Shown: piece by piece, positions 1-64,000 of the stretch | How the letters are laid out: each line of letters opens with the position of its first letter | How positions within the stretch are numbered: the first letter of the stretch is position 1 | Assembly (NCBI RefSeq): GCF_001642955.1 | Contig: NZ_LWSK01000005.1 | Location: 56,416 to 120,415 of the forward strand | Direction of reading: 5' to 3' | Length of the DNA: 64,000 nt | From: Rubripirellula obstinata | Lineage (GTDB): Bacteria > Planctomycetota > Planctomycetia > Pirellulales > Pirellulaceae | Notes under the pieces: generated by a model | Database searches by the model: none | Seen by the model: only the letters and a program-made list of their open reading frames with translations | Told to the model about the DNA's origin: nothing | Position numbers and translations under genes: made by a program

Positions 1-1567
1 CGAGTCCATCAAAGCAGCGAAATTCACTGAAGCGTTTGATTGTTTGCTGCAACGAATCGGCTTGATTGCCAACCAGTGATACTTGTGGCTTGATCGCAAT
101 GTCAAATCGCTCGAACACGTTCAGCACGACGGCTTCGCTGTCCGCTTCTTGGTCATCGATCGCTGTGCTTGGCGACGAAAATTCAATCGGTGCAACCGGA
201 ATCGACAGTGACGATGCTCCCATTGCTTGGGCCTGTTCGACCACACGATGAGCGGCCAGCCAAGACTGATGAAGACCAATCGATCGGGGTTCGCAGACGG
301 GTGACTCATCGACGGATTGCCAGTCTTCCGTCCAAGTCTGTATCCAAGAAGGATCTGAAATGGACAACACAATCCCTCGCATCATCGGCCCACCGACAGA
401 CTTCCGATAAACCAGATTCGTGGAAGTCGCTGGTCCAGCGGTGACCGTGATGGACTCAAAGGCAACGGGATCCGATTCATTCAAATTTGTTAGCCAAACT
501 TGATCGTCTGGTTGTGGGTAATACAGATAAGTTCGAGTCAACCAGCGATCGTCGGATGCAGTTCGCGAAGGATCATCACCCTGATCATTCGTCGCTTGTC
601 CATTCTCGTCCTGGCGATAGGCACCAAGATGGCTCACAGAATCACGTGACTGAACAAGCGATGAGAATCTTGATTGAGTCTGATCGGCTCCGTGTCCTAA
701 ATCGATTCGCAATCCGCGGGCCTGATCACGCGGACACCGAATCGTAATCCGATGTGGGTAACCGATTGCCATGATCGGCAGCTTGGCTTGAAAAACGCTT
801 TTGGGTTGCACGATGGAAATCGATTCGCCATCAGCCTGACCTTTTTGCAGATTGCCCTTCACGTATCGCACGCCGGGAATCAAACGGGCGGCGGAATCGG
901 GCAACCATTGCCCCAGTGCCATGGCAGTATCCGAAGGACGAATTTCGCCGATCGTTTGCCATGAAGTTGATTGTCGCGATGAAAGTGGCGACACAGCCGA
1001 AGGTGGCAATTGAACTAACATAGGAACCCGCAATTCCTCCAACACGATCTCTTTGGGTCGCAAACGAGCCCAAAGATTGTCACTGCGTCGAACGAGTTGA
1101 AAACGAACTTCGTAAACGCCCGCTTCCTTGGGCGAACGATCATCCAGAGAGATCGTTTGCGATTGTTCTGTTTCAGCGAAGAGGATTTCACGTCGGCCGG
1201 ACAGTACCTTGTGCCCCAAACCGGCTTGGTGGACCGAGTAAGAAAGCGTCAGAGGGTCATCATCGATATCAGCCGAGTCAGAGCTGGAGGTGGCTTGAAT
1301 CTGAAAAACCCACGGCATCTTCTCATTGGCCTGCACAATTCTCAGCGACTTGCCCGCGACCAAACGGAGTCTCTTTGCTTGGGAATCGGTATGTATTGAA
1401 TCGGCAGCAGACTCAGCACGATTCTGTTCGGCAACGTGCCCTTCGTCAGCGAAACAAATGGGTTGAAAAGCAGCCGAAATCCAAAACGACAGCAAAAACG
1501 ACCACCGCAGAGACGTGCTCGCCCCAAAAGTTAAGTGATATTGGCCAAGACTTTCTTGTCGCGCCAC
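1..1567 (-). CDS. Secreted protein of unknown function, 3' end outside window
   Basis: A reading frame stays open on the minus strand from a GTG at its upstream end to the left edge of the window, about 522 codons, so the C-terminus is missing. No ATG lies between that GTG and the preceding in-frame stop. The N-terminus reads as a signal peptide: a basic/polar start, the hydrophobic stretch LRWSFLLSFWIS, and a likely cleavage after CFA before DEG. The next ~350 residues look like beta-rich extracytoplasmic sequence. The last ~100 visible residues, with a helix such as LAAHRVVEQAQAMGASS followed by hydrophobic strands (LNVFERFDIAIKPQVSL), could begin a TIM-barrel-like domain as in carbohydrate-active enzymes; that is only an impression. 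I do not recognise the family. It is transcribed away from the neighbouring hairpin and parallel to nadD. Confidence 0.7.
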   Translation of the reverse strand, partial: MARQESLGQYHLTFGASTSLRWSFLLSFWISAAFQPICFADEGHVAEQNRAESAADSIHTDSQAKRLRLVAGKSLRIVQANEKMPWVFQIQATSSSDSADIDDDPLTLSYSVHQAGLGHKVLSGRREILFAETEQSQTISLDDRSPKEAGVYEVRFQLVRRSDNLWARLRPKEIVLEELRVPMLVQLPPSAVSPLSSRQSTSWQTIGEIRPSDTAMALGQWLPDSAARLIPGVRYVKGNLQKGQADGESISIVQPKSVFQAKLPIMAIGYPHRITIRCPRDQARGLRIDLGHGADQTQSRFSSLVQSRDSVSHLGAYRQDENGQATNDQGDDPSRTASDDRWLTRTYLYYPQPDDQVWLTNLNESDPVAFESITVTAGPATSTNLVYRKSVGGPMMRGIVLSISDPSWIQTWTEDWQSVDESPVCEPRSIGLHQSWLAAHRVVEQAQAMGASSLSIPVAPIEFSSPSTAIDDQEADSEAVVLNVFERFDIAIKPQVSLVGNQADSLQQTIKRFSEFRCFDGL

Positions 1568-1760
1568 GTTAGCTGGTCCGATCGTAAACTAGAAATTCAA
1601 ATGCGGAGACCCTGCGAGATATCGCAGTGTTTCAGATATCGCAGTGTTCCAGCACCGAACTAACAAACTGACCCGACCTGGGTAAAGGCAAGAAAATTCC
1701 GCCCCAAAGATTGCTATCAAATGTTGGCTTAGAAACCATCACGAAACAACGCCCCAATAT

Positions 1761-1827
1761 CCCAACCCGGACGCGTAAGCGAGGGATCCAGGCTGCAGCG
1801 ATCCCTCGCTTACGCGTTCGGGTTGGG
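1761..1827. repeat. 27-bp inverted repeat (intergenic palindrome)
   Basis: Two 27-base arms pair with one mismatch around a 13-base loop and contain the phrase ACGCGTAAGCGAGGGAT. It lies between the end of nadD and the start of the partial secreted gene, where it could act as a transcript-end hairpin. Its core (acgcgtaagcg) recurs near 11997 and 41986, suggesting an interspersed palindromic family. The rest of this ~317-base gap shows only a short tandem duplication of a 16-mer (cagatatcgcagtgtt) near 1616-1650 and no credible gene. Confidence 0.8.
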
Positions 1828-1884
1828 ATTTCGATGCGTTTTGCTTTACCTGCAAATGCAATGGAACGGCCGATTCTAATTCGG

Positions 1885-2496
1885 TTACTGATATGGCTTT
1901 TCGCTGCGGATGAACGCCTCCACCGCGGCTGGAACCTGATAGCGAACGCTTTTGTTTCCCAGGATTCGGCGTCTTAGATCGGTGCTGCTGACTTCGATCA
2001 ATGGCATCGGCACCACGCTGTTCTTGACCGTTTGCAGGCGGGCGTCATCACAAAAACGCTTGAGGATCGAAACATCAATCTCCGCATCGCCGCCTCGCTG
2101 AATCACGGCTAGGGTTGCAAGTTCCAACAACTGTGATGGTTGATGCCAACGATCAAAGGAAGCGAGCGAATCACTGCCGACGATTAAAAACAATTCATCA
2201 TCAGGATGCTGTTTTTGAATTTCGGCAACGGTATCCACCGTATAGCTGACTTCGCCACGAGCGATCTCGCGATCATCGAGCACGAAAAACGGATTCCCCG
2301 AAATCGCCAATCGCACCATCTGCAATCGATGATCATCCGACGCGACGGGGCCATCGGGTTTTAGAGGCGACGTCGCAGCCGGAATCCACCGCACCTGATC
2401 CAGCGACAATTGTTCCCGCGCCGCCTCGGCAATCCAAAGATGCCCCAAATGTACCGGATCGAACGACCCACCAAAAATTCCAATCCGCTGCGGCAC
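1885..2496 (-). CDS. nadD: Nicotinate-nucleotide adenylyltransferase NadD
   Basis: The enzyme transfers AMP from ATP to nicotinate mononucleotide, giving deamido-NAD in NAD synthesis. The protein opens with RIGIFGGSFDPVHLGHL, the nucleotidyltransferase motif with the (H/T)xGH signature, and ends with the second signature SSTDLRRRI. The 203-residue length is normal for NadD. I chose the GTG start because it places the catalytic loop at the expected position (residue ~8) and has an AAGGA ribosome site nine bases upstream. The frame runs 50 codons further upstream, but that extension has no homology-like features and invades the divergent priA region. Transcribed divergently from priA. Confidence 0.95.
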   Translation of the reverse strand: MPQRIGIFGGSFDPVHLGHLWIAEAAREQLSLDQVRWIPAATSPLKPDGPVASDDHRLQMVRLAISGNPFFVLDDREIARGEVSYTVDTVAEIQKQHPDDELFLIVGSDSLASFDRWHQPSQLLELATLAVIQRGGDAEIDVSILKRFCDDARLQTVKNSVVPMPLIEVSSTDLRRRILGNKSVRYQVPAAVEAFIRSEKPYQ

Positions 2497-2647
2497 CAGT
2501 TGAGTTCCTTTTGTTTGACTTTCATTCGTCCGACAATCCACGCTTCTGGACCAATGTAACGTTGATCCTGACTTCTTTGTGACCAGACGTGTCCGACGCG
2601 TCGCGATGATGAATCTAACCGGGTCCGAATTCCTGACGAGATTCACT

Positions 2648-5065
2648 ATGTTGACTGATCAAGCACAATTTCCAAAAGACCTTTTACCCTCCGCGATACC
2701 CAGTTTAATGTCGGACCCGTTGGACGAATTCGAGAACATGCCGCCCGCTGATAAAGGTCAGCAGCCAGGACATCAGAAGCAAGAGGAATTGTTTGAGACC
2801 GCGCCCCCGCCCTGGGAATTGGCGGTCCAGGATGACGTCGCGACGGCCACGATTGTGTTCAGCGAAGCGCCGCATGGGCCTTACGATTACCGCATCCCAG
2901 ACGAAATGCGGGACGACCTGAAACCCGGCATGCGGGTGAAGGTTCCGCTGGGGCATCGCAAGAAAGCCATGATTGGTTGGTGTACCGAAACCAAAATGGG
3001 TTCCTCGGCATCGCGAACGCTGCGCGATGTCAGCGAGGTCTTGGATGACGATCCGCTGTGCGACGCCCACTTGGTGCGGTTGGTGATGTGGATGAGTCAC
3101 TATTATCAGGCACCCGCCGGCCAAGTTTTTGACACGCTGATCCCTTCGAGCGTTCGATCCAACGCGGGAACACGCGAGCGAACGTATTTCAAACTGACTC
3201 GCCGTGACATCGAAGACGAATTGATTGAATCGTTACCGCCCAAACAACAGCAAGCGATTCGTTTCCTGATCATGTCAGGCCGGCCGATGACGTCGGCTCA
3301 AGTCATGATCGGAGCCGATTGCACGATCAGTCCGATCAAGTCGCTGGAAAAAAAGGGCTTGGTCGTTTCGGAAGCTCGTCGTGAAATGGCGACGAGTACA
3401 CCGATGCGATGGCAACTCGACGACGGCGAAACTGAAACCAAACATGAATTGACCGATGACCAGTCGGTTGCGTTGGGGAAAATTAAAGACGCGGTGGATG
3501 CCGAGGAAGGGAAAGCGTTATTGTTGCATGGCGTCACCGGCAGCGGCAAAACCGAAGTCTACATTCGCGCAATCGAGCACGTTGTCAAGTTTGGTCGCAG
3601 CGCGATCGTATTGGTTCCTGAAATATCGTTGACACCGCAGACTCGCGGCCGATTCGAACGTCGGTTCGAGGGCGTTGCCGTCCTGCACTCGCAAATGACG
3701 CCAGCCGAACGCCATTTCCAATGGCAACGAATTCGTCGAAACGAAGTTCAGGTGGTGATTGGTCCAAGGTCCGCCGTATTTGCTCCGCTGCCACGTCTAG
3801 GTCTGATCATTTTGGATGAAGAACACGACGGGTCGTTCAAACAGGGAACCGCGCCGCGGTACCACGCCCGCAAAGTGGCACACGCGCGAGCGATGTCGCT
3901 GAAAATCCCGATCATCCTGGGCACGGCAACACCGTCGCTGGAATCCTGGCACGCTTGTTCGACCGGTCACGCTGATTTGATCTCGATGCCGTCGCGAGTT
4001 GGCAATCGGCCCATGCCCGACGTGCAATTGGTGGATTTGAAAAACCGTGATGATCGCACGTCCGGTGCAATCAGTCGTCCGTTGCATCAGGCAGTGGTGG
4101 ATACGCTGGAGGAAAACGGTCAAATCATTTTGCTGCTCAATCGACGCGGGTTTGCCACGACGATTCAATGTCCTTCGTGCGGTCATGTGGTTTCGTGTCC
4201 CGATTGTGACATGCCGCTGACGCATCACCGTGATGGTGGCAAGGCGGTTTGTCATTACTGCGATTACACGATCGGAACGCCACCCTGGTGCCCGGCATGC
4301 CGGTTTGACGGAATTCGCTACGGTGGCCTCGGGACGCAGCGTCTGGAGGTCGAGGTCAAAAGTCGGTTCCCTGGCGCGAAGGTCGCACGCATGGACAGCG
4401 ACACGATGCGCCGGCCTGGCAGCCACCAAAAGGTGCTTTCCGCGTTCCGATCGGGCGAAATCAATATCTTGTTGGGCACGCAAATGATCGCCAAAGGACT
4501 GGACTTCCCCAACGTGTTGTTGGTGGGAGTGATCAATGCCGACAGTGCCCTGCACTTCCCCGATTTCCGTGCCGCCGAACGGACCTTTGGCTTGGTGACT
4601 CAGGTCGCCGGTCGCACCGGACGCGGCGACCGTGGCGGGCGAGTGATTGTGCAAACTTTTTCACCCGAACACCCGGCGATTCAAGCTGCATCACGCCACG
4701 ATTATGAACAGTTCGCCCATGATGAAATGAACGCTCGGCGAAAGTTCAACTACCCGCCATTGGGCAGCGTTGCTCGAATCATCATTCGTGGCGGCGTCGA
4801 AGAGGTCACTGAATCAACGGCGGAGTCTTTAGTACGCCACTTCGAATCCGCACGAGACAAACTCGGTCACGAAGTCCGCATCTTGGGCCCGGCTCCGCCA
4901 CCGATGTCAAAGCTGAAAGGGAAGTACCGCTTTCACATCCTGTTGCAAGCCGTCGCATCAGGGCCTCTTGGCGAGGTCATCCGAACGGCGACCGACAAGT
5001 TTGTCATTCCAGAAAAAGACGACGTGCAATACGTCGTCGATATCGATCCCATGGAAATGCTTTGA
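2648..5065 (+). CDS. priA: Primosomal protein N' (replication restart helicase PriA)
   Basis: PriA is a 3'-5' superfamily-2 DNA helicase that reloads the replisome at stalled forks. Visible parts: an N-terminal DNA-binding domain (APHGPYDYRIPDEM); Walker A HGVTGSGKTEVY at about residues 293-304; the DEEH box at about 390-393; paired zinc-binding cysteines (CPSCGHVVSCPDC, then CHYC and CPAC); and helicase motifs IV-VI including LGTQMIAKGLDFPNV and QVAGRTGRG. Length, ~805 residues, is slightly above the E. coli protein because of an acidic/proline-rich N-terminal extension. The start is uncertain: the frame begins at 2579 and another ATG lies at 2708. I took the middle ATG as the first one clear of the nadD leader. 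Confidence 0.95.
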   Translation: MLTDQAQFPKDLLPSAIPSLMSDPLDEFENMPPADKGQQPGHQKQEELFETAPPPWELAVQDDVATATIVFSEAPHGPYDYRIPDEMRDDLKPGMRVKVPLGHRKKAMIGWCTETKMGSSASRTLRDVSEVLDDDPLCDAHLVRLVMWMSHYYQAPAGQVFDTLIPSSVRSNAGTRERTYFKLTRRDIEDELIESLPPKQQQAIRFLIMSGRPMTSAQVMIGADCTISPIKSLEKKGLVVSEARREMATSTPMRWQLDDGETETKHELTDDQSVALGKIKDAVDAEEGKALLLHGVTGSGKTEVYIRAIEHVVKFGRSAIVLVPEISLTPQTRGRFERRFEGVAVLHSQMTPAERHFQWQRIRRNEVQVVIGPRSAVFAPLPRLGLIILDEEHDGSFKQGTAPRYHARKVAHARAMSLKIPIILGTATPSLESWHACSTGHADLISMPSRVGNRPMPDVQLVDLKNRDDRTSGAISRPLHQAVVDTLEENGQIILLLNRRGFATTIQCPSCGHVVSCPDCDMPLTHHRDGGKAVCHYCDYTIGTPPWCPACRFDGIRYGGLGTQRLEVEVKSRFPGAKVARMDSDTMRRPGSHQKVLSAFRSGEINILLGTQMIAKGLDFPNVLLVGVINADSALHFPDFRAAERTFGLVTQVAGRTGRGDRGGRVIVQTFSPEHPAIQAASRHDYEQFAHDEMNARRKFNYPPLGSVARIIIRGGVEEVTESTAESLVRHFESARDKLGHEVRILGPAPPPMSKLKGKYRFHILLQAVASGPLGEVIRTATDKFVIPEKDDVQYVVDIDPMEML

Positions 5066-5081
5066 TCGCGGAACAGAGCTT

Positions 5082-5155
5082 GTAGGCCGTCGCGAGTGAA
5101 GCGAGTTACGGCATTGATCGTGAAGCCGTGTGTCGCGGAGTTCCGCACGGCCTAC
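5082..5155. repeat. Interspersed palindromic element (gtaggccg...cggcctac)
   Basis: The element starts GTAGGCCGT, continues CGCGAGTGAAGCGAGTTACGGC, and ends ACGGCCTAC, so its ends are complementary. A copy of the first 31 bases, with two differences, occurs near 63819. A related element with the same closing phrase (ggcctacgtcct) lies near 13671. It sits just after priA. Confidence 0.75.
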
Positions 5156-5184
5156 GTCCTGGAATTGACCAAGATAAACGCAAA

Positions 5185-5214
5185 CAGCCTTGCATCAATT
5201 CTGATGCAAGGCTG
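5185..5214 (-). terminator. Rho-independent-like terminator
   Basis: A perfect 13-bp stem (CAGCCTTGCATCA / TGATGCAAGGCTG) closes a four-base loop. On the minus strand it is followed by a T-rich run (TTTGCGTTTATC). It lies about 30 bases past the stop of the small secreted protein gene on the same strand, the expected place for its terminator. Confidence 0.75.
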
Positions 5215-5244
5215 CGAGTGTTAGCGTTGGGCCTGATTGAAAGT

Positions 5245-5769
5245 TCATTGGCCGTAGTAGACAGGTTGGTTGGAGTAGACCGGCTGAGTCGTGTAGATCG
5301 GTTGGCCCCAACGGTTGTCTACGGCACGCGATCGTGAACTGCTGAATTGCCCAAAGTCGGCAACGGACATCGAATCGGCTCGGGCGTTGGACCATGTTCC
5401 GTTGGCTCGTGCGATTCCGGTACTTCGCGAGAAACCGCCAAGGCTAAGTGCGGTCGAGTCGGCTCGTGAACGTGCTCCCCAGCCGTTGGCGTGGGAACGT
5501 CCGTTGCTGATTGCGACGCCGCCGGCTGCGATCGCGGTGCTGTTGCCGCTGGCGAATCCGCCGTTGCGACCACTGCCTCGCATGCTGGCTCTTGCGTATC
5601 CGCCGCCCGTGGCGAACGAGGTTGCGTTGAGCCGTGTGTTGCCTCGGCCGCTGGCGGTCGAGATCGCTGTGCCGCCGGTTGAATAGCTGCTGGCGGTGAC
5701 TTGTGCGTCAACTTCGCTGGCGATCAGGGAAAGAGCGGCAACAGCGAGGGTCAGGATGCGAATGTTCAT
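5245..5769 (-). CDS. Small secreted Ser/Gly/Ala-rich protein
   Basis: 174 residues. The start is fixed by AAGGA nine bases upstream of an ATG and by a clean Sec signal peptide (MNIRILTLAVAALSLIAS, cut near VDA-QVT). The mature protein is low-complexity, rich in Ser, Gly, Ala and Arg, with loosely repeated ATGG/ISNG/RADS phrases, and it ends in a Tyr/Gln/Pro-rich tail (YTTQPVYSNQPVYYGQ). There is no recognisable catalytic motif. It is a single-gene unit with its own terminator. It may be a cell-envelope or matrix component, but no function can be assigned. Confidence 0.75.
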   Translation of the reverse strand: MNIRILTLAVAALSLIASEVDAQVTASSYSTGGTAISTASGRGNTRLNATSFATGGGYARASMRGSGRNGGFASGNSTAIAAGGVAISNGRSHANGWGARSRADSTALSLGGFSRSTGIARANGTWSNARADSMSVADFGQFSSSRSRAVDNRWGQPIYTTQPVYSNQPVYYGQ

Positions 5770-5896
5770 GGTCAGGGTTCCTTGGTAAATGTTGTAAAGT
5801 GTCGGATGGTGGGAAGGTTTTGTTGTCTTCACCAGTACCTGCGGGCAGTTGCCGAAAACCCCTTAACGATTTCTGAGAAATACTTTGCCGGACCCA

Positions 5897-8800
5897 ATGA
5901 AGCACGATCAAACGCAGCAAATTGCCGAAGCGATCTTCTTGGAAGCCGTCGAGATGCCAGCCGACGCCCAAGCCGCGTTCATTGCGTCGAAGTGTGGCGA
6001 TGACCCGAAGCTGAAGGCGATCGTGGAGTCATTGTTGTTGGCCGATGCAGCCGCAGGCGACGACGACTTTCTAGCATCCAAGTTTTTGAATTCGCCGAAT
6101 TTGGACGAAGGGAATTCCGCGAATACAACGCCACCGTCGAATGCTTCGGCAAGCGAAGCGGATCGTTTTGAGATCCTGATGGTTCACGATCGAGGCGGTC
6201 TCGGCGAGGTTCTATTGGCCCGGGACCGGCAATTGGGACGTGACGTGGCAGTTAAACAGATCCTTCACAAATGGCAGGGGCATCAAGAAGCCGGTGCGAG
6301 ATTTCTGCAAGAAGCCGAGGTCACCGGTCGGCTGGAACATCCCGGCGTCGTGCCTGTTTATGCGATGGGCACTTGGCCCGACGGAAGACCGTTTTATGCA
6401 ATGCGGTTCATCGAAGGCAAAACGCTCAAGCAGGTCATCCACGACCATCGGGAAGCCGGCAACACCGTCGCACAACTGCGTGGATTGCTGAACCGATTCA
6501 TCGACGTATGCAACACGATCGAATACGCCCACAGTCGCCGCATCATTCACCGCGACATCAAACCATCCAACATCATGGTCGGCCCCTACGGCGAAACACT
6601 GGTCGTCGATTGGGGGTTGGCCAAGATGTTGGAATCTGATTTTGATGATTCATTGACGGCTCAATTTATCGAGCAGCTTGGCGAAGACCGAGTCAAAAGT
6701 GAATCCAGTCGCACGCGGATTGGTGGGGCCGTCGGAACACCGCAATACATGAGTCCCGAACAAGCGAGCGGCAAACTTGATTCGATGGGCACCCGCACGG
6801 ACGTCTATCTGCTGGGTGCGACGCTGTATCAAATCCTGACCGGAAAACCGCCGCACAATGAAGAGTCGATTGCCAAGTTGATCGACCGGGTCAAGCAAGG
6901 GATATTGATTCCACCGCGTCAGATCGATGCCAGCATTCCTGCGACGTTGGAAGCGATTTGTTTGAAAGCGATGGAAACCGATTCGATCGATCGATACGCG
7001 TCTGCATCTGAACTTTCGCAAGACATTGAACATTGGCTTGCCGATGAACCGGTTTCCGTTTTCACTGACCCAATCGCGTCACGAATGGGACGTTGGATTC
7101 GCAAGAACCGCACCTTGGCGATGAGCGGCGGTGTCGCGGCGACACTGCTGACGATGAGTTTAGTGTCAGGTTCGATCCTTTGGAGTTATCAGCAGGCCCG
7201 AAATTTCAAACTGGAAAAAGAAAGAACAGCAAAAGCAAACCAGCTACTCGCCAGCCAAACGCAGCGGCTAACAGAGACACGGGAATCGGCTGAATCTGCC
7301 TGGCAAATGTCCAGCCGAGAAATCGCAGCCGACCGACTCGATTCTGCTGTTGCGATTCTACGTCGAGCCAAAAAAACGCTCAGCTCGAACGACACAGCGG
7401 CCACATCGACGGTTCCGCAAGATTCCCAATTGAAAGAACAAAAAGAACGCATCACCGCACGGTTGCAACGGCTTGAAAAACTGACTGACTTCTATCAGCA
7501 ATCGGAACTCGGCCAACAGTACAACGTGATGAGCCGCGACACCGAGGGCATCATGGCATCGACGGCGGCACTGAAATCACTGGGCGTTTGGGACAAACCA
7601 GATTGGTGGATGCATCTGCCGCAGCAGGATCTGAATCCAGACCGCCGCGATCGATTGCGTTGGGACGTGTATCAAACATGGTTGATGCTGGACGGCATGT
7701 TGATCAAAACAATCGGAACACGTTTGTTTGGCGTGATGCAGGAAGGCGGCGGCGGACGTTTGCTGCGAGCGTTGCGGCGGATGCAATCGGGTGCTGGAAT
7801 CGAGGAAGCGGAAGCGGCGATCGTGGTCAGCGACCGAATCGATTACTTCCGACAATCCGAATCGGCGCGTTGGTATCGCGGCATCGCGCGATACCGAACT
7901 CGAACCGGTCGGCGAATCAAGGCCGAAGATTTGCTGACGCCTCGCAACGCACCCGACGCACAGAAGATGGGCGTGCTGTGCTTAATTTCAGCCATGGATC
8001 CGTCGTTTCGCGTCGTCTTTCGCGACTACAAAAACCAGGATCCTATTCTGGCGGGACGGGACCTGTTTCAACGTTCAGCGTCGCTGCGTCCCGATCATTA
8101 TTGGACGCAGCTAAATCTGGGCCAGATGCAATACTTCATCGCAAGCCGCGAAACTGAACCATCATGGCTCAGCTACCAACCCGCGATTCAAACCATGGGG
8201 CGGTGCATTGCGATCAACCCAAAATCCTGTTTCGCCTTCGCCGACCGGTCATCGCTATTTCGATTTCAGTACGAAGCGATCGAGAAAGAACTGGATTCCG
8301 CTGACGATTCCGAAGGAAACAGAATCAGACTGCAAGAACAGCAAAAGGAATTGTTGCTGTGGAGTATTCAAGACGCCCAAACGGCGTATCGGCTCGCCAA
8401 AGATCATGCGTGGGTCGGCTGGACGTATGGCATGTCGCTTGCCACGGCTGGCCAACATGACGAAGCGAGGAAGCTGTTCTTGGAAGCATCCACAAAAACG
8501 TTTCCGCTGCTTGAATCCGCTGATTCAAAGCTAATCGCGGCTGATGACATTCGTGGCCGACAAGAGGCAGCCGAGTACACCGCAAAACAGATCCAGCAAA
8601 ACCCGGATCAGTTGCAATTGCGAACGCTGCTGGCTTCGATTTGTCTGAACCAGCAAAAACTAGACGATGCGATGGAGCATATTGAGGTATCGCTGGCTAG
8701 CCCTGACGCATCAGCGCATGCGTATGCCGTGCGTGGGATGTTGCGAGTCGATCGTGAAGACATTGACGGTGCGATGGAAGACTTCAAAGCAGCAGGCGAT

Positions 8801-9733
8801 AAGGATGCTTCCCATGTTTGGGCGGTGTATGGGTTGGCGGTCTGCGAAGATCTCAATGGCAATCATCCGGCTGCGTTGGATTTGTTTCGTCGTGCGACCA
8901 AGTTGGCAACGGGCGACGAACATCGGGCGGCATGCATGTTGGGCGTGGGGCGAGTGCTGGCAATGCTTGGCCGTTACGAACGAGCGCTCGCTGCGTTTGA
9001 ATCGGCGCAGGACTACCAGGCGGCGTGCAACATTGCCGAAGCAGCAAAACCGCTGGTGGCCCGTTTTCGAGATTTGCGGTCGAGATCGGTCAACGCCAAG
9101 GAAACCGAGGCGTTGGAATCGTTCCTTAAATCGCTCGCGAAATTGCCGCGTGCAACCAAAGTCGATATCTCCGATTCAACCGATGGAAAACCAATGCGGG
9201 CATCGCTTCTGAATGGTGATTTCGAAGTTGGTCAAATGCGTTACTGGAATCACGAAAACGGAATCCGCTGGTTAAACTCACCGGGCTACGCCGCAACTGC
9301 CAAGGTCACTCAAAAGCAGGCTTATCGCGATCAGTATTCCTTGCATGTTGTTGGCGACGATTTGCCCAGCGATACCGAACGCGAAATTGACAAATCAGAC
9401 GCAAGCGGCAGCACATCACAAACATTCCCTATCCCAGCTCAATCACGATGCCGACTTTCGGTTTGGGTCAAAACAAAAGATCTCGAACCCGATTCAGCTC
9501 GATTGGAAATCCAAGTTGCTGATCGGCCACCGACCATGCTGCGAGTGCCGCAAGGTCAGCAAGACTGGACGGAATTGTCAGCCGATTTCGACGTTGGGCC
9601 ATCCGCCGATCCCAGCCTAACGGTGGCTGAGGTGGAGCTGAGAATCGTCTCGGCCGGTCCCGGCGAAGTCTGGTACGACGACATCGAGGTATCCGTCATT
9701 CCGTTGCCAGAAAACGAAGTCGTTGATCAGTGA
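5897..9733 (+). CDS. Membrane Ser/Thr protein kinase with TPR repeats and C-terminal beta domain
   Basis: About 1,278 residues. The Ser/Thr kinase domain spans roughly residues 90-365: a degenerate glycine loop (HDRGGLGEV), lysine K120 in VAVK, the catalytic loop HRDIKPSN with D220, and DWG in place of DFG at 238-240. APE appears as SPEQ. A single membrane segment (around GVAATLLTMSLVSGSILWSY) follows, then a coiled-coil-like region and a long helical array with TPR-like repeats (about 700-1080). A final beta-rich domain (NGDFEVGQMRYWNHENG onward) resembles a carbohydrate-binding sandwich. The family is common in Planctomycetes. The frame could start at a TTG four codons earlier; I prefer the ATG. 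It is probably a signalling kinase sensing a periplasmic or protein ligand, which is inference. Confidence 0.93.
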   Translation: MKHDQTQQIAEAIFLEAVEMPADAQAAFIASKCGDDPKLKAIVESLLLADAAAGDDDFLASKFLNSPNLDEGNSANTTPPSNASASEADRFEILMVHDRGGLGEVLLARDRQLGRDVAVKQILHKWQGHQEAGARFLQEAEVTGRLEHPGVVPVYAMGTWPDGRPFYAMRFIEGKTLKQVIHDHREAGNTVAQLRGLLNRFIDVCNTIEYAHSRRIIHRDIKPSNIMVGPYGETLVVDWGLAKMLESDFDDSLTAQFIEQLGEDRVKSESSRTRIGGAVGTPQYMSPEQASGKLDSMGTRTDVYLLGATLYQILTGKPPHNEESIAKLIDRVKQGILIPPRQIDASIPATLEAICLKAMETDSIDRYASASELSQDIEHWLADEPVSVFTDPIASRMGRWIRKNRTLAMSGGVAATLLTMSLVSGSILWSYQQARNFKLEKERTAKANQLLASQTQRLTETRESAESAWQMSSREIAADRLDSAVAILRRAKKTLSSNDTAATSTVPQDSQLKEQKERITARLQRLEKLTDFYQQSELGQQYNVMSRDTEGIMASTAALKSLGVWDKPDWWMHLPQQDLNPDRRDRLRWDVYQTWLMLDGMLIKTIGTRLFGVMQEGGGGRLLRALRRMQSGAGIEEAEAAIVVSDRIDYFRQSESARWYRGIARYRTRTGRRIKAEDLLTPRNAPDAQKMGVLCLISAMDPSFRVVFRDYKNQDPILAGRDLFQRSASLRPDHYWTQLNLGQMQYFIASRETEPSWLSYQPAIQTMGRCIAINPKSCFAFADRSSLFRFQYEAIEKELDSADDSEGNRIRLQEQQKELLLWSIQDAQTAYRLAKDHAWVGWTYGMSLATAGQHDEARKLFLEASTKTFPLLESADSKLIAADDIRGRQEAAEYTAKQIQQNPDQLQLRTLLASICLNQQKLDDAMEHIEVSLASPDASAHAYAVRGMLRVDREDIDGAMEDFKAAGDKDASHVWAVYGLAVCEDLNGNHPAALDLFRRATKLATGDEHRAACMLGVGRVLAMLGRYERALAAFESAQDYQAACNIAEAAKPLVARFRDLRSRSVNAKETEALESFLKSLAKLPRATKVDISDSTDGKPMRASLLNGDFEVGQMRYWNHENGIRWLNSPGYAATAKVTQKQAYRDQYSLHVVGDDLPSDTEREIDKSDASGSTSQTFPIPAQSRCRLSVWVKTKDLEPDSARLEIQVADRPPTMLRVPQGQQDWTELSADFDVGPSADPSLTVAEVELRIVSAGPGEVWYDDIEVSVIPLPENEVVDQ

Positions 9734-9759
9734 ATCGATCAATCAATCCTCGCGAGTGA

Positions 9760-10050
9760 TTGTGTTGGTCAAGGTGCGTCAACTCTCCTGCAAAGGAGTT
9801 CGCGGAGTTTGATTGGTCGGCCAAAACGGTTCTGGGCAATCAGTTGCTATCTCCTTGGCCGATCAGACGCTCGCGAAATTGGATTGCCATCGTACGCACG
9901 GACTTCAGAAAAGCCGAGCGCGAGCAGCTTGATTGGAGCGTGAAGCGAGGTGTTCCCTTTGGTGGAGAAAATTGGGTAGACTCCAACGCACACAAGTTCG
10001 ATTTAGAGTCAACGATGCGACCACGAGGACGCCCCAAGAAACTGAAGTGA
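9760..10050 (+). pseudogene. C-terminal remnant of REP-associated (Y1/HUH) transposase
   Basis: The 96-codon open frame matches, by eye, the tail of REP-associated tyrosine transposases: a PLPRDWL-like segment (PWPIRRSRNWIAIV), then the characteristic SVKRGVPFG..W motif, a FDLEST phrase and the closing RPRGRPKK. The N-terminal HUH and tyrosine catalytic motifs are absent, so only the 3' third survives. The start codon of the frame has no meaning. It lies directly after the kinase gene and before a GGTGTCCGACACC palindrome typical of the termini of such elements. Confidence 0.75.
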
Positions 10051-10085
10051 TGACCATTGATTGAAGCTACCGAAACAGCCAATTC

Positions 10086-10123
10086 GGTGTCCGACACCTT
10101 TTCAGAGACCACCTTTTCAGAGA
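10086..10123. repeat. REP-like palindrome plus short direct repeat
   Basis: GGTGTCCGACACC is a near-perfect palindrome, directly followed by two copies of ACCTTTTCAGAGAC. It lies 35 bases beyond the transposase remnant and just before the truncated gene that precedes rhuM. It therefore probably marks the edge of an inserted element. Confidence 0.6.
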
Positions 10124-10228
10124 CACGAACGCATCTACATCGGACGCCGATTTAAGAACGACACCGAACGCCTTGAAATGCTGTTCGCGATGTACACCGA
10201 TATGACCAGCAAGAAGGCGAAGGCATGA
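10124..10228 (+). pseudogene. 3' remnant of the gene formerly upstream of rhuM
   Basis: An open frame of 34 codons ends HERIYIGRRFKNDTERLEML, then FAMYTDMTSKKAKA and a TGA that overlaps the rhuM ATG (ATGA). The start-stop overlap and the sensible protein-like sequence indicate the tail of a real, once co-translated gene. Everything upstream has been replaced by transposon debris. The tail reminds me of proteins encoded beside type I restriction or helicase genes, but I cannot name the family with confidence. Confidence 0.55.
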
Positions 10229-11226
10229 GCGATCTGATCCTGTACACGTCTGAAGACGGGGAGAGTCGGCTGCAGTTGCGAGTTGACAGCGGCACGATTT
10301 GGCTGAGTCAAGCTGAGATTGCCGAGCTATTCCAAACCACCAAGCAGAATGTTTCTTTGCACGCCAAAAACATCCTGGAGGAGGGCGAATTGCGGGCTGA
10401 TTCAGTTGTCAAGGAATCCTTGACAACTGCCGCCGATGGCAAGAATTACCGCACAAAACAGTACAACCTCGACCTGATCCTGGCCATCGGCTTCCGTGTC
10501 CGCTCGCCACGCGGCACCCAGTTCCGCCAATGGGCGACGACTCACCTTCGCGATTATCTGGTCAAGGGTTTCGTGATGGATGACCAGCGTTTGAAAGATC
10601 CCGGCGGCTGGGACTACTTCGATGAACTGCTGGCTCGGATTCGCGAGATTCGAGCGTCCGAGAAACGGTTCTACCAAAAGGTTCGTGACCTGTTCGCCCT
10701 CAGCAGCGATTACGGTCTCGACGAACGGGCCACGCAATTGTTTTTTGCCGAGGTACAGAACAAGCTGCACTACGCGGCCACGGGGCAAACCGCCGCCGAG
10801 TTGATCGTTGGCCGCGCCAACCCCAGCGAACCAAGCATGGCGTTGAAGAACTGGAAGGGTTCGCGTGTGCGGAAGCAGGACGTGATCGTTGCGAAGAACT
10901 ATCTGACTCAGGACGAAATCGACACGCTGAATCGCTTGGTCGTGATCTTCTTGGAACAAGCCGAATTGCGGGTGAAGAAACGCAAGGATCTGTCGCTCGA
11001 TTTCTGGCGGCAGAACGTCGACGACCTGTTGCGATTCAACGACCAAGCGGTGCTCGAAGGATCCGGCAAGGTTAGCCGAGAAGAGATGACTCAAGTCGCC
11101 CACGATCGCTATGACTCATTCGATGCCCAGCGACGGATCGCGGAAGTGGCCGAGGCGGATGCGGAAGATCTGCGGCAGATTGAGGAACTGGAGCAGGAAC
11201 TCAAACGGAAGAAACGAGACACATAA
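10225..11226 (+). CDS. rhuM: RhuM family protein
   Basis: 333 residues matching the virulence-RhuM family (Pfam Virulence_RhuM). Family hallmarks visible: an N-terminal region with winged-helix character (GTIWLSQAEIAELFQTTKQ), the KNYRTKQYNLDLILAIGFRV segment, FRQWATTHLRDYLVKGF, and a C-terminal helical half with SRVRKQDVIVAKNYL and LDFWRQNVDDLL, ending in a charged coiled coil. RhuM genes are often found inside type I restriction-modification loci; biochemical function is not established. Its ATG overlaps the stop of the truncated frame upstream, so it was the downstream member of an operon that has lost its head. Reading frame and length look intact. Confidence 0.9.
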   Translation: MSDLILYTSEDGESRLQLRVDSGTIWLSQAEIAELFQTTKQNVSLHAKNILEEGELRADSVVKESLTTAADGKNYRTKQYNLDLILAIGFRVRSPRGTQFRQWATTHLRDYLVKGFVMDDQRLKDPGGWDYFDELLARIREIRASEKRFYQKVRDLFALSSDYGLDERATQLFFAEVQNKLHYAATGQTAAELIVGRANPSEPSMALKNWKGSRVRKQDVIVAKNYLTQDEIDTLNRLVVIFLEQAELRVKKRKDLSLDFWRQNVDDLLRFNDQAVLEGSGKVSREEMTQVAHDRYDSFDAQRRIAEVAEADAEDLRQIEELEQELKRKKRDT

Positions 11227-11411
11227 ACCACCCTGGCACCCTGCTTCGGGGAACGAACAAAACTACCCTGGCTCCCCTTTCCCCGAAAACGCTGAAAATG
11301 CTTTTTAAGGAATTTCTTTAAGGGTTTTCTGCGGAGGTCTCGCAGGTGTTGGTGAGGCGGCTTGATTGAGTCGTCCAAACCACCAACTTCTTCATACCCG
11401 CGAGAAAAACG

Positions 11412-11945
11412 ATGACCCTCTCCAACACCAAGAAAACCCTACTCGGCTGCGTCGCAACCCTGATGATCGCCGCAGCAACCGCGACACCCGCATCGGCTCA
11501 ACGGGCCAGTACCTTTGTCGATATCTTCCGTGGCGGTGCCGAAGCCGGAGCTTCGGCGGACGGCCAATTAAAGTTCGCCAAATCAAAAAGCAGTTCGAGG
11601 AACGGCGTTCAATTCGGTCACGGCTTCGCGGTCGGTGCCGGCCCCAACGGAATCGCCCTGTCGAATTCGATCGGTGGCGGTGCTGGTCCCTTGGGCGTGG
11701 CCCACAACATGAACATGACGATCAGCCCCAACGGAACTCACATCAGCCATGGCGGGGTGGTTTCCCAAGGCGGAAATCGACGAGTGACGTCCGGCGGTAG
11801 CACTGGCATTCAGAACGGCCAAGTCTACGGCGGCAGCGAATCCACCGGCCACGGCAACCGAACGCGAGCTTGGTCGAACAGCCGCACCCGAAACTGGACT
11901 CAACCGAGCTCCTTCCAAGGTGGCCGAATCTTCCGCCGCAACTAG
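11412..11945 (+). CDS. Small secreted Gly/Ser/Asn-rich protein
   Basis: 177 residues with a Sec signal peptide (TLLGCVATLMIAAATATPASA, cut before QRAS). The mature part is rich in Gly, Ser, Asn and His, with phrases such as GVQFGHGFAVGAGPNGIALS and TISPNGTHISHGG that suggest short beta repeats. No cysteine or enzymatic motif is seen in the mature part. A GAGAAA sequence precedes the ATG. It lies in a block of four exported-protein genes on the same strand, but is separated from the next by a palindromic repeat. Function unknown; possibly an extracellular structural protein. Confidence 0.75.
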   Translation: MTLSNTKKTLLGCVATLMIAAATATPASAQRASTFVDIFRGGAEAGASADGQLKFAKSKSSSRNGVQFGHGFAVGAGPNGIALSNSIGGGAGPLGVAHNMNMTISPNGTHISHGGVVSQGGNRRVTSGGSTGIQNGQVYGGSESTGHGNRTRAWSNSRTRNWTQPSSFQGGRIFRRN

Positions 11946-11988
11946 ATCCCAACCGCGTTACGTCCAACCAGCCGTTTTAATCACTCTA

Positions 11989-12081
11989 GTGAGCCGCGAC
12001 GCGTAAGCGGCCGGGCATTCCGGGCATTCCTCGCATTCCGGGCATTCCTCGTTGCCCGAGGCCTTACGGCCAGCGGCTCAC
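11989..12081. repeat. Palindromic element with internal gggcattcc tandem repeats
   Basis: Outer arms GTGAGCCGC and GCGGCTCAC are complementary. Inside lie four imperfect copies of GGGCATTCC(TCG) and the phrase GACGCGTAAGCGGCC, paired with GGCCTTACGGCC. It fills most of the gap between the two small secreted-protein genes and resembles the other ACGCGTAAGCG elements of the window. Confidence 0.65.
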
Positions 12082-12125
12082 AAACCCATTCAAAACCATT
12101 CAAACTATTCACAACGGAAACTCAA

Positions 12126-12758
12126 ATGTTCAACTCAACTCACTCGATCATCCTGTCAATCGTTCTCACACTTTCAGTGCCCACCATCGCTCGATGTGAT
12201 GACGCCGTCACGACGAATTCGCAAACTTCCAACTGGAATATCGAATTCGAACCCGTACCAGAAATCCTTCGCCTGCACTGTCCTCCGCTGCAATCAGGAC
12301 AAGGACTAGTCGTCAAACGCATCGGCGATGATTTCGATGCACAATTTCAACTGAATGCTGGCGACATTCTGTTGTCCGCGTCAGGAATCGCTATTCGCAA
12401 CGTTGGTGATCTACCGGGGCAAGTTCCCGCTCATGTGATGGTGATGCGTCGCGGACAGATCACCCCGCTGGGTCAAGGCCGACGCTTTTGCGGTTGGAAT
12501 GGATACCGACCTGGATTCATGAATCCGGCAATGATGCAGCAGCGGCAAGGCGGTGTTTCCGCATCCTCTTATGCCGACGGCAACGAAAGCGTTTCGGTTA
12601 GCCAAAGCGGGAATCAGATTTCCCTTGATATGTCGCTGCCGGGACTGGATGCGGGGAACATCAGCTATCGAGGAACGCGTGACCAGATTCAACGCGAAGT
12701 TGAAAGCAGCAACTTGCCGCCTGCAGCCATCCAGCGAGTGCTCGAAGCGATTCAGTAA
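12126..12758 (+). CDS. Secreted protein with partial PDZ-like domain
   Basis: 210 residues. The N-terminus is a Sec signal peptide (SIILSIVLTLSVPTIARC-DD). Residues ~55-110 read like the ligand-binding half of a PDZ domain: GLVVKRIGDDF, then LNAGDILLSASGIAIRNVGDL, the usual 'GDIL..ingx.v...' pattern of DegP/HtrA-type PDZ repeats. A Met/Gln-rich linker and a C-terminal part (SVSQSGNQISLDMSLPGL) of unknown fold follow. No protease domain is present. It lies 125 bases upstream of the TTxxxxEE-repeat protein, on the same strand and likewise exported, so a role with that product is possible but unproven. Confidence 0.75.
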   Translation: MFNSTHSIILSIVLTLSVPTIARCDDAVTTNSQTSNWNIEFEPVPEILRLHCPPLQSGQGLVVKRIGDDFDAQFQLNAGDILLSASGIAIRNVGDLPGQVPAHVMVMRRGQITPLGQGRRFCGWNGYRPGFMNPAMMQQRQGGVSASSYADGNESVSVSQSGNQISLDMSLPGLDAGNISYRGTRDQIQREVESSNLPPAAIQRVLEAIQ

Positions 12759-12883
12759 TGACCATGCGTGCACCGCATGATCCTTTCTGCCAACAATTTG
12801 TTCGTCTTGTTGGAGTTTATGAACTAACTTTTAGCTGGCGAATCTCTTTGCCAGCGTCGCGTTTTTAACCGCAGGAACTTGCA

Positions 12884-13654
12884 ATGAAAAATACGAAATC
12901 CAGCGTAGCTGATTCAGAATCCAGTGAAGCCGATTTGTCACCGCCGATCGAATCGTTGATGGAACAGTTTCAGAGCGGACGATTGGGCCGCCGAGATTTC
13001 TTGCGAAGTGCCGTCAAAGCGGGCGTGTCGTCCGCGATCGCTTACTCGCTGCTCGGTCAAGCCACCGCGAAGGCGCAGAACGTCACCACCTACGCCGTCG
13101 GTGAAGAATCGCAAACTTTGCCGCAACCGCCGGGCAATGTAAGTCCGCCCAACCAGAAACCAACGACCTACGCAGTTGGCGAAGAATCACAAGTCACCGG
13201 TGCCTATGGTGAAGGACCACCGAAGCCAACGACCTATGCAGTTGGCGAGGAAGGTCCACCGGTGAATACGACGCAGGCAGTTGGTGAAGAAGGTCCACCG
13301 GTTTACACGACGCAGGCCGTTGGTGAGGAACAACCACCACATTGCAATCGTCCCCAACCGACGACGCGTGCGATCGGCGAAGAATCTCCGTCGCCAGTAA
13401 CCACGTATGCCGTTGGTGAAGAGAGCCAACCGACCACGCAAGCCTACGGTGAAGAAAGTCCAGTTTCGCCGCCGACCACGGGACCACCACCAACGACTTG
13501 GACTAGCGGCGAGGAAAGTCCATCGCCGCGTCCAACAACCCAAGCGGTTGGCGAAGAGAATTCCGGCGGACCTCGGTCCACCCCGCAACGCCAAATCGAA
13601 TCGAACCTGCGAAGCCGAATTCCAAAGATCTGGAAAGGTTTTGGACGCTGGTAG
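12884..13654 (+). CDS. Putative multi-core graspetide precursor with Tat signal (ten TTxxxxEE motifs)
   Basis: 256 residues, start supported by AGGA seven bases before the ATG. Residues 1-34 are an acidic leader. Residues 35-64 form a twin-arginine signal (GRRDFLRSA, then a weakly hydrophobic stretch), with a likely cut after AKA at residue 64. From residue 68 the protein carries ten TTxxxxEE motifs, at 68, 94, 116, 129, 142, 160, 173, 184, 204 and 218: four TTYAVGEE, three TTQAVGEE, and one each TTRAIGEE, TTQAYGEE and TTWTSGEE. A decayed copy (TGAYGEG) lies near 105-111. Linkers are Pro/Ser-rich. The tail (about 236-256) is basic and aromatic. TTxxxxEE is the known core of plesiocin-type graspetides, in which Thr-Glu side chains are esterified by an ATP-grasp enzyme; such an enzyme is encoded next. 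The repeats could instead be structural. Confidence 0.8.
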   Translation: MKNTKSSVADSESSEADLSPPIESLMEQFQSGRLGRRDFLRSAVKAGVSSAIAYSLLGQATAKAQNVTTYAVGEESQTLPQPPGNVSPPNQKPTTYAVGEESQVTGAYGEGPPKPTTYAVGEEGPPVNTTQAVGEEGPPVYTTQAVGEEQPPHCNRPQPTTRAIGEESPSPVTTYAVGEESQPTTQAYGEESPVSPPTTGPPPTTWTSGEESPSPRPTTQAVGEENSGGPRSTPQRQIESNLRSRIPKIWKGFGRW

Positions 13655-13670
13655 GGCAGCATTCCAAATT

Positions 13671-13803
13671 AGGTAGGCCGGAACAAGGAGTCTTCGACGC
13701 AGTTCCGGCAATCCGCGCCAACGCAGCATGCCAACACAGCATGCCAACGCAGCATGCCAGAACAGCGCCGAAGCGGCTCGTTACCGGCCTACGTCCTAAC
13801 CTA
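13671..13803. repeat. Palindromic element with three 13-bp tandem units
   Basis: The ends are complementary (AGGTAGGCCGG ... CCGGCCTACGTCCTAACCT) and share the closing phrase with the element near 5082. Inside, a 13-base unit AACGCAGCATGCC is repeated three times at 13720-13758, the middle copy with one change. It occupies most of the gap between the repeat-protein gene and the ATP-grasp gene. Confidence 0.75.
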
Positions 13804-13890
13804 CCGAACACTCGCTGTCGCTCGGTTCGTACACGCAACGCCGCTCCGCAGCTTTTGCTTTGCACCCGAAAACCACGCTGACATGGAATT

Positions 13891-13921
13891 CTAGCCTGTG
13901 TTGAACGTAACCACAGGCTAG
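13891..13921. repeat. Hairpin (10-bp stem) ahead of the ATP-grasp gene
   Basis: CTAGCCTGTG pairs perfectly with CACAGGCTAG across an 11-base loop, 56 bases upstream of the ATP-grasp start. No T-run follows on the plus strand, so it is not a classical terminator. It could attenuate transcription or stabilise a processed precursor transcript, or it may be only another interspersed palindrome. Confidence 0.6.
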
Positions 13922-13977
13922 AAGCCCATGCCACTTTTTCTGACCTCCAGTCAGCTCTCGATGTCCTGCGTTAAACC

Positions 13978-14835
13978 ATGTCCGAACAGCTTTTGTTAAT
14001 CGTTGGTGGCGAATCAGACCCCAACACACAGCGGATCGCTGACCAAGCCCACCTCCGCGGCATTCGCTATTTCTTTTGGGACACCGATCGCGATGATGCT
14101 CACCAAATCGCCTGGGACTTTCGGTCAACGCGGTTAGACCTGGGTGACCAAACGATCCATCCGACATCGGTCTACCTTCGGTACAACGTTTTCGAGGGTG
14201 ACCCGCAGCGAAATATCTCCGCCTTTGAGATGATTCAGTCCTACGTACTTGCTTGGCCACAGATTCGGATTCTGAATCGCGAATCGATGACTGATTCGAA
14301 CAACAAGTCTAAGAATCTGCGTCTTGCACTGGAGCTGGGTTTTGAAATTCCAGAAACCATCGTGATGGGAGACCTAACACCGCTGACGACGATTCCCGAC
14401 CCACATGATCTGGCGATGAAACCGCTTGGCGGCGGTGCCCACACGATCTCGGTCGGTGACATCTATCAAGACCTTGGGACGTTGGCCGGCTACGGTCCCC
14501 AGTTTGTTCAAGAAAAACTAGTCGGTGAAAATTTACGAGTCTTTTCGATCGGTGGACGCGCGTTCGGCTTTCATTTGCAAACCACTTCGCTGGACTATCG
14601 CGACGACGGAAACGTCGGAGTCGCACAAATACAAGTCCCCGAAATCCTACAAGCACCCACGCTTGCGCTGGCGCAGCGTATCGGATTCGATTACTGTGCT
14701 CTCGATTTCCGCTGTCGAAACGGGATGGATCAACCGGTGTTCTTGGAGGTCAATTCATTCCCAATGTTTGTACGATTTGACGATGCGGGACAAAATTGCC
14801 TCGCCGACGCAGTCTTAGAATTCCTTGGCGGCTAG
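13978..14835 (+). CDS. ATP-grasp ligase, putative graspetide macrocyclase
   Basis: 285 residues with a full ATP-grasp layout: an N-terminal Rossmann-like lobe (LLIVGGESDPNTQRI); a central lobe NKSKNLRLALELGFEIPETI; the nucleotide-binding lysine K148 in AMKPLGGGAHT; the hinge segment FVQEKLVGENLRVFSIGGR; and metal-binding residues D243 (ALDFR) and E257/N259 (FLEVNSFPMF). The RVF..G..(A/V)F pattern followed by DYR, and the LEVN motif, are typical of RimK-like and microviridin/plesiocin-type ligases that activate carboxylates for ester or amide formation. The NPNGQW ending of microviridin ligases is absent. No partner enzyme is fused. It follows the TTxxxxEE protein on the same strand after 323 bases and precedes the ECF gene by 61 bases. 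Substrate assignment is inference from context. Confidence 0.85.
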   Translation: MSEQLLLIVGGESDPNTQRIADQAHLRGIRYFFWDTDRDDAHQIAWDFRSTRLDLGDQTIHPTSVYLRYNVFEGDPQRNISAFEMIQSYVLAWPQIRILNRESMTDSNNKSKNLRLALELGFEIPETIVMGDLTPLTTIPDPHDLAMKPLGGGAHTISVGDIYQDLGTLAGYGPQFVQEKLVGENLRVFSIGGRAFGFHLQTTSLDYRDDGNVGVAQIQVPEILQAPTLALAQRIGFDYCALDFRCRNGMDQPVFLEVNSFPMFVRFDDAGQNCLADAVLEFLGG

Positions 14836-14896
14836 AACATCAAGTAAGGTATTGGGAACGCCACCCGATCACCTCACTATTTTCAAGTTCGCCGAA

Positions 14897-15463
14897 ATGA
14901 ACTCGCCAGAAATCGAAGTCTCGATGTTGCTTCAGCAAGTCAAGGAAGGCGACGAAGTGGCACGAGAACAATTGTTCATCACGCTGCAGTCGGAACTTCG
15001 CGACATGGCCGGTGCGTTGATGAGACGCGAGCGACCCGACCACACGCTTCAAGCAACGGCATTGGTCAACGAAGCCTGCCTGAAATTGTTGGACTCTGAC
15101 GCTTTAGGCAATGCATCAAATCGGCGTTACATGTTTGGAATGGCAAACCGTGCGATGCGTCAAATCCTGATTGACCACGCACGACGCCGAAATACCAACA
15201 AACGCGGTGGCGACCAAAAAAGAGCGTCATTGGATATCGTGCTGGACAATTTCGAGGCCAGTAACCAATGCCAGTTCGAGGATTTGGAAACCGCATTGTC
15301 CAGTCTGGAGAACGACTCACCACGCCAACGCGAAGTCGTCGAACTTCGATTCTTTTCAGGTTTATCGGTCGAAGAAGTCGCAGATGTCCTGGAAGTCAGC
15401 GTCGGTACCGTCGAACGAGATTGGCGATTGGCGCGAGCGAAGTTGTTTCAGCAATTGAGGTGA
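14897..15463 (+). CDS. RNA polymerase sigma factor, ECF subfamily
   Basis: 188 residues. The sigma-2 region runs from LLQQVKEGDEVAREQLF through ATALVNEACLKLL and RRYMFGMANRAMRQILIDHARR, and sigma-4 is LSSLENDSPRQREVVELRF with the helix-turn-helix LSVEEVADVLEVSVGTVERDWRLARAKL. The sigma-2 sequence, with its DHARRR phrase, matches the ECF type common in Planctomycetes and Acidobacteria. No anti-sigma gene is adjacent; such factors often work with Ser/Thr kinases. The frame opens 24 codons earlier at a TTG inside the ATP-grasp tail, but the ATG fits the family start. It is 61 bases after the ATP-grasp gene and could be co-transcribed with it. Confidence 0.92.
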   Translation: MNSPEIEVSMLLQQVKEGDEVAREQLFITLQSELRDMAGALMRRERPDHTLQATALVNEACLKLLDSDALGNASNRRYMFGMANRAMRQILIDHARRRNTNKRGGDQKRASLDIVLDNFEASNQCQFEDLETALSSLENDSPRQREVVELRFFSGLSVEEVADVLEVSVGTVERDWRLARAKLFQQLR

Positions 15464-15647
15464 CAGGCCGACGCAAACGGCACACTCTTGCAGCAATCAA
15501 GAAACCAACAGCAGGGTTAACAAAACTTGACGTCACGCGGATCAATTGTTGCCAAATCGAGCGGCAAAGTTGTGGCATATCTAATGTCGTTATGCGGCGT
15601 GCGAGTTACCATAAACCCCAGTGCTTAGGAACGAGCGGGAAATGAGT

Positions 15648-15705
15648 GTCGCCTTTCGCTCCGCGAAAGTAGCGAATCCGCTGCTTTCGCGGAGCGAAAG
15701 GCGAC
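15648..15705. repeat. 22-bp perfect inverted repeat
   Basis: GTCGCCTTTCGCTCCGCGAAAG pairs without mismatch with its reverse complement across a 14-base spacer. It lies in the ~345-base gap between the ECF gene and the GH2 gene, in which I see no other gene or clear signal. It could form a strong hairpin at the end of the sigma-factor transcript. It is more likely one of the interspersed palindromes of this genome. Confidence 0.8.
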
Positions 15706-15808
15706 TATAAAAAGTCGCACGTACCTTAAGCCTGACTGCGGACTCTTTCGCGACGGCCTTTGCTGAATTCCTAACCGAACAATTTATTTGACGATTGGCA
15801 AATTTGAA

Positions 15809-18800
15809 ATGTGGATAAACCGACTTGTGTGTAGTTTCCTACTGCTGATTGTTTGCAGTTCTTCGCTGGGCCACGCCAATGCAATTGACCTGAGTGGGAC
15901 TTGGAATGTCCGCCTTGATGAACAGGATGTTGGCGAATCGGAATCCTGGTTTGATGAAGTCAAAGGCACTCCGATCGAGCTACCTGGAATCACCGGCGAA
16001 GCTGGGTTGGGGGAACCGCTATCCCTAGAACCTGCGTTGACCAAGAAAGTCTTTAAGCACTTGCATCAACGTCACAAGTATGTCGGTGCGGCTTGGTACG
16101 CACGCAACGTTCAGTTGGACGATGATTGGGACCAGCAAAGCACTTCGTTAGTTCTTGAGCGGTCAATCTGGGAAACGACTGTTTGGATCAATGGGCGAAA
16201 AGTCGGTTCAAGAATTTCGCTCTCGGTGCCACACCGATACTCCGTGGCCGATTTTTTAAAGCCCGGCGACAATCGCATTGTCATCCGTGTGGACAACCGG
16301 CCGGTCGTTGACATCGGCGTGCTGGGCCACGCCTACACCGACGAAACGCAGACCATTTGGAACGGGCTGATTGGTGCCATCGAGTTAACCACGGAAGCCG
16401 CACCAGAGAATCAGTCGATTCAGATCAAGAATTTTCCGCTAAGAGTCAAAGTTACCGGTTCGAATCTAGCCAGTTCCGAAAAGCTAGAGGTTACCGCTGA
16501 GCCGATTGGACACGACGCACCGGCATGGAGCCGGACGGTCTCGGTTCAAGGCGATGGGCAAGAGACGCTGATTCCAGTTCCCTCCGACACCATCAGGACT
16601 TGGTCCGAATTCGATCCCGCGCTTTACCGCGTGACATGTCGTTTACAGGAGACCGAAGCAAGCATCGTGACCGGTTTTCGTGAAGTCAAAGCCGACGGAA
16701 CAAAGTTGCTGATCAATGGAACGCCATCGTTCATGCGTGGAACTTTGGAGTGCTGCATTTTCCCCAAGACCGGTTACCCGCCGATGGACAGCGCCGGTTG
16801 GGACAAGGTGATGGGCACGCTAAAGGAATACGGGCTCAATCATTTGCGTTTCCATTCTTGGTGTCCACCCGAAGCTGCGTTTGCATCAGCCGATCGTCAC
16901 GGCATCTATTTGCAGGCCGAGCTTCCCAATTGGACGTTCAAAATGGGCAAGCTGCCCGAGACTGATGCCTTCTTTAAAGAGGAAGGCAGACGCATCATCC
17001 GCGAGTATGGTCATCATCCGTCGTTGGTGTTCTTTAGTCTTGGGAATGAACTCACTGGCGACTACGCCTATCTGGATGAGATGGTTAAGGAGCTACGCCC
17101 ACTTGCGCCTCATTTGCTGTACACGAGTACTTCGTATTCGTTTTCCAAGCGAGGCACTTTGCCAGGGCCCGAAGATGACTTCTTCATTACGCAGAGATCA
17201 AAAACTGGTTGGGTTCGCGGGCAAGGGTTCTTGAACCAGACTTGGCCGACGACTGACAGCGATTATCTTGAAGGACTTCAGTGCATTGAAATACCTTTGG
17301 TGACGCACGAAGTTGGGCAGTACAACGTGTATCCCAACCTGGCCGAACTGCCCAAGTACAACGGCAATTTGCGTGCAGTTAATTACGAAGCGATCCAGCA
17401 AGACTTGCGGTCGAAGGGGCGGTTGGATCAGGCTGCTTCCTACACATTGAACTCCGGAAAACTCGCAGCGCTCTTGTACAAAGAAGACATCGAGCGAGCC
17501 CTGCGAACCAAGGGGCTGTCTGGAATTCAATTGCTAGACCTTCACGACTTCCCCGGTCAAAGCACCGCGACAGTGGGACTGTTGGATTCGTTTTGGGATT
17601 CCAAGGGTGTCATCGAAGCGAAAGATTTCCGTCGCTTTTGTGCGCCCGTCGTTCCGCTGATTCGAGTGCCTAAGATGGCATGGTCGGCGGGCGAAACGTT
17701 TCAAGCTGAAATTGAAATCGCCAACTTTGGTCAAGCAGTCCTGGAAGATGCGAAAGTCCGGTGGGAAGTGCAAAGCGATTCCGGCGAAACGATTTCATCA
17801 GCAACGCTGGCCGGGCAAAACATCGCAATCGGCAACGGCAATCAAGTTGGCACGATTGAGTTGCCGCTGCCTTCGATCAAAAACGCAGTTCAGTGGAAAG
17901 TGACTGTCTCGATTGCTGGCACAGACTATGCCAACGATTGGAATTTTTGGGTTTATCCAAATTCAGAATCAGACGCGCAAACCCAATCGAATGATTCAGC
18001 CATCGTCGTGCGAAACTTCGGCAAACCACTGTTTGATGCGTTGGCTCAGGGACGGCGTGTGCTGTTCCTGCCCAAACGCGAAGAAATAAAGTCGCCGCTT
18101 GATGGCAGGTTTATCCCTGTGTTTTGGAGCCCGCTGCACTTCCCCAATCAACCCGGATCGTTGGGGACTGTGATTGACGCTGACCATCCGATCTTTGCGG
18201 ATTTCCCCACTTCGACGCATACCGATTGGCAGTGGTGGGAATTGCTGGCGACATCGACGTCCATCAGCGGATCTGAATTCGGTGATGACTTTAAGCCCAT
18301 GATGCAGTTCATTGACAAGTACAACCGAAATGATCTTCCGGCGATTCTATGGGAAGCGAAAGTCGGCGATGGCTCGCTGCTGGTCTGTTCTCTTGACATT
18401 GAAAGTGACCCCCAAAAACGCATCGTCGCGGCTCAGTTGAAACGTTCAGTTTTGTCTTACATCAACGGCAGTCAGTTTGCACCGACTCATCAGCTAGAAC
18501 CACAGCAACTGGTGAAGCTGTTCCAAACGCGTCCCTATCGCATTCGCCTTGATGGTGGATCCAGCCACCCGGACTACCCGGTCACCAACCTGGATGACGG
18601 CGACCCTAAAACAATCTGGCATACGGATTGGCGTGATTCCAACAACCAGTATCCCTACGCTTTAACGATTGAACTATCGCAACCGCAAAAAGTTCAGGGG
18701 TTAGAATTCGTTCAGCGCAGCGGAAACCCCAACGGCCGAATCGATCGTTATCAGGTTTCCACTAGCGTTGATGGTACAACTTGGTCCGTGATCGAAGACG

Positions 18801-18982
18801 TCAACGAAACGGAAACTTCTCTTCGATTCAAGCAGCCGACGGTCGCTGCGTTCATTCGATTCGAGGCGCTTTCCGAGGTGAATGATCAGCCAAATTGTGC
18901 GGTCGCAGAACTAAAGCCGATTCTTGATGCGGGAATCACATCGGTGGATGAACTAGGGTTGATCGAAGGATTCAATCATTGA
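15809..18982 (+). CDS. Secreted glycoside hydrolase family 2-like enzyme with F5/8-type C domain
   Basis: 1,057 residues. Signal peptide MWINRLVCSFLLLIVCSSSLGHANA, then the family-2 order: sugar-binding jelly roll (IDLSGTWNV...), an Ig-like domain, and a TIM barrel opening with FRLINGTPSFMRG-like sequence and RFHSWCPPEAAFASADRHGIYLQAE. The proposed acid/base Glu is in FSLGNELTG (about residue 414); a candidate nucleophile is in THEVGQYNVYP. The last ~130 residues (TNLDDGDPKTIWHTDW, then a hydrophobic beta pattern) look like a discoidin/F5-8C carbohydrate-binding module. Sugar specificity cannot be read. The stop overlaps the start of the GH5 gene, so both are translated from one message and probably act on the same polysaccharide. 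An upstream TTG is possible but unlikely. Confidence 0.88.
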   Translation: MWINRLVCSFLLLIVCSSSLGHANAIDLSGTWNVRLDEQDVGESESWFDEVKGTPIELPGITGEAGLGEPLSLEPALTKKVFKHLHQRHKYVGAAWYARNVQLDDDWDQQSTSLVLERSIWETTVWINGRKVGSRISLSVPHRYSVADFLKPGDNRIVIRVDNRPVVDIGVLGHAYTDETQTIWNGLIGAIELTTEAAPENQSIQIKNFPLRVKVTGSNLASSEKLEVTAEPIGHDAPAWSRTVSVQGDGQETLIPVPSDTIRTWSEFDPALYRVTCRLQETEASIVTGFREVKADGTKLLINGTPSFMRGTLECCIFPKTGYPPMDSAGWDKVMGTLKEYGLNHLRFHSWCPPEAAFASADRHGIYLQAELPNWTFKMGKLPETDAFFKEEGRRIIREYGHHPSLVFFSLGNELTGDYAYLDEMVKELRPLAPHLLYTSTSYSFSKRGTLPGPEDDFFITQRSKTGWVRGQGFLNQTWPTTDSDYLEGLQCIEIPLVTHEVGQYNVYPNLAELPKYNGNLRAVNYEAIQQDLRSKGRLDQAASYTLNSGKLAALLYKEDIERALRTKGLSGIQLLDLHDFPGQSTATVGLLDSFWDSKGVIEAKDFRRFCAPVVPLIRVPKMAWSAGETFQAEIEIANFGQAVLEDAKVRWEVQSDSGETISSATLAGQNIAIGNGNQVGTIELPLPSIKNAVQWKVTVSIAGTDYANDWNFWVYPNSESDAQTQSNDSAIVVRNFGKPLFDALAQGRRVLFLPKREEIKSPLDGRFIPVFWSPLHFPNQPGSLGTVIDADHPIFADFPTSTHTDWQWWELLATSTSISGSEFGDDFKPMMQFIDKYNRNDLPAILWEAKVGDGSLLVCSLDIESDPQKRIVAAQLKRSVLSYINGSQFAPTHQLEPQQLVKLFQTRPYRIRLDGGSSHPDYPVTNLDDGDPKTIWHTDWRDSNNQYPYALTIELSQPQKVQGLEFVQRSGNPNGRIDRYQVSTSVDGTTWSVIEDVNETETSLRFKQPTVAAFIRFEALSEVNDQPNCAVAELKPILDAGITSVDELGLIEGFNH

Positions 18983-19953
18983 ATCGCTTGTGGTTCGTAG
19001 GCCTGTTAACGATTTCCTGGGCAGCTTGCTCGGCCCGTGGGGATGATCCGCACCGGGGGCTCAATTTGCCGCCGACGCAAGGCACCACCAATGCGGGCGC
19101 GTTTCAAACCGGCGTCTATCGGTTTGATTATTCGCCAGAATTTCTGAAACAGATTCCAGCAAGCGGGTTTACTCACATCCGTGTCCCGGTCAATGTCGCG
19201 ACCTCGAAGGATTCGGAAGCGATGCAGAAAATCGCTTCGTTGTTTTCAGCGGTTGGCGATCGCGGCATTCTCTGCATGTTTGACACCAACGAAGCGGGCG
19301 AAACGGGTCACGGAAATGGCAAGCCGAACGACGTTGCTTCGATCGCAAACGCGTGGCGGCAACTGTACCGAATGTTCCGTGGAAAGCCAAACATTGTCTT
19401 TGAGCTTTTCAACGAACCTTTTGGATATGCGAAAACCGCTGCTGGCCGTGACGAGTACATCAATGATATGAAGATCATCATTCGGCGAGGTCGATTGCCA
19501 AGCCGACGGTGCATCATCGATGGGATGGGATATGCCGATGACATTCAGTCGGTCGCAAAAGCTGGATGGCGTGGCGCGTTGGGATACCATTTCTATCCCA
19601 ATTGGCTGGGCGATGACGACGCGTCAGCGGAAGCGTTTTCGAAGCTGATCGTTCAACAGTGCTCTGGCATTTCCAATGACATTTACATCACCGAATTTGG
19701 TACTCGGTTAGATTTCGACAAAGGCGGTCGAACGCCCCCCGAAAATTCTAGCCAAGATCACGATGCGCTTGTTGGGCTACGCGAGGCCATCAATTTTCTG
19801 AAAGGTGAGGGGCGGCCAATTAAAGGAGCCTATCATTGGCATGGCTGGGACAACGGCGACACCTATAGCTACTGGGACCAAGCGAATCGGTTAGGTGCAT
19901 TGAAGATTCGCGAAATACAAGATGGAAGCGAACCAAAGCTGCTGGATCAATGA
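18979..19953 (+). CDS. Secreted glycoside hydrolase family 5 (cellulase-like)
   Basis: 324 residues, begun by TTG whose codon overlaps the preceding TGA (TTGA), a translational-coupling arrangement. The N-terminus is a short signal peptide (LWFVGLLTISWAACSARG). The GH5 barrel shows RGLNLP at strand 1, HIRVPVNV, the acid/base glutamate E146 in FELFNEPFG, a conserved YHFYPNW, and the nucleophile E239 in YITEFGT. It ends with a WHGWDNGD strand. GH5 enzymes hydrolyse beta-linked glucans, mannans and related chains; subfamily not determinable here. It works with the GH2 enzyme encoded immediately upstream. Confidence 0.9.
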   Translation: MNRLWFVGLLTISWAACSARGDDPHRGLNLPPTQGTTNAGAFQTGVYRFDYSPEFLKQIPASGFTHIRVPVNVATSKDSEAMQKIASLFSAVGDRGILCMFDTNEAGETGHGNGKPNDVASIANAWRQLYRMFRGKPNIVFELFNEPFGYAKTAAGRDEYINDMKIIIRRGRLPSRRCIIDGMGYADDIQSVAKAGWRGALGYHFYPNWLGDDDASAEAFSKLIVQQCSGISNDIYITEFGTRLDFDKGGRTPPENSSQDHDALVGLREAINFLKGEGRPIKGAYHWHGWDNGDTYSYWDQANRLGALKIREIQDGSEPKLLDQ

Positions 19954-20182
19954 TAAAAAATTTGCTTTCGTATTCCAGCAAGTCAATGAACGGCCTGGAA
20001 AAATCCGTTGACGATGGCTTAACGGTTGGCCGTTCAATGTTGCCCGCCAACAGTTCCGTTTTGTTGACTAGCCACAAACAGTTTTCGCTGCTCGTAGTCG
20101 TCAGCCGGGACGACGTGAGTGGCAATGGCGGTTAAACTCATCCCGTCGTTCTTGCTTCGTGACCTCTGCCTAGGAAAATCGC

Positions 20183-22162
20183 ATGCCACCTGAAGTTCGT
20201 CGTGCCTTTCTCATGCTCGCCGGAATCGTTGCTGTTGCCATGGTGGTTTGGGCGGCTCGTTTTCAACCGCTGCCGCCTGCGGATTTTACTTTCCAAAACG
20301 GCACCGATCCGAAAACACTGGATCCGCACCGTGCGACGGGTCAACCGGAAAGCCGGATCATCTTCAACGTCTTTGCGGGGTTGTTGCAGGCCTTACCCGA
20401 TGGCCCGCCCGATGCCGAAACCGGCGTCCAACCAATGTCGGCGCAGCCGTCGATCGCCAAGTCTTTCACGGTCAGTGAAGACGGCAAGACCTACACCTTT
20501 GATTTGCGTGATGACGCGGTCTGGTCCGACGGAGTTCCGATTACCAGCGAGGATTTCCGCTGGTCGTGGACCCGGATGCTGCATCCAGAAACGCTTTGCC
20601 AATACTCATTCCAGCTCTACCAACTGCCTCATGCCGAGGCCTACAACACCGGCGTCGTGAAGGTCGGTGACCGCGTCGAAGCCGAGTTGTGGGACCGCCC
20701 CGACGACGTCCCCGGTGGCGATTCGAGTACACAAAATTTTCCCCGCGGAACCATTCGCTACGGAACCCTTGTCGAAATTCGGAAGCCCGACGAACCGACC
20801 TACCCTGACACGATGTCCAACGACGCGAGAGAGAAAGCGGAAGCTGCTTGGAAAGAAGATTGGGTTTACGTCATCGATGTTTGCGACGTTGCAGAAGACG
20901 GCTCCGTCGATTGGGATGATGTATCTGGGCAGGAGACCTTTTGCATCAATGCAGCAACATCACCAGTTGCCGACGAAGAGACTCAGGCGACTCATGGAGT
21001 GCTTGTTGCCTTTGACAAACTTGAAGCGATCGAAACACCTGATCCGCAAACCCTGATCGTTCGCCTAAAAACGCCAGTGCCCTACTTCCCCGATTTGTTG
21101 GCGTACTACCCAACTTTCTTGGTCCCCAAACACTGCATTGAGGAATTCGGTGCACCGCTGTGGACCAAGGATGATCAGATCGTTTGCAATGGTCCCTACA
21201 AGATCGAAAAACGATTGTTACGCGATCGAATCCGCTTGCGTAAGAATGAAAAGTACTTTGATGCCGATCAAGTTTCGATCGAAACCATTGATGCGATCAG
21301 CACCGAAAGTGGTAACACAGCGCTGAATATGTACGAAACTGGACAATTGGAATGGGTTTACGATCCACCATCTTTGTTGCTGGATGAATTGCGAACTCGT
21401 GACGACTTTCACCCGGCACCCATGTTGTCCGTATACTTCTACCGGATCAACGTGAAGCGTCCGCCGATGGACGATGTTCGCGTGCGTCGTGCTGTGGCGA
21501 TGGCGATTGACCGCGACCAAGTCGTTAACCAAATCACCAAAGCAGGTCAGATTCCGGCCTACCGATTGGTTCCACCTGGCATGGCCGGCTATCAATCGCC
21601 CGAAGGTTTCAAGCCTGACATTGAAGAAGCCCGACGGTTGCTGGCCGAAGCCGGTTATCCCGGTGGTCGAGGATTCCCAAAGTTGACGTTGCTTTACAAC
21701 ACTCAGCAGATGCACCGTGCGATCGCAGAAGTCCTACAACAACAGTTGCTCAATTCGCTGAACATCAAGATCGAATTGCAGAACATGGAATGGGGCAGCT
21801 ATTTGGACAAAGTCGATCAGATCAATTACGACATCGCACGCGCCGGATGGATTGCCGACTTTGCTGACCCAACCACGTTTTTAGATCTATGGGTCACCGA
21901 TGGAGCCCAGAACAGTACCGGATGGAGCAACAAACGGTTCGATGAATTATTGCAAGAAGCTGCGGTGGCAGGCGACCAACCAGAGAAACGAATGCAGTTG
22001 CTGGCCGAAGCCGAACAAATCTGGATCGACGAGATGCCTGTGATTCCCATGTACTTTTACGTTTCCAAAAACCTAATCAAATCGAACGTCGAAGGCTTCT
22101 TTCCAACGCCGCAAGATCGCCATCCATTGCATTTGTTACGGTTGAAGGAGGACAAGGAATGA
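20183..22162 (+). CDS. oppA: Oligopeptide ABC transporter, substrate-binding protein OppA-like
   Basis: 659 residues of the SBP_bac_5 family, which binds peptides outside the membrane and delivers them to the OppBC channel. It has TFQNGTDPKTLDPHRATGQPE, YTFDLRDDAVWSDG, the IVCNGPYKI segment and VRRAVAMAIDRDQVV. The N-terminus is a membrane anchor (AFLMLAGIVAVAMVVWAA) without a lipobox cysteine. A ~110-residue insertion after PHAEAYNTG (roughly residues 155-270, acidic and Asp/Pro-rich) is absent from classical OppA. AGGA lies eight bases before the ATG. It heads a five-gene operon; its stop overlaps the oppB start (ATGA). Confidence 0.93.
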   Translation: MPPEVRRAFLMLAGIVAVAMVVWAARFQPLPPADFTFQNGTDPKTLDPHRATGQPESRIIFNVFAGLLQALPDGPPDAETGVQPMSAQPSIAKSFTVSEDGKTYTFDLRDDAVWSDGVPITSEDFRWSWTRMLHPETLCQYSFQLYQLPHAEAYNTGVVKVGDRVEAELWDRPDDVPGGDSSTQNFPRGTIRYGTLVEIRKPDEPTYPDTMSNDAREKAEAAWKEDWVYVIDVCDVAEDGSVDWDDVSGQETFCINAATSPVADEETQATHGVLVAFDKLEAIETPDPQTLIVRLKTPVPYFPDLLAYYPTFLVPKHCIEEFGAPLWTKDDQIVCNGPYKIEKRLLRDRIRLRKNEKYFDADQVSIETIDAISTESGNTALNMYETGQLEWVYDPPSLLLDELRTRDDFHPAPMLSVYFYRINVKRPPMDDVRVRRAVAMAIDRDQVVNQITKAGQIPAYRLVPPGMAGYQSPEGFKPDIEEARRLLAEAGYPGGRGFPKLTLLYNTQQMHRAIAEVLQQQLLNSLNIKIELQNMEWGSYLDKVDQINYDIARAGWIADFADPTTFLDLWVTDGAQNSTGWSNKRFDELLQEAAVAGDQPEKRMQLLAEAEQIWIDEMPVIPMYFYVSKNLIKSNVEGFFPTPQDRHPLHLLRLKEDKE

Positions 22163-23088
22163 GCGATGTACTCTCTTTCATTGGCAAACGTTTGCTTTGG
22201 ATGGTCGCGACGTTGTGGCTGGTCTACACGATTTCGTTTGTCTTGATGCGATTGGCACCGGGCGGGCCGTTTAGCAGCGAACGCAAAGTGCCACCTGCGA
22301 TCGAGCGTCAAATGGAAGCTCGCTACAACCTGGACGGATCCTACGTCGAACAGTACTTCGACTACCTAGGCGGCATCGTCACTAGAGGCGACTTGGGTTG
22401 GTCGCTGCGGTTGGAAGACTACAGCGTCAACGAAGTCATCGCGCAAGGCTTACCGGTGTCCGCTTCACTTGCGGTGTTTGCATTGATCTTTGCGATCGTA
22501 TTGGGAGTCACCGCGGGCGTGATCTCGGCGGTCTATCGAGGCACGATTGCCGACACGTCCATGATGATTGCGGCGGTCGTTGGAATCGCGGTTCCCAACT
22601 TTGTTTTGGCCAGTGTTGCCATTTTGCTGTTCGTGTTTGGACTCAACATTTTCCCAGCGGCAGGTTGGGGCACGTTGAAACAGGTTTTGTTGCCAGCGAT
22701 TTGTTTGGGTGCTCCCGTCGCGGCTTACATCGCCCGGCTGGCTCGCACAGGAATGCTGGAATCACTTTCGCGAGAACATGTTCGCACGGCGATCGCAAAA
22801 GGATTGCCCAAATCGGCCGTAATCTTCAAACACGTTTTACCCGGCGCGATGTTGCCAGTGGTTTCGTACTTGGGGCCTGCAACCGCTCGCGTGTTGACGG
22901 GTTCGCTGGTGCTGGAACAGATCTTCGCCCTGCCCGGAATCGGCAGCCACTTTATCAACGCTGCACTTCAGCGAGATTACACGTTGGCCATGGGCATGGT
23001 GCTGACCTACACCGTGATTTTGTTTGTGATGAACAGCATTGTTGACTTGTCTTACGCCATCATCGACCCACGGGTGAAACTGCAATGA
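22159..23088 (+). CDS. oppB: Oligopeptide ABC transporter permease OppB
   Basis: 309 residues. Membrane permease of the BPD_transp_1 family with the N-terminal helix LWMVATLWLVYTISFVLMRL, a conserved APGGPF segment, further hydrophobic segments, and the cytoplasmic EAA-type loop ESLSREHVRTAIAKGLPKS that contacts the ATPases. TGSLVLEQIFALPGIG is the family's late signature. It pairs with OppC to form the channel. The start overlaps the oppA stop and the stop overlaps the oppC start, both by ATGA. Confidence 0.96.
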   Translation: MSDVLSFIGKRLLWMVATLWLVYTISFVLMRLAPGGPFSSERKVPPAIERQMEARYNLDGSYVEQYFDYLGGIVTRGDLGWSLRLEDYSVNEVIAQGLPVSASLAVFALIFAIVLGVTAGVISAVYRGTIADTSMMIAAVVGIAVPNFVLASVAILLFVFGLNIFPAAGWGTLKQVLLPAICLGAPVAAYIARLARTGMLESLSREHVRTAIAKGLPKSAVIFKHVLPGAMLPVVSYLGPATARVLTGSLVLEQIFALPGIGSHFINAALQRDYTLAMGMVLTYTVILFVMNSIVDLSYAIIDPRVKLQ

Positions 23089-24344
23089 GCAAGTTATCTG
23101 AAAAGGGTTCTCTGCAAGCAGAGCCAGCGGAGCAGTTGCAGCTCGAACAGATCCTGGACGAATCACAGCAAATCCAAGGCGTTTCGCTTTGGCAAGACGC
23201 GTGGCGTCGGCTCAAACGAAACCGCGTCGCATATCGGTCGATGCACGTGTTGATCGGATTGGCTTTGCTCGCGATTTTGACGCCGCTCATTCCGCTGCAA
23301 TCTCCCATCGACAAAGACCTGAACGACCGTCAGTTCTTGCCTCCAACAATGGCAAGTTCCAGCATGGGTTCGCGAGCCGGATTGAAATTTTCGGAAGGCC
23401 GTTTGACCACTCAGTTGCAAGCCGTTGAATCGCAGATTGCCGCTTTAGAGATTGAGCTCGGGACGTTATCGACCGAAGAGGCTCGCAACCAGATTGAACA
23501 ATCGATCAAACAGAAACGAGTGGTCGGCCATCCGTTCAATCAATTGTGGCATAACCTGGGTCCGGTTTCCTGGACGATGTGCCGATTGCGAGTCGCGGTG
23601 TTTGGCGATTATGCGATCCCGTCAATTTGTGGGACTGATCAACTAGGCCGCGATGTGCTGTCGCGAATCATGTGGGGTGCGCGTGTCTCGTTAACGGTCG
23701 GAATTGTGGCGACGCTTGTCAGCTTGATTATCGGTGTTAGCTATGGCGCGATCGCGGGTTACTTCGGCGGTTGGATCGATGCAGTGATGATGCGGATCGT
23801 CGATACTTTGTACTCGGTGCCGTTCATTTTTGTCGTCATCTTCATCATGACTTTCCTGGGTGAAGACAGCGTCAAAAAAAGACTGGAACAATTCGGCATC
23901 AATCAGTTGACGGTGTTCTATTTGATCATCGGTGCGATTTATTGGTTGACCATGTCGCGAGTCGTTCGTGGGCAAGTGCTGTCGCTGAAAAACGAACAAT
24001 TTGTCGAAGCCGCGCGAACGATCGGCGCTTCGCCCGCTCGCATTGTGTTTCGGCATTTGGTGCCCAACGTTTTGGGTGTCGTGATCGTCTACCTGACATT
24101 GACGATTCCCGCGGTGATGCTATTTGAAGCGTTTTTGTCGTTCCTGGGACTGGGCGTGTCACCGCCGGATGTGTCATGGGGCCTGCTGTTGAAAGATGGT
24201 GTCGATGCGCTGTCCAGCGTCAAGCTTTTTTGGTGGATGGTCGTTTTCCCGGGTGCTGCGTTGGCGCTGACATTGTTTGCATTGAATTTCTTAGGCGATG
24301 GTCTGCGTGACGCACTCGACCCCAAGATGAAGAACAAAGATTGA
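23085..24344 (+). CDS. oppC: Oligopeptide ABC transporter permease OppC (extended)
   Basis: 419 residues, longer than the usual ~300. An OppC-type N-terminal domain ([18 protein letters not shown], then a first helix) is followed by an unusual extracytoplasmic insertion of about 100 residues with coiled-coil character ([18 protein letters not shown]). The permease core then follows: [22 protein letters not shown], the EAA loop [25 protein letters not shown], and the final [15 protein letters not shown]. Partner of OppB. The insertion may contact the equally extended OppA, which is inference. Confidence 0.94.
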
Positions 24345-24348
24345 TCGC

Positions 24349-25374
24349 ATGAGCCAACCACTTCTATCCGTAGATAACTTGAACGTTTCCTTTCGCACCG
24401 ACGAAGGCTTGGTGCGGGCGGTTCGTGGTGTGTCGTTTGACGTTGCCAAGGGCGAGACCGTTGGGATCGTTGGCGAATCAGGCAGCGGGAAAAGCGTCAC
24501 CAATCTTGCCATGATGGGATTGATTCCAATGCCGCCAGGCAAGATCGAAGCAGGCACGGCCATGTTTGGCGGAATGGACTTGCTAAGTTCCAATGAAGCT
24601 GACCTGCGCAGCATCCGTGGACGCCGGATCGCGATGATCTTTCAAGATCCGATGACGGCGCTAAATCCGTTGATGACGATCGAGCAACAGTTGACCGAAG
24701 CCCCGCGATTGCACTTGGGCATGTCGCGCAAGGAAGCCAAGAAACGTGCCGCCGAAATGTTGGATCTGGTCGGCATCGCTTCACCGGAGAAACGGTTGCG
24801 AGATTATCCGCATCAATTCAGCGGCGGGATGCGGCAACGAGTGATGATCGCGATGGCGCTCTCGTGCGAACCAGATTTGTTGATCGCCGATGAACCCACG
24901 ACCGCACTGGACGTTACGATTCAGGCACAAATTTTGGATCTACTTTCGGATCTGCAAAAACGCAAAGGGACCAGCATTATCCTGATCACTCACGATCTTG
25001 GCGTCGTGGCTGGGCATTGCGACCGAGTGTTGGTGATGTACGCGGGAAGAGTCGTTGAAAAGGCTGGAATCGACGAATTGTTCGCCTCGCCCAAACATCC
25101 CTACACGTCGGGGTTGCTGGAATCGTTGCCGCGATTTGATGAAACCGGCCAAGACCGATTGTTGGCGATCGCCGGCCAACCACCGGACATGACCAACGTG
25201 CCCGATGGCTGCTCGTTTCGACCCCGTTGCCCCTACGCGACCGAGCAGTGCGGCGAAACCGATCCACCGTTACGCCAGCTTTCAACCACCCGACAATCGG
25301 CTTGCCTGCTGGACGTCGATACCGCTGATCGGCATCCGTCGATTGCTGAGATTGCCGAAGGAGTGTCATCGTGA
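24349..25374 (+). CDS. oppD: Oligopeptide ABC transporter ATPase OppD
   Basis: 341 residues. Walker [10 protein letters not shown]-loop [15 protein letters not shown] signature [16 protein letters not shown], Walker [13 protein letters not shown], and H-loop ITHDLG. The C-terminal oligopeptide-transporter extension contains the cysteine set ([16 protein letters not shown]) seen in this subfamily, often linked to an iron-sulfur cluster. It starts four bases after oppC and its stop overlaps the GTG of oppF. Confidence 0.96.
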
Positions 25375-26366
25375 GTGTGCCTGAAACTCCGCTATTGGAT
25401 GTCAAAAACCTGCAAGTCTATTTTCCGTTTTCACGCGGTTCGCTGTTCAGCCCCGAACATGGATCGATCCGCGCGGTGGACGGTTTGACGTTTCAAATTC
25501 GCGAAGGTGAAACGCTTGGGTTGGTAGGCGAATCAGGCTGCGGAAAATCAACGACCGCGCGTGCAATCGTTGGCTTGGCAAAGCCGACCGCTGGAACGAT
25601 TCACCTGCAAGGTCAGTCGATCGGCGGTTTGTCGGACCGAGCGATGCTGCCGTATCGCAAAGTGGTCCAAATGGTTTTCCAAGACCCCTTTGCATCGTTG
25701 AATCCACGAATGACCGTCGGCGGAATCATCGGCGAACCGATGAAGGTTCATCGATTGGCGTCAGGAAAAGATCGCAAACTAGAAGTGCTGCGTTTGATGG
25801 AGTTGGTGGGATTGAATCCGCGATTTTTGAATCGTTATCCCCATGAATTTAGCGGTGGGCAACGGCAACGCATCGGGATTGCCAGAGCATTAGCCGTGGA
25901 TCCCAAATTGATCCTTTGCGATGAACCGGTGTCGGCATTGGACGTTTCCATTCAGGCTCAGATCATCAACTTGATGATGGATTTGCAACAGAAACTTGGG
26001 CTTTCGTATCTGTTCATCGCGCACGACTTAAGCGTGGTGCGACACATCGCAACGCGAGTGGGCGTGATGTACTTGGGGCGGATCGTCGAACTCGCTGACG
26101 CCGCGGACTTGTACGCGGGCCCCATTCACCCCTACACCGAAGCGTTACTGTCGGCTGTTCCGGTTCCCGATCCTGTGCTGTCGCGAACACGATCGCGAAT
26201 CATGTTGCAGGGAGAAGTTCCGTCACCCGATCGCCATTACCCGGGGTGCAATTTCCAAGAACGCTGCCCGATCGCGGTAGAACGTTGTTTGACCGATCGA
26301 CCGGAACTGGTGTCGATCGGAAAGCCGTCGCATCAGGCATCCTGTTTAGTGAGAGAAAACGATTAG
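25371..26366 (+). CDS. oppF: Oligopeptide ABC transporter ATPase OppF
   Basis: 331 residues, starting with GTG that overlaps the oppD stop. Walker [11 protein letters not shown]-loop [14 protein letters not shown], signature [16 protein letters not shown], Walker [14 protein letters not shown]-loop IAHDLSVV. The C-terminus has the [14 protein letters not shown] cysteine motif matching that of OppD. It forms the heterodimeric ATPase with OppD. It ends four bases before the cryptochrome start. Confidence 0.96.
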
Positions 26367-26370
26367 CGTC

Positions 26371-27840
26371 ATGGCATCCAATTCCATCGTTTGGTTTCGC
26401 AACGATCTTCGGCTGCACGATCACCGGGCGTTGACGGCAGCAATCGATCGCAGCAACGCAGTCGCATGTATCTACATCGTTGATCCACGATTCTTTACGA
26501 AAACATCGTTTGGATTCGATCGCATCGGGCCTCACCGATTGAAATTCCTGCGAGAGTCATTGCTGGATCTTGGCAAAAGCTTGGCGGACGCTGGATCAAC
26601 TTTGATTGTTTTGCAAGGCAAGGCCGAAGATGTTTTAGCAGAGGCAGCGAAGGCGATCGGTGCAAGTCATGTCTACGCCCATCGCGAATACGCTAGCGAA
26701 GAAACGGCGATCGAAGACCAAGTTCAGCGATCACTAGCAGACGTTGGTGCGTCACTCGAACTTTCGTCAGCCAACACGCTGTATGAACTGGATGATCTGC
26801 CGTTTGAGATCGAAGACCTGCCTGAATTATTCACCAAGTTCCGGCGAAAGGTCGAAGCGTCCAGTTTGATTCGTCCGCCGCTTGCAACGCCGCAAACCAT
26901 ACCAAGTCTTGATCCAAACACACTTGCAAAACTTGACAGTGTTTCGATCGATCAGGCTGCATGCTTGCAGGGCGAAGAGGTCGTTCATGACGAGCGAGCT
27001 GTTATGCCATTTAAAGGAGGCGAAAGCGAAGGACTGCGTCGCGTGAATGATTACTTTTGGACTGATGATTGTTTGAAGGAATACAAAGAGACGCGAAACG
27101 GAATGTTGGGCGCGAACTACTCATCAAAGTTCTCGCCTTGGTTGGCACTAGGTTGCTTATCGCCAAGACAAATTCACCACGAAGTCTGTCGCTATGAAGA
27201 GCAGCGGATCAAGAACGATTCAACCTATTGGATGATTTTTGAATTGTTATGGCGTGATTACTTTGCGTGGGTCACGCTGAAACATGGTCGTCGGCTGTTT
27301 CAAGTCGAAGGACTACGCGGGCAACGGATTCCCTGGAAGCAAGATTCGAAGATACTCGATCGATGGCGAGAAGGAACGACAGGATTCCCGCTGATCGATG
27401 CCAACATGCGAGAACTTGCAGCGACGGGGTTCATGAGCAACCGGGGACGTCAAAACGTCGCCAGTTTTTTGACCAAAAATCTTGGCATCGATTGGCGAAT
27501 GGGTGCACAGTGGTTTGAATCGATGCTGATTGATTACGATCCGTGCAGCAATTACGGCAATTGGAACTATGTCGCTGGCGTTGGCAACGATGCCCGTCAA
27601 TTCCGCTGGTTCAATACGTTAAAACAGTCGGCGAACTATGACCCCGACGGAGCCTACGTTCGCCACTGGTTGCCAGAACTAGCAGACGTTCCATCTGAAC
27701 ACGTTCATTCCCCTTGGAAGATGGACAGAGAAAATCGCAAACAACTTGACTTAGTTTATCCACCACCGATCGTGGACCTGTTCAAATCGGCCGAACAAAA
27801 CCAAGCATTGCATGAAGCCGCCAATGAACAGTTCCGCTGA
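26371..27840 (+). CDS. DASH-type cryptochrome / photolyase family flavoprotein
   Basis: 489 residues. The N-terminal photolyase alpha/beta domain (SIVWFRNDLRLHDH) binds the antenna folate. The FAD domain shows YSSKFSPWLALGCLSPRQI, WRDYFAW, the FPLIDANMREL region, SNRGRQNVASFL and DYDPCSNYGNWNYVAGVGND. The linker phrase FKGGESEGLRRVNDYFW and the GANYSS pattern point to the DASH class, which repairs cyclobutane dimers mainly in single-stranded DNA. It begins four bases after oppF, so it may be read through from the opp operon, an unusual pairing. Its last 25 codons are duplicated about 600 bases downstream. Confidence 0.93.
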   Translation: MASNSIVWFRNDLRLHDHRALTAAIDRSNAVACIYIVDPRFFTKTSFGFDRIGPHRLKFLRESLLDLGKSLADAGSTLIVLQGKAEDVLAEAAKAIGASHVYAHREYASEETAIEDQVQRSLADVGASLELSSANTLYELDDLPFEIEDLPELFTKFRRKVEASSLIRPPLATPQTIPSLDPNTLAKLDSVSIDQAACLQGEEVVHDERAVMPFKGGESEGLRRVNDYFWTDDCLKEYKETRNGMLGANYSSKFSPWLALGCLSPRQIHHEVCRYEEQRIKNDSTYWMIFELLWRDYFAWVTLKHGRRLFQVEGLRGQRIPWKQDSKILDRWREGTTGFPLIDANMRELAATGFMSNRGRQNVASFLTKNLGIDWRMGAQWFESMLIDYDPCSNYGNWNYVAGVGNDARQFRWFNTLKQSANYDPDGAYVRHWLPELADVPSEHVHSPWKMDRENRKQLDLVYPPPIVDLFKSAEQNQALHEAANEQFR

Positions 27841-27985
27841 GGCACTGTCCCGAAATAACGTCCCGTTTCTCACTGGACGTGGGCCCGGTTCTCACCGGAC
27901 CTACGGAAGTTAATTCAGGACCGTTCTTAAGTCAGCAAACCTAACAGCTAACGGCTATTTCTACCGCGTTCTGTGTGGCGTTGTT

Positions 27986-28094
27986 AAACCGCTAATTGAC
28001 GCTAACAGGACGCTAATTTGTCCAACGTCTGAATCTAGTTTGGGGTCGAGCAAGAAACTCTTATTAGCGTTCTGTTAGCGCTCATTAGCGGTTT
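27986..28094. repeat. Imperfect 32-bp inverted repeat in a 600-base gene-poor gap
   Basis: AAACCGCTAATTGACGCTAA and its continuation pair with a 32-base right arm with four mismatches, separated by 45 bases. GCTAA/TTAGC words dominate both arms. It lies in the gap after the cryptochrome gene (27841-28440), which otherwise holds no convincing gene. A possible frame near 28103-28444 has no protein-like features. The arms could be ends of a small non-autonomous element or a transcript-end hairpin. Confidence 0.6.
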
Positions 28095-28394
28095 CTTTCG
28101 CTGTGACGGACGAAGGAACGTCCGAGGGAATCAATCCAACGCTCTGTATGACTCTTTCGTATCCGACTCTGGGCGTGTCTTCTGGATCACTCCTGGATCA
28201 TGGATCGTGGAAGATGATTGGCAAGACCAACTTCGCTAACAGTTTTTCGACTCTTTGTGCGATCCCCTCGGTTTCCGGTATCTTCGATTTATCCGCTTCG
28301 ACAGCACCAATTCTGGCGGATTGGCAGAGGTCGGCTTCGCCGGGGTCATTGGTTATGCTATCTGCGAACGGTACCAACCACCATCTGTTGATCG

Positions 28395-28469
28395 CCGATC
28401 GTGGACTTGTTCAAGTCGGCCGAACCAAACCAAGCATCGCATGAAGCCGCCCATCAACAGTGCCATTGA
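28395..28469 (+). pseudogene. Duplicated 3' end of the cryptochrome gene
   Basis: 75 bases here match the last 75 bases of the cryptochrome gene (27766-27840) at 66 positions. Frame and TGA are conserved: the copy reads PIVDLFKSAEPNQASHEAAH and then QQCH-stop, versus PIVDLFKSAEQNQALHEAAN and QFR-stop. It is the remnant of a tandem duplication or of a second cryptochrome gene. The ATG proposed for the next gene lies inside it in another frame. Confidence 0.8.
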
Positions 28470-30450
28470 GCCAATCAAGCGTCCGAGCATGGTGCAACGA
28501 TGTGCGGTCGCGTTTGTTTTGATCGCGATCGCTACGCTTGCGTTGGCATTCTTCGAGTATCGATGCTACTGGGATTCGATCCTGCGATTGGGCAGTTGGC
28601 AGCTAGGACGATTGGATCGCGTTCTGCTGTTTGGATCTGTTTTTGGTAAGTCATTGATGGTGGTATCGATTCCAATCTTGGCTGGAATCACATTACAGCG
28701 CTGGCTAGGAAACGGCCGACTTGCGAACAGCGTGTTCTGGTTTTTTGTGCTGCTCGTTCCGCTGGCCGTGCTGGGTTACATCGCCACGGATGTGCGCGTC
28801 AGGGTGATCACGGGCCAGAGCTTGGAATACTATCTCCGCCGAGCCGTTAACCAAAACGCTTTGCAGTGGGGTGGAGACGGTAAACGATACTTGCTGCCAC
28901 TGCTGCTGCCAGTGGTTGGTGGTGGAAGCATGCTGGGCGTATTTGTCTTGATTCGGCGTCGTATTGAATCTGTGATCGCCAGCATCCCATTGCGGATTGC
29001 AATGACAATGGTTGTTGGTACCGGTGTCACTTCGGTCGGCTTTTCGCTCACTGTGATCGTGTTTCGCGGCTATGCCGATCAGCCTGCCGCGTTGCAACGA
29101 TTGCATCATCAATTTCCCGTTCAAGCTTATTTGTTCCATCCCGACCGGGTCGCGACAACCGGTCACGCGGTATTCCAAACCGATGTTCGACAGGATTTTG
29201 CACCGCTGGGTGAAGCGTTATTTCAACGCAGCAAACAGGGCAAAGTACTACGCCATCAAGACCTGAATGACGCCAAACTTCCAATACTCGCTGAACGGCC
29301 AAACGTTGTTCTATTGATCCTGGAAAGTTTTCGATACGACTGCGTTGATCCGCAACTGATGCCCAAGTTGGCCCGACGAAGTCAATCAGGCTGGGTCGCG
29401 ACGCGGCATCTGAGTGGATCAAATTGTTCGCCGCAAGGATCGTTCGCGTTGCTGTATGGTCAGTACGCGATGTGTTATGACGCGGTCCTGAACCAACAAC
29501 ACGAACCTGTCTTGTGTCAGCTTTGGAGAAAATCAGGCTACCAAACTCAATTAGCAGCGAGTTGCGTATTCGATTATCGACGCATGGATGAAATGTTTTC
29601 ACCGAACACGTTTGACCAGTTTCATCAATCAGCAGCCGCGAGCAAAGACTGGCCGCAGACCGATATGGAAACGCTAAAGATTATCACGGACTCGCTGCAG
29701 AGTTCTGATCCAGCTCCGAAGCTGGCGGTCGGTTATCTGATGTCAACGCATTACGATTACCAATATCCCACCGACTACGAAGCAATCTCGGTACCGGACG
29801 AACTGTCTGCTGAGGCCGGCGAAACGGTGTACAACGAGACGGATCGGCAAATACCGGAAGGGATTTCACGTAAGATCTTACTGTCTCGTTATCAGAAAAG
29901 CCTTCGTTTTATGGACGATGCACTAGACATTTTCTTGGAGTCAATTGACCTCAGCGAAACCATTGTCGTCATCACCGGCGACCACGGTGAATCGCTGTAC
30001 GATGATGGTGTGCTGTCTCACGGATCGCGTCTATCCAAGATCCAAACGCATACACCAATGGTGATTCTGGGAAAGAACGTTCCCGTTGGTGAATCACGTC
30101 AGATTACCTCACACGTCGATCTGATCCCAACGCTTTGGAGACTTTGTGGCGGGGCGGACTTGAAAAGCAAATCACTGGACGGCCGGAACCTTCTAGAACA
30201 CTCCGCAGCAACAACTGGTTTTCTGATTCACGAGTACCCTGATTCATGGGACGTAATGATCATTCGCAACGACGACAAGTTGCTGCTGAATCAATCACGA
30301 ACCTCACCTCGGCTAAGCATCTTGGGATTCAGTGGCGATGATGGGCTGGTCGATCCATCGATTCAGAAAACGCCAAGCGACGTTTCAGTCTGGGCTGAGA
30401 CATTTCGGACATTGAATTTCCAGTCACACGAACCGGATTCCGAAAAGTAA
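28441..30450 (+). CDS. Membrane-anchored sulfatase/alkaline-phosphatase-fold enzyme (LtaS/EptA-like)
   Basis: About 669 residues. The N-terminal half has four or more membrane helices (e.g. CAVAFVLIAIATLALAFF, FWFFVLLVPLAVLGYIA). The C-terminal half is a sulfatase-fold catalytic domain: NVVLLILESFRYDCVDPQLMPKL, the nucleophile region SGSNCSPQGSFALLYG, TGDHGESLYDDGVLSHGS with its metal-binding DH, and SHVDLIPTLW. The CSPQG phrase has the C-x-P of Cys-type sulfatases, but Gly replaces the Arg. The architecture is closest to lipoteichoic-acid synthases and phosphoethanolamine transferases, so it probably modifies an envelope glycolipid or polymer; substrate unknown. The ATG at 28489 (MVQRC) is a credible alternative because the first ATG sits within the duplicated cryptochrome tail. 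Confidence 0.82.
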   Translation: MKPPINSAIEPIKRPSMVQRCAVAFVLIAIATLALAFFEYRCYWDSILRLGSWQLGRLDRVLLFGSVFGKSLMVVSIPILAGITLQRWLGNGRLANSVFWFFVLLVPLAVLGYIATDVRVRVITGQSLEYYLRRAVNQNALQWGGDGKRYLLPLLLPVVGGGSMLGVFVLIRRRIESVIASIPLRIAMTMVVGTGVTSVGFSLTVIVFRGYADQPAALQRLHHQFPVQAYLFHPDRVATTGHAVFQTDVRQDFAPLGEALFQRSKQGKVLRHQDLNDAKLPILAERPNVVLLILESFRYDCVDPQLMPKLARRSQSGWVATRHLSGSNCSPQGSFALLYGQYAMCYDAVLNQQHEPVLCQLWRKSGYQTQLAASCVFDYRRMDEMFSPNTFDQFHQSAAASKDWPQTDMETLKIITDSLQSSDPAPKLAVGYLMSTHYDYQYPTDYEAISVPDELSAEAGETVYNETDRQIPEGISRKILLSRYQKSLRFMDDALDIFLESIDLSETIVVITGDHGESLYDDGVLSHGSRLSKIQTHTPMVILGKNVPVGESRQITSHVDLIPTLWRLCGGADLKSKSLDGRNLLEHSAATTGFLIHEYPDSWDVMIIRNDDKLLLNQSRTSPRLSILGFSGDDGLVDPSIQKTPSDVSVWAETFRTLNFQSHEPDSEK

Positions 30451-30523
30451 CGAGAGTCGGCAAACACAATTCAGTGGCGTTTGTTGAGATTGCTGCAAAG
30501 CGATTGTAAGACCGACAACCAAG

Positions 30524-31165
30524 TCACGGCGACAAACGAACGATGTTCCAGGCTTTGTCGCTTTTGCGAAACACAATTCGGTCATGCAGCCTGCTTGGTC
30601 GGCCTTGCCAGAATTCGATTGTGGACGGAGTGACTTCGTAACCACCCCAGTGATCGGGGCATGGGATTTCTTGATCAGCATACTTTTGTTCCAGCTCACT
30701 CATGCGTGATTGTAGATCGCTCGCGGTGACTTCGCTGGACTGCATGGAAACGTTAGCACCAAGTTGGCTGCCGCGTGGACGCGAATGAAAGTAGGTTTGC
30801 GAAACCTCGCGAGACGTCTTCAATGCGGTGCCTGCAATACAAACTTGCCGCTGAAGGTGGGGCCAGAAGAAGCACAGCGACACCGAAGGATTCGCTTCGA
30901 TTTGCCCGCCCTTGGTGGATCCATAATTGGTAAAGAAAACAAACTTGCCGTCTTCGATTCCTTTCAGCAAGACGATTCGCGATGTAACGCAGCCCGCCTT
31001 ATCAGAGGTCGAAAGAGTCATCGCATTGACCTCGACCCAATCAGGCAAATCGGACGACTGAGCCTCTTGAAACCACTTTTCAAATTGAACGATAGGATCG
31101 CGGTCAACGTCATTTTCTTGTAGCCCTGATAGGGTGTACGTCTGACGCATTTGGTGAATCGACAT
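30524..31165 (-). CDS. pdxH: Pyridoxamine 5'-phosphate oxidase
   Basis: FMN enzyme that oxidises pyridoxine or pyridoxamine phosphate to pyridoxal phosphate. The 213 residues show family hallmarks: MRQTYTLSGLQENDVDRDPIVQFEKWF, SRIVLLKGIEDGKFVFFTNYGSTKGGQ, the PHLQRQVCIAG segment, SRPRGSQLGANVS, and the C-terminal WGGYEVTPSTIEFWQGRPSRLHDRI ending in RLSP. I chose the internal ATG (MSIHQMRQ) because it gives the standard length; the frame extends 14 codons upstream without conserved sequence. It is a lone minus-strand gene convergent with the sulfatase-fold gene. Confidence 0.95.
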   Translation of the reverse strand: MSIHQMRQTYTLSGLQENDVDRDPIVQFEKWFQEAQSSDLPDWVEVNAMTLSTSDKAGCVTSRIVLLKGIEDGKFVFFTNYGSTKGGQIEANPSVSLCFFWPHLQRQVCIAGTALKTSREVSQTYFHSRPRGSQLGANVSMQSSEVTASDLQSRMSELEQKYADQEIPCPDHWGGYEVTPSTIEFWQGRPSRLHDRIVFRKSDKAWNIVRLSP

Positions 31166-31225
31166 GAAAATGGGCCTTAGCTGGAGAGTCTTTATGAGTG
31201 ATTGCACGGAGTTGATCCCGCCAGG

Positions 31226-31289
31226 GCTGATCCCGCCAGGGTTCAGTCGAGCTTGAGCAGATCGGGTACTGAACCCTGGCGGGATCAGC
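31226..31289. repeat. 22-bp perfect inverted repeat with partial third copy
   Basis: GCTGATCCCGCCAGGGTTCAGT pairs exactly with its reverse complement across 20 bases. The preceding 15 bases (TTGATCCCGCCAGGG) repeat part of the left arm directly. The element lies between the divergent pdxH and AlgH-like genes. It looks like another interspersed palindrome; a cognate phrase (cctggcggga) appears near 56145. Confidence 0.8.
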
Positions 31290-31404
31290 TACGAGTTTAA
31301 ACAGTCTGTACCGGATATTGGCGCGGCACTTGCATCCTTGTTGTAAACCGAATCCAAAAAGCTGCCAACGTGGCAGTCGTTATTCTCGTGCAAATAGGCT
31401 TTTG

Positions 31405-32094
31405 ATGACAGAATCGCTGACAGGTCAGTTGCTGGTTGCTTCGTCATTGGTGACTCAACCGATGTACGCGGCAGGTGTGTGTTTGGTTGTCCACCAGGAT
31501 GACCAGAATGTGATCGGTGTGATGCTGAACCGTCCGATGAAGCCCAGCCCTGAAATGTTGCTGGAACTGCTAAGTCCGAATTCATCGGATGATCCGAGTG
31601 GCAAATCAGGTGACCCTCAGGATTCCGAAGCCGGGCTGATGGACTCAGAATCGCAAACCGATCGTTTGCCGAATTCTGAAATGGACTTGCAGTTCCCGCA
31701 CGGATCCAAGTCGATGGCCGAATCACCCTTGGCGATGCTTCACTTTGGTGGTCCCAATTCGGGGCCGGTCGTGGCGATCCATCAAGATCAACAACAAGCC
31801 GAAGCGGAAACCGGCGACGGCATCTACGTGGCTGCCCAGAAGCACCACTTGGAAAACCTAGTCCGCGATCCAAAAGCATCCTACCGGTTGATCGTTGGGC
31901 ACTTGTCGTGGAAGCCAGAACAACTGGAACACGAACTGGCCGCCGGTGTGTGGCACCAGATTCCCGCCACCCTCAAGACGGTCTTTTCATCACACGAAGA
32001 AATGTGGCCCGGGATTATTCGGCGGGCGACATCGAATTCAGTGTCGAAATGGCTAGGGATCCCTGATGCAAAGGGCATGGGCGAGTTAAACTGA
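31405..32094 (+). CDS. YqgE/AlgH family protein (UPF0301)
   Basis: 229 residues of the DUF179 family: LTGQLLVASSLVTQPMYAAGVCLVV, a GVMLNRPM motif, LHFGGPNSGPVVAIHQ, and a C-terminal YRLIVGHLSWKPEQLEHELAAGVWHQIP. The acidic, Ser/Pro-rich segment from about residue 52 to 100 is longer than in proteobacterial AlgH. Biochemical role unknown; AlgH is named from alginate regulation in Pseudomonas. Start chosen at the ATG next to the conserved N-terminus. It ends five bases before the cold-shock-domain gene, which suggests co-transcription. Confidence 0.92.
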   Translation: MTESLTGQLLVASSLVTQPMYAAGVCLVVHQDDQNVIGVMLNRPMKPSPEMLLELLSPNSSDDPSGKSGDPQDSEAGLMDSESQTDRLPNSEMDLQFPHGSKSMAESPLAMLHFGGPNSGPVVAIHQDQQQAEAETGDGIYVAAQKHHLENLVRDPKASYRLIVGHLSWKPEQLEHELAAGVWHQIPATLKTVFSSHEEMWPGIIRRATSNSVSKWLGIPDAKGMGELN

Positions 32095-32099
32095 CGCTC

Positions 32100-32537
32100 A
32101 TGGAAGACAAAAAGAAAAAGGCCGTCGGCAAACGTGATCCTCGCCAAGAACTCACTCGCGAGGCTGAGGTTCGCAGACGTTTCCCCATCGAGCGACGTCG
32201 ATTGGGCCAGATCACATCGTTCTTGCCCGATTCAAATTTTGGATTTATCGACGGCGAAGACTTCCGCGAAGACGTTTTCTTTCACATGAACGTCTGGCAA
32301 TCCAAAGTCATTCGTGACGGCAGAGAAGTTCGAATCGAACCCGAAGAAGGACTGTGGGTCGAATTCGAGATCGACGACAACCGATTTGAAGATGAGAAAA
32401 AACTGAGGGCAAAATCGGTTCGCCCGACGGATCGGCCCGGTGGTCGAAAGCTGTCCGGCCGTGATGCGACTTTCAAGATCGTGACGCATCACCCACGAGC
32501 ACGTCGCAAACGTCCGACGTGGCGAGATTCGGACTGA
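32100..32537 (+). CDS. Cold-shock-domain-like RNA-binding protein
   Basis: 145 residues. The central part (about 33-90) is an OB-fold cold-shock-type domain: LGQITSFLPDSNFGFIDGEDFREDVFFHMN, with the GFI and VFFH motifs equivalent to RNP1 and RNP2, then VEFEIDDNRF. Both ends are highly basic (KKKKAVGKRDPRQEL and HHPRARRKRPTWR), consistent with nucleic-acid binding. It probably acts as an RNA chaperone. It is immediately downstream of the AlgH-like gene, in the same direction. Confidence 0.85.
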   Translation: MEDKKKKAVGKRDPRQELTREAEVRRRFPIERRRLGQITSFLPDSNFGFIDGEDFREDVFFHMNVWQSKVIRDGREVRIEPEEGLWVEFEIDDNRFEDEKKLRAKSVRPTDRPGGRKLSGRDATFKIVTHHPRARRKRPTWRDSD

Positions 32538-32593
32538 CAGTGATGCTTGCCAATTGCCGGAACTTCGCTGCGCTTGTTCCGGCCTTCATCGAA

Positions 32594-34510
32594 TCAATCT
32601 TCATCTTCTGGATCCACCGGCTTGGCGGGTAACTTACCGCCGTTATTCCGCGCGGTGATCATGGCGGATTCTAGATCTCGCACCAGCTTGGGATTGATGT
32701 GCTTACCGAGCAATTCACGCGTGGTGGAAAACATTTGGTCCACCATGCGGCGCTGATTGGCTTGCTTGTTGCCAAGGATTTTCAGATAGGCGGCTTGGCG
32801 TTTTCCCATTTCGTTAGCGAGCGCTTCATTGGAGGGTTGGCTTCGCAGTGCATCCATCAACTCTTCCGCCGCTTCCATTTCGCCGTTCTGCAACCGCATC
32901 GTAATTCTTGCTTTGAACAGTTCACGCACTGCAACCAAGTCGATGATCGAGTTCTGCACACCACGAATGTAGGACTCAGCTTCCAACCGCATGTCATCGC
33001 TACGAATGTCGGCAACCGCCTTTGGATCCAGACCAGGCACCATGGGCAACCGTGCCAAGACAGCTCCACCGTTTTTGACGTACATCAATCGTAGTGGGTC
33101 TTCATTTTTGTCGATATTCATCCGGCCATTCCAATCGGTTCGACCGACAAATGTCATGTCCTTTGAATCCAATTCCTTCTCGTAGATTTCGTAGCCAATC
33201 AGCGGAAAGTCGGGATCACCTTGGGCATGCAACCGCAACATTGTTTGGTCGCCTTGTGGTTTGACCTTGATCGCGACACGGTGAGTACGGTTGTTCTTGC
33301 GGCCCTGCAAACCGCCGGCACGTCCCGCGTAGAAACCCATTTTGACAATGTCTTTTTCGACTTCGTTGCACATCAGGTAGGCCCAATCGATCGGCCCGAT
33401 CAAGAACGGGTTCCCGTTGCGATCATCTTTCCGCGTCGCCGGCATCAGAACATCACCCACCTGGATCTTGCCGGGTGACTTGTCGTCCATGATTAATCCG
33501 CTAGCTCGCAAAATGCCCTCGGCGGTTTTTTGGCCCGCGTTGTCAATTCGCACGATCGGCGAAAACGCTTGAATCAATCCCTGCCCGATCGATTCGCTGA
33601 TCGTTTCACCAGCGGTCATGGAAACACGGGTGACCGATCCAAAGAAACGTATCAACACATCAATTTCGACAACATCAATGCTGGGTTGGGGATCCGTTGA
33701 TCGAACACGAACCAGGAATACCTTGTCGTAGTCTTCGATCTGATTGGCAACCAAATTTTCGACCGGTGGCGGGATCAGTTTTGCTTCGGGTTCGGTCAGC
33801 GTCATGGCTAACCCTCGCGACAACAAGACTGCCTCGGTTCCCGGTTCAGCCCATTGCTTTGCCACGTCCATTGAATCGCCCGCGAACGTTTTCAGACGCT
33901 GGGCAACGCCGTCGAGTTCTGGTTTCCCTGATTCAATCCCTCGTTGTTTCAGCGACGCGATCGCAGTGCTGGTGCCCAGAACCTGTTGCACGAATTCGCC
34001 AACATTGGGTGCCGAACGAATTCGAATCGCGTTTTCGTGATCTCGTTTGACCGCAAGGATTGGATCAGCACTGCTTAGCGAGTCGTAGTCCAAACCGTCC
34101 AGATCGCGAAACATCATCGCGCTGATTGCATCAGGTGCATCCGCGAGCGTGGTCCGCCAAATCGAAGAAAAATCACGATCCAAGTATTCGCGAAGTTCTG
34201 TTTCAACGGTTGAGACCTTGACGGAAGGATCATCCGAGGCGACCCAGACGAGCACGCGATACGGCGAGTAGTCCCACGGCAGTTGCGGTTCCTCCTCTTC
34301 GATCACTGTTGCTGGTTTGGGGCCCATCGGTATCTCCGGTGCAGTTACCTGCATCGAAGAACCCGCTGTGTTTGCATCGGTTGTGTCATCCGAACAACCA
34401 GTGAACCCAACAACCATCGAAAGGCAAATTAGCAGAACGACCTGCATCGATGCAGGCCTGGTTGCTTTGGCGAATTGTATTGTCTTGGGCGTCGGTTGAT
34501 GTTTGTGCAT
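32594..34510 (-). CDS. Secreted lipoprotein, planctomycete-type, unknown function
   Basis: 638 residues. A lipobox signal (VVLLICLSMVVGFTGC-SDD) predicts lipid attachment. The mature protein begins with an acidic/proline linker and has mixed alpha/beta sequence (SPYRVLVWVASDDPSVKVSTVETEL; EDYDKVFLVRVRS; GLIMDDKSPGKIQVGDVLMPATRK) and a helical C-terminal quarter. I do not recognise the fold. The start ATG has AGGA eight bases upstream, lying inside the stop region of the preceding gene; an earlier GTG two codons upstream is possible. It is the last gene of the minus-strand ExbB/ExbD/propeller cluster and presumably an envelope component of it. Confidence 0.85.
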   Translation of the reverse strand: MHKHQPTPKTIQFAKATRPASMQVVLLICLSMVVGFTGCSDDTTDANTAGSSMQVTAPEIPMGPKPATVIEEEEPQLPWDYSPYRVLVWVASDDPSVKVSTVETELREYLDRDFSSIWRTTLADAPDAISAMMFRDLDGLDYDSLSSADPILAVKRDHENAIRIRSAPNVGEFVQQVLGTSTAIASLKQRGIESGKPELDGVAQRLKTFAGDSMDVAKQWAEPGTEAVLLSRGLAMTLTEPEAKLIPPPVENLVANQIEDYDKVFLVRVRSTDPQPSIDVVEIDVLIRFFGSVTRVSMTAGETISESIGQGLIQAFSPIVRIDNAGQKTAEGILRASGLIMDDKSPGKIQVGDVLMPATRKDDRNGNPFLIGPIDWAYLMCNEVEKDIVKMGFYAGRAGGLQGRKNNRTHRVAIKVKPQGDQTMLRLHAQGDPDFPLIGYEIYEKELDSKDMTFVGRTDWNGRMNIDKNEDPLRLMYVKNGGAVLARLPMVPGLDPKAVADIRSDDMRLEAESYIRGVQNSIIDLVAVRELFKARITMRLQNGEMEAAEELMDALRSQPSNEALANEMGKRQAAYLKILGNKQANQRRMVDQMFSTTRELLGKHINPKLVRDLESAMITARNNGGKLPAKPVDPEDED

Positions 34511-34512
34511 GA

Positions 34513-37128
34513 TCACTTTCCTAACCGCCAGTTATCGGCATTTTGATAAAGCGAAACAATGTCGCTGCCGACTCCGATCAATTCACGCCGATACGCATAG
34601 GAATCAACCATTTGCCACAGCGGAAGAATCGGAAGTTCGTGATGGGCGATAAAGTGCAAGCCAACCAGTCCATCACGGACCTCTCGCCAATTACGAGCTT
34701 CTTCGATCCGTCGCAAACCGAGCCCAACCAATTGATCCGAACTCTTTGCCAAACCCTCGGGGCCGAGGACTCGCCGGGCGTCAATGACCGGTTCCCAAAC
34801 AGCCGCGGACACGTAAACGATGTCGGCGATGTCTTCGTCGTCGTCAGGGAATGTTTGACCGACGGGTAATTCCACTAACTCAATTTTCAGACCCAGCAAT
34901 TCCCATTGGCTGCTGATCGCTTCGCAGGCAACACGCGATAGATTGTCGGCGGGATAGGCCAGACGAATCGGCAATAGCTCCGGCAGTTTCTCTTTCTTTC
35001 GCGCCGCCAAGGTCTTCATCTGGCTTTCGTTCATTGCAATCAGAAGCTTTGCCAACGGCGGTTCATAGCTTCGCGGCAACAATTCTTGATCATAGGCGTA
35101 TCCCAGCGGATCGTTCAGTTCGATGCCCGCGGGGAAAGGGCCCGACAAGACGCGGCAGCCTTCGGATTCCAAACCTTCGAGCAACTCGCCCGCCAAAATG
35201 TCCTCTCGATTAATTCCATAGACCAACGCCCGCCGGAACGTCCGTTCGGCCAAGTAGGCATGGTCGCTGCACGGCACCAGCATGTGAACGGTCGGCAACG
35301 GATAGTTGACAACGCGAATGTTCTTGCTTTTGGATAAACGCACCGCGTCGGCTGGAAACAACTGGTCCAACACATCCACCTCGCCCTGCAACAAAGCCGA
35401 AACCCCATCGCTGCCCGAACTCAAACGCTTCTCAACGATTTCGCGTGGTTGATCAGGAGTCCGCGGTTCGCCCGCAAGCGTGTAGCGAATCAGCTTGGCA
35501 TCGTCCTCGATTTTTTCGCGGACATAGTCGCCCGTTGGTGAACCCGGCTTGCCGCCGAACCAACTTCCATCGACGGGAACTTGTAGCAAGCAGGTCGGCA
35601 AGACGTGCGGTCGGTTTAGCTTGAACGAAACTTGTTGGGGACCATCCAAACCAATCGACTTAACCGCCGATGCCCATGGCGAAAAGTAAGACGGACTTGT
35701 TGGCCTGGCACGATCACTGATCACGTCCGCCAAATAGAAACCGCGAATGCGATTAAGCGGTGGTTCCAATTTCCCAGGATTGATCAGAAGATCAAACTCC
35801 ATTCGATCGGGACTCATTTCGGCTTCACCAAAGATAAAGTCGTATTCACCGCCTTCGGGGCCTGCGCCTTGAATTTCAAATAGCGTGCGATAGATCAAAC
35901 GACCTGCACGCCGGGCCGCCCAATTATCGATACGCGTTGGTTCCAGTTCGGTTGCCGACTGCAACACACCCACATTGACCATCGGATAGCGACGATGGAT
36001 TTCACGAAACAATTGCTGGCCGCCTTCCAGCGTCGGATCCACATAGATGCTTTCGAGTGCCAGTTGGCGAGCTTCGCGATACCGTTCTTCTTTCATCGCC
36101 GCGATGGCAGCCTTCTGCTTGGCGGTCGCCATTTCGCGGAATTTGGCTTTCCATTTTTTAACCGCAGGCAACCGATCGTTTTGGTAATCCGTTGCCAAAC
36201 GTCCTAGCAATTGTTGCCCCAGATCTAGCTTTCCATCGGTCACCAAGCTAGCCATGTACCGATCCGCGATACCTGACATGGCCCTGATGACGTTGGATCT
36301 TTGGAACTCAGGCGCGTAGCTTCGCAGTTCTTCCAGCATCGCAAGTGTTGGTCCAAGCTCACCTCGTTTTGCCCTAGCGATTGCGTCTCGCCAAAGAAAA
36401 TCGGTTCGCAGACTGCGGAGTCCTTTGCGGTTCGGAAAATCTCGGATCAAAATGGATAGAAAGGGATAGGCACCAACAAAGTCACCCTTTGCAATCCGCT
36501 CGTCAGTTTCCCTTTCCAGACGTTCTTCCCACAGATCAATCCGGTCGATGTCTTTCCACTTGGCAACGAAGTCGATGTCCTCATAGCCGAGCACTTTCAG
36601 CCGCAAAGATTTTTCTGGGTTACTTGGAGGCGTTCGACCTGGAAAGTCCAACAGTTGTACCTTGGCCCATCCACCGCCAGCTTTATCGGTGAAGAAAACG
36701 ATGTCGTGCGCTTCTTCTTGCAACAATTCCAAACCGGGATCTTGCGGTTTGCCCGACTCGGCAAACGGCATCATGTCGGCGGATGCGGAATGGGTAAATA
36801 AAGTGAACAGCAAGCATGCGATCAAAACGGCGGTGTTGTATTTGCCTCTACTTGGAGTGGTGGATCTTGTGAAAGATCCTGAGGCGTTCGGATCTTTGAC
36901 AAGATCCACTACCGCAAACCTGTTACGACCAATCTCTCCACACAAAGAGTTCATGCAGTTGTCCACCTCCACCGCGCAGCGGGTGAGGTCGGACGTTTCA
37001 GCGGTCGGGAAGGGGGCACGTCGCTGTAACCCTCTCCCTCGCTTTGGCTCGACCTCTCCCGCAAGCGGGAGAGGTGCGTCGTAGTCTATTAAGTCGTTGG
37101 TCATTCGCATCGTTGCAATGGTTTTCAT
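34513..37128 (-). CDS. Exported solute-binding-protein-like (SBP_bac_5) protein with repeat-disrupted N-terminus
   Basis: Up to ~871 residues. The C-terminal two thirds look like a peptide-binding ABC receptor (EGEYDFIFGEAEMS, the FRRALVYGINREDILAGELLEG segment, IRLAYPADNLSRVACEAISSQW), and residues after the signal form a helical TPR-like domain. No ABC transporter genes are nearby. The signal peptide, KYNTAVLIACLLFTLFTHSASA, lies about 100 codons inside the frame. Everything before it is encoded by two interspersed palindromes (DAPLPLAGEVEPKRGRG and VVDLVKDP..TRSTTP), so the true start is uncertain. Candidates are ATG 37128, a GTG inside the repeat, or TTG 36825. It follows the propeller gene at once and overlaps the lipoprotein gene signals. 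Confidence 0.8.
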   Translation of the reverse strand: MKTIATMRMTNDLIDYDAPLPLAGEVEPKRGRGLQRRAPFPTAETSDLTRCAVEVDNCMNSLCGEIGRNRFAVVDLVKDPNASGSFTRSTTPSRGKYNTAVLIACLLFTLFTHSASADMMPFAESGKPQDPGLELLQEEAHDIVFFTDKAGGGWAKVQLLDFPGRTPPSNPEKSLRLKVLGYEDIDFVAKWKDIDRIDLWEERLERETDERIAKGDFVGAYPFLSILIRDFPNRKGLRSLRTDFLWRDAIARAKRGELGPTLAMLEELRSYAPEFQRSNVIRAMSGIADRYMASLVTDGKLDLGQQLLGRLATDYQNDRLPAVKKWKAKFREMATAKQKAAIAAMKEERYREARQLALESIYVDPTLEGGQQLFREIHRRYPMVNVGVLQSATELEPTRIDNWAARRAGRLIYRTLFEIQGAGPEGGEYDFIFGEAEMSPDRMEFDLLINPGKLEPPLNRIRGFYLADVISDRARPTSPSYFSPWASAVKSIGLDGPQQVSFKLNRPHVLPTCLLQVPVDGSWFGGKPGSPTGDYVREKIEDDAKLIRYTLAGEPRTPDQPREIVEKRLSSGSDGVSALLQGEVDVLDQLFPADAVRLSKSKNIRVVNYPLPTVHMLVPCSDHAYLAERTFRRALVYGINREDILAGELLEGLESEGCRVLSGPFPAGIELNDPLGYAYDQELLPRSYEPPLAKLLIAMNESQMKTLAARKKEKLPELLPIRLAYPADNLSRVACEAISSQWELLGLKIELVELPVGQTFPDDDEDIADIVYVSAAVWEPVIDARRVLGPEGLAKSSDQLVGLGLRRIEEARNWREVRDGLVGLHFIAHHELPILPLWQMVDSYAYRRELIGVGSDIVSLYQNADNWRLGK
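36857..36912. repeat. Interspersed palindrome (gtrgtggatcttg) inside a coding N-terminus
   Basis: A 23-base left arm GTGGTGGATCTTGTGAAAGATCC matched to its complement with two mismatches over ten bases; here described by its key words GTGGATCTTG and CAAGATCCAC. The same element, with perfect arms, occurs near 40518. It lies in the open frame of the solute-binding-like gene just upstream of the signal peptide. Confidence 0.8.
37051..37074. repeat. Short perfect hairpin in N-terminal extension
   Basis: ACCTCTCCCG and CGGGAGAGGT form a 10-bp stem with a CAAG loop, preceded by a CCTCTCCCTCGC stretch. Translated on the minus strand it gives the LPLAGEV phrase often produced by interspersed palindromes. 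It sits between the propeller gene and the signal peptide of the solute-binding-like gene. Confidence 0.7.
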
Positions 37129-37132
37129 AGAC

Positions 37133-40100
37133 TCAATTGCCAGGCGTTTGATTGACATAGATCACGCCTTCGGTGCCGGGAATCAACAGCAACTTGCCTG
37201 ATTTGCTGGCGGACATGGGGGTTGCTGAAATCGGTTGCCCCAGGTCATCCTGCCCTAGAATCGAACCTGAACTTGGGTCAATGGTTACGAACCAGCCGGG
37301 GGCTCCTGCTAAGACCCAGTCGTCTCCAACTTTCAACAGTTCACCCGATGGCTTGCCCGGTGGCAGTTCCAGCGAAAACGCTTCTTTGCCATCGCTCTTG
37401 AACGCACGCAAATAACCATCGTCGGTTTGCACACAGGCAAACCCATCCATTGCAACGGGGCCCCAAGTGATTCGTCCAGTCAACAGGGTTTGGAACGATT
37501 GGTCCAGCGATGTCAGGTCATGGCCGACAATGAAATCGGCTGCGGGCCCCGCCATCGTGGCAACGTACGTGTTATTGATGGCAACCGCCGGACCCAAGAA
37601 TGCTTTTTCAAGATCCTTTGACGCCAACTCGCGAATCTGTTCGGCAACTCGCAATCGGTAAATCTTTTTTCGATCATCAGCAACCACCACCTGATCTGGA
37701 TCATCGGGCAACACGACCGGCGTTGTCCAATTCACAATCCCGACCGGATCGCTGGCGGGTTGGAAAGGAGTGGACTTCACCGCGCCGGTTTGCCAATTGA
37801 TCAAGACAGCTCGGCCGCTGGTTAATGGCAAGAACAAACCACCGCCACTGAACACCATTCCGCCACTGGGACGCCCGGCTGTCAAACGCATGGGAATTTG
37901 CCGCAGTTTTTCTTTGCTGCGATTTGGGTCGTAAACCAGAACGGTTTCGCCGCCACCTTCATCCAAAAACGCCAGACGCCCTTTTTCCATTTCCACTGCA
38001 TTAACAAAACGCGCCGCGACGTTTCGGCTGCCCGCATTTTCTATCGGGCCTTTGGTCGAACCACTGGCGATTGCGTCGCGATCAAGTTCATAGAGTGCGG
38101 CTTGGTTGGTGATGGCGTGAACCGCACCCTCGGCTGGCCGAATCGAAGCGACGGGGACACCAACATCGGTTTTCCAAATCTCCTCTCCTGTTTTTGGGAC
38201 CGCCGCGGTGACGCGGATCGCCGACGTGCCGCGAAGCACCCGAGCGTAGACCAGCGCATCGTCACTGATGAACGGTTTGCCAATGCATTGATCGAGTTCA
38301 TGCAGGCTCCAATCGCGAATCACTTGGCCGACATGAATTTGCAGCTCGTAGCGACCGACGCGAGTCCCAGTGATCCACATGGCACTGCCGCCAACGGCCA
38401 TCTGTGTCGCGGTGGGTTGATCGTAAAACGGTGGCAAGGAAGCAACCACGCTGACCTGTTCACCCTCGGCTGAAATTTCAATGTCCAACACTTTGACTTC
38501 GCCCAAATCCGTCAACACGATCAGGCGTCGTCCTTGAATAACAGGTTGCACGCGAACGTTTCCGGCCAGCCGAATTGGGTCTTGTGCTACGCGAAGGTTT
38601 TCACCTTTTTCATCGACTCGCAAGATATGAATGTTGGCAAAATCGGTCCCGGTGTTCTCAATCACAAACACGTGACCAAAAAGCGGAATTGGGGGAACCG
38701 AAACGGTGCCCTCGGCGTGTTCAATGTAAAAGCTTTCAATCGACGAACCGTCACGTGCGTTGATCAGATACAAATTGCTGTGGTTGCCGGGTAGATAGAG
38801 TCGTTGTTTCCTGGCATCGACGCCGGGTGCCGTTTCTAATCCCTGGGGAAACTGGGTGGCCCATTTGGCTTCGCCAGAATCAGAATCCATCGACAGCAAA
38901 CGGCCTGCTTTCGTTGTGACATAGATATCGTTTCTCGCTGCAACCGGTTCGTTGAACGGTTCGGCGATCTGGCTTCGCCACACAACGTCGCCGCTATTGG
39001 CATCACAACGCAGGACTTCCAGGGCTTGTGAATCGTTCAGCAAGACGCCCTGTCCACCGTCAAGCCGAATGGGATCGAGATTTTTGGCGAACCCGACAAA
39101 CTTCCGCCACTTCATCGCGCCATCGAGTCCATCAAATGCCATGATCGATCCGCCGGCACGAACGTAAAGCGTTTCGCCTCGCAAATCAGGGGCGGAACGT
39201 CCCGACAAAGATGTCAGAACGATGGACTTCATCGCAGCAGATTCTGCCGCTGATGTTTGAGTCTTGGGCAACTTGGCCGAGGGGGCCACCAACGTCCGTT
39301 GAATATCGCAGGCCTCTCGAATCAGTTTTTCTAAACGCTCGTTGTCTTGCAATTCCGGAAAGTCCCGAAGCAATTCTTTGCGAGTGTCATACGCTTGCTT
39401 GGTCTCTTTCTTTTCGAGCGATTCTTTCATTGCTGCTTCGGCTGCATCAAGACGCCGGTTGCGACTGATGTCACGCTTGACTCGTTCGCGTGCTTCTTCG
39501 ACGCCTTTGATCTGACCCGCTAACGTGACGCGCATCGTGCCAGGCATGTAAAGCGGATCATCCATTAGCAACCGGTGTTCATCCAGCTTGGCAAGCAACG
39601 CTTCCTTCTCGCTCGTCTCGTCGGCCTTCCCCGCGGCCTTGGCAAGATTGGAGGCGATATCAACCAACAGAGCCGCCAGATTACCGCGTTCTTGGTTCAT
39701 GCCCTTTTCGTTGGCGATCCTTGGCAGCTCGGCTTTCGCCAAATCAACCGCCTGACCAGGCTCTTGCTTGAATGCCGCCGCCTTATACAGCTTTGTCATC
39801 ACATAACGGACTCTTGCGATCGAAGAATACTCATCGTCTTGACCGAACTCTTCCAGGAAATTGGCATAGCTATCCTGAGCCGCCTGGTAGTTCTGTTGAT
39901 CGTAAGCATCGTTGGCATTACCAATGAATGCATCGGAGGTTTCTTTATTGAGCCACCAATAAAGACCAAAACCAGTGAACAGCAACAATGCGATGATCGA
40001 CAGATAACCGTAGATCTTGAACGAATCCCAAACAGACTTGTTTGGCGGCGGTTTTTTGCGGCTTGATTTTGGTCGATTGGGCGTCGGACGCGGGCTGTCG

Positions 40101-40450
40101 GATTCAGCAGGAGCAGCTTCCGCGGCGACCGCTGTCACAGGCATTGCTTCGACTTCCATCGGCTCGGCTTCAGCAACTTCGACCACTTCTGCTACGTCAT
40201 CGTCGATGCCGGCGATCAGATCGACTTCCTCGGCTGGTTCGGGATCAGCGTATTGGTCGCTGCGTAATTCACCGATCAACTTTGATGCTTGAAACGAAGT
40301 CAACTGACCATTATCGACCAACAATTTGGCGACGGCTTCGGGCGTCACCCGCGAACCGCCTTGATCGAGTTGTTGGCGAAGGGCTTCGATGATGTCTTGG
40401 TCAAGAAGTCCAAGTCGCTCGATACGATTGATAAGGTCTTTGGCGAGCAT
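37133..40450 (-). CDS. Membrane-anchored PQQ-like beta-propeller protein
   Basis: 1,105 residues. Residues ~40-62 (VAKLLVDNGQLTSFQASKLI) form a small helical domain also found ahead of the kinase domain encoded at 50209-51852. An acidic Ala/Val/Glu linker, a basic Pro/Lys patch and one membrane helix (147-167, YGYLSIIALLLFTGFGLYWWL) follow. Next comes a helical TPR-like region. From about residue 420 there is a WD/PQQ-like propeller with repeated blades (e.g. LYVRAGGSIMAFDGLDGAMKWRKF, DIYVTTKAGRLLSMDSDSGEAKW). Topology puts the propeller outside the cytoplasm. It may be a scaffold or receptor working with the adjacent ExbB/ExbD motor, by inference. The stop is five bases before the start of the next gene. 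Confidence 0.9.
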   Translation of the reverse strand: MLAKDLINRIERLGLLDQDIIEALRQQLDQGGSRVTPEAVAKLLVDNGQLTSFQASKLIGELRSDQYADPEPAEEVDLIAGIDDDVAEVVEVAEAEPMEVEAMPVTAVAAEAAPAESDSPRPTPNRPKSSRKKPPPNKSVWDSFKIYGYLSIIALLLFTGFGLYWWLNKETSDAFIGNANDAYDQQNYQAAQDSYANFLEEFGQDDEYSSIARVRYVMTKLYKAAAFKQEPGQAVDLAKAELPRIANEKGMNQERGNLAALLVDIASNLAKAAGKADETSEKEALLAKLDEHRLLMDDPLYMPGTMRVTLAGQIKGVEEARERVKRDISRNRRLDAAEAAMKESLEKKETKQAYDTRKELLRDFPELQDNERLEKLIREACDIQRTLVAPSAKLPKTQTSAAESAAMKSIVLTSLSGRSAPDLRGETLYVRAGGSIMAFDGLDGAMKWRKFVGFAKNLDPIRLDGGQGVLLNDSQALEVLRCDANSGDVVWRSQIAEPFNEPVAARNDIYVTTKAGRLLSMDSDSGEAKWATQFPQGLETAPGVDARKQRLYLPGNHSNLYLINARDGSSIESFYIEHAEGTVSVPPIPLFGHVFVIENTGTDFANIHILRVDEKGENLRVAQDPIRLAGNVRVQPVIQGRRLIVLTDLGEVKVLDIEISAEGEQVSVVASLPPFYDQPTATQMAVGGSAMWITGTRVGRYELQIHVGQVIRDWSLHELDQCIGKPFISDDALVYARVLRGTSAIRVTAAVPKTGEEIWKTDVGVPVASIRPAEGAVHAITNQAALYELDRDAIASGSTKGPIENAGSRNVAARFVNAVEMEKGRLAFLDEGGGETVLVYDPNRSKEKLRQIPMRLTAGRPSGGMVFSGGGLFLPLTSGRAVLINWQTGAVKSTPFQPASDPVGIVNWTTPVVLPDDPDQVVVADDRKKIYRLRVAEQIRELASKDLEKAFLGPAVAINNTYVATMAGPAADFIVGHDLTSLDQSFQTLLTGRITWGPVAMDGFACVQTDDGYLRAFKSDGKEAFSLELPPGKPSGELLKVGDDWVLAGAPGWFVTIDPSSGSILGQDDLGQPISATPMSASKSGKLLLIPGTEGVIYVNQTPGN

Positions 40451-40517
40451 GCGGGAGAAGGTATTAGGTGTTAGGGTTTAGGTGTTGGGTGTTAGGAACG
40501 ACAGATTTGATATTGGC

Positions 40518-40573
40518 GTAGTGGATCTTGTTAAAGATCCTGCCGGGAATGGATCTTTAACAAGATCCACTAC
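40518..40573. repeat. Interspersed palindrome, 23-bp perfect arms
   Basis: Arms beginning GTAGTGGATCTTGTTAAAG pair exactly around a ten-base spacer. This is a second copy of the element inside the coding region near 36857. It lies in the gap between the propeller gene and the zinc-ribbon ExbD gene. Confidence 0.85.
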
Positions 40574-40620
40574 GATTGCGTTCGTTGTTCATTCGTCGTT
40601 CCTTAGCTATCGATTGTTCA

Positions 40621-40704
40621 TCAAAGTCTTCGCTGAGTTTCTAATCAAAGTCTTCGCTGAGTTTTTAATCAAAGTCTTCGCTGAGTTTCTAATCAAAGTC
40701 TTCG
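40621..40704. repeat. 24-bp tandem repeat covering the ExbD stop codon
   Basis: Three full 24-base units and a partial fourth. On the coding (minus) strand each unit contains GAAGACTTTGAT followed by TAG or TAA and AAACTCAGC. The gene therefore ends EDFD-stop and the same end is repeated downstream, each time with an in-frame stop. Confidence 0.9.
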
Positions 40705-41459
40705 ACTTGGGTGACTTCCAGTTCAGAGAACCCGGCGATGGTTCCGGCATCCATCGCATCGACGAGCGCTCGAAGCTTTGCCATTTCGTGAACCTTGATT
40801 GCCAACCGCATGCCGTCTTTGTTTCCTGCGACGGCTTCACGCAGCGCTGAAATCAGATTTTGCTTTCCAGGGGTTTCGCGTTCCCAATCAGGAGCCATCA
40901 CCAAGAAAGAACCATATTCATCGACTTCCAATTCAACCATGTCCAAGTCGTCGGTCTGATCCGGATCCACATTGGTACTGGGGGCCTCGGTTTGCTGACG
41001 AGGCATGTTGATTGATTTTTGCAGGCTGAACGCGGCGGTCACCATAAAGAAGATCAACAACAGGAACGTGACATCAACCATCGGCGTCATGTCCATTTCT
41101 TCTTCGGGCCGATTGCCACGTGCAAGCACGGGCCCATCGTCGTCATCATCGTCGTCGCCATGCAGCATCGGCGACACGTCGTGCATCGGATGACCGTCTT
41201 CGCCGGCTGAATCGAGCTTGGTTACGGCGACACTGGCCGGAACGACTGGCTGTATCGATACAGGTGCAGGCGGATCGACCGCTTCGCTGGCTTGCTGGAC
41301 GGATTCCTGAACTGATTCCTGAACGGATTCCTGGACAGATTCCTGCACTGGCACATCGACCGAAGCGTCACAGGCGGGACAGCGTACACTGCGTCCTGCC
41401 AACCGATCATTGACATGATGGTTTTCACCGCACTCCGGACAGCTAACATTGATTGACAC
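40689..41459 (-). CDS. ExbD/TolR-type proton-motor subunit with N-terminal zinc ribbon
   Basis: 256 residues. Residues 1-36 form a zinc-ribbon-like module (CPECGENHHVNDRLAGRSVRCPAC), common at the N-termini of planctomycete proteins. A fourfold VQES repeat and a seven-Asp run follow. The ExbD core begins EEEMDMTPMVDVTFLLLIFFMVTAAF, with the membrane aspartate (PMVD) that carries protons, and continues to a periplasmic domain. With the ExbB-like protein encoded upstream it should use proton-motive force to energise an outer envelope process. The gene lies between the second exbD-like gene and the propeller gene. Confidence 0.9.
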   Translation of the reverse strand: MSINVSCPECGENHHVNDRLAGRSVRCPACDASVDVPVQESVQESVQESVQESVQQASEAVDPPAPVSIQPVVPASVAVTKLDSAGEDGHPMHDVSPMLHGDDDDDDDGPVLARGNRPEEEMDMTPMVDVTFLLLIFFMVTAAFSLQKSINMPRQQTEAPSTNVDPDQTDDLDMVELEVDEYGSFLVMAPDWERETPGKQNLISALREAVAGNKDGMRLAIKVHEMAKLRALVDAMDAGTIAGFSELEVTQVEDFD

Positions 41460-41468
41460 AGGCGTTTC

Positions 41469-41948
41469 TTAATTCTCTTTAACGGCGATGTAAGTAGACT
41501 CCAAATCGTCAAACGCATCGCCAATGATCTTTTGAACTCGTGTCACTTCACCGACCCGCACGTTCGAGTCGCCATACAGCATCACATGTTCCTTGGGGAC
41601 ACCGTCCGCCTTCTCCAGTTCAGCGGTGATGTACTCGATGATCTCGCCGGACTGAAGGTCTTCGTCGCGACTAAATTCGGATCCGTCGAGTCGCTTTAGC
41701 ACAACTTTGTCGTCGCCAATCGGATCGATAAAGATGACAGCCGATTTCTTGGCTGACACCGCCAATCCATTTTCTGCTTCTGGAATGGTTCCGATTTTGG
41801 TTGGGTCCATCGTTGAACAAACCACAAAGAAGATCAGCAACAAAAAAGTGATGTCGATCATCGGAGTGATGTCCATCTCTTCGTCGATACGATCTTTCCG
41901 CGGCAGCACGAAATCTTCGTCGTCGTTATCGTCGTCCATTGTCTTCAT
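41469..41948 (-). CDS. ExbD/TolR-type proton-motor subunit
   Basis: 159 residues. A short acidic cytoplasmic start (DDDNDDEDF) precedes the signature EEMDITPMIDITFLLLIFFVVCS with the conserved aspartate, then a small periplasmic domain ending in LESTYIAVKEN. It is shorter than its neighbour and lacks the zinc ribbon, so the locus encodes two different ExbD subunits for one ExbB-like subunit. It lies nine bases upstream of the zinc-ribbon ExbD gene; likely co-transcribed. ATG at 41939 is an alternative start. Confidence 0.92.
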   Translation of the reverse strand: MKTMDDDNDDEDFVLPRKDRIDEEMDITPMIDITFLLLIFFVVCSTMDPTKIGTIPEAENGLAVSAKKSAVIFIDPIGDDKVVLKRLDGSEFSRDEDLQSGEIIEYITAELEKADGVPKEHVMLYGDSNVRVGEVTRVQKIIGDAFDDLESTYIAVKEN

Positions 41949-41985
41949 CCATTATCGTCGTCCATTGGTTTGAATCCCTTCGCTT

Positions 41986-42050
41986 ACGCGTCGGGTTTGC
42001 GAGCCGGGTTTACGCATCGGGTTTACGCGCCGGGTTTACGCGGCGGGTTT
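41986..42050. repeat. Five 13-bp tandem repeats between exbD and exbB genes
   Basis: Five consecutive 13-base units: ACGCGTCGGGTTT, GCGAGCCGGGTTT, ACGCATCGGGTTT, ACGCGCCGGGTTT, ACGCGGCGGGTTT. The constant core is CGGGTTT. They fill the 113-base gap between the ExbB and ExbD genes. The first unit belongs to a CGCTTACGCGTCGGGTT phrase like the arms of the palindrome near 1801-1827. Confidence 0.9.
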
Positions 42051-42061
42051 GCGTGGTTGGA

Positions 42062-42781
42062 TCAGCGGTTGGGTGTTTGGGCGACCACCGGTTCGCCCGC
42101 TTGCCCAGTCGTTGATGCCGCAGTCGATCCGGCCGAGCCAGCAGTACCGGTCGCGGACGAGAATTTCGCCAAGCCTTCGCGGAATGCCACCATCAAACGG
42201 GCCAAACCAGCACCGACCAGATCTTCCATCTTGGCGATGCGGATGTTGACGCTAGCGGTCAGGATCATCAGCGGGATGGCGATCGCCAAACCGCATGCTG
42301 TTGTTCGCAGTGCAATGTTAATATCGCTGGCCAGCAGCGATGGTTCGACGGATTCCGCAGTCGCCAACGTTTTAAACGCCCCCATCATCCCGAAAACCGT
42401 TCCAAAAAGCCCAATCATCGGGGCACTCTTGATCACGGTGCTCACCCAACTGAGTCGATATTCAATGTCGCTCATCACGTCGCGTTGAAAGCGGTCCATC
42501 ACGAATGCTCGAGATTTCTTGTACCCGAGTTCACGGTGCTTGCAAGCCATTTCCGCGATCTGCGGAATCGCTCGCGGATCGCCGTCACAGTACTCGACAA
42601 CTCCTTCAAAATCACCGGCCGCCAACATTTGTTCGACGTCGTCCATGAAGACATCTTGTTCTTCTTCGGACTTAAATCTTTTTTGCCCCACTCGCGTCCA
42701 AACGACGACGATGCAATAGAGGCCCCAAAGTGCGACCGCACCCAGGGCGAAGTAAGTGGAGTTAGAAATAATTTCAAACAT
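42062..42781 (-). CDS. MotA/TolQ/ExbB proton channel family protein
   Basis: 239 residues with three membrane helices: an N-terminal helix (YFALGAVALWGLYCIVVVW) and the conserved pair in SAPMIGLFGTVFGMMGAFKTL and ALRTTACGLAIAIPLMILTA, the core of the MotA_ExbB domain. A large cytoplasmic loop lies between the first and second helices. The Ala/Ser/Gly/Thr-rich C-terminal tail is probably disordered. It forms the proton channel with ExbD-type subunits encoded just downstream. It lies 76 bases after the stop of the 347-residue membrane protein gene in the same minus-strand cluster. Confidence 0.93.
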   Translation of the reverse strand: MFEIISNSTYFALGAVALWGLYCIVVVWTRVGQKRFKSEEEQDVFMDDVEQMLAAGDFEGVVEYCDGDPRAIPQIAEMACKHRELGYKKSRAFVMDRFQRDVMSDIEYRLSWVSTVIKSAPMIGLFGTVFGMMGAFKTLATAESVEPSLLASDINIALRTTACGLAIAIPLMILTASVNIRIAKMEDLVGAGLARLMVAFREGLAKFSSATGTAGSAGSTAASTTGQAGEPVVAQTPNR

Positions 42782-42857
42782 GGTTTACTGAATCGACTGT
42801 TGAACGCTGAGTGGAATGGAAGGGTTTGTAATTTGGTATCACTTGTTTCGGTAACGC

Positions 42858-43901
42858 TTATTTTCGGTAACGCTGGGCGATGACCTCGAACTCATAGCCG
42901 GCACCGCCGGGCTTACTTTCGAAGACCGTTTTTGCGACTTCCGTGATCGAAGGATGCCCCTTGGATGTCGCATAATCCAATTCGATTTTGGCCAGCAAAT
43001 TTTCGAGCTGCTCGGGGATCAGCTTGAACATATTTCGGCCCTGCAGATCGACCCCGGCTTGGTTGTGGATTGAACGTTCGTACTGCATCAGTGGACTTGG
43101 TCGTTTGAACATAAAGTACAAACGCTTTTCAGTACTGGCGTCTTCCAGCCGTCGTGCTTTGGGCGATCCGGCTAGATTGTTCACGATATCGAGTCCGACA
43201 ATTTTGCCGCCAACGGCACCGAGTTCAATTTTGAAGAACTCCAACTGTTTCGCGTATGAAGGTTGATTTTTGGCGGTGAAGTTCAACTGCCATCGCTCCG
43301 AACGCGGGATGATATCTTCGCCTTCGCCCTCGGGGCCCGGCGGTCGGGAATCACCCATTCCGGTACCGGATGTGGTTGCCGTCGCCGCGGTGTCGCTGGT
43401 TGTCAGTGCGCCCGCGACGCTGCTGACTGCGTCGGTGACTGCTTCGATGGTGTCCTGAAGCGTGGGCTCCATCAACTCCTCGACCTCTTCAGCACCCGGC
43501 GGTTCAAAGTCACGTTCAAAACCTTCGGCGTTGTCGCCTCGCCCAGCCGGATTCTCGATGATCGGCGCGATGGCGACCGGTGCGAAGGAGAACCGACTGG
43601 TCAACCAGATGATAAACAGCATCGCGACGAAGACGCCGATGAACAGAATCAGTGCCATGAACAGTGACGTGACGACGTTGAACAGAATCAGTGCCATGAA
43701 CAGTGACGTGACGACGTCGAACTGACTGATGCGAAACTTTTCGCGTTCTTCTTCGCGAGATTGTTTCCTGTCTTGGATCGCCCGTGTTACATCGTTTTCA
43801 GGCGCAGCATCCTCGGCCATGACGCCATCGCGAGTGTCGATACCGTCAATCTGTACATCACGATCGCTTGCTTCGTTAACCGGATCGTTACGCGACGCCA
43901 C
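42858..43901 (-). CDS. Single-pass membrane protein of the ExbB/ExbD cluster, unknown function
   Basis: 347 residues: an acidic cytoplasmic tail of ~55, a membrane stretch that contains an exact 13-residue duplication (VVTSLFMALILF twice, with D or N before it) followed by IGVFVAMLFIIWL, a Thr/Ser/Ala/Glu-rich linker, and an extracytoplasmic alpha/beta domain (from RWQLNFTAKNQPSYAKQLEFF to YEFEVIAQRYRK). The layout recalls TolA/TonB-type partners of ExbB/ExbD, but no TonB motif is seen. It is transcribed just ahead of the ExbB-like gene. Confidence 0.8.
   Translation of the reverse strand: MASRNDPVNEASDRDVQIDGIDTRDGVMAEDAAPENDVTRAIQDRKQSREEEREKFRISQFDVVTSLFMALILFNVVTSLFMALILFIGVFVAMLFIIWLTSRFSFAPVAIAPIIENPAGRGDNAEGFERDFEPPGAEEVEELMEPTLQDTIEAVTDAVSSVAGALTTSDTAATATTSGTGMGDSRPPGPEGEGEDIIPRSERWQLNFTAKNQPSYAKQLEFFKIELGAVGGKIVGLDIVNNLAGSPKARRLEDASTEKRLYFMFKRPSPLMQYERSIHNQAGVDLQGRNMFKLIPEQLENLLAKIELDYATSKGHPSITEVAKTVFESKPGGAGYEFEVIAQRYRK
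43641..43718. repeat. 39-bp exact tandem duplication within a membrane-segment coding region
   Basis: Two adjacent 39-base units differ only at the last base. They begin GAACAGAATCAGTGCCATGA on the plus strand. The duplication is in frame and adds 13 residues to the transmembrane region of the 347-residue protein. Confidence 0.92.
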
Positions 43902-43978
43902 TGAATATCCTAAAAGACACGAGGTTTACTAAAAGACACAGAGAAGATGTTTTGAATCGAAAAAATGCAACATTAGTC

Positions 43979-45682
43979 CTACAGATCATAATCCAAGAAC
44001 ACATACGTGGGATCAACTGAGCGGTACCACCGTCGCCATTTGTCTTGAATTTCTGACATCTCTTGATTCCATTGGCCCATTGCCTCGGCATCATCGACAT
44101 CACTGGGACGATCGGGCATCTCGCCCATGCCGTCAAATTTGCGGCTGATGAACCGAAGGCCGTCACGAGCGAAGCGACGGGTCGGCGTATCGGGGTCACC
44201 GAGTGCGTAAATCAGTGCCGGGACGACTCGCATTTCATCGCTCTTGCCCAACAGTTTTGCTGCGATGCGACGAGCCTGATAAGACCGGCTACCACGAACG
44301 AGTCGCTCGAACCGATCGATTTGGGCGCGGCGGACTTTGGGGTCAGGATCTAACTGCAAGTCATCGGGGATCGACTTGCCCTCGACGTCGCTGCCGCCGT
44401 CTTCTTCAAGAGCCTTCAGCATTTCGACAACACTGACATCGGCCGATTGACCTTTGATTTGCGTGCCATCGACTTTTAGGTTGGTCGTATCTTTGGGAAA
44501 CCCAAGTCCACCGCCCATCGCCCCTGCACCAATCGAAAAAATTGCTTTTTGAGTACTGCGAATCAGGAACAGCAATGCGAACGAGGTGCTACCGGTGGGA
44601 GTGGTGTGCGAGATATCGCTCCAGCCACCTTTTTCGTTTTGATATTTCCTCAATTCTTCAACGCCTTTGTTGTACCAGGCTGGACTCTTGTCCTTAGGCA
44701 AACCGTAAGCAATCTCAACGAAGCTCTCGTAACGTTCAAGCGTGTAAATGATGTAATAATACCAGTCTTTTCCAGCCGATCGTTTGTAAGGTTTTGATTG
44801 AGTGTATCTTCCCAAAAACGCAATTGAATTCTTGATCGGCTTCTGCGAAACATTCGCAGTCTTGCGGCGGCTTTTGTTGGTGTCCTCTTTGTACAATTTG
44901 ATTGCTGTAGGTAATCCTGGAATCCCAGGGTCGTCGTCACTATCCGTGTCGCCCCATAGCCGAAGGGCATCACCGGCTATCAAAAGACTGCTGCCACCGG
45001 CGAGTCCCATCGAATAGGTGGTCTTGGCCTGAGGAATCAACGGCTTTCCCGGACCAGGATCTTTGGCTTGATAAGGCCAGGTGCCGGTGACATCTTGAAC
45101 TCGCAGCAGAAACAGAATCGTTTTAACGACCTTGCCATAGTCAAGCGGGATGCCATTTCGATCAAGCGTCCAGATCGCAAGCATCGCATATTGCGTCTGC
45201 GAAATATCGCCGGTCGCGCCCCCCGGATACCCGAAACCGCCTCCTGGCTGCTGGATTTTGAAAAGCATTTTCTGCAGCTTTTCAAGCTCGTCGCGATACA
45301 CGTTGGGGTCAGCTTCGGCCAGCAACAAAACCGCTACGCCAATGATGTACGTGCGTTCGTGGTCAGACACCGATTTACTGTGGTTGGCAAATTTGACGGC
45401 CTCTTCGATGCCCTTTTTGACCATCGGGACATCGGGATCGTGCATACACTTCAAATGCGCATACGCTGCCAAGATCTGCTCGCCATGCCCTCTTGGCTTG
45501 GTAGTTTCGAGATAAGCTACGCCTCGATCGACCATTTTCTGGACGACAGGATCTTCGGGAGTGTAGGCCCAGCAAGTTGCTGACGAAAACACGCTCAGCA
45601 GGATCGCGAACCCAAGTCCAACACACGATGCCCGAAGGCTGGCGTTTCGACGACGGTTAGTGAAGGGAAAAGATCGTGACAT
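43979..45682 (-). CDS. Secreted protein with terpenoid-cyclase/prenyltransferase-like alpha-toroid and HEAT-like tail
   Basis: About 567 residues after the chosen ATG. N-terminus: basic RRRNASLR, then a signal peptide (GLGFAILLSVFSSATCWA). The body shows the repeated Q/GGG/G motifs of alpha/alpha-toroid proteins (QPGGGFGYPGG; TQYAMLAIWTLDRNGI; YQNEKGGWSDI), as in squalene cyclases and related planctomycete secreted proteins. The last ~120 residues (KVRRAQIDRFERL, ALGDPDTPTRRFARDGLRF) are HEAT-repeat-like. No catalytic DXDD motif was seen, so it is probably a binding rather than a cyclase protein. It is the first gene of the minus-strand ExbB/ExbD cluster. The frame opens 31 codons earlier, but the signal peptide favours this start. 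Confidence 0.85.
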   Translation of the reverse strand: MSRSFPFTNRRRNASLRASCVGLGFAILLSVFSSATCWAYTPEDPVVQKMVDRGVAYLETTKPRGHGEQILAAYAHLKCMHDPDVPMVKKGIEEAVKFANHSKSVSDHERTYIIGVAVLLLAEADPNVYRDELEKLQKMLFKIQQPGGGFGYPGGATGDISQTQYAMLAIWTLDRNGIPLDYGKVVKTILFLLRVQDVTGTWPYQAKDPGPGKPLIPQAKTTYSMGLAGGSSLLIAGDALRLWGDTDSDDDPGIPGLPTAIKLYKEDTNKSRRKTANVSQKPIKNSIAFLGRYTQSKPYKRSAGKDWYYYIIYTLERYESFVEIAYGLPKDKSPAWYNKGVEELRKYQNEKGGWSDISHTTPTGSTSFALLFLIRSTQKAIFSIGAGAMGGGLGFPKDTTNLKVDGTQIKGQSADVSVVEMLKALEEDGGSDVEGKSIPDDLQLDPDPKVRRAQIDRFERLVRGSRSYQARRIAAKLLGKSDEMRVVPALIYALGDPDTPTRRFARDGLRFISRKFDGMGEMPDRPSDVDDAEAMGQWNQEMSEIQDKWRRWYRSVDPTYVFLDYDL

Positions 45683-45821
45683 CTGATGAACCAAAAAATT
45701 CTGGGAGCCGATAAAAACTGAAAAAGAGAGCCCACAACCCAAAAAAATGAGGCTGCGTGAACCGATTGACGGCAAGTTACATCATAGCCTAACATCTGGA
45801 CGTGCCGAATAAGGCACTTTT

Positions 45822-45894
45822 GGTCAGTTAGCTCAGTTGGTAGAGCACGGCCCTGAAAAGGCCGGTGTCCGCGGTTCGAGCCCGCGACTGACCA
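45822..45894 (+). tRNA. tRNA-Phe (anticodon GAA)
   Basis: A 73-base cloverleaf: acceptor arms GGTCAGT/ACTGACC; D-arm GCTC..GAGC with AGTTGGTA loop; anticodon stem CGGCC/GGCCG around CTGAAAA (anticodon GAA); a five-base variable loop; T-arm CGCGG-TTCGAGC-CCGCG; discriminator A. CCA is not encoded. It stands alone, with mobile-element debris starting on its 3' side. Confidence 0.97.
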
Positions 45895-45956
45895 CTCTCT
45901 TTAACCCCCCACCAACCCGATGAAGCACTTGCTTCATTTCATTTTGGGTGGTCTCC

Positions 45957-46027
45957 CGTAGCGAAACTCGCCAAGAGTTTCGGCTTCCAATGAAAGACCG
46001 CCGAAAGTCTTGGCGACTTCCGCTACG
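45957..46027. repeat. Imperfect 27-bp inverted repeat 3' of tRNA-Phe
   Basis: CGTAGCGAAACTCGCCAAGA and its continuation pair with CCGAAAGTCTTGGCGACTTC and its continuation with four mismatches, over a 17-base spacer. It lies between the tRNA and the truncated symporter. Confidence 0.7.
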
Positions 46028-46036
46028 GAATGCGTC

Positions 46037-46244
46037 CTATCGCTTGCCGCACGCCTCAAGAAACGCCGACAGCTCCTGGCGTACTCGCGGGAAAAGCAGG
46101 AATAGACCCAGCATGTTGGGGAAAACCATCGCAAAGATCATCGCGTCAGAGAAATCGATCACTGATCCGAGCGAAATTGCGGCACCGATCACCACGACGA
46201 TGCAAAACAGCAGCTTGTAGGATAAATCAGAAACTCGGCTGCGC
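46037..46244 (-). pseudogene. C-terminal fragment of an AGCS-family Na+/alanine symporter
   Basis: Reading inward from the edge of the insertion sequence, the minus strand encodes VSDLSYKLLFCIVVVIGAAI, then SLGSVIDFSDAMIFAMVFPN, MLGLFLLF and a basic tail ending EACGKR-stop. This is the last part of an alanine/glycine:cation symporter (the VIDFSDAM..AMVFPN motif is characteristic). The preceding ~85 percent of the gene is missing. On the far side of the insertion there is no symporter sequence, so a deletion or rearrangement accompanied the insertion. Confidence 0.85.
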
Positions 46245-46252
46245 CTGGTCCG

Positions 46253-47536
46253 CTAAAAGTTTGGGGTTGCGGCAGCTAGGCGATTGCGCAGGTTTTGTTC
46301 CGTCTGGGAGAGTCCCAAATCCTCTTCGCGAGCAACATGGATGCCCGGCGTTAGCGAGTCTGCCACCCACGCCCGCAGGTGCTTCATCCGGCAGGTCGAG
46401 AGTGCCGTCTGAACCAAATCGATCGTGATCGTGGCCGTCGTTGTTGCGATCGCAAGAACCTGACGCGTGAGACTCGTGTTGTTGTGGTGAAGTAAACGCT
46501 TGCCCTTGCCAATGACCGACTCCAATACCTCAGTGCTGCCAGGGAAACTCTGAGCCTCGGGAAGTGCTTGACACGTTGCCTCGATTTGCTCAGCGGACTG
46601 CTGGATCAAATTTCGGCATGATGGATTGTGAGTCTTGGTTAATAACTCAAGCACCGACGCTGCGGTGTTTCGGTGGTAACCTTCTCGCCGTACGATTTGA
46701 CAGATCGCTTGGCCGACTAAGATGACTTCCAGCCAAGTCGAAATCGAAGAACGATAACTTCGCAACCAACCCAGACGCTTCAACATCATGTCTCTCGGCA
46801 AACGAGCTTTTTGTCGATCACTCAACTTGCCGCAGACCGTGCGGTCAAGTAGCCATAAAGCTCGAGCGGCCCAGCGGACTTCGCGGTCGTAGTTCATGTA
46901 GCGAGCCTTCGTTTTGGGTGTCGGCGGCTTCAAATGCGCCAGCACGCTTTGCCGCAGGAAGTTGGCACACGTGCAGCAGGCTTTGGGATAAGCTTCCCAA
47001 CGTGGGTCGGCTTCAAAAATCGACTTGATGATTCGACTGACCAGATGCACAATGTCGTAAAGCGAGATCACTTCAGGGTGTTGGACCTGAAACAATTCAC
47101 AGCCTTTTTTCAGATCCGAACCACGATCGCTGAGGGTTGCCAGCGGCACACCAAACTGGTCACTCGTCTGCTGCAGTTGATCGCGAACGATTTCTCCATT
47201 GGATTGATCCACCGGGATGATGGCGATCACAGTCAGATCGCTATAGGCCAACGGTCGATTCAATTTCTGGAAGTGGGCCAACGAGATCCCCAAGACCACC
47301 AAGCACTTCTGACTGCCAGCGTTGACAAAGTGATCCATTAGCCAGATCCAATCCGAGCGAACCTGATCGCCCCGCTCGATCAGATACAGGCCGATGCGTA
47401 ACAAGTGGTTCTGGATGGTGGTTTGGCAGGGAGTATCCAGCCCCGTCAATCCTTTGCTTTGATCGGCGATACTTAGGGCACGACTTGCCGCTCGCAGAGA
47501 CAATGCCCCCACGGTCACCAAGCGAATGGCATGCAC
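46253..47536 (-). CDS. Transposase, downstream frame (DDE-type)
   Basis: 427 codons from a GTG, but the frame is open further upstream to the A9 tract near 47659, with protein-like sequence (DPSAILPIGSKDSRSLIVSP) before the GTG. Translation therefore most likely enters by frameshift from the upstream frame rather than starting here. Acidic motifs compatible with a DDE site include VIAIIPVDQSNG, LSDRGSDLKKG and YDIVHLV, and a Trp/Arg-rich region follows (REVRWAARALWLLD). It ends ten bases inside the left terminal repeat region. The reading frame looks intact, so the element may still be active. Confidence 0.82.
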   Translation of the reverse strand: MHAIRLVTVGALSLRAASRALSIADQSKGLTGLDTPCQTTIQNHLLRIGLYLIERGDQVRSDWIWLMDHFVNAGSQKCLVVLGISLAHFQKLNRPLAYSDLTVIAIIPVDQSNGEIVRDQLQQTSDQFGVPLATLSDRGSDLKKGCELFQVQHPEVISLYDIVHLVSRIIKSIFEADPRWEAYPKACCTCANFLRQSVLAHLKPPTPKTKARYMNYDREVRWAARALWLLDRTVCGKLSDRQKARLPRDMMLKRLGWLRSYRSSISTWLEVILVGQAICQIVRREGYHRNTAASVLELLTKTHNPSCRNLIQQSAEQIEATCQALPEAQSFPGSTEVLESVIGKGKRLLHHNNTSLTRQVLAIATTTATITIDLVQTALSTCRMKHLRAWVADSLTPGIHVAREEDLGLSQTEQNLRNRLAAATPNF

Positions 47537-47651
47537 AATGACGTTGGCATCGAAGGGACTTCCTGGAACCGACAGGGCCGAGGCATTGGCTTGAGGGCTT
47601 ACGATAAGGCTGCGTGAATCTTTCGAGCCAATGGGGAGGATCGCGGAAGGA

Positions 47652-47870
47652 TCAGTCGTTTTTTTTTAGCAATTTCAGTTCTGACTCGGCTGTCTCTGCC
47701 CTGACTCGCCAGGAATCACGACTTTTCGTGACGGCACGAACCTGGTTCTCGGTGGTGCGAAGTTTCACTCGCAATGCCGTGTACTTCTGACGCAGTCGTT
47801 CGTGCCCTGTTTTGAGAAGCGCCAGTACCTTGTGGGGCGGTGAGAGGTACTCATCAAGCTTCTTGGTCAT
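47652..47870 (-). CDS. Transposase, upstream frame (frameshift partner)
   Basis: 72 residues with coiled-coil character (LALLKTGHERLRQKYTALRV, then AETAESELKLLKKND). The gene ends just after CTA followed by nine A residues; dropping one A, or a +1 shift, joins it to the long transposase frame. Transcriptional slippage on poly-A or ribosomal frameshifting at such tracts is established for several insertion sequences. It supplies the N-terminus of a fusion of about 540 residues. Confidence 0.78.
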   Translation of the reverse strand: MTKKLDEYLSPPHKVLALLKTGHERLRQKYTALRVKLRTTENQVRAVTKSRDSWRVRAETAESELKLLKKND

Positions 47871-48129
47871 CGCGTTACTCCATCAAAATACGATCGTTCA
47901 TCAAGCCGAAACCGGGAACAAATCTGTCCCCCAAAGAAAACCATGTCAATACCAAAGATTTAGCGGCCCAGCATTTGGCCTAACACGCAAATGCGTCGGC
48001 ACCAGCCCATCGATCTACCCAACCAGCCAACCCGCCTGCGACGTCGCCTTTGTGCGGCCTTGACGCGGACATTTCTTTTAACCGTTGGCCAACGCGGAAC
48101 CTCGAAAACCCAACTACGGAAAGACAAAC

Positions 48130-48699
48130 ATGGCTACGAAGAAAACCACCACCGCTACCAAGACCGCTGCCGCCAAGAAGACTTCGGCAAAGAAATCGGT
48201 CGCCAAAAAGCAACCCGCCAAAACGACGAAGGCGACCACGGCGAAGATGCCGGCCGCTGCGAAAATGAACGCCAAGAAAAAGCTCAGCCAGATCGACGCG
48301 GCCTTGGCGGCCAGCGAAGAAGAGCCGCAACCCGCTGCGTCCATTCGCTTACTGGGCCGATTCAACCGCGTCGGCAACGGGCGGCTTGGTGGCGATGAAC
48401 CGATCGTCATCAAGAACGCCCACCCAGCGATCATCGACAAGAAAACGTTCAAGCGTGTGCAGGCTAAGCGGTCGAAGACCGCAAGCGTCCTAACGGCCGA
48501 ACGCAAGCGAGCGACTACTTGCTGTCGGGCTTGGTCATCTGCGGCAACTCCGGGATGCGCATGTCGGGCCGGCGAGCCTCGGTCGGAACGAACGTCTAAT
48601 ACTATTCGGCGCGCTCATCGATCAGTGGGGTTTCATCGAAGCCCGAAGAAAGCGAACGCCGCTATGCGATCCGCAAGGTCCAACTCGAACCGCTGGTGA
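48130..48699 (+). CDS. Chimeric ORF: Lys/Ala-rich histone H1-like tail fused to recombinase debris
   Basis: 189 codons. The first ~50 residues are a basic Lys/Ala/Thr repeat (ATKKTTTATKTAAAKKTSAK and on), as in bacterial histone H1-like or other DNA-binding proteins, followed by KKLSQIDAALAASEEE, which looks like the start of a separate domain. At about residue 68 the sequence changes to serine-recombinase sequence (NAHPAIIDKKTFKRVQAKR). A frameshift near 48510 then makes the rest meaningless. Probably not a functional gene; it records a deletion that joined two genes. The gap from the insertion sequence to this start holds nothing recognisable. Confidence 0.4.
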   Translation: MATKKTTTATKTAAAKKTSAKKSVAKKQPAKTTKATTAKMPAAAKMNAKKKLSQIDAALAASEEEPQPAASIRLLGRFNRVGNGRLGGDEPIVIKNAHPAIIDKKTFKRVQAKRSKTASVLTAERKRATTCCRAWSSAATPGCACRAGEPRSERTSNTIRRAHRSVGFHRSPKKANAAMRSARSNSNRW

Positions 48700-49314
48700 T
48701 CGGCAAGATAGTGGCGCTACTCGATACGCCGAACATCGAACGCAAATTAAAAGCGGCCGCTGGCCCGCGTTGGAAAGCGACGGCCGACAAGACCACCGAC
48801 ACCAAAGCCATCCGCCAGCGTATCGCCACGCTCGAAAAAAACATTGCCGAAGGCGTTGAACGATTGCTGCTCTTGGACGGCGACGACCAAAACGAGGCGT
48901 CGGCGATGTTGGCCGATTGGCGATCCGAACGACGTTCGCTCGAAGACAAACTGAAAGCCGCCACGCGAACCGGCAACGCCGCGCCCGGGTGTCCGGCAGA
49001 GCGCGAGGCCGCCCGCTTCGCGGCTGAACTGGCCCACCTACAAACGACGTTCGCCAAAGCCGATCCACAGGCGTTACGCAACGCTGTGAAGGGTTTCCAA
49101 ATCGTTTAACCGCGTGGGCATCGCCCCGCGCGTCCACGCGGAACGAAACGCGCGAGGCGAAACGCGCGGGGCGATGCCCACGCGGTTAAACGAACTAATC
49201 CGTGTTTTCCGGGACCAAAACTATTCACGGCGTTGGGCGTTACGGGCCGCCCTGGCGAACGTGATCGAAGGCATTACGCTCTATTGGACCGACGGCGGAA
49301 CACGCAAATGGTAG
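48330..49314 (+). pseudogene. Decayed large serine recombinase (C-terminal half)
   Basis: Pieces of one protein lie in order but in different frames. IVIKNAHPAIIDKKTFKRVQ is a recombinase-domain hallmark. After a frameshift at about 48510 comes DYLLSGLVICGNSGMRMSGR, where the zinc-ribbon cysteines are partly lost. An in-frame TAA stands at about 48597, then a coiled-coil region (LEKNIAEGVERLLLLDGDDQ), KGFQIV-stop, a 90-base palindrome, and resumption with LNELIRVFRDQNYSRRW and NVIEGITLYWTDGGTRKW. The catalytic serine domain is missing. At least three disabling lesions are visible. Confidence 0.8.
49103..49192. repeat. 31-bp perfect inverted repeat inserted in the recombinase pseudogene
   Basis: The arms, beginning CGTTTAACCGCGTGGGCATC, match exactly over 31 bases and flank a 28-base GC-rich centre that repeats parts of the arms. 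Recombinase coding sequence stops on the left side and resumes on the right side, so the element landed in an existing coding sequence. Confidence 0.9.
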
Positions 49315-49377
49315 TTCCAACGCGGCACGATCCGTCTCGGTGGCAGCTTGCGCGTGCTGGCTAGTTGTGCGATCAAA

Positions 49378-50208
49378 TCAATCGATGTTTTCCAGCACAC
49401 GAACCGGTGGGCCTGCGGAAAATTGATACGATTTGTAAGCTGCTAGGCCCAAGAGTGTGGCGGCGCAAATCGTGGCAAAGATGAGTTTTCGCCGGTTTGC
49501 ACTGTCCTCGTCCACCGCCAACATCCGCTTGATTCGATTCAGAGCAAGGGTTGTTACCGATTGCTTTGAATTTGTCTCCGATGAAGCCTTGACAGGCCTT
49601 TTCAAGACCGGCTTGTGGCTGGCCGGATCTTCGTTGGGCACTCGCGTTGGCGATGAATCAACACTCCCAAAATCGTCAGCCTCCAAATCGTCAGCTTCCA
49701 AATCATCAGCTTCCAAATCATTGTCGAGGGACGCTTTTTTGTGTTGACTACGGATCTTCTCGTACCGCTCTTCGCGGTCCATTTCATCTTCAGAGTCCAA
49801 AAAGCCGGCGACGTCGAACGTGTCCCAGGCATCACCCGTATCGATCAAATCAACCGACGAAGATGGATCAACTTGATCAACACGCAAGTGAAAGCCGACT
49901 TTTCCAATTCTTAAAAGATCGCCATCGACCAATTCAACCCAGCACTTTGGTTCAATGATCTCTTCGCCGATCGCGGTTCCGGAGGTGCTGCATAAATCTA
50001 AAACGCGGACGCATTCGCCATCGTAGTGAACCAGACAATGCCTGCGGCTCACTGATTTACTTTTGGGGCGGATCTGACATTCGCCGCTGCGGCCAATCAT
50101 GTAATAGCCCTTTAGCAACGGTGCCTCGATTCCAGCACGACTGCCCGCCGCCAAGACAAGCGTAACGGAAGAACATGGTGCGGCGGATGGCTTGAGCAAA
50201 GGTTGCAT
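49378..50208 (-). CDS. FHA-domain membrane protein
   Basis: 276 residues. The FHA domain (about 15-110) binds phosphothreonine: YYMIGRSGECQIRPKSKSVSRRHCLVHY and LCSTSGTAIGEEII show the GR..., SRRH and N/S-G motifs, with Ser in place of the usual Asn in the xNG motif. A long acidic linker contains a threefold LEADD repeat. One membrane helix near the C-terminus (KLIFATICAATLLGLAAY) leaves a short outside tail. Its ATG directly follows the stop of the kinase gene, so the two are one operon, and the FHA domain is a likely reader of that kinase's phosphorylation. Confidence 0.92.
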   Translation of the reverse strand: MQPLLKPSAAPCSSVTLVLAAGSRAGIEAPLLKGYYMIGRSGECQIRPKSKSVSRRHCLVHYDGECVRVLDLCSTSGTAIGEEIIEPKCWVELVDGDLLRIGKVGFHLRVDQVDPSSSVDLIDTGDAWDTFDVAGFLDSEDEMDREERYEKIRSQHKKASLDNDLEADDLEADDLEADDFGSVDSSPTRVPNEDPASHKPVLKRPVKASSETNSKQSVTTLALNRIKRMLAVDEDSANRRKLIFATICAATLLGLAAYKSYQFSAGPPVRVLENID

Positions 50209-51852
50209 CTACTTTTGAAAGATCACGATCGGAGAATTCTTGTCGGATTCAGTGAGTTTGATTTTTGGATTCACTTGCGGCAAAGGTTTTGAAACTGTGT
50301 ACACGCCAATTCCAACGACCACGATCAATGCAATAAAAGCGACAGCAAGTCCAACGCCCAAAAGCAAGGTTTGGTTTCTGTCGCTCCGCAAATCTGTCTT
50401 ACTGGACCGAGCTTTGACAGGATCTGCGGATGCATTGCTGTTGGCGGATGCCTTGTTTGCGGCGCGTGGCTTGTTTGCGGCGGATGTCTTGTTGGCGGCG
50501 CGTGCCTTGTTGGCGGCGTATGCCTTGTTGGCGATTGGGCCTCGGTAGGGCGTTGACGGTTCAGACATCAAGTCTGCAACCGATGGCAAGTCAGCAAAAT
50601 CAAACTCGCCCATTCCTGAATCAGTCGCGTTTGAGCCTTCTTGTCCCAAATCAATTTCACCATCGGACGATAGCGAGGTGTCTTCCAAGGTGGCTTGATA
50701 GATCCCATCATCCAAGTCAGTGTCACTCGCTGGTTTGATCGGATTTGCAATATGATCAGGTTTGCCCGGCGTCCCCGTTCCGAGTCGTTTGAGTTGACCC
50801 AGTAATTCCGTCGTCGATTTGGGGCGATCGCAAGGGCGTTTGGCCATCATCCGTCCGATCAAGATCGATAAAGATTTTGGACAATCTTTGCGGATCTTAC
50901 GAACGTCTGGAATCTCTGCTGTTTGATGGCGAGCCAATCGCTGTTTAACGTTTTCACCCTCAAAGGGTGCGTGACCGGTCAACAGATAAAAGGCAGTGCA
51001 GCCAAGCGAATAGATGTCGGCACTCGCGTCCGCATTCTGGCTGTTCATTGCTTGTTCAGGAGCCACAAAGTCAGCGGTTCCCATCAAACGGCGGTTCGCC
51101 TCTTCACTAAATTCACCCAAACCGACTCGGGCCAATCCCAAGTCACTCACTTTCAAAACACCGTCAGTTCGCAGCAGCAAGTTTGCCGGTTTGATATCCC
51201 GATGAACGATCCCACGTTGATGAGCATGCTCCAGCCCGCTGGTTGCTTGAATCATCAAATCGATCACCTCGGCCGAAGACATCACTCCATCACGAGCGAC
51301 AGCGTGATGCAGATCGATTCCATCGACAAATTCCATCACGATGTAGTAACGGCCACCCGCTTCGGCGAAGTCGTAAGCGCGAACGATATTGGGATGATCA
51401 AGATGGGCGCACGCGCGAGCCTCTTCCTTAAACCGATTCAGCCGACGCGGATCGTTGGTTGCTTCAGGTGGCAAAATTTTCAACGCCATCAAGCGTTTCA
51501 TCACATGGTGTTCGCCAAGATAAACCATGCCCATGCCGCCCTTTCCAATCGGACGCAGCAGCCGATAACTCCCCAGATAAAACCCTTTGCTACGGCCTAG
51601 CAGAAGTTTCTTTGCCTGCCACCGCGTCAGCACGCCCGCACCGATCAAACCGTCGGCCAATATCTTGGGCGAAAAACTGCAGTCGGTCTCCGCCATCAAG
51701 GAAACAACAACTCTCTTCAAGTCGTCGATTTCGACCAAACCGGCATCGATTGCTCGGCGAATAAACGAACGTGTCGTTTCATCAAGCATCGATTTGACAT
51801 TTGCCGTGTTGGGCTTAGTCGATGAGGTTACCGAAACGGTGATGCCAGACAT
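50209..51852 (-). CDS. Membrane Ser/Thr protein kinase
   Basis: 547 residues. N-terminal helical module (about 64-87, LADGLIGAGVLTRWQAKKLLLG) is shared with the propeller protein of the ExbB/ExbD cluster. The kinase domain, ~95-355, has GKGGMG at 103-108, K125, HRDIKPAN with D219, DLG in place of DFG at 237-239, and APEQ. A linker includes a repeated AANK(A/T/P) run, and one membrane helix (LLGVGLAVAFIALIVVVGI) lies near the end. It is a Hanks-type kinase of the planctomycete pattern. The downstream FHA gene begins immediately after its stop. Confidence 0.94.
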   Translation of the reverse strand: MSGITVSVTSSTKPNTANVKSMLDETTRSFIRRAIDAGLVEIDDLKRVVVSLMAETDCSFSPKILADGLIGAGVLTRWQAKKLLLGRSKGFYLGSYRLLRPIGKGGMGMVYLGEHHVMKRLMALKILPPEATNDPRRLNRFKEEARACAHLDHPNIVRAYDFAEAGGRYYIVMEFVDGIDLHHAVARDGVMSSAEVIDLMIQATSGLEHAHQRGIVHRDIKPANLLLRTDGVLKVSDLGLARVGLGEFSEEANRRLMGTADFVAPEQAMNSQNADASADIYSLGCTAFYLLTGHAPFEGENVKQRLARHQTAEIPDVRKIRKDCPKSLSILIGRMMAKRPCDRPKSTTELLGQLKRLGTGTPGKPDHIANPIKPASDTDLDDGIYQATLEDTSLSSDGEIDLGQEGSNATDSGMGEFDFADLPSVADLMSEPSTPYRGPIANKAYAANKARAANKTSAANKPRAANKASANSNASADPVKARSSKTDLRSDRNQTLLLGVGLAVAFIALIVVVGIGVYTVSKPLPQVNPKIKLTESDKNSPIVIFQK

Positions 51853-51993
51853 AGGAAGCTACGGAAATGCCCGAGAATCGAAAACAAAACAACGGCCTTG
51901 ATGCATTGATCGGCTAGCCGATCTAGCACGTGGCTTTTTTTATCACGCGCATAGCATAAGCGTACAAATCGGCATCGGCGGGTTAAGATTTTG

Positions 51994-52785
51994 TTAGGAT
52001 TCGACGACCATTTCTTCATAATCGGCGCGCAACAAAAACAGTCCGTGCGCGGGTGCGGTTTGCCCCGCTAAGTTGCGATCACCGGCACGAATTAATTCGT
52101 CAATCCACTGAACCGGTTCGCGACCTCGGGCAACGTCAACCAAAGAACCAACAATGTTTCGAACCATATTGTACAGAAATCCATCGGCTTCGATTTCAAT
52201 GTCCAGCCGAATCGAATCGCTGGTGGGTGAATCCGGCGGACTCTCTCGCAAAATCAGATCGCAAGCTCGCACGTCGCGCACCGTCGAACTTCGCGCTGCA
52301 CCCGTGGCTTCAAAGCAAGCAAAGTCTTGCTTGCCCACCAACTTTTCCGCGGCCAATTTCATCGCCTCCAAATCCATTTTGTATCCAAGGTGCCAACAAT
52401 AATGATGGCTAAATGGATCGCGGACTCGGCCGAGTAACATTTGGTACCGGTAACGTTTGCTGATGCAATCACGGATCGCGTGAAAGCCCGGTGGAGCATC
52501 AACGACATCGCGAACGACGATCGAATCGGGTAAGAAACGATTGATCGCGCGGCGCAGTTCCTTCGCCGGTTGCGTCCAAGACTCAATCTCAACACCGGCC
52601 ACCTGAGCGATTGCATGAACGCCCGCATCGGTCCGCCCGCTGCCGACCACATTGACGCTCTCGCCAGTGAACTTCCCGATCGCCTTTTGAATCGCAGCCT
52701 GGATCGACGGCCCGTTGGGCTGGATCTGCCACCCAACAAAATCGGTCCCGTCGTAAGCAATCGTCATCTTAAAGGTACGTGTCAT
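51994..52785 (-). CDS. truA: tRNA pseudouridine synthase A
   Basis: 263 residues. Makes pseudouridine at positions 38-40 of tRNA anticodon arms. The catalytic aspartate D53 lies in SGRTDAGVHA; other family motifs are MTIAYDGTDFVGWQ, FHAIRDCISKRYRY, DFACFEATG and the C-terminal FLYNMVRNIVGSLVDVARG. Length is standard. It is transcribed on the minus strand, 141 bases from the kinase gene; a partner promoter is not obvious. Confidence 0.96.
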   Translation of the reverse strand: MTRTFKMTIAYDGTDFVGWQIQPNGPSIQAAIQKAIGKFTGESVNVVGSGRTDAGVHAIAQVAGVEIESWTQPAKELRRAINRFLPDSIVVRDVVDAPPGFHAIRDCISKRYRYQMLLGRVRDPFSHHYCWHLGYKMDLEAMKLAAEKLVGKQDFACFEATGAARSSTVRDVRACDLILRESPPDSPTSDSIRLDIEIEADGFLYNMVRNIVGSLVDVARGREPVQWIDELIRAGDRNLAGQTAPAHGLFLLRADYEEMVVES

Positions 52786-52839
52786 ACCCGCAGTTTAGCG
52801 GCTGGAGATCGGCTTGAATGCGGGTCGCTGCAATCAAGC

Positions 52840-53922
52840 CTACGCGGCCGTCGCCTTCGGAATCTGTTTGCCTTGCAATTGGTAGACGTAACGCAGCACT
52901 TCGGCGACGGCTTGGTATTGCTCAGTCGGGACGATGTCGCCGACCTCGACGGTTTTGTAGAGCACTTGGGCAAGCGGTTTTCGTTCCACCACCGGAACGC
53001 CGTTCTCTAAGGCAACTCGCCTGATTTTCTGTGCCAGCATCCCGGCACCTTTTGCGACCACCGTCGGTGCTGGCATCGTCAGCGGGTCGTACTTGATGGC
53101 GATGGCAAGCTCGGTCGGATTGCTGACGACGACGTCGGCACCGGGAACTTCGCTTTCGGCTCGCTGCATCATCATTTGACGTTGGATTTGACGACGTCGC
53201 TGGGCCATCTGCGGATCGCCTTCGCTTTCCTTCATTTCGTCGCGGATTTCTTGGTCGCTCATCATCATGTCTTGCTCTTGCTTCCACTTTTGAAAAGCAT
53301 ACTCAAGCAGCGCCAAGACAAACAACGCAACTCCGATCCAGACGCTTGTACTAAGCAGCGAAGAAAACAAAACGGTGGCGATCTGCGGAACACTCAAACC
53401 AGCCATGTGCAAAATCTGATCGCTATGATGGACCAACGATGCGTAGGCCACCGCGGCGATGATTGCTACTTTGAAGATTCCGAATCCAAGCTTCATTACT
53501 CCTTGAATCGACAGGATTCGTTTCGCACCCGCCATCGGGCTAATGTTGCTGAGTTTCGGTTCGATCTTTTTGGTCGTGAATAACAGACCCGTTTGCAGAA
53601 CGTTGACCATGATGCCAGCCACGAACATGGCCAATAGCATCGGAACCGCAGTAACGGCCAACCGGGCAGCATTCTGCAGCAGCGTGTTCGCCGCATCGTC
53701 GGCGGACATCGATTCCATCCGCGGCGTCGAAAGTGCCTCCGCCATCGTGCCGGCGATTTTCTCACAGGCCGGTGGCCCAAAGTAATTCAGAGTCGCCAGC
53801 GCCGCCAACAACAACGCGGCTGAAGTCAGGTCTTGGCTCTTGACGACCTGACCATCTTCCCGCGCCTGACGACGCCGTTTTTCGGTTGGTAAATGTTTCT
53901 TGTCGCCACTGCTATCGGACAT
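52840..53922 (-). CDS. flhB: Flagellar export-gate protein FlhB (NPTE variant)
   Basis: 360 residues. Membrane half with about four helices (TSAALLLAALATLNYF; LAVTAVPMLLAMFVAGIM; KLGFGIFKVAIIAAVAY; WIGVALFVLALLEY), the linker MSDQEIRDEMKESEGDPQ, and the cytoplasmic substrate-switch domain. The usual self-cleavage motif NPTH is NPTE here (N268-E271): SNPTELAIAIKYD. Asn and Pro are kept. FlhB sets the switch from rod/hook to filament export. Its start lies six bases after the fliR stop; the order fliP-fliQ-fliR-flhB is the classical export-gate cluster. Confidence 0.95.
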   Translation of the reverse strand: MSDSSGDKKHLPTEKRRRQAREDGQVVKSQDLTSAALLLAALATLNYFGPPACEKIAGTMAEALSTPRMESMSADDAANTLLQNAARLAVTAVPMLLAMFVAGIMVNVLQTGLLFTTKKIEPKLSNISPMAGAKRILSIQGVMKLGFGIFKVAIIAAVAYASLVHHSDQILHMAGLSVPQIATVLFSSLLSTSVWIGVALFVLALLEYAFQKWKQEQDMMMSDQEIRDEMKESEGDPQMAQRRRQIQRQMMMQRAESEVPGADVVVSNPTELAIAIKYDPLTMPAPTVVAKGAGMLAQKIRRVALENGVPVVERKPLAQVLYKTVEVGDIVPTEQYQAVAEVLRYVYQLQGKQIPKATAA

Positions 53923-53928
53923 GGTCGT

Positions 53929-54747
53929 TTACCAAAGCCCTTCGAGTCGTCGCGCCGCTTCGGCTAGTTCTTCTTGAAAAATTAGCCCGCAAGAACCAAT
54001 CGTCAACGACAAGACAATCAACATCGAAAGTGCATTGATGCTAAGCCCGATCGCCAACACATTGATTTGCGGCAGCGTGCGGCTGACCAAACCCGTCACA
54101 ATGTTGCTCAACAGCAATGCCGCAATCACGGGTGCTGCAACGCGGATGCCCGCGACCATCCCGGCCGTCAATTGATCGACCACCAACGTCAACATTTCAC
54201 CACTAAACTCAACATCCCCGGCTGGCAATGCTTTGAAACTATCCAACAACAAACGCATCAGCAGGCGATGCCCACCGACCGCCAACATTACAGTCGTCAC
54301 CAGCAAGCCAACCAGTCGAGCGATCGATGGCATACTGCTGCGAGTCGTAGGGTCGATCGCGTCGCCAAGCTGCATCCCACCGGTACTGGTAATCGCTTCG
54401 CCGCCTAATTGCATGCCGGTAATGATTAACTGAACTGTCGCACCAATCAGCATCCCGATTAGCCCCTCGCGAGCAATGGCGATCGTCAGGTCAATCAAAT
54501 GGTCGATTCGCGGAAGCGATTCCGTTGGCGTCAATGAAGCGACCGATGGCAGCAACAAGAATGTAATCAAGATCGCCAGCAACGACCGCACCCGCATCGG
54601 AACACCGGTGCCAACCGAAGGCATCGCCATCAGCAGTGTGCTCAGTCGCGTTAGGACCAACACACCCAAAACCATGTGATCGCCAAACCACTCACTGGCT
54701 TCCGCGATGTCGATCACGCCGTTACCAAAACTGGCTTCTCCCATCAC
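53929..54747 (-). CDS. fliR: Flagellar export-gate protein FliR
   Basis: 272 residues with multiple membrane helices (MVLGVLVLTRLSTLLMAMP; LLAILITFLLLPSVASL; IVTGLVSRTLPQINVLAIGL). The GLVSRTLPQINV phrase is a strong FliR/SctT mark. It assembles with FliP and FliQ into the export channel. Its start overlaps the fliQ stop by four bases. Confidence 0.95.
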   Translation of the reverse strand: MMGEASFGNGVIDIAEASEWFGDHMVLGVLVLTRLSTLLMAMPSVGTGVPMRVRSLLAILITFLLLPSVASLTPTESLPRIDHLIDLTIAIAREGLIGMLIGATVQLIITGMQLGGEAITSTGGMQLGDAIDPTTRSSMPSIARLVGLLVTTVMLAVGGHRLLMRLLLDSFKALPAGDVEFSGEMLTLVVDQLTAGMVAGIRVAAPVIAALLLSNIVTGLVSRTLPQINVLAIGLSINALSMLIVLSLTIGSCGLIFQEELAEAARRLEGLW

Positions 54748-55007
54748 GGCACCACAGAGTTTTCAAAGATGATGCGAGTGAAATCGAGCATGCGAGTTAG
54801 CAACCAAGGCAAGCATGCAACTAAAACCGCGGCCATGGCCAACAACTTGGGAACAAACGAAACCGTCTGGTCTTGAATCTGCGTCAACGCCTGAATCAAA
54901 CCAACCGCCAACCCCGCAGCCATGCCCACCAACAACATCGGCGAAGCAATCACCACTGCGGTCAGCAGCGTGCTACGGCAAAGATCGATAGCGGTGGATG
55001 GGTCCAT
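54744..55007 (-). CDS. fliQ: Flagellar export-gate protein FliQ
   Basis: 87 residues, two membrane helices in a hairpin. Motifs ASPMLLVGMAAGLAVGLIQALTQIQ (shown in parts: LLVGMAAGLAVGLIQA, TQIQDQTVSFVPK) are diagnostic. It stacks round FliP in the export gate. It overlaps fliR; the 80-base gap to fliP holds an inverted repeat. Confidence 0.95.
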   Translation of the reverse strand: MDPSTAIDLCRSTLLTAVVIASPMLLVGMAAGLAVGLIQALTQIQDQTVSFVPKLLAMAAVLVACLPWLLTRMLDFTRIIFENSVVP

Positions 55008-55024
55008 GAAAGTAGCTTTTAGCA

Positions 55025-55092
55025 GTTAGCGATTAGCTTTTAGCTGGCGGTGCAATGAGCTAATCGCTAATTGCTAACAGCTAATCGCTAAC
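55025..55092. repeat. Inverted repeat (gttagcgattagct) between fliP and fliQ
   Basis: GTTAGCGATTAGCT at the left is exactly complementary to AGCTAATCGCTAAC at the right, and extra GCTAATCGCTAA copies fill the space between. The right arm overlaps the fliP stop codon. It may make a hairpin in the operon message that lowers or separates fliQ translation. Confidence 0.75.
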
Positions 55093-55933
55093 CTATCGTT
55101 CCGAAACTGTCCATCAACATCATGACGACCATTCGCCATCCATCGACTAGGACAAACAACAACAACTTAAACGGCAATGAGATCACCTGAGGCGGCAACA
55201 TCAGCATGCCCATCGAGATCGTGACACTGGCGACCACCAAGTCAACAATTAGGAATGGCAAGTAGATCCGGAAGCCCATCAGGAACGCGATTTTCAGTTC
55301 GCTGAGGATGTACGCGGGCAGCAGCACTCGCATCGGGACTTCTTCAAAGTCACTTGGCAACGCCGCGTTGGGATCCATGTAGGTGTAGAACAAGACGACG
55401 TCGTCTTCGTTGTCCGCCCGGTCAATTTGGTTAGACATGAATTCACGAATCGGAATTGAACCGGCTTCGTAAGCTTCTTCTAGCGTCATCTCAACTTCAG
55501 GATCCGTGTACGGTGCAATCGCATCGTCGTACACGCGAGTCCACACCGGCGTCATCACAAACAACGTCATGAACAACGCGATGCTAGTCATTACTTGGCT
55601 CGGTGGCAGCGACTGCAAGCCGATCGCTTGCCGCAGCAATCCCAGCACAATGATGATCCGAACGTAACACGTCGTCATCAACAAGACCGCCGGTGCGAGG
55701 CTCAACACGGTCAATAGCAGCATGACCTGCAAACTGCTGGCGAGCCCCTCGGGGCTGGTCCATTTTTCGGGTCCGCCAGCGATCTGTTCCAGACCCGACA
55801 TCGGAACCTTCAACGGCGACTTCGACAAAAGTTGCGGAGCGGCGTCAGCAGAATCCGACTGTGCCAATGCAGTCGCCCCATCCATGGCCAAAACCATGAT
55901 CGCAAACAACGCTAGCAAAATAAGTCGAAACAA
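55088..55933 (-). CDS. fliP: Flagellar export-gate protein FliP
   Basis: 281 residues. A cleavable signal peptide (LILLALFAIMVLAMDGATALA) is typical of FliP. Core motifs: LLTVLSLAPAVLLMTTCYVRIIIVLGLLR, IGLQSLPPSQVMTSIALFMTLFVM, PAYILSELKIAFLMGFRIYLPFL and DLVVASVTISMGMLMLPP. A ~50-residue acidic segment separates the helix pairs. It nucleates the export gate. First gene of the fliPQR-flhB unit in this window. Confidence 0.95.
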   Translation of the reverse strand: MFRLILLALFAIMVLAMDGATALAQSDSADAAPQLLSKSPLKVPMSGLEQIAGGPEKWTSPEGLASSLQVMLLLTVLSLAPAVLLMTTCYVRIIIVLGLLRQAIGLQSLPPSQVMTSIALFMTLFVMTPVWTRVYDDAIAPYTDPEVEMTLEEAYEAGSIPIREFMSNQIDRADNEDDVVLFYTYMDPNAALPSDFEEVPMRVLLPAYILSELKIAFLMGFRIYLPFLIVDLVVASVTISMGMLMLPPQVISLPFKLLLFVLVDGWRMVVMMLMDSFGTIG

Positions 55934-56171
55934 AGCATCCGTGCTCCATCGAGAAAGAATTCATGTGCACGGATACTAGAAGAAGCCGTCGATCAGTCGA
56001 AAGAGCGATGTCGGCCAACCAAGGTTGAAACTTGAACGATTTTTTTGAATTGAATGCACCGAAGCACCGTTTCGAGGATATTACGGAGTCTCGGATCCTC
56101 AAGATGCTCCACGGCAAGCCCCCCCGAAATCCCTGAAAAAGAATCCTGGCGGGAAACATGGTTGAAAATTG

Positions 56172-56276
56172 GGCAAAACGATGAGGGGGCAAAACGATGG
56201 TGCGCTGTCAGTTTTTGCCGAATGCTGGGCCGAAAGAAGACCGCGCACCATCGTTTTGCCCCCTCATCGTTTTGCC
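56172..56276. repeat. 34-bp perfect inverted repeat
   Basis: Arms starting GGCAAAACGATGAGGGGGCA match exactly over 34 bases, separated by 37 bases. Each arm itself contains two GCAAAACGATG words. The element fills part of the ~370-base gap between fliP and the DUF420 gene; the rest of the gap (55934-56171) shows no gene. It is another large palindrome of the interspersed type. Confidence 0.9.
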
Positions 56277-56301
56277 AAAAAGTTTAGCGATCAGAAAATC
56301 G

Positions 56302-56772
56302 CTAACCCGGTATGACGGGATAGAGTTGGTAGAGCATCAGGTACACCAGCACGCCAGTGACCGACACGTACATCCAAATCGGATAGGCGTATCGGACTAG
56401 TTTTTTGTGGGCGACGATGCGTCCTTGCCGAGCTAAATAGACGGCTCGGATTGCTAGAAACGGTACTGTGACCGCCAAGATCAAGTGCGAACCGAGGATG
56501 GCGAAATAGGTGTAGGTGGCAGCGAGCGGCGCGGTGTCGCGTGGGAACTTGCGGTTGGGCTCGCCGTAAGCTTGGTACAAGGTGACTTTGTGGAACAGAT
56601 ACAGCAACAAGAACAACGCACTGGTTGCCAGCGCCGCTAGCATCCATTTTTTGTGAACGCGTGCCCTGCCCTGCTTGATGTTGATCAGTCCCAACGCCAG
56701 AAACACCGACGCAATCGCGTTTAATGAAGCGGTCACGTGTGGAAGATTTTCCGCTAAAAACTGCCAACTCAT
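56302..56772 (-). CDS. DUF420 membrane protein (cytochrome oxidase assembly-associated)
   Basis: 156 residues with four to five helices and conserved histidines (NLPHVTASLNAIASVFLALG, RVHKKWMLAALATSALFLL, HLILAVTVPFLAI, VAHKKLVRYAYPIWMYVSVTG). DUF420 proteins are encoded with haem-copper oxidase genes and are thought to take part in their assembly. The start overlaps the SCO1 stop by four bases (ATGA), confirming one operon. Confidence 0.9.
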   Translation of the reverse strand: MSWQFLAENLPHVTASLNAIASVFLALGLINIKQGRARVHKKWMLAALATSALFLLLYLFHKVTLYQAYGEPNRKFPRDTAPLAATYTYFAILGSHLILAVTVPFLAIRAVYLARQGRIVAHKKLVRYAYPIWMYVSVTGVLVYLMLYQLYPVIPG

Positions 56773-57479
56773 GATGCTTCCTTTTCGGACTCGGTAATGC
56801 CGTCGATCATTTCATCGATCATTTGTCTGATTGTATCTTTTAACTTCTTCATCTGTTTCTTTTCAGGCCAATTGTAAAAGCCTTCGATCTCACCTTTTGG
56901 ATCGACGAGCGCGAAACGTTCGGTGTGAAATTGCTTATCGACCGGCTGCCTAAAAATCTCTGCACCGATTCGGCGAATGTAAGTCAGGTCGCCAGTCATG
57001 AAGAGCCACTGTTCTTCATCAGCACCAAACCGAGCGGCGTATTCGCGAAGTTGCTCAGGAGTGTCGTTTTCAGGATCGACGGAAATAGCCACGAACCGAA
57101 CCGGTTGTCCCGCAAACTCTTCCTGCAACTCGCTCAGTTTCTGGTTCTGCTGTACACAAATGCTGGGACACAGACTGAAAAAGAAACTGACCACGTAGGG
57201 TTGGCCCAGAAGTTCTTCGCTACTGACCTTTTCGCCACTTCGTTCGATCAGCTCGAATCGACTAAGCCAAGCCTCATCTTCCGGTGGTCGTGTGATCTGG
57301 GAACTTTCAATCTCGCTGGCGGATTCGGACGGATGCCCCGAATCGGTGAAGACAACGTCACCGGGACCAGGACCATCGAATCCAGATTCGGAGGAATCGG
57401 GCGACCTTATTTGGCGAAAGATCAATCCCAACACGACCCCGACCATCAGGATCCCAGCAACATTCAATAAAGGTTTCAT
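56769..57479 (-). CDS. SCO1/SenC family copper chaperone
   Basis: 236 residues. A membrane anchor (VAGILMVGVVLGLIF) precedes a thioredoxin-fold domain with the copper-binding CxxxC motif in FFFSLCPSICVQQ and the later histidine in KQFHTERFALVDPKG. SCO proteins deliver copper to the CuA site of cytochrome c oxidase. A Ser/Glu-rich spacer lies between anchor and domain. The gene is in the oxidase assembly operon, between DUF420 and an ABC exporter. Confidence 0.93.
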   Translation of the reverse strand: MKPLLNVAGILMVGVVLGLIFRQIRSPDSSESGFDGPGPGDVVFTDSGHPSESASEIESSQITRPPEDEAWLSRFELIERSGEKVSSEELLGQPYVVSFFFSLCPSICVQQNQKLSELQEEFAGQPVRFVAISVDPENDTPEQLREYAARFGADEEQWLFMTGDLTYIRRIGAEIFRQPVDKQFHTERFALVDPKGEIEGFYNWPEKKQMKKLKDTIRQMIDEMIDGITESEKEAS

Positions 57480-57494
57480 GGACTTAGTTCCTAC

Positions 57495-58334
57495 TTAAAC
57501 AATGACGTCAACTTTGCGATTTCCTCGCATCAACCACCATGCGATCGCAGTCGTTACCAAAGCCATCACGCCGGTCACCATCCAACAGATTGCTGGCGAG
57601 GGCGCAAACCCAAGCGATGCAAAATCGATTTGCGGATACAGCAAACGTCGCAGTTCAACCATCGAATAGCTCAGCGGATTCGCTCGCATGATTCCGCCAA
57701 GAATCCATTGTCCGGTGCTAGAGCCTTCGCCAATTTGTGGGATTGGAAAGAACGTTCCCGCCAACAACCACATCGGCATCAGACCCAACATCATGATCGC
57801 GTGGAAACCTTGCGTGCTGTCCATCGGCCAAGCAACGATCATGCCCAGCGAACACATCGCGATCGCCATCAACGCCAGCAGCAACAGCATCGGCAAAAGC
57901 GTCCAACCGATCGACGCGGTGCCAAACAGATATACCAGCAACAAGAACACGACCGCTTGCACCCAGGCGATCGCGGACCCGCCAATCACTTTCCCAAACA
58001 ACACCGGCCAGCGACCCACCGGTGCGACCAATACCGATTGCATGAATCCTTCGCGACGATCTTCGATCACCGAAATGGTCGCAAAGATGGCGGTAAACAA
58101 AACGATCAGTGCAATCGTCCCCGGCAAAAAGAATTGCATGAAATCTAATTCGCCCGCGCCGGAGAACGAACCTTTCAAACCTGCTCCAAACAAAACCCAG
58201 AACAGCAGCGGTTGCAGGATCGCGGCGGTGACCCGGTTGCGTTGGCGAAAGAAACGAATCCATTCGCGGCGAGCCAACATCCATGCGGCAGCGAACCCAT
58301 CGGCGACTGTGAAATCTGTTTTTGATCCGCTCAT
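57495..58334 (-). CDS. ABC-2 type transporter permease
   Basis: 279 residues, six membrane helices of the ABC-2/DrrB type (AILQPLLFWVLFGAG, FLPGTIALIVLFTAIFATISV, VQAVVFLLLVYLFG, LLPMLLLLALMAIAMCSLG). Partner of the ATPase whose stop overlaps its start by four bases. In the context of SCO1 and haem genes it may export a factor for oxidase assembly, but substrate is unknown. Confidence 0.9.
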   Translation of the reverse strand: MSGSKTDFTVADGFAAAWMLARREWIRFFRQRNRVTAAILQPLLFWVLFGAGLKGSFSGAGELDFMQFFLPGTIALIVLFTAIFATISVIEDRREGFMQSVLVAPVGRWPVLFGKVIGGSAIAWVQAVVFLLLVYLFGTASIGWTLLPMLLLLALMAIAMCSLGMIVAWPMDSTQGFHAIMMLGLMPMWLLAGTFFPIPQIGEGSSTGQWILGGIMRANPLSYSMVELRRLLYPQIDFASLGFAPSPAICWMVTGVMALVTTAIAWWLMRGNRKVDVIV

Positions 58335-59266
58335 GGCGACACCTCAATCGCGGCATCAAAACTCTGGCCTGTCTTAGCAACGAACACATCTTCCAAACTT
58401 GGCTTGCCGACCGAAATCGATTCTGCTTGGTCGCCCAATCGGTCCATCAGTTCCGGCAGCAAGGATTTTGGCGACTCGGTGTGCAGGCGAATTTGATGAT
58501 GCAACTCAGTCGGATCCAACCCCATCTCGTCTCGCAAGATCGACAAGACGCTAGCGGTATCACTGGTCGTGATTGTCACGATGGTCTGCCCCATTTCGCC
58601 TCGCAATTGCGCCGGTGATCCCTCGGCGATCTTTTTTCCGTCGGCCAAGATGGCAACTCGGTCTGCTTTATCGGCTTCTTCTAACAAGTGAGTCGTTAAC
58701 ACAACGGCCATGCCGGAATCGGCCAATGAACGAATCGCATTCCACAAACTCAATCGCGCCGACGGGTCCAATCCGGTGCTCGGTTCGTCCAGCAACAGCA
58801 ACGGCGGTTGGTGCAACATGCCCTTGGCCAGTTCGACACGGCGTTTGAGGCCGCCTGAAAGCTTTTCGCAGAGATCGCTCCGACGGTCGGTCAAATCCAG
58901 CATCAACAAAAGTTCGTCGCGACGTTGATCCAGTTCGTCACCCGTCAAACCATACAGTGCCGCTTGGCAGGCGATGTTTTCATCGACCGTCAACTTCTTA
59001 TCCAAGCCGGGTGACTGAAACACGATACCAATGCGGGACCGAACGGCCAGCGGATTCGTCTTTGCGTCAACGTCGTCAATGGTGATCGTTCCCTGTTGGA
59101 TCGGCAGCAGCGTGCAGAGCAAACGAAACAATGTCGTCTTGCCGCTGCCGTTGGGGCCCAGCATGGCGACGACTTCGCCCGCACTGACGTCCAATTCAAC
59201 GCCCGCAAGCGCCGTGTGGTCACCGTAACGGTGATGCAGATCTCGGACCGAGCAAATTTTCGTCAC
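58331..59266 (-). CDS. ABC transporter ATP-binding protein (DrrA type)
   Basis: 311 residues. Walker A GPNGSGKTTL, Q-loop FQSPGLD, signature KLSGGLKRRVELAKGM, Walker B LLLLDEPSTGLD, H-loop TTHLLEEAD. The C-terminal ~90 residues form the DrrA-type extension. It pairs with the ABC-2 permease encoded downstream; begins 12 bases after ctaB. Confidence 0.95.
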   Translation of the reverse strand: MTKICSVRDLHHRYGDHTALAGVELDVSAGEVVAMLGPNGSGKTTLFRLLCTLLPIQQGTITIDDVDAKTNPLAVRSRIGIVFQSPGLDKKLTVDENIACQAALYGLTGDELDQRRDELLLMLDLTDRRSDLCEKLSGGLKRRVELAKGMLHQPPLLLLDEPSTGLDPSARLSLWNAIRSLADSGMAVVLTTHLLEEADKADRVAILADGKKIAEGSPAQLRGEMGQTIVTITTSDTASVLSILRDEMGLDPTELHHQIRLHTESPKSLLPELMDRLGDQAESISVGKPSLEDVFVAKTGQSFDAAIEVSP

Positions 59267-59278
59267 GATGTTTGGCCG

Positions 59279-60292
59279 TTACCAGAACACGCGAAGCGTG
59301 ACAATCAACAGAACCGCTGGCAGCACCAACAACGACGAAAGCAACAATTTCCGTGCTTTCTGGTCGTTGCGATCCCCAAAGAAAACAATCGATGCTTTTA
59401 ACATCGGATAGACCGCGACCACGACCAAAGCTGATCCAATCCACGCCGTGATTGATGAACCAGGCAAGAAACACAAAGCGATTCCGCATGCCAACAAGAC
59501 GGCGCAGCCGACGATAGCCTGAATGCCCGCACTCAGCCCCGTCGGTTCGACCGTGGTGGACATCTTAAAACCAGCTTCGTCATATTGCCGACGATACATC
59601 CATGCGATGGCCATAAAGTGGGGATACTGCCAAGCGACCAGAACGCCAACCAACAACCAACCCGTTACATCGGAGATCTGACCACCGCACGCTGTGTAAC
59701 CAATCAGAACCGGAAGTGCTCCGGCGATTGCGCCGACGGTTGTGTTGAACGAAGTTCGTGTTTTCATCGGCGTGTAAACCAGGACATACAACATCCAAGT
59801 CGCGACTCCAGCGAATGCTGGTGTGATCCCAAATCGCTGCCACAGCACAGCCGTTCCGGCGACACCGATGATGGTTGTAAAAGCGATTGCAGTCGCCGTT
59901 GACATTCGCTGACCCGGAAGCGGCCGCGACGCCGTGCGAGTCATGTTGCAATCGATCACACGTTCCCACACTTGATTGGCCGCACCGGCACTGCCCGCGA
60001 TCATTGCGGTTCCCAACAGCAGCCACACCAACGCTGAAACAGAAACCAAACCGCCGGCACCGATCATCGCGGTCGCCACGGTCGTCACCAGGATCATCAT
60101 CACGATCCGCGGCTTGGTCAGTTCGACCAGGTCACTGACAAAGCTGTTTTGAGCAACGTCCGAGGTCTCTTGGACATTCGGAAGTTCTTGGTCGTTAGCA
60201 CTTTCGTTAGACAGATCGTTCACCGGAGCAGCATTTTTGGGTGGCGGAGTCCGGGTGGCGATCGCTTGATTGGGAAGTAAATCAGTCGCCAT
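59279..60292 (-). CDS. ctaB: Protoheme IX farnesyltransferase (haem O synthase)
   Basis: 337 residues. UbiA-type membrane prenyltransferase that adds farnesyl to haem B, making haem O for cytochrome oxidase. Diagnostic DNA-read motifs: LTKPRIVMMILVTT, NQVWERVIDCNMTRTASRPLPGQR (given in parts: VIDCNMTRT, SRPLPGQR), and YTPMKTRTSFNTTVGAIAGALP. An ~60-residue hydrophilic N-terminal extension precedes the first helix. It is 29 bases downstream of ctaA. Confidence 0.95.
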   Translation of the reverse strand: MATDLLPNQAIATRTPPPKNAAPVNDLSNESANDQELPNVQETSDVAQNSFVSDLVELTKPRIVMMILVTTVATAMIGAGGLVSVSALVWLLLGTAMIAGSAGAANQVWERVIDCNMTRTASRPLPGQRMSTATAIAFTTIIGVAGTAVLWQRFGITPAFAGVATWMLYVLVYTPMKTRTSFNTTVGAIAGALPVLIGYTACGGQISDVTGWLLVGVLVAWQYPHFMAIAWMYRRQYDEAGFKMSTTVEPTGLSAGIQAIVGCAVLLACGIALCFLPGSSITAWIGSALVVVAVYPMLKASIVFFGDRNDQKARKLLLSSLLVLPAVLLIVTLRVFW

Positions 60293-60321
60293 GGTGAACG
60301 GTTATTTGGAGAGCGGAATAA

Positions 60322-61338
60322 TTAGGTTGCGACAAGTCGATCTTGCTTTGCTTGCCATCGGCGGTGAAATAACCGCACGCATAGCATCGCAGAAACAGCC
60401 AGGATTAACGACCCGGTCGCCACATGACCGGTCACGATCATCGAATCGACGAAACCTTTGGCCTGAACCAAAAAGGACTGGGATCCAGGAACCCAAGTCA
60501 TGAACGATGGCCAGCCGTAATTAACGACCCACGTTCCAATTCCCAAGGCGATCTGCACGGCTACTAAGAATATCAGAATGCCGCCAGGCCGCGAGAGCGT
60601 CAAATCGCCGCACCTGCGGAGTCTTAGCCACACCAGGCCAGTCATCGCCCACAAAAAGAAGGCCGTCAGGATATGAGTGGAAACAATGCCGGCGAAATGC
60701 CCGGCAGACGTGGTCGGCTGGACGTGTCGCATCATCGCCCCAAGCAGCAGTTGCACGTAGCTGAGCACCACCAAACTGATCGCCAACGCGGCAAGCTTTT
60801 TGGTGGGCGTCAGAATCGAAGTCGATGATCGTAATCGCTCGGCATCGGAATCTTGCCTCCATCGCCGTCCCGTCACGACCGCCAAGATGACGCAGATCGC
60901 AAAAAAGGCCGGCCCAAAACATCCGTGAACCATCGCCAGCGTGCGGTCGCTTAGCACCACCCGGACGCCACCGAGTGCTCCCTGAGCGATCACCATCAAC
61001 AGCAAGGCGACACATAGCCAGCGAACCCATCGGCGGTTTTCTTTCCAAAACGCGGCGATGACAATTCCAATCGCAACGAAGCCAACAACCGCTCCCAACA
61101 ATCGGTGACCATGCTCAATGAACAAATCAAACGGACCAAACAACCAAGTTTTGTAGGGATACAAAAACAGGTTGTAGCCGTAAGTTCCTGGCCAATCGGG
61201 CACCGACATCCCGGCGTCGTAAGTCGTGACCAGTCCGCCGACCCAAATCAACGGCCAAACTAAGCAGACGATCAACACCGTCAACCGATGCAGCATTCTT
61301 GATGGAGCTATTTCATCAGACGAATTAACCGCGGTCAT
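60322..61338 (-). CDS. ctaA: Haem A synthase (COX15/CtaA family)
   Basis: 338 residues with eight predicted helices. Conserved histidines in IEHGHRLLGAVVG, MVHGCFGPAFF, MMRHVQPTTSAGH and THILTAFFLW fit the haem ligands of COX15, and VTTYDAGMSVPDWPGTYGY is a family mark. It converts haem O to haem A. The start is set by GGAG nine bases before the ATG; the frame extends 29 codons upstream through another gene and is rejected. It overlaps the 55-codon gene upstream by 14 bases. Confidence 0.95.
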   Translation of the reverse strand: MTAVNSSDEIAPSRMLHRLTVLIVCLVWPLIWVGGLVTTYDAGMSVPDWPGTYGYNLFLYPYKTWLFGPFDLFIEHGHRLLGAVVGFVAIGIVIAAFWKENRRWVRWLCVALLLMVIAQGALGGVRVVLSDRTLAMVHGCFGPAFFAICVILAVVTGRRWRQDSDAERLRSSTSILTPTKKLAALAISLVVLSYVQLLLGAMMRHVQPTTSAGHFAGIVSTHILTAFFLWAMTGLVWLRLRRCGDLTLSRPGGILIFLVAVQIALGIGTWVVNYGWPSFMTWVPGSQSFLVQAKGFVDSMIVTGHVATGSLILAVSAMLCVRLFHRRWQAKQDRLVAT

Positions 61339-61492
61339 GAATTTTTTCTCCGGTGATTGCACCTGATACGCAACCGATGATTCCAAAGATGGCAGCGGGA
61401 ACCAGTCCCATGTAACCGAGCCCAAACATCATTGCCCAACCACCCAACAGCCCCGTGACCGCGCCAATGCGTCGGTAGGATTCTCTCGTCAT
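61325..61492 (-). CDS. Small membrane protein, 55 residues, in the haem A operon
   Basis: ATG overlaps the stop of the cytochrome c gene (TAATG), and its end overlaps the start of ctaA by 14 bases, so it is tightly packed in the operon. The sequence is basic at the start (MTRESYRRIG), then has two glycine-rich hydrophobic stretches (AVTGLLGGWAMMFGLGYMGL; VPAAIFGIIGCVSGAI) that could form a helical hairpin, ending GEKIHDRG. Not a family I recognise. Position suggests a role in oxidase assembly or haem A formation. Coding density and coupling argue that it is real. Confidence 0.72.
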   Translation of the reverse strand: MTRESYRRIGAVTGLLGGWAMMFGLGYMGLVPAAIFGIIGCVSGAITGEKIHDRG

Positions 61493-62760
61493 TACGGTGT
61501 ACTCGATTGATAATTGAATTCGGACTGTGGAACCGTTGATTGCGGACCCAATGATTGAACGTAACGGATCAAGTCAAAAATCTGATCGGACGTCAATCCA
61601 GTCCCATCTTCCTGTTCGACCACAGCGACCGCCGGCATCGGCGATCCGGCGATCCCTTGCGTGATTCGGCGGTACAACGAATCAGTGTCTCCGCCACCAC
61701 GATAAACGCCAAGTGTTAGCTTGCGAGGTTTCGCCAATCGCGGCGTCAGCGCACCGGCCTTCTTGAACGGTCGCATTGCGTCTCGATCGGTCGGCGTTAA
61801 TCCCAACCGCGTTGAATACTCTTTTGTCCAATCATCGTAGTCCAGTGTCACGGCCTGGCCCTGGCCGCCCTTGCCATGGCATCCAACACAGTTGGCGATT
61901 GGACCGTGAAACAACTCTTTGCCGCGGTTCACCGAAGCCGCCAAAGTCTCGCCACTTAATTCTTCCCAAGCAGGAACGGGCACGACTTCTGATTCCGCAC
62001 TGGCCCACTGATTTGAAACCTCCTCGACCACTTCGCGGATTACCGCGGCTCCATCGGTTTCACCCTGGGTCACCAATTCACCCTGGGTCACCAACCGTGC
62101 ATCGTCGTCGATCGAATCTTCGCCGTACCCCAGTTCATCGATCGCCGCAGCCATCAACTCTCGCTCGGTCTCGCCTCGAACTGACAAGTAAACGATGTAA
62201 TCCACCAACGCATCCAGGTCGTCGGGATCGATCAGGCTAAACGAGGGCATGCCGGATCCCGCGACGCCGTGCTGCAACAGTTTGGTTAAATCATCGCGAG
62301 TCGGTTTGGCGTCTCGCTGAGTCGATTTCCACTTGTAAACACCCGGCCTGAAATCACGCGGATAAGGATTCTGGAAAACGCTGGCGGGCCCTGCTCCGCT
62401 GCCCGAAAGAGCGTGGCAAGTCACACAGTGTTCACGAAACAATCCCAGGTGCGTGCCATCTTTTTCGCTCAACTGCGGCCCCGCCGCGCGAGTCAGATTT
62501 TGCTCGCTAATTCGCAGATCCGGGTCCATCAACTCCGATGGCCATCGCGGCTGGTTCGGTGTGCCGAACAGCTCCTCGATCACACTAGAAACGTCGCGGC
62601 TTGCCGCTTCGGTGGGCACATCGCGGCTGTGGGCTAGCGTCAGTGCGTAGACGTCATTATCAGGAAACGATTCGACGGGCGCATCGCAGCCCGGACCGAC
62701 CAACAGTAACGCCGCGATCAAAAAACAATTCGGTAGCAAGGAAACTTTCATAACAGACAT
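61492..62760 (-). CDS. Dihaem cytochrome c lipoprotein
   Basis: 422 residues. Lipobox signal (NCFLIAALLLVGPGC-DAP). Two haem c sites, CVTCH and CVGCH, each in a cytochrome c domain with axial methionines in SGMPSF and SPMPAV. An acidic linker with a VTQGE duplication separates them. It probably passes electrons to, or is part of, the cytochrome oxidase assembled by the downstream genes. ATG 62751 is an equally good start. Confidence 0.92.
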   Translation of the reverse strand: MSVMKVSLLPNCFLIAALLLVGPGCDAPVESFPDNDVYALTLAHSRDVPTEAASRDVSSVIEELFGTPNQPRWPSELMDPDLRISEQNLTRAAGPQLSEKDGTHLGLFREHCVTCHALSGSGAGPASVFQNPYPRDFRPGVYKWKSTQRDAKPTRDDLTKLLQHGVAGSGMPSFSLIDPDDLDALVDYIVYLSVRGETERELMAAAIDELGYGEDSIDDDARLVTQGELVTQGETDGAAVIREVVEEVSNQWASAESEVVPVPAWEELSGETLAASVNRGKELFHGPIANCVGCHGKGGQGQAVTLDYDDWTKEYSTRLGLTPTDRDAMRPFKKAGALTPRLAKPRKLTLGVYRGGGDTDSLYRRITQGIAGSPMPAVAVVEQEDGTGLTSDQIFDLIRYVQSLGPQSTVPQSEFNYQSSTP

Positions 62761-62852
62761 TGAACCGCAGAAAGACTCCCTTGGCAAACCGCATCGACAT
62801 CTGGACTCCAGCAACCATCGCCATTCTCAGCAAGCCGTCAGTTGCACTCTGT

Positions 62853-63650
62853 TCAATCGAATTGATCGGCATCCAAAACGACGGTCCCCATGTCGTTGAC
62901 ACCGGGCTGGATTTTGACCTCGAAACGGCTCTTCTTCCACTTCACTTTCTTACCATCGACTTCAGCTTCTTTGATTCGAGCACTTTCGTGAAACATTCGG
63001 AACACCAACTCTTCGCCCACCGGCAAACCCTTGATCACCAAGTTGCCGTCGGAATCGCTAACCGCCGCGTAGGGGTGATCCAAAACAACCAGCTTGGCGG
63101 TCATCCAGGGATGAATGTTGCAAGAAACGGTGATCGGTGCGGGCTCGGGTTCTTCTAGTTCGACCAGGATTTCTTGCCCCGCCGGAATCATTGGGTTAAC
63201 CGAATCGTTCTTGAAGAATTGGATGTTGGCGTTATGGCCGATTTCGTCCGGGTTGGTGACCTTCAACGTGTCGCCGGCTTTGGCGATCACGATGTGCGGC
63301 TCGAATTGGCAATCCTGGTTGGCAAGTTCTTTCGTTTCCGGCTCGCCACCGTCGTAGTCCAAATCGGAACCACCGCGTCCTGTGTAAACATAGACGAGCA
63401 CATTCTTCAGGCCCTGGTTCTCGCCGTTGACCAATAATCGCGGATCGACGATTTCGTGTTTTCCGCAATACTCACCATCGGCCGTCGGAGTGATCGACTT
63501 AGCTTCCGGGGCGTCGCCGCCATACTTGAATTGGATTTTCAAGTCACCGGTTTCGGCAGCGGAACTGTGCAGTGTGGTGAAGAGAAATGCGATGGCAATC
63601 GCGGCGGTGGTTGCGGCGGTGGTTGCGGCACTGATCGCTGGTATTTTCAC
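62853..63650 (-). CDS. Secreted cupredoxin-like copper protein
   Basis: 265 residues. Signal peptide (TAAIAIAFLFTTLHSSAA). The domain has IVIAKAGDTLKVTNPDEIGHNA, with a histidine, and SCNIHPWMTAKLVV, in which Cys, His and Met stand in the type-1 copper order CxxHxxM. This is the methylamine-utilisation/plastocyanin-like pattern. A C-terminal beta domain follows (YAAVSDSDGNLVIKGLPVGE). It is the most upstream gene of the oxidase assembly operon in this window and is a likely electron carrier. Confidence 0.88.
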   Translation of the reverse strand: MKIPAISAATTAATTAAIAIAFLFTTLHSSAAETGDLKIQFKYGGDAPEAKSITPTADGEYCGKHEIVDPRLLVNGENQGLKNVLVYVYTGRGGSDLDYDGGEPETKELANQDCQFEPHIVIAKAGDTLKVTNPDEIGHNANIQFFKNDSVNPMIPAGQEILVELEEPEPAPITVSCNIHPWMTAKLVVLDHPYAAVSDSDGNLVIKGLPVGEELVFRMFHESARIKEAEVDGKKVKWKKSRFEVKIQPGVNDMGTVVLDADQFD

Positions 63651-63818
63651 GGTGAGGCTCTCTGGGTGGGACGTCGGTGAGGGCTTTTATGATAAGCACA
63701 TGAATGCGTTTGTCTAGCGAATTAGGGCTTCGATCAGGGCAACTCACTTTTCACGCTGTCCATCGCTGGGTTTGGTTCATCGCTGGGTGCAGGCTCGCTA
63801 ATCGGTGTGAGTTCAAAA

Positions 63819-63849
63819 GTAGGCCGTAGCGAGTAAAGCGAGTTACGGC
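63819..63849. repeat. Second copy of the gtaggccg repeat
   Basis: 31 bases from GTAGGCCGTAGCGAGTAAAG to TTACGGC match the element near 5082 with two differences. It lies upstream of the cupredoxin gene. The stretch from 63651 to the window end holds this and the repeat below, but no gene. Confidence 0.75.
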
Positions 63850-63908
63850 AGTGCCTGGGCTGATGAAAATGCGGTGGGTGATGTTATTCGCGAACCAGTC
63901 GAACATTG

Positions 63909-64000
63909 CAAATTGCAAAATGAACATTGCAAATTGAAAATTCTTGGGAAGCTGTATTTGCTGGTCAATTTACGTTTTTCAGTGTTCATTTTGCAATTTG
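63909..64000. repeat. Inverted repeat caaattgcaaaatgaacatt at the window edge
   Basis: CAAATTGCAAAATGAACATT pairs, with one mismatch, with the last 20 bases of the window (AGTGTTCATTTTGCAATTTG). A partial third copy (GAACATTGCAAATTG) follows the left arm. It may continue past the window end. Confidence 0.75.

Follow-up and report, generated by a model that had tools for sequence, protein, structure and literature searches.

The window, a 64,000-nucleotide stretch of Rubripirellula obstinata DNA, contains two neighboring plus-strand genes that encode a repetitive precursor with a Tat-type signal and a stand-alone ATP-grasp ligase. This ligase/precursor pair is a movable two-gene cassette. We consider it probable that the ligase cross-links the motifs of the precursor in the cytoplasm and that Tat exports the chain whole, perhaps as an array of protease inhibitors.

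A precursor with ten TTxxxGEE cores

The precursor ORF (12884..13654, plus strand) encodes 256 amino acids, comprising a Tat-type signal, ten TTxxxGEE cores, and a C-terminal tail that is conserved in relatives. The initial annotation had claimed ten TTxxxxEE motifs for this protein, and we recovered all ten as exact copies, each of the form TTxxxGEE and set in Pro/Ser-rich linkers. The array spans 13085..13558 on the plus strand, with cores 1 to 5 at 13085-13108, 13163-13186, 13229-13252, 13268-13291, and 13307-13330 and cores 6 to 10 at 13361-13384, 13400-13423, 13433-13456, 13493-13516, and 13535-13558. No further TTxxxxEE is found in the six-frame translation of the window (127,996 codons), and in 2,000 shuffles of the mature part of the precursor the motif count averaged 0.036 and never exceeded 2, against the real ten. 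The Thr codons (ACC, ACG, ACA, and ACT) and Glu codons (GAA and GAG) of the motifs vary synonymously from copy to copy. Thus, the ten copies are not the product of one recent DNA duplication. There are degenerate copies too, such as VTGAYGEG. A repeated TTxxxxEE core is what defines the group 2 (plesiocin-type) graspetides, and the precursor has it in ten exact copies. A PDB search with the precursor as the query returned no match, and a scan for promoters and terminators gave nothing beyond the chance level.

Database relatives of the precursor number 121, and 58 distinct precursors, the window's own included, end in RW. These 58 have 3 to 12 strict motifs each. Two hydroxyl residues stand at the exact spacing before 512 of their 524 GEE triplets, with T-to-S nearly the sole change at the pair, and EE is present in 503 of 519 [TS]TxxxG contexts, none of the exceptions being an Asp variant. 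This conservation of the hydroxyl pair and of EE is compatible with selection acting on ester chemistry and on the size of the ring. Within the ring, position 3 is hypervariable (3.43 bits, versus 3.59 bits for the linkers) and the other positions are much more constant; in the window precursor, position 3 is Y, Q, R, or W. Pro accounts for 28% of the linkers, whose length varies.

A Tat signal had also been assigned to the precursor, and a signal of this type is predicted from its sequence. The N-terminal region (residues 1 to 64; 12884..13075, plus strand) consists of an n-region, the twin-arginine motif RRDFL (residues 36 to 40; 12989..13003), a hydrophobic stretch, and a predicted cleavage site between AKA and Q, so that the sequence features of a Tat substrate (twin-arginine motif, hydrophobic stretch, and AxA site) are all present. 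The signal is conserved in kind across relatives: RR is found in 57 of 57 aligned precursors (the 58th, P0157, starts within the repeat array), F follows at +3 in 98%, and the AxA-Q positions are kept in 77, 84, and 86%. One relative, P0138, has the UniRef name "Twin-arginine translocation signal...". The host genome has profile matches to TatC (200.6 bits) and to two TatA/B proteins (51.0 and 35.8 bits). We do not claim that the Tat signal doubles as a leader for the ligase; the n-region and the RRDFL context are conserved, but signals of this kind are common among Tat proteins. Tat-like signals were also seen on relatives from other planctomycete families (L133 and L134), a lipobox-like site on P0190, and a sortase-like LAFTG end on P0189.

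At the C terminus, the tail IWKGFGRW (13628..13651, plus strand) is kept in relatives as W-x-x-[FW]-x-R-W. W at -7 is found in 55 of the 58 RW-ending precursors and F or W at -4 in 58 of 58; the last two columns are circular, since the RW end was the criterion by which this set was selected. The WKxFxRW of the Tat group resembles the PFGx[FY] of other TTxxxGEE proteins, but we do not claim a universal C-terminal recognition tag, as neither motif is present in the ORFs at L132, L134, L135, and L136 and no ligase was seen alongside the PFGx[FY] group.

The neighboring ATP-grasp ligase

The precursor is followed on the plus strand by a gene (13978..14835) for a stand-alone ATP-grasp ligase of 285 amino acids, a predicted graspetide (plesiocin-type) macrocyclase. 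The initial annotation placed K148 and E257/N259 in this protein, and all three proved invariant among 40 aligned relatives. K148 (codon 14419..14421, plus strand) is the predicted ATP-binding lysine, and E257 and N259 (codons 257 to 259, 14746..14754, plus strand) are the predicted Mg ligands. R187 (codon 14536..14538, plus strand) is invariant in the 40 rows as well and aligns with PsnB chain residue 233. The latter is probably PsnB Arg213, the acid-recognizing arginine, an identity that assumes a 20-residue tag.

A profile comparison with known graspetide ligases had been suggested as a check, and by sequence profile the protein groups with graspetide macrocyclases, not with RimK or Ddl. 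When the ligase family profile was searched against solved structures in the PDB, PsnB was the best match (1.6e-22), followed by the other macrocyclases CdnC (1.5e-12), AMdnB (2e-11), the Mdn enzymes (6e-8 and 5e-7), and 9bou/PruB (1e-6), whereas the best RimK/LysX-type chain scored 0.83. Sequence comparison placed the ligase no nearer to RimK, LysX, or MptN than to the macrocyclases. NCBIfam gave matches below the cutoff to three graspetide maturases and to MptN (9.8e-4 for MptN). The AlphaFold model of the ligase (pLDDT 94.5) retrieved PsnB at all of ranks 1 to 11 in Foldseek; fold comparison by itself does not part macrocyclases from LysX, RimK, or Ddl, which the sequence profile alone does. 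Directly compared, the ligase and PsnB align with an E value of 2.4e-9 and only ~20% identity, far from the alignment score of 70 that a graspetide survey uses as the cutoff for its network groups (PMC13097080).

Genomic association of the two genes

Conservation of the gene pair, another check suggested earlier, was borne out in the host's family. Among 241 genomes of this family, strong ligase matches and precursors occur in the same 18, and the two are neighbors in 18 of 18; other matches are weak and partial. The chance of such co-occurrence would be 1.6e-27 if genomes were independent, which they are not. At all 18 loci, the adjoining precursor has the conserved hydroxyl and carboxyl residues of the graspetide type. 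The intergenic gap is 323 bp in the window versus ~10 to 100 bp in relatives L002/L038, L005, and L007. For 27 of 120 listed precursor relatives, the contig is equal in size to that of a listed ligase relative. In comparison with the relative genome G019, nonsynonymous changes are fewer than synonymous changes in both the ligase (pN 0.14, pS 0.84) and the precursor (pN 0.32, pS 0.69).

Farther afield, eight planctomycete ligase loci of greater distance were fetched at length, and six of them (L130 and L132 to L136) also have a TTxxxGEE ORF within ~2 kb. In the phylum search, no motif ORF was found in ~13 kb at L131 and L137 or in the loci of ~2.3 to 3.6 kb at L049 to L059. The loci of ~2.5 to 3.5 kb around the weak ligase matches L003, L004, and L032 to L037 contain no strict TTxxxxEE, and those of their neighbors that were read by eye look like tetrahydromethanopterin-pathway genes. 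Scanning genome contigs with the single ligase found no relative; scanning them with the ligase alignment gave 11 loci. Plasmid searches returned two records with P0150 and one with P0116, which we took for low-complexity or distant ATP-grasp similarity.

We asked whether the pair belongs to a larger operon. Its surroundings form a kinase/PDZ/ECF-sigma island comprising a TPR-containing Ser/Thr kinase (5885-9733), two Gly/Ser-rich proteins that look secreted (5245-5832 and 11412-11945), a PDZ-like protein (12126-12758), and an ECF sigma factor (14897-15463). In some genomes the pair lies inside this island, and in others (G019 and G232) it is located away from it. Of the 241 genomes, 24 encode a relative of the PDZ-like protein and 35 a relative of the 11412-11945 protein; the pair is missing from 11 and 19 of these, respectively. 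All four genomes of the latter kind that we fetched keep the island without the pair (L126 to L129). Thus, the island is not part of the system, and we rejected a larger operon including the kinase, Gly/Ser-rich, PDZ-like, and ECF sigma neighbors. The only feature common to 12 of 12 relatives compared, whose other neighbors are partly annotated, is the pair itself. With Pfam, no peptidase was found in the genes tested from 5245 to 19953 of the window, and Peptidase_C39 had no match in the host genome (control genomes were positive in 8 of 14 cases).

Proposed pathway, alternatives, and related systems

In the model that we favor, the ligase would cross-link the precursor in the cytoplasm, closing each of the ten TTxxxGEE motifs into a hairpin by two nested Thr-Glu side-chain esters. 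The ester chemistry and its nesting are drawn from plesiocin, by analogy with which one chain would have up to twenty esters. The Tat translocase would export the cross-linked chain whole. That export would follow modification is suggested by the signal, because a stapled chain would thread Sec poorly. Signal peptidase would cut near residue 64, and the product would stay a long chain, as we infer because the cassette has only two genes. The least certain step is the activity; most likely, the chain would serve outside the cytoplasm as an array of serine-protease inhibitors, and ring position 3 would set the target of each hairpin. A further-reaching reading has about an even chance of being right: that this is a family of ribosomal peptide natural products whose leader is a Tat export signal, that a chain of protein length, stapled in the cytoplasm, leaves via the Tat pore, and that every hairpin presents a bait residue of its own, with one molecule blocking several proteases at the cell surface.

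The product could instead have a structural role in the planctomycete envelope, as a stiff, stapled fibre or matrix protein rich in Pro. Its protein length and Pro-rich linkers would suit such a role, as would the secreted-looking Gly/Ser-rich neighbors in the island, the sortase-like end of P0189, and the description of corallotide, a repeat graspetide, as collagen-like (PMC13097080). However, the island does not belong to the unit, the nearest characterized product is a protease inhibitor, and ring position 3 varies about as much as the linkers while the rest of the ring is fixed, as expected of a specificity residue. We regard a structural role as possible but doubtful. It is rather unlikely that, as in the usual biosynthesis of graspetides, the motifs are cross-linked and the Pro/Ser-rich linkers then cut to release numerous small bicyclic peptides. 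The Pro content and varying length of the linkers are compatible with cutting, leader peptidases or peptidase-transporters are frequent in graspetide clusters (PMC13097080; PMC8939145), and a long ORF ~1 kb downstream in G019 (L038:11502-13040) resembles a zinc carboxypeptidase by eye. Against this, nothing but the pair is shared by the 12 partly annotated relatives, Peptidase_C39 has no match in the host genome, the Pfam search of the genes around the pair gave no peptidase, and whole precursors keep the C-terminal tail conserved. Least probable by far is a ligase of the RimK, LysX, or MptN type that extends Glu side chains or the C terminus with amino acids or polyglutamate and forms no rings. 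The enzyme shares its fold with LysX and RimK, matches MptN in NCBIfam, and has "RimK-type ligase" among its database names, but such an activity leaves the paired Thr/Ser at fixed spacing unexplained, and the profile scores set PsnB far above the best RimK/LysX-type chain.

Many modified peptides leave the cell by dedicated peptidase transporters. If the precursor is cross-linked, its Tat signal would answer how a bulky modified chain of protein length exits, and the system would directly test whether Tat takes covalently stapled, otherwise disordered cargo. Because only two genes are involved, it can be rebuilt in E. coli. If the favored model is true, the signals at L133 and L134, the lipobox-like site of P0190, and the sortase-like end of P0189 would represent recurrent display of graspetides on cells, and chains with up to 12 strict motifs would be a natural library for programmable protease inhibition. 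Tat export of cyclized lanthipeptides has been the subject of speculation by Urban et al., whose preliminary attempts were unsuccessful (PMC5686179). We found no description of the system in the open-licence literature searched. Plesiocin-type cross-linking is known; the Tat signal in place of a classical leader/exporter and the WKxFxRW tail mark the system as a new form of it.

The closest known system is that of plesiocin (PsnA2-PsnB), whose motif is TTxxxxEE and which likewise combines tandem cores with a single ATP-grasp ligase. The ligase described here matches PsnB best both by profile and in Foldseek. Plesiocin reportedly has four cores, going by the title of a 2017 paper, whereas the precursor has ten, together with a Tat-type signal and the WKxFxRW tail; the host genome has no C39 peptidase, and the ligase is about one-fifth identical to PsnB. 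PsnB makes two lactones per core repeat (PMC9484694), and the potency of plesiocin grows with motif number (PMC13097080). An NHLM-type peptidase transporter is a frequent, though not defining, companion of group 2 graspetides (PMC13097080), and the host genome gave no Peptidase_C39 match. In the 2026 RODEO survey (PMC13097080), the uncharacterized groups 34 and 35 are described as having long precursors with repeated motifs, as here, and group 35 as having a synthetase and precursor only, like the two-gene cassette. The locus may already be in the data set of that survey without description; the word "Tat" is absent from its main text. Corallotide (group 15, PMC13097080) resembles the precursor in its protein size and its five repeated cross-linked motifs and differs in its KxxxD isopeptides and its hydroxylation by an oxygenase. 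With Tat-exported proteins in general, the precursor shares the RRxFL motif, the AxA cleavage site, and a host with TatA/B and TatC. Unlike them, it is predicted to travel as cargo locked by covalent staples and not by a folded domain or cofactor.

The precursor and its motifs

The initial annotation placed ten TTxxxxEE motifs in the protein encoded at 12884 to 13654 (+ strand). This count held: we found ten exact copies, all TTxxxGEE, against a mean of 0.036 motifs and a maximum of 2 in 2000 residue shuffles of the mature precursor. Every TTxxxxEE in a six-frame translation of the window falls within this ORF, and the motif Thr and Glu codons vary synonymously among the ten copies. Ring position 3, counted within the motif, is Y and Q four times each and R and W once each. 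The Tat-type signal that had been claimed is present, with a twin-arginine motif (RRDFL) at residues 36 to 40 and a predicted cleavage between AKA and Q at residue 64.

Conservation was measured in 58 distinct precursors with an RW C terminus, gathered from database matches, fetched loci, and the window and deduplicated on the last 150 residues. They carry 457 strict motifs, 3 to 12 each. At the exact spacing, their 524 GEE triplets are preceded by TT in 456 cases, ST in 47, and TS in 9, with 12 others. Of 519 [TS]TxxxG contexts, 503 continue with EE and none shows an Asp variant; across 163 repeat-bearing matches, EE is found in 1409 of 1465 [TS]TxxxG contexts and ED in 6. Hydroxyls can swap and acids hardly ever do, as would be needed to form ester rings whose size is fixed. 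Position 6 is Gly in 456 of the 457 strict motifs, position 4 is chiefly Ala, and position 5 is chiefly Val, Ile, or Leu. Position 3 is hypervariable, at 3.43 bits compared with 3.59 bits for the linkers. All 57 aligned precursors have RR (the 58th, P0157, begins within the repeats). Conservation extends to the C-terminal tail, W-x-x-[FW]-x-R-W, its last two columns being circular because the set was selected on the RW end.

A PsnB-like ligase in a two-gene unit

The next gene on the same strand, 13978 to 14835 (+), encodes the ATP-grasp ligase as annotated. The key residues named for it, K148, E257, and N259, are invariant in 40 of 40 aligned rows, as are R187 and D243. The gap between the genes (13655 to 13977) is 323 bp, versus about 10 to 100 bp in the relatives inspected, and holds a short direct repeat around 'cagcatgccaac'.

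The ligase has no match in Pfam. All four of its NCBIfam matches are below cut-off; three are graspetide maturases (TIGR04187, 5e-10; MvdC, 2e-7; MvdD, 5e-6), and the fourth is MptN (1e-3). Searching the PDB with the single sequence gave PsnB, the plesiocin macrocyclase, at 2.4e-9 and MdnB (5ig8) marginally (0.46). The proposed profile comparison with known graspetide ligases, made with 40 relatives picked among the 120 matches listed, came out in favor of the annotation: PsnB was best (1.6e-22), followed by CdnC, AMdnB, two Mdn entries, and 9bou (PruB), whereas the top RimK/LysX-type chain (3vpd) scored 0.83. With an AlphaFold2 model (pLDDT 94.5, pTM 0.90), PsnB chains filled Foldseek ranks 1 to 11. 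VIA-align put AMdnB and PsnB on top, closely followed by LysX, RimK, and Ddl; the fold by itself therefore does not decide the matter. In the single-sequence match, R187 aligns to PsnB chain residue 233, which we take to be Arg213, acid-recognizing for ring formation, if that chain has a 20-residue tag.

We then compared 241 host-family genomes. The ligase search matched 22 at E <= 1e-3: in 18 the match is near full-length (E <= 1e-100), and the remaining 4 have only weak, partial ones. The precursor search matched 19: the same 18 and G210, where the match (3.7e-4) covers only residues 22 to 86 within a 633-aa frame. The expected conservation of the pair was observed, with the precursor adjoining the ligase, upstream and on the same strand, in 18 of 18 strong-ligase genomes (L001, L002, and L016 to L031); in genome G230, precursor pieces are split over two contigs. 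The precursor is also present at 11 of 11 ligase loci from the genome-contig scan with a ligase alignment. Coincidence of the two genome sets has a probability of 1.6e-27 assuming independent genomes, which does not hold among the 18 carriers, 13 of which share a genus label (g85). Named carriers include Planctomycetes bacterium K23_9 and Stieleria, Roseiconus, and Rhodopirellula records.

In the window and at L006, L008, L009, L014, and L015, the pair lies within an island that combines secreted-looking proteins rich in Gly/Ser with a PDZ-like protein and an ECF sigma factor, joined in most of them by a Ser/Thr kinase with TPRs; part of the island is seen at L005, L007, L012, and L013. The window island (5245 to 15463) has the kinase, two Gly/Ser-rich proteins, the PDZ-like protein (a label derived from its relatives), and the sigma factor. 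It is conserved in relatives both with and without the pair. A RhuM-family protein (10225 to 11226; Pfam, 5.4e-107) lies inside it in the host genome; in the relatives compared, nothing close to the pair matches this protein. Four genomes fetched on purpose as island-positive and pair-negative (G001, G003, G012, and G201) have the island genes together without the pair, with about 140 bp between the PDZ and sigma matches in G201. In G019, the pair does not share a contig with the PDZ-like gene or the Gly/Ser-rich genes, and only the pair itself matches nearby among ten window genes tested. Since island and pair occur apart, the functional unit is the two genes.

Relatives beyond the host family

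In the phylum sample, 16 of 392 genomes had a ligase match at E <= 1e-3. At the best eight non-window places, fetched at greater length, a TTxxxGEE ORF lies no more than about 2 kb from the ligase at six (L130 and L132 to L136) and at neither L131 nor L137. The N termini at L133 and L134 are twin-arginine-like; those at L130 and L135 instead start with a short Phe/Leu-Ile/Val-Glu-rich stretch, presumably akin to classical graspetide leaders. The L135 protein (7090 to 8742, 550 aa) adjoins its ligase, and its 17 strict TTxxxxEE motifs alternate with a second repeat type, VTLAIPExGR.

FGx[FYR]-like tails end 76 of the 163 repeat-bearing database proteins; 42 of the 120 precursor matches listed have one, and none of the 42 has the Tat pattern. 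C-terminal TTxxxGEE tails also occur on unrelated globular proteins (P0147, P0150, P0166, P0174, P0195, P0202, P0221, and others), many ending PFGx[FY]. The hosts are a tyrosinase (P0195; Pfam, 4.8e-34), a PrcB_C domain (P0147; Pfam, 2e-7), and unknown domains, in records named Okeania, Symploca, Kofleriaceae, and Pyrinomonadaceae. These are possibly enzymes or inhibitors decorated with predicted graspetide tails; no accompanying ligase was observed for them. A repeat-rich hypothetical protein on a Peribacillus plasmid (L060), beside an exosporium BclB-related gene, matches part of P0150, probably through low-complexity similarity. P0189 has a Tat-like start, seven TTxxxGEE motifs, and a sortase-like LAFTG-hydrophobic-RRR end, which makes it a possible wall-anchored relative; its source contig equals in size (4956) that of the ligase relative P0116. 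In P0190, a Tat-like signal merges by eye into a lipobox-like Cys ahead of the TTxxxGEE region, suggesting a possible lipoprotein.

Predicted export and known graspetides

PsnB forms two lactones per core repeat (PMC9484694), in a ring-within-ring hairpin, and by analogy with plesiocin each TTxxxGEE would become a two-ester hairpin. Cross-linking would occur in the cytoplasm because ATP is needed. The graspetide synthetase ThfB tolerates a C-terminal leader in an engineered case (PMC13003496), so either precursor end could serve for ligase docking. The cross-linked chain would be exported through Tat, a prediction made because of the Tat-type signal and the host Tat genes (TatC, matched at 200.6 bits, and TatA/B, matched twice, at 51.0 and 35.8 bits). 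Cyclized lanthipeptides are thought to be poor Sec cargo, and Urban et al. weighed Tat for them, with unsuccessful preliminary attempts (PMC5686179). The natural reading, by this analogy, is that Tat would be used here because cyclized chains pass Sec poorly.

Peptidase_C39 has no match in the host genome, with 8 of 14 control genomes positive. Among the window genes tested between 5245 and 19953, Pfam identified a kinase, RhuM, a sigma factor, a glycoside hydrolase, and a cellulase, left the rest unmatched, and gave no peptidase or transporter. The neighbors in relatives are annotated in part; in G019, roughly 1 kb downstream, one ORF resembles a zinc carboxypeptidase by eye.

The kind of system is already known, namely, plesiocin-type graspetides. 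Plesiocin inhibits serine proteases and gains potency as the number of motifs grows (PMC13097080). The same survey mentions two uncharacterized groups, 34 and 35, whose precursors are long and built of repeats; group 35 has synthetase and precursor only. The present system may be among these two groups. 'Planctomyc', 'secret', and 'Tat' are all absent from the main text of that paper, as are 'planctomyc', 'Tat signal', and 'twin-arginine' from the main text of PMC8939145, where the signal-peptide passage concerns a neighboring lipoprotein family. In the portion of the open literature covered, we found no description of a Tat-exported graspetide, which does not establish absence from print. We class the packaging and the predicted export route as new and the cross-linking logic as known.
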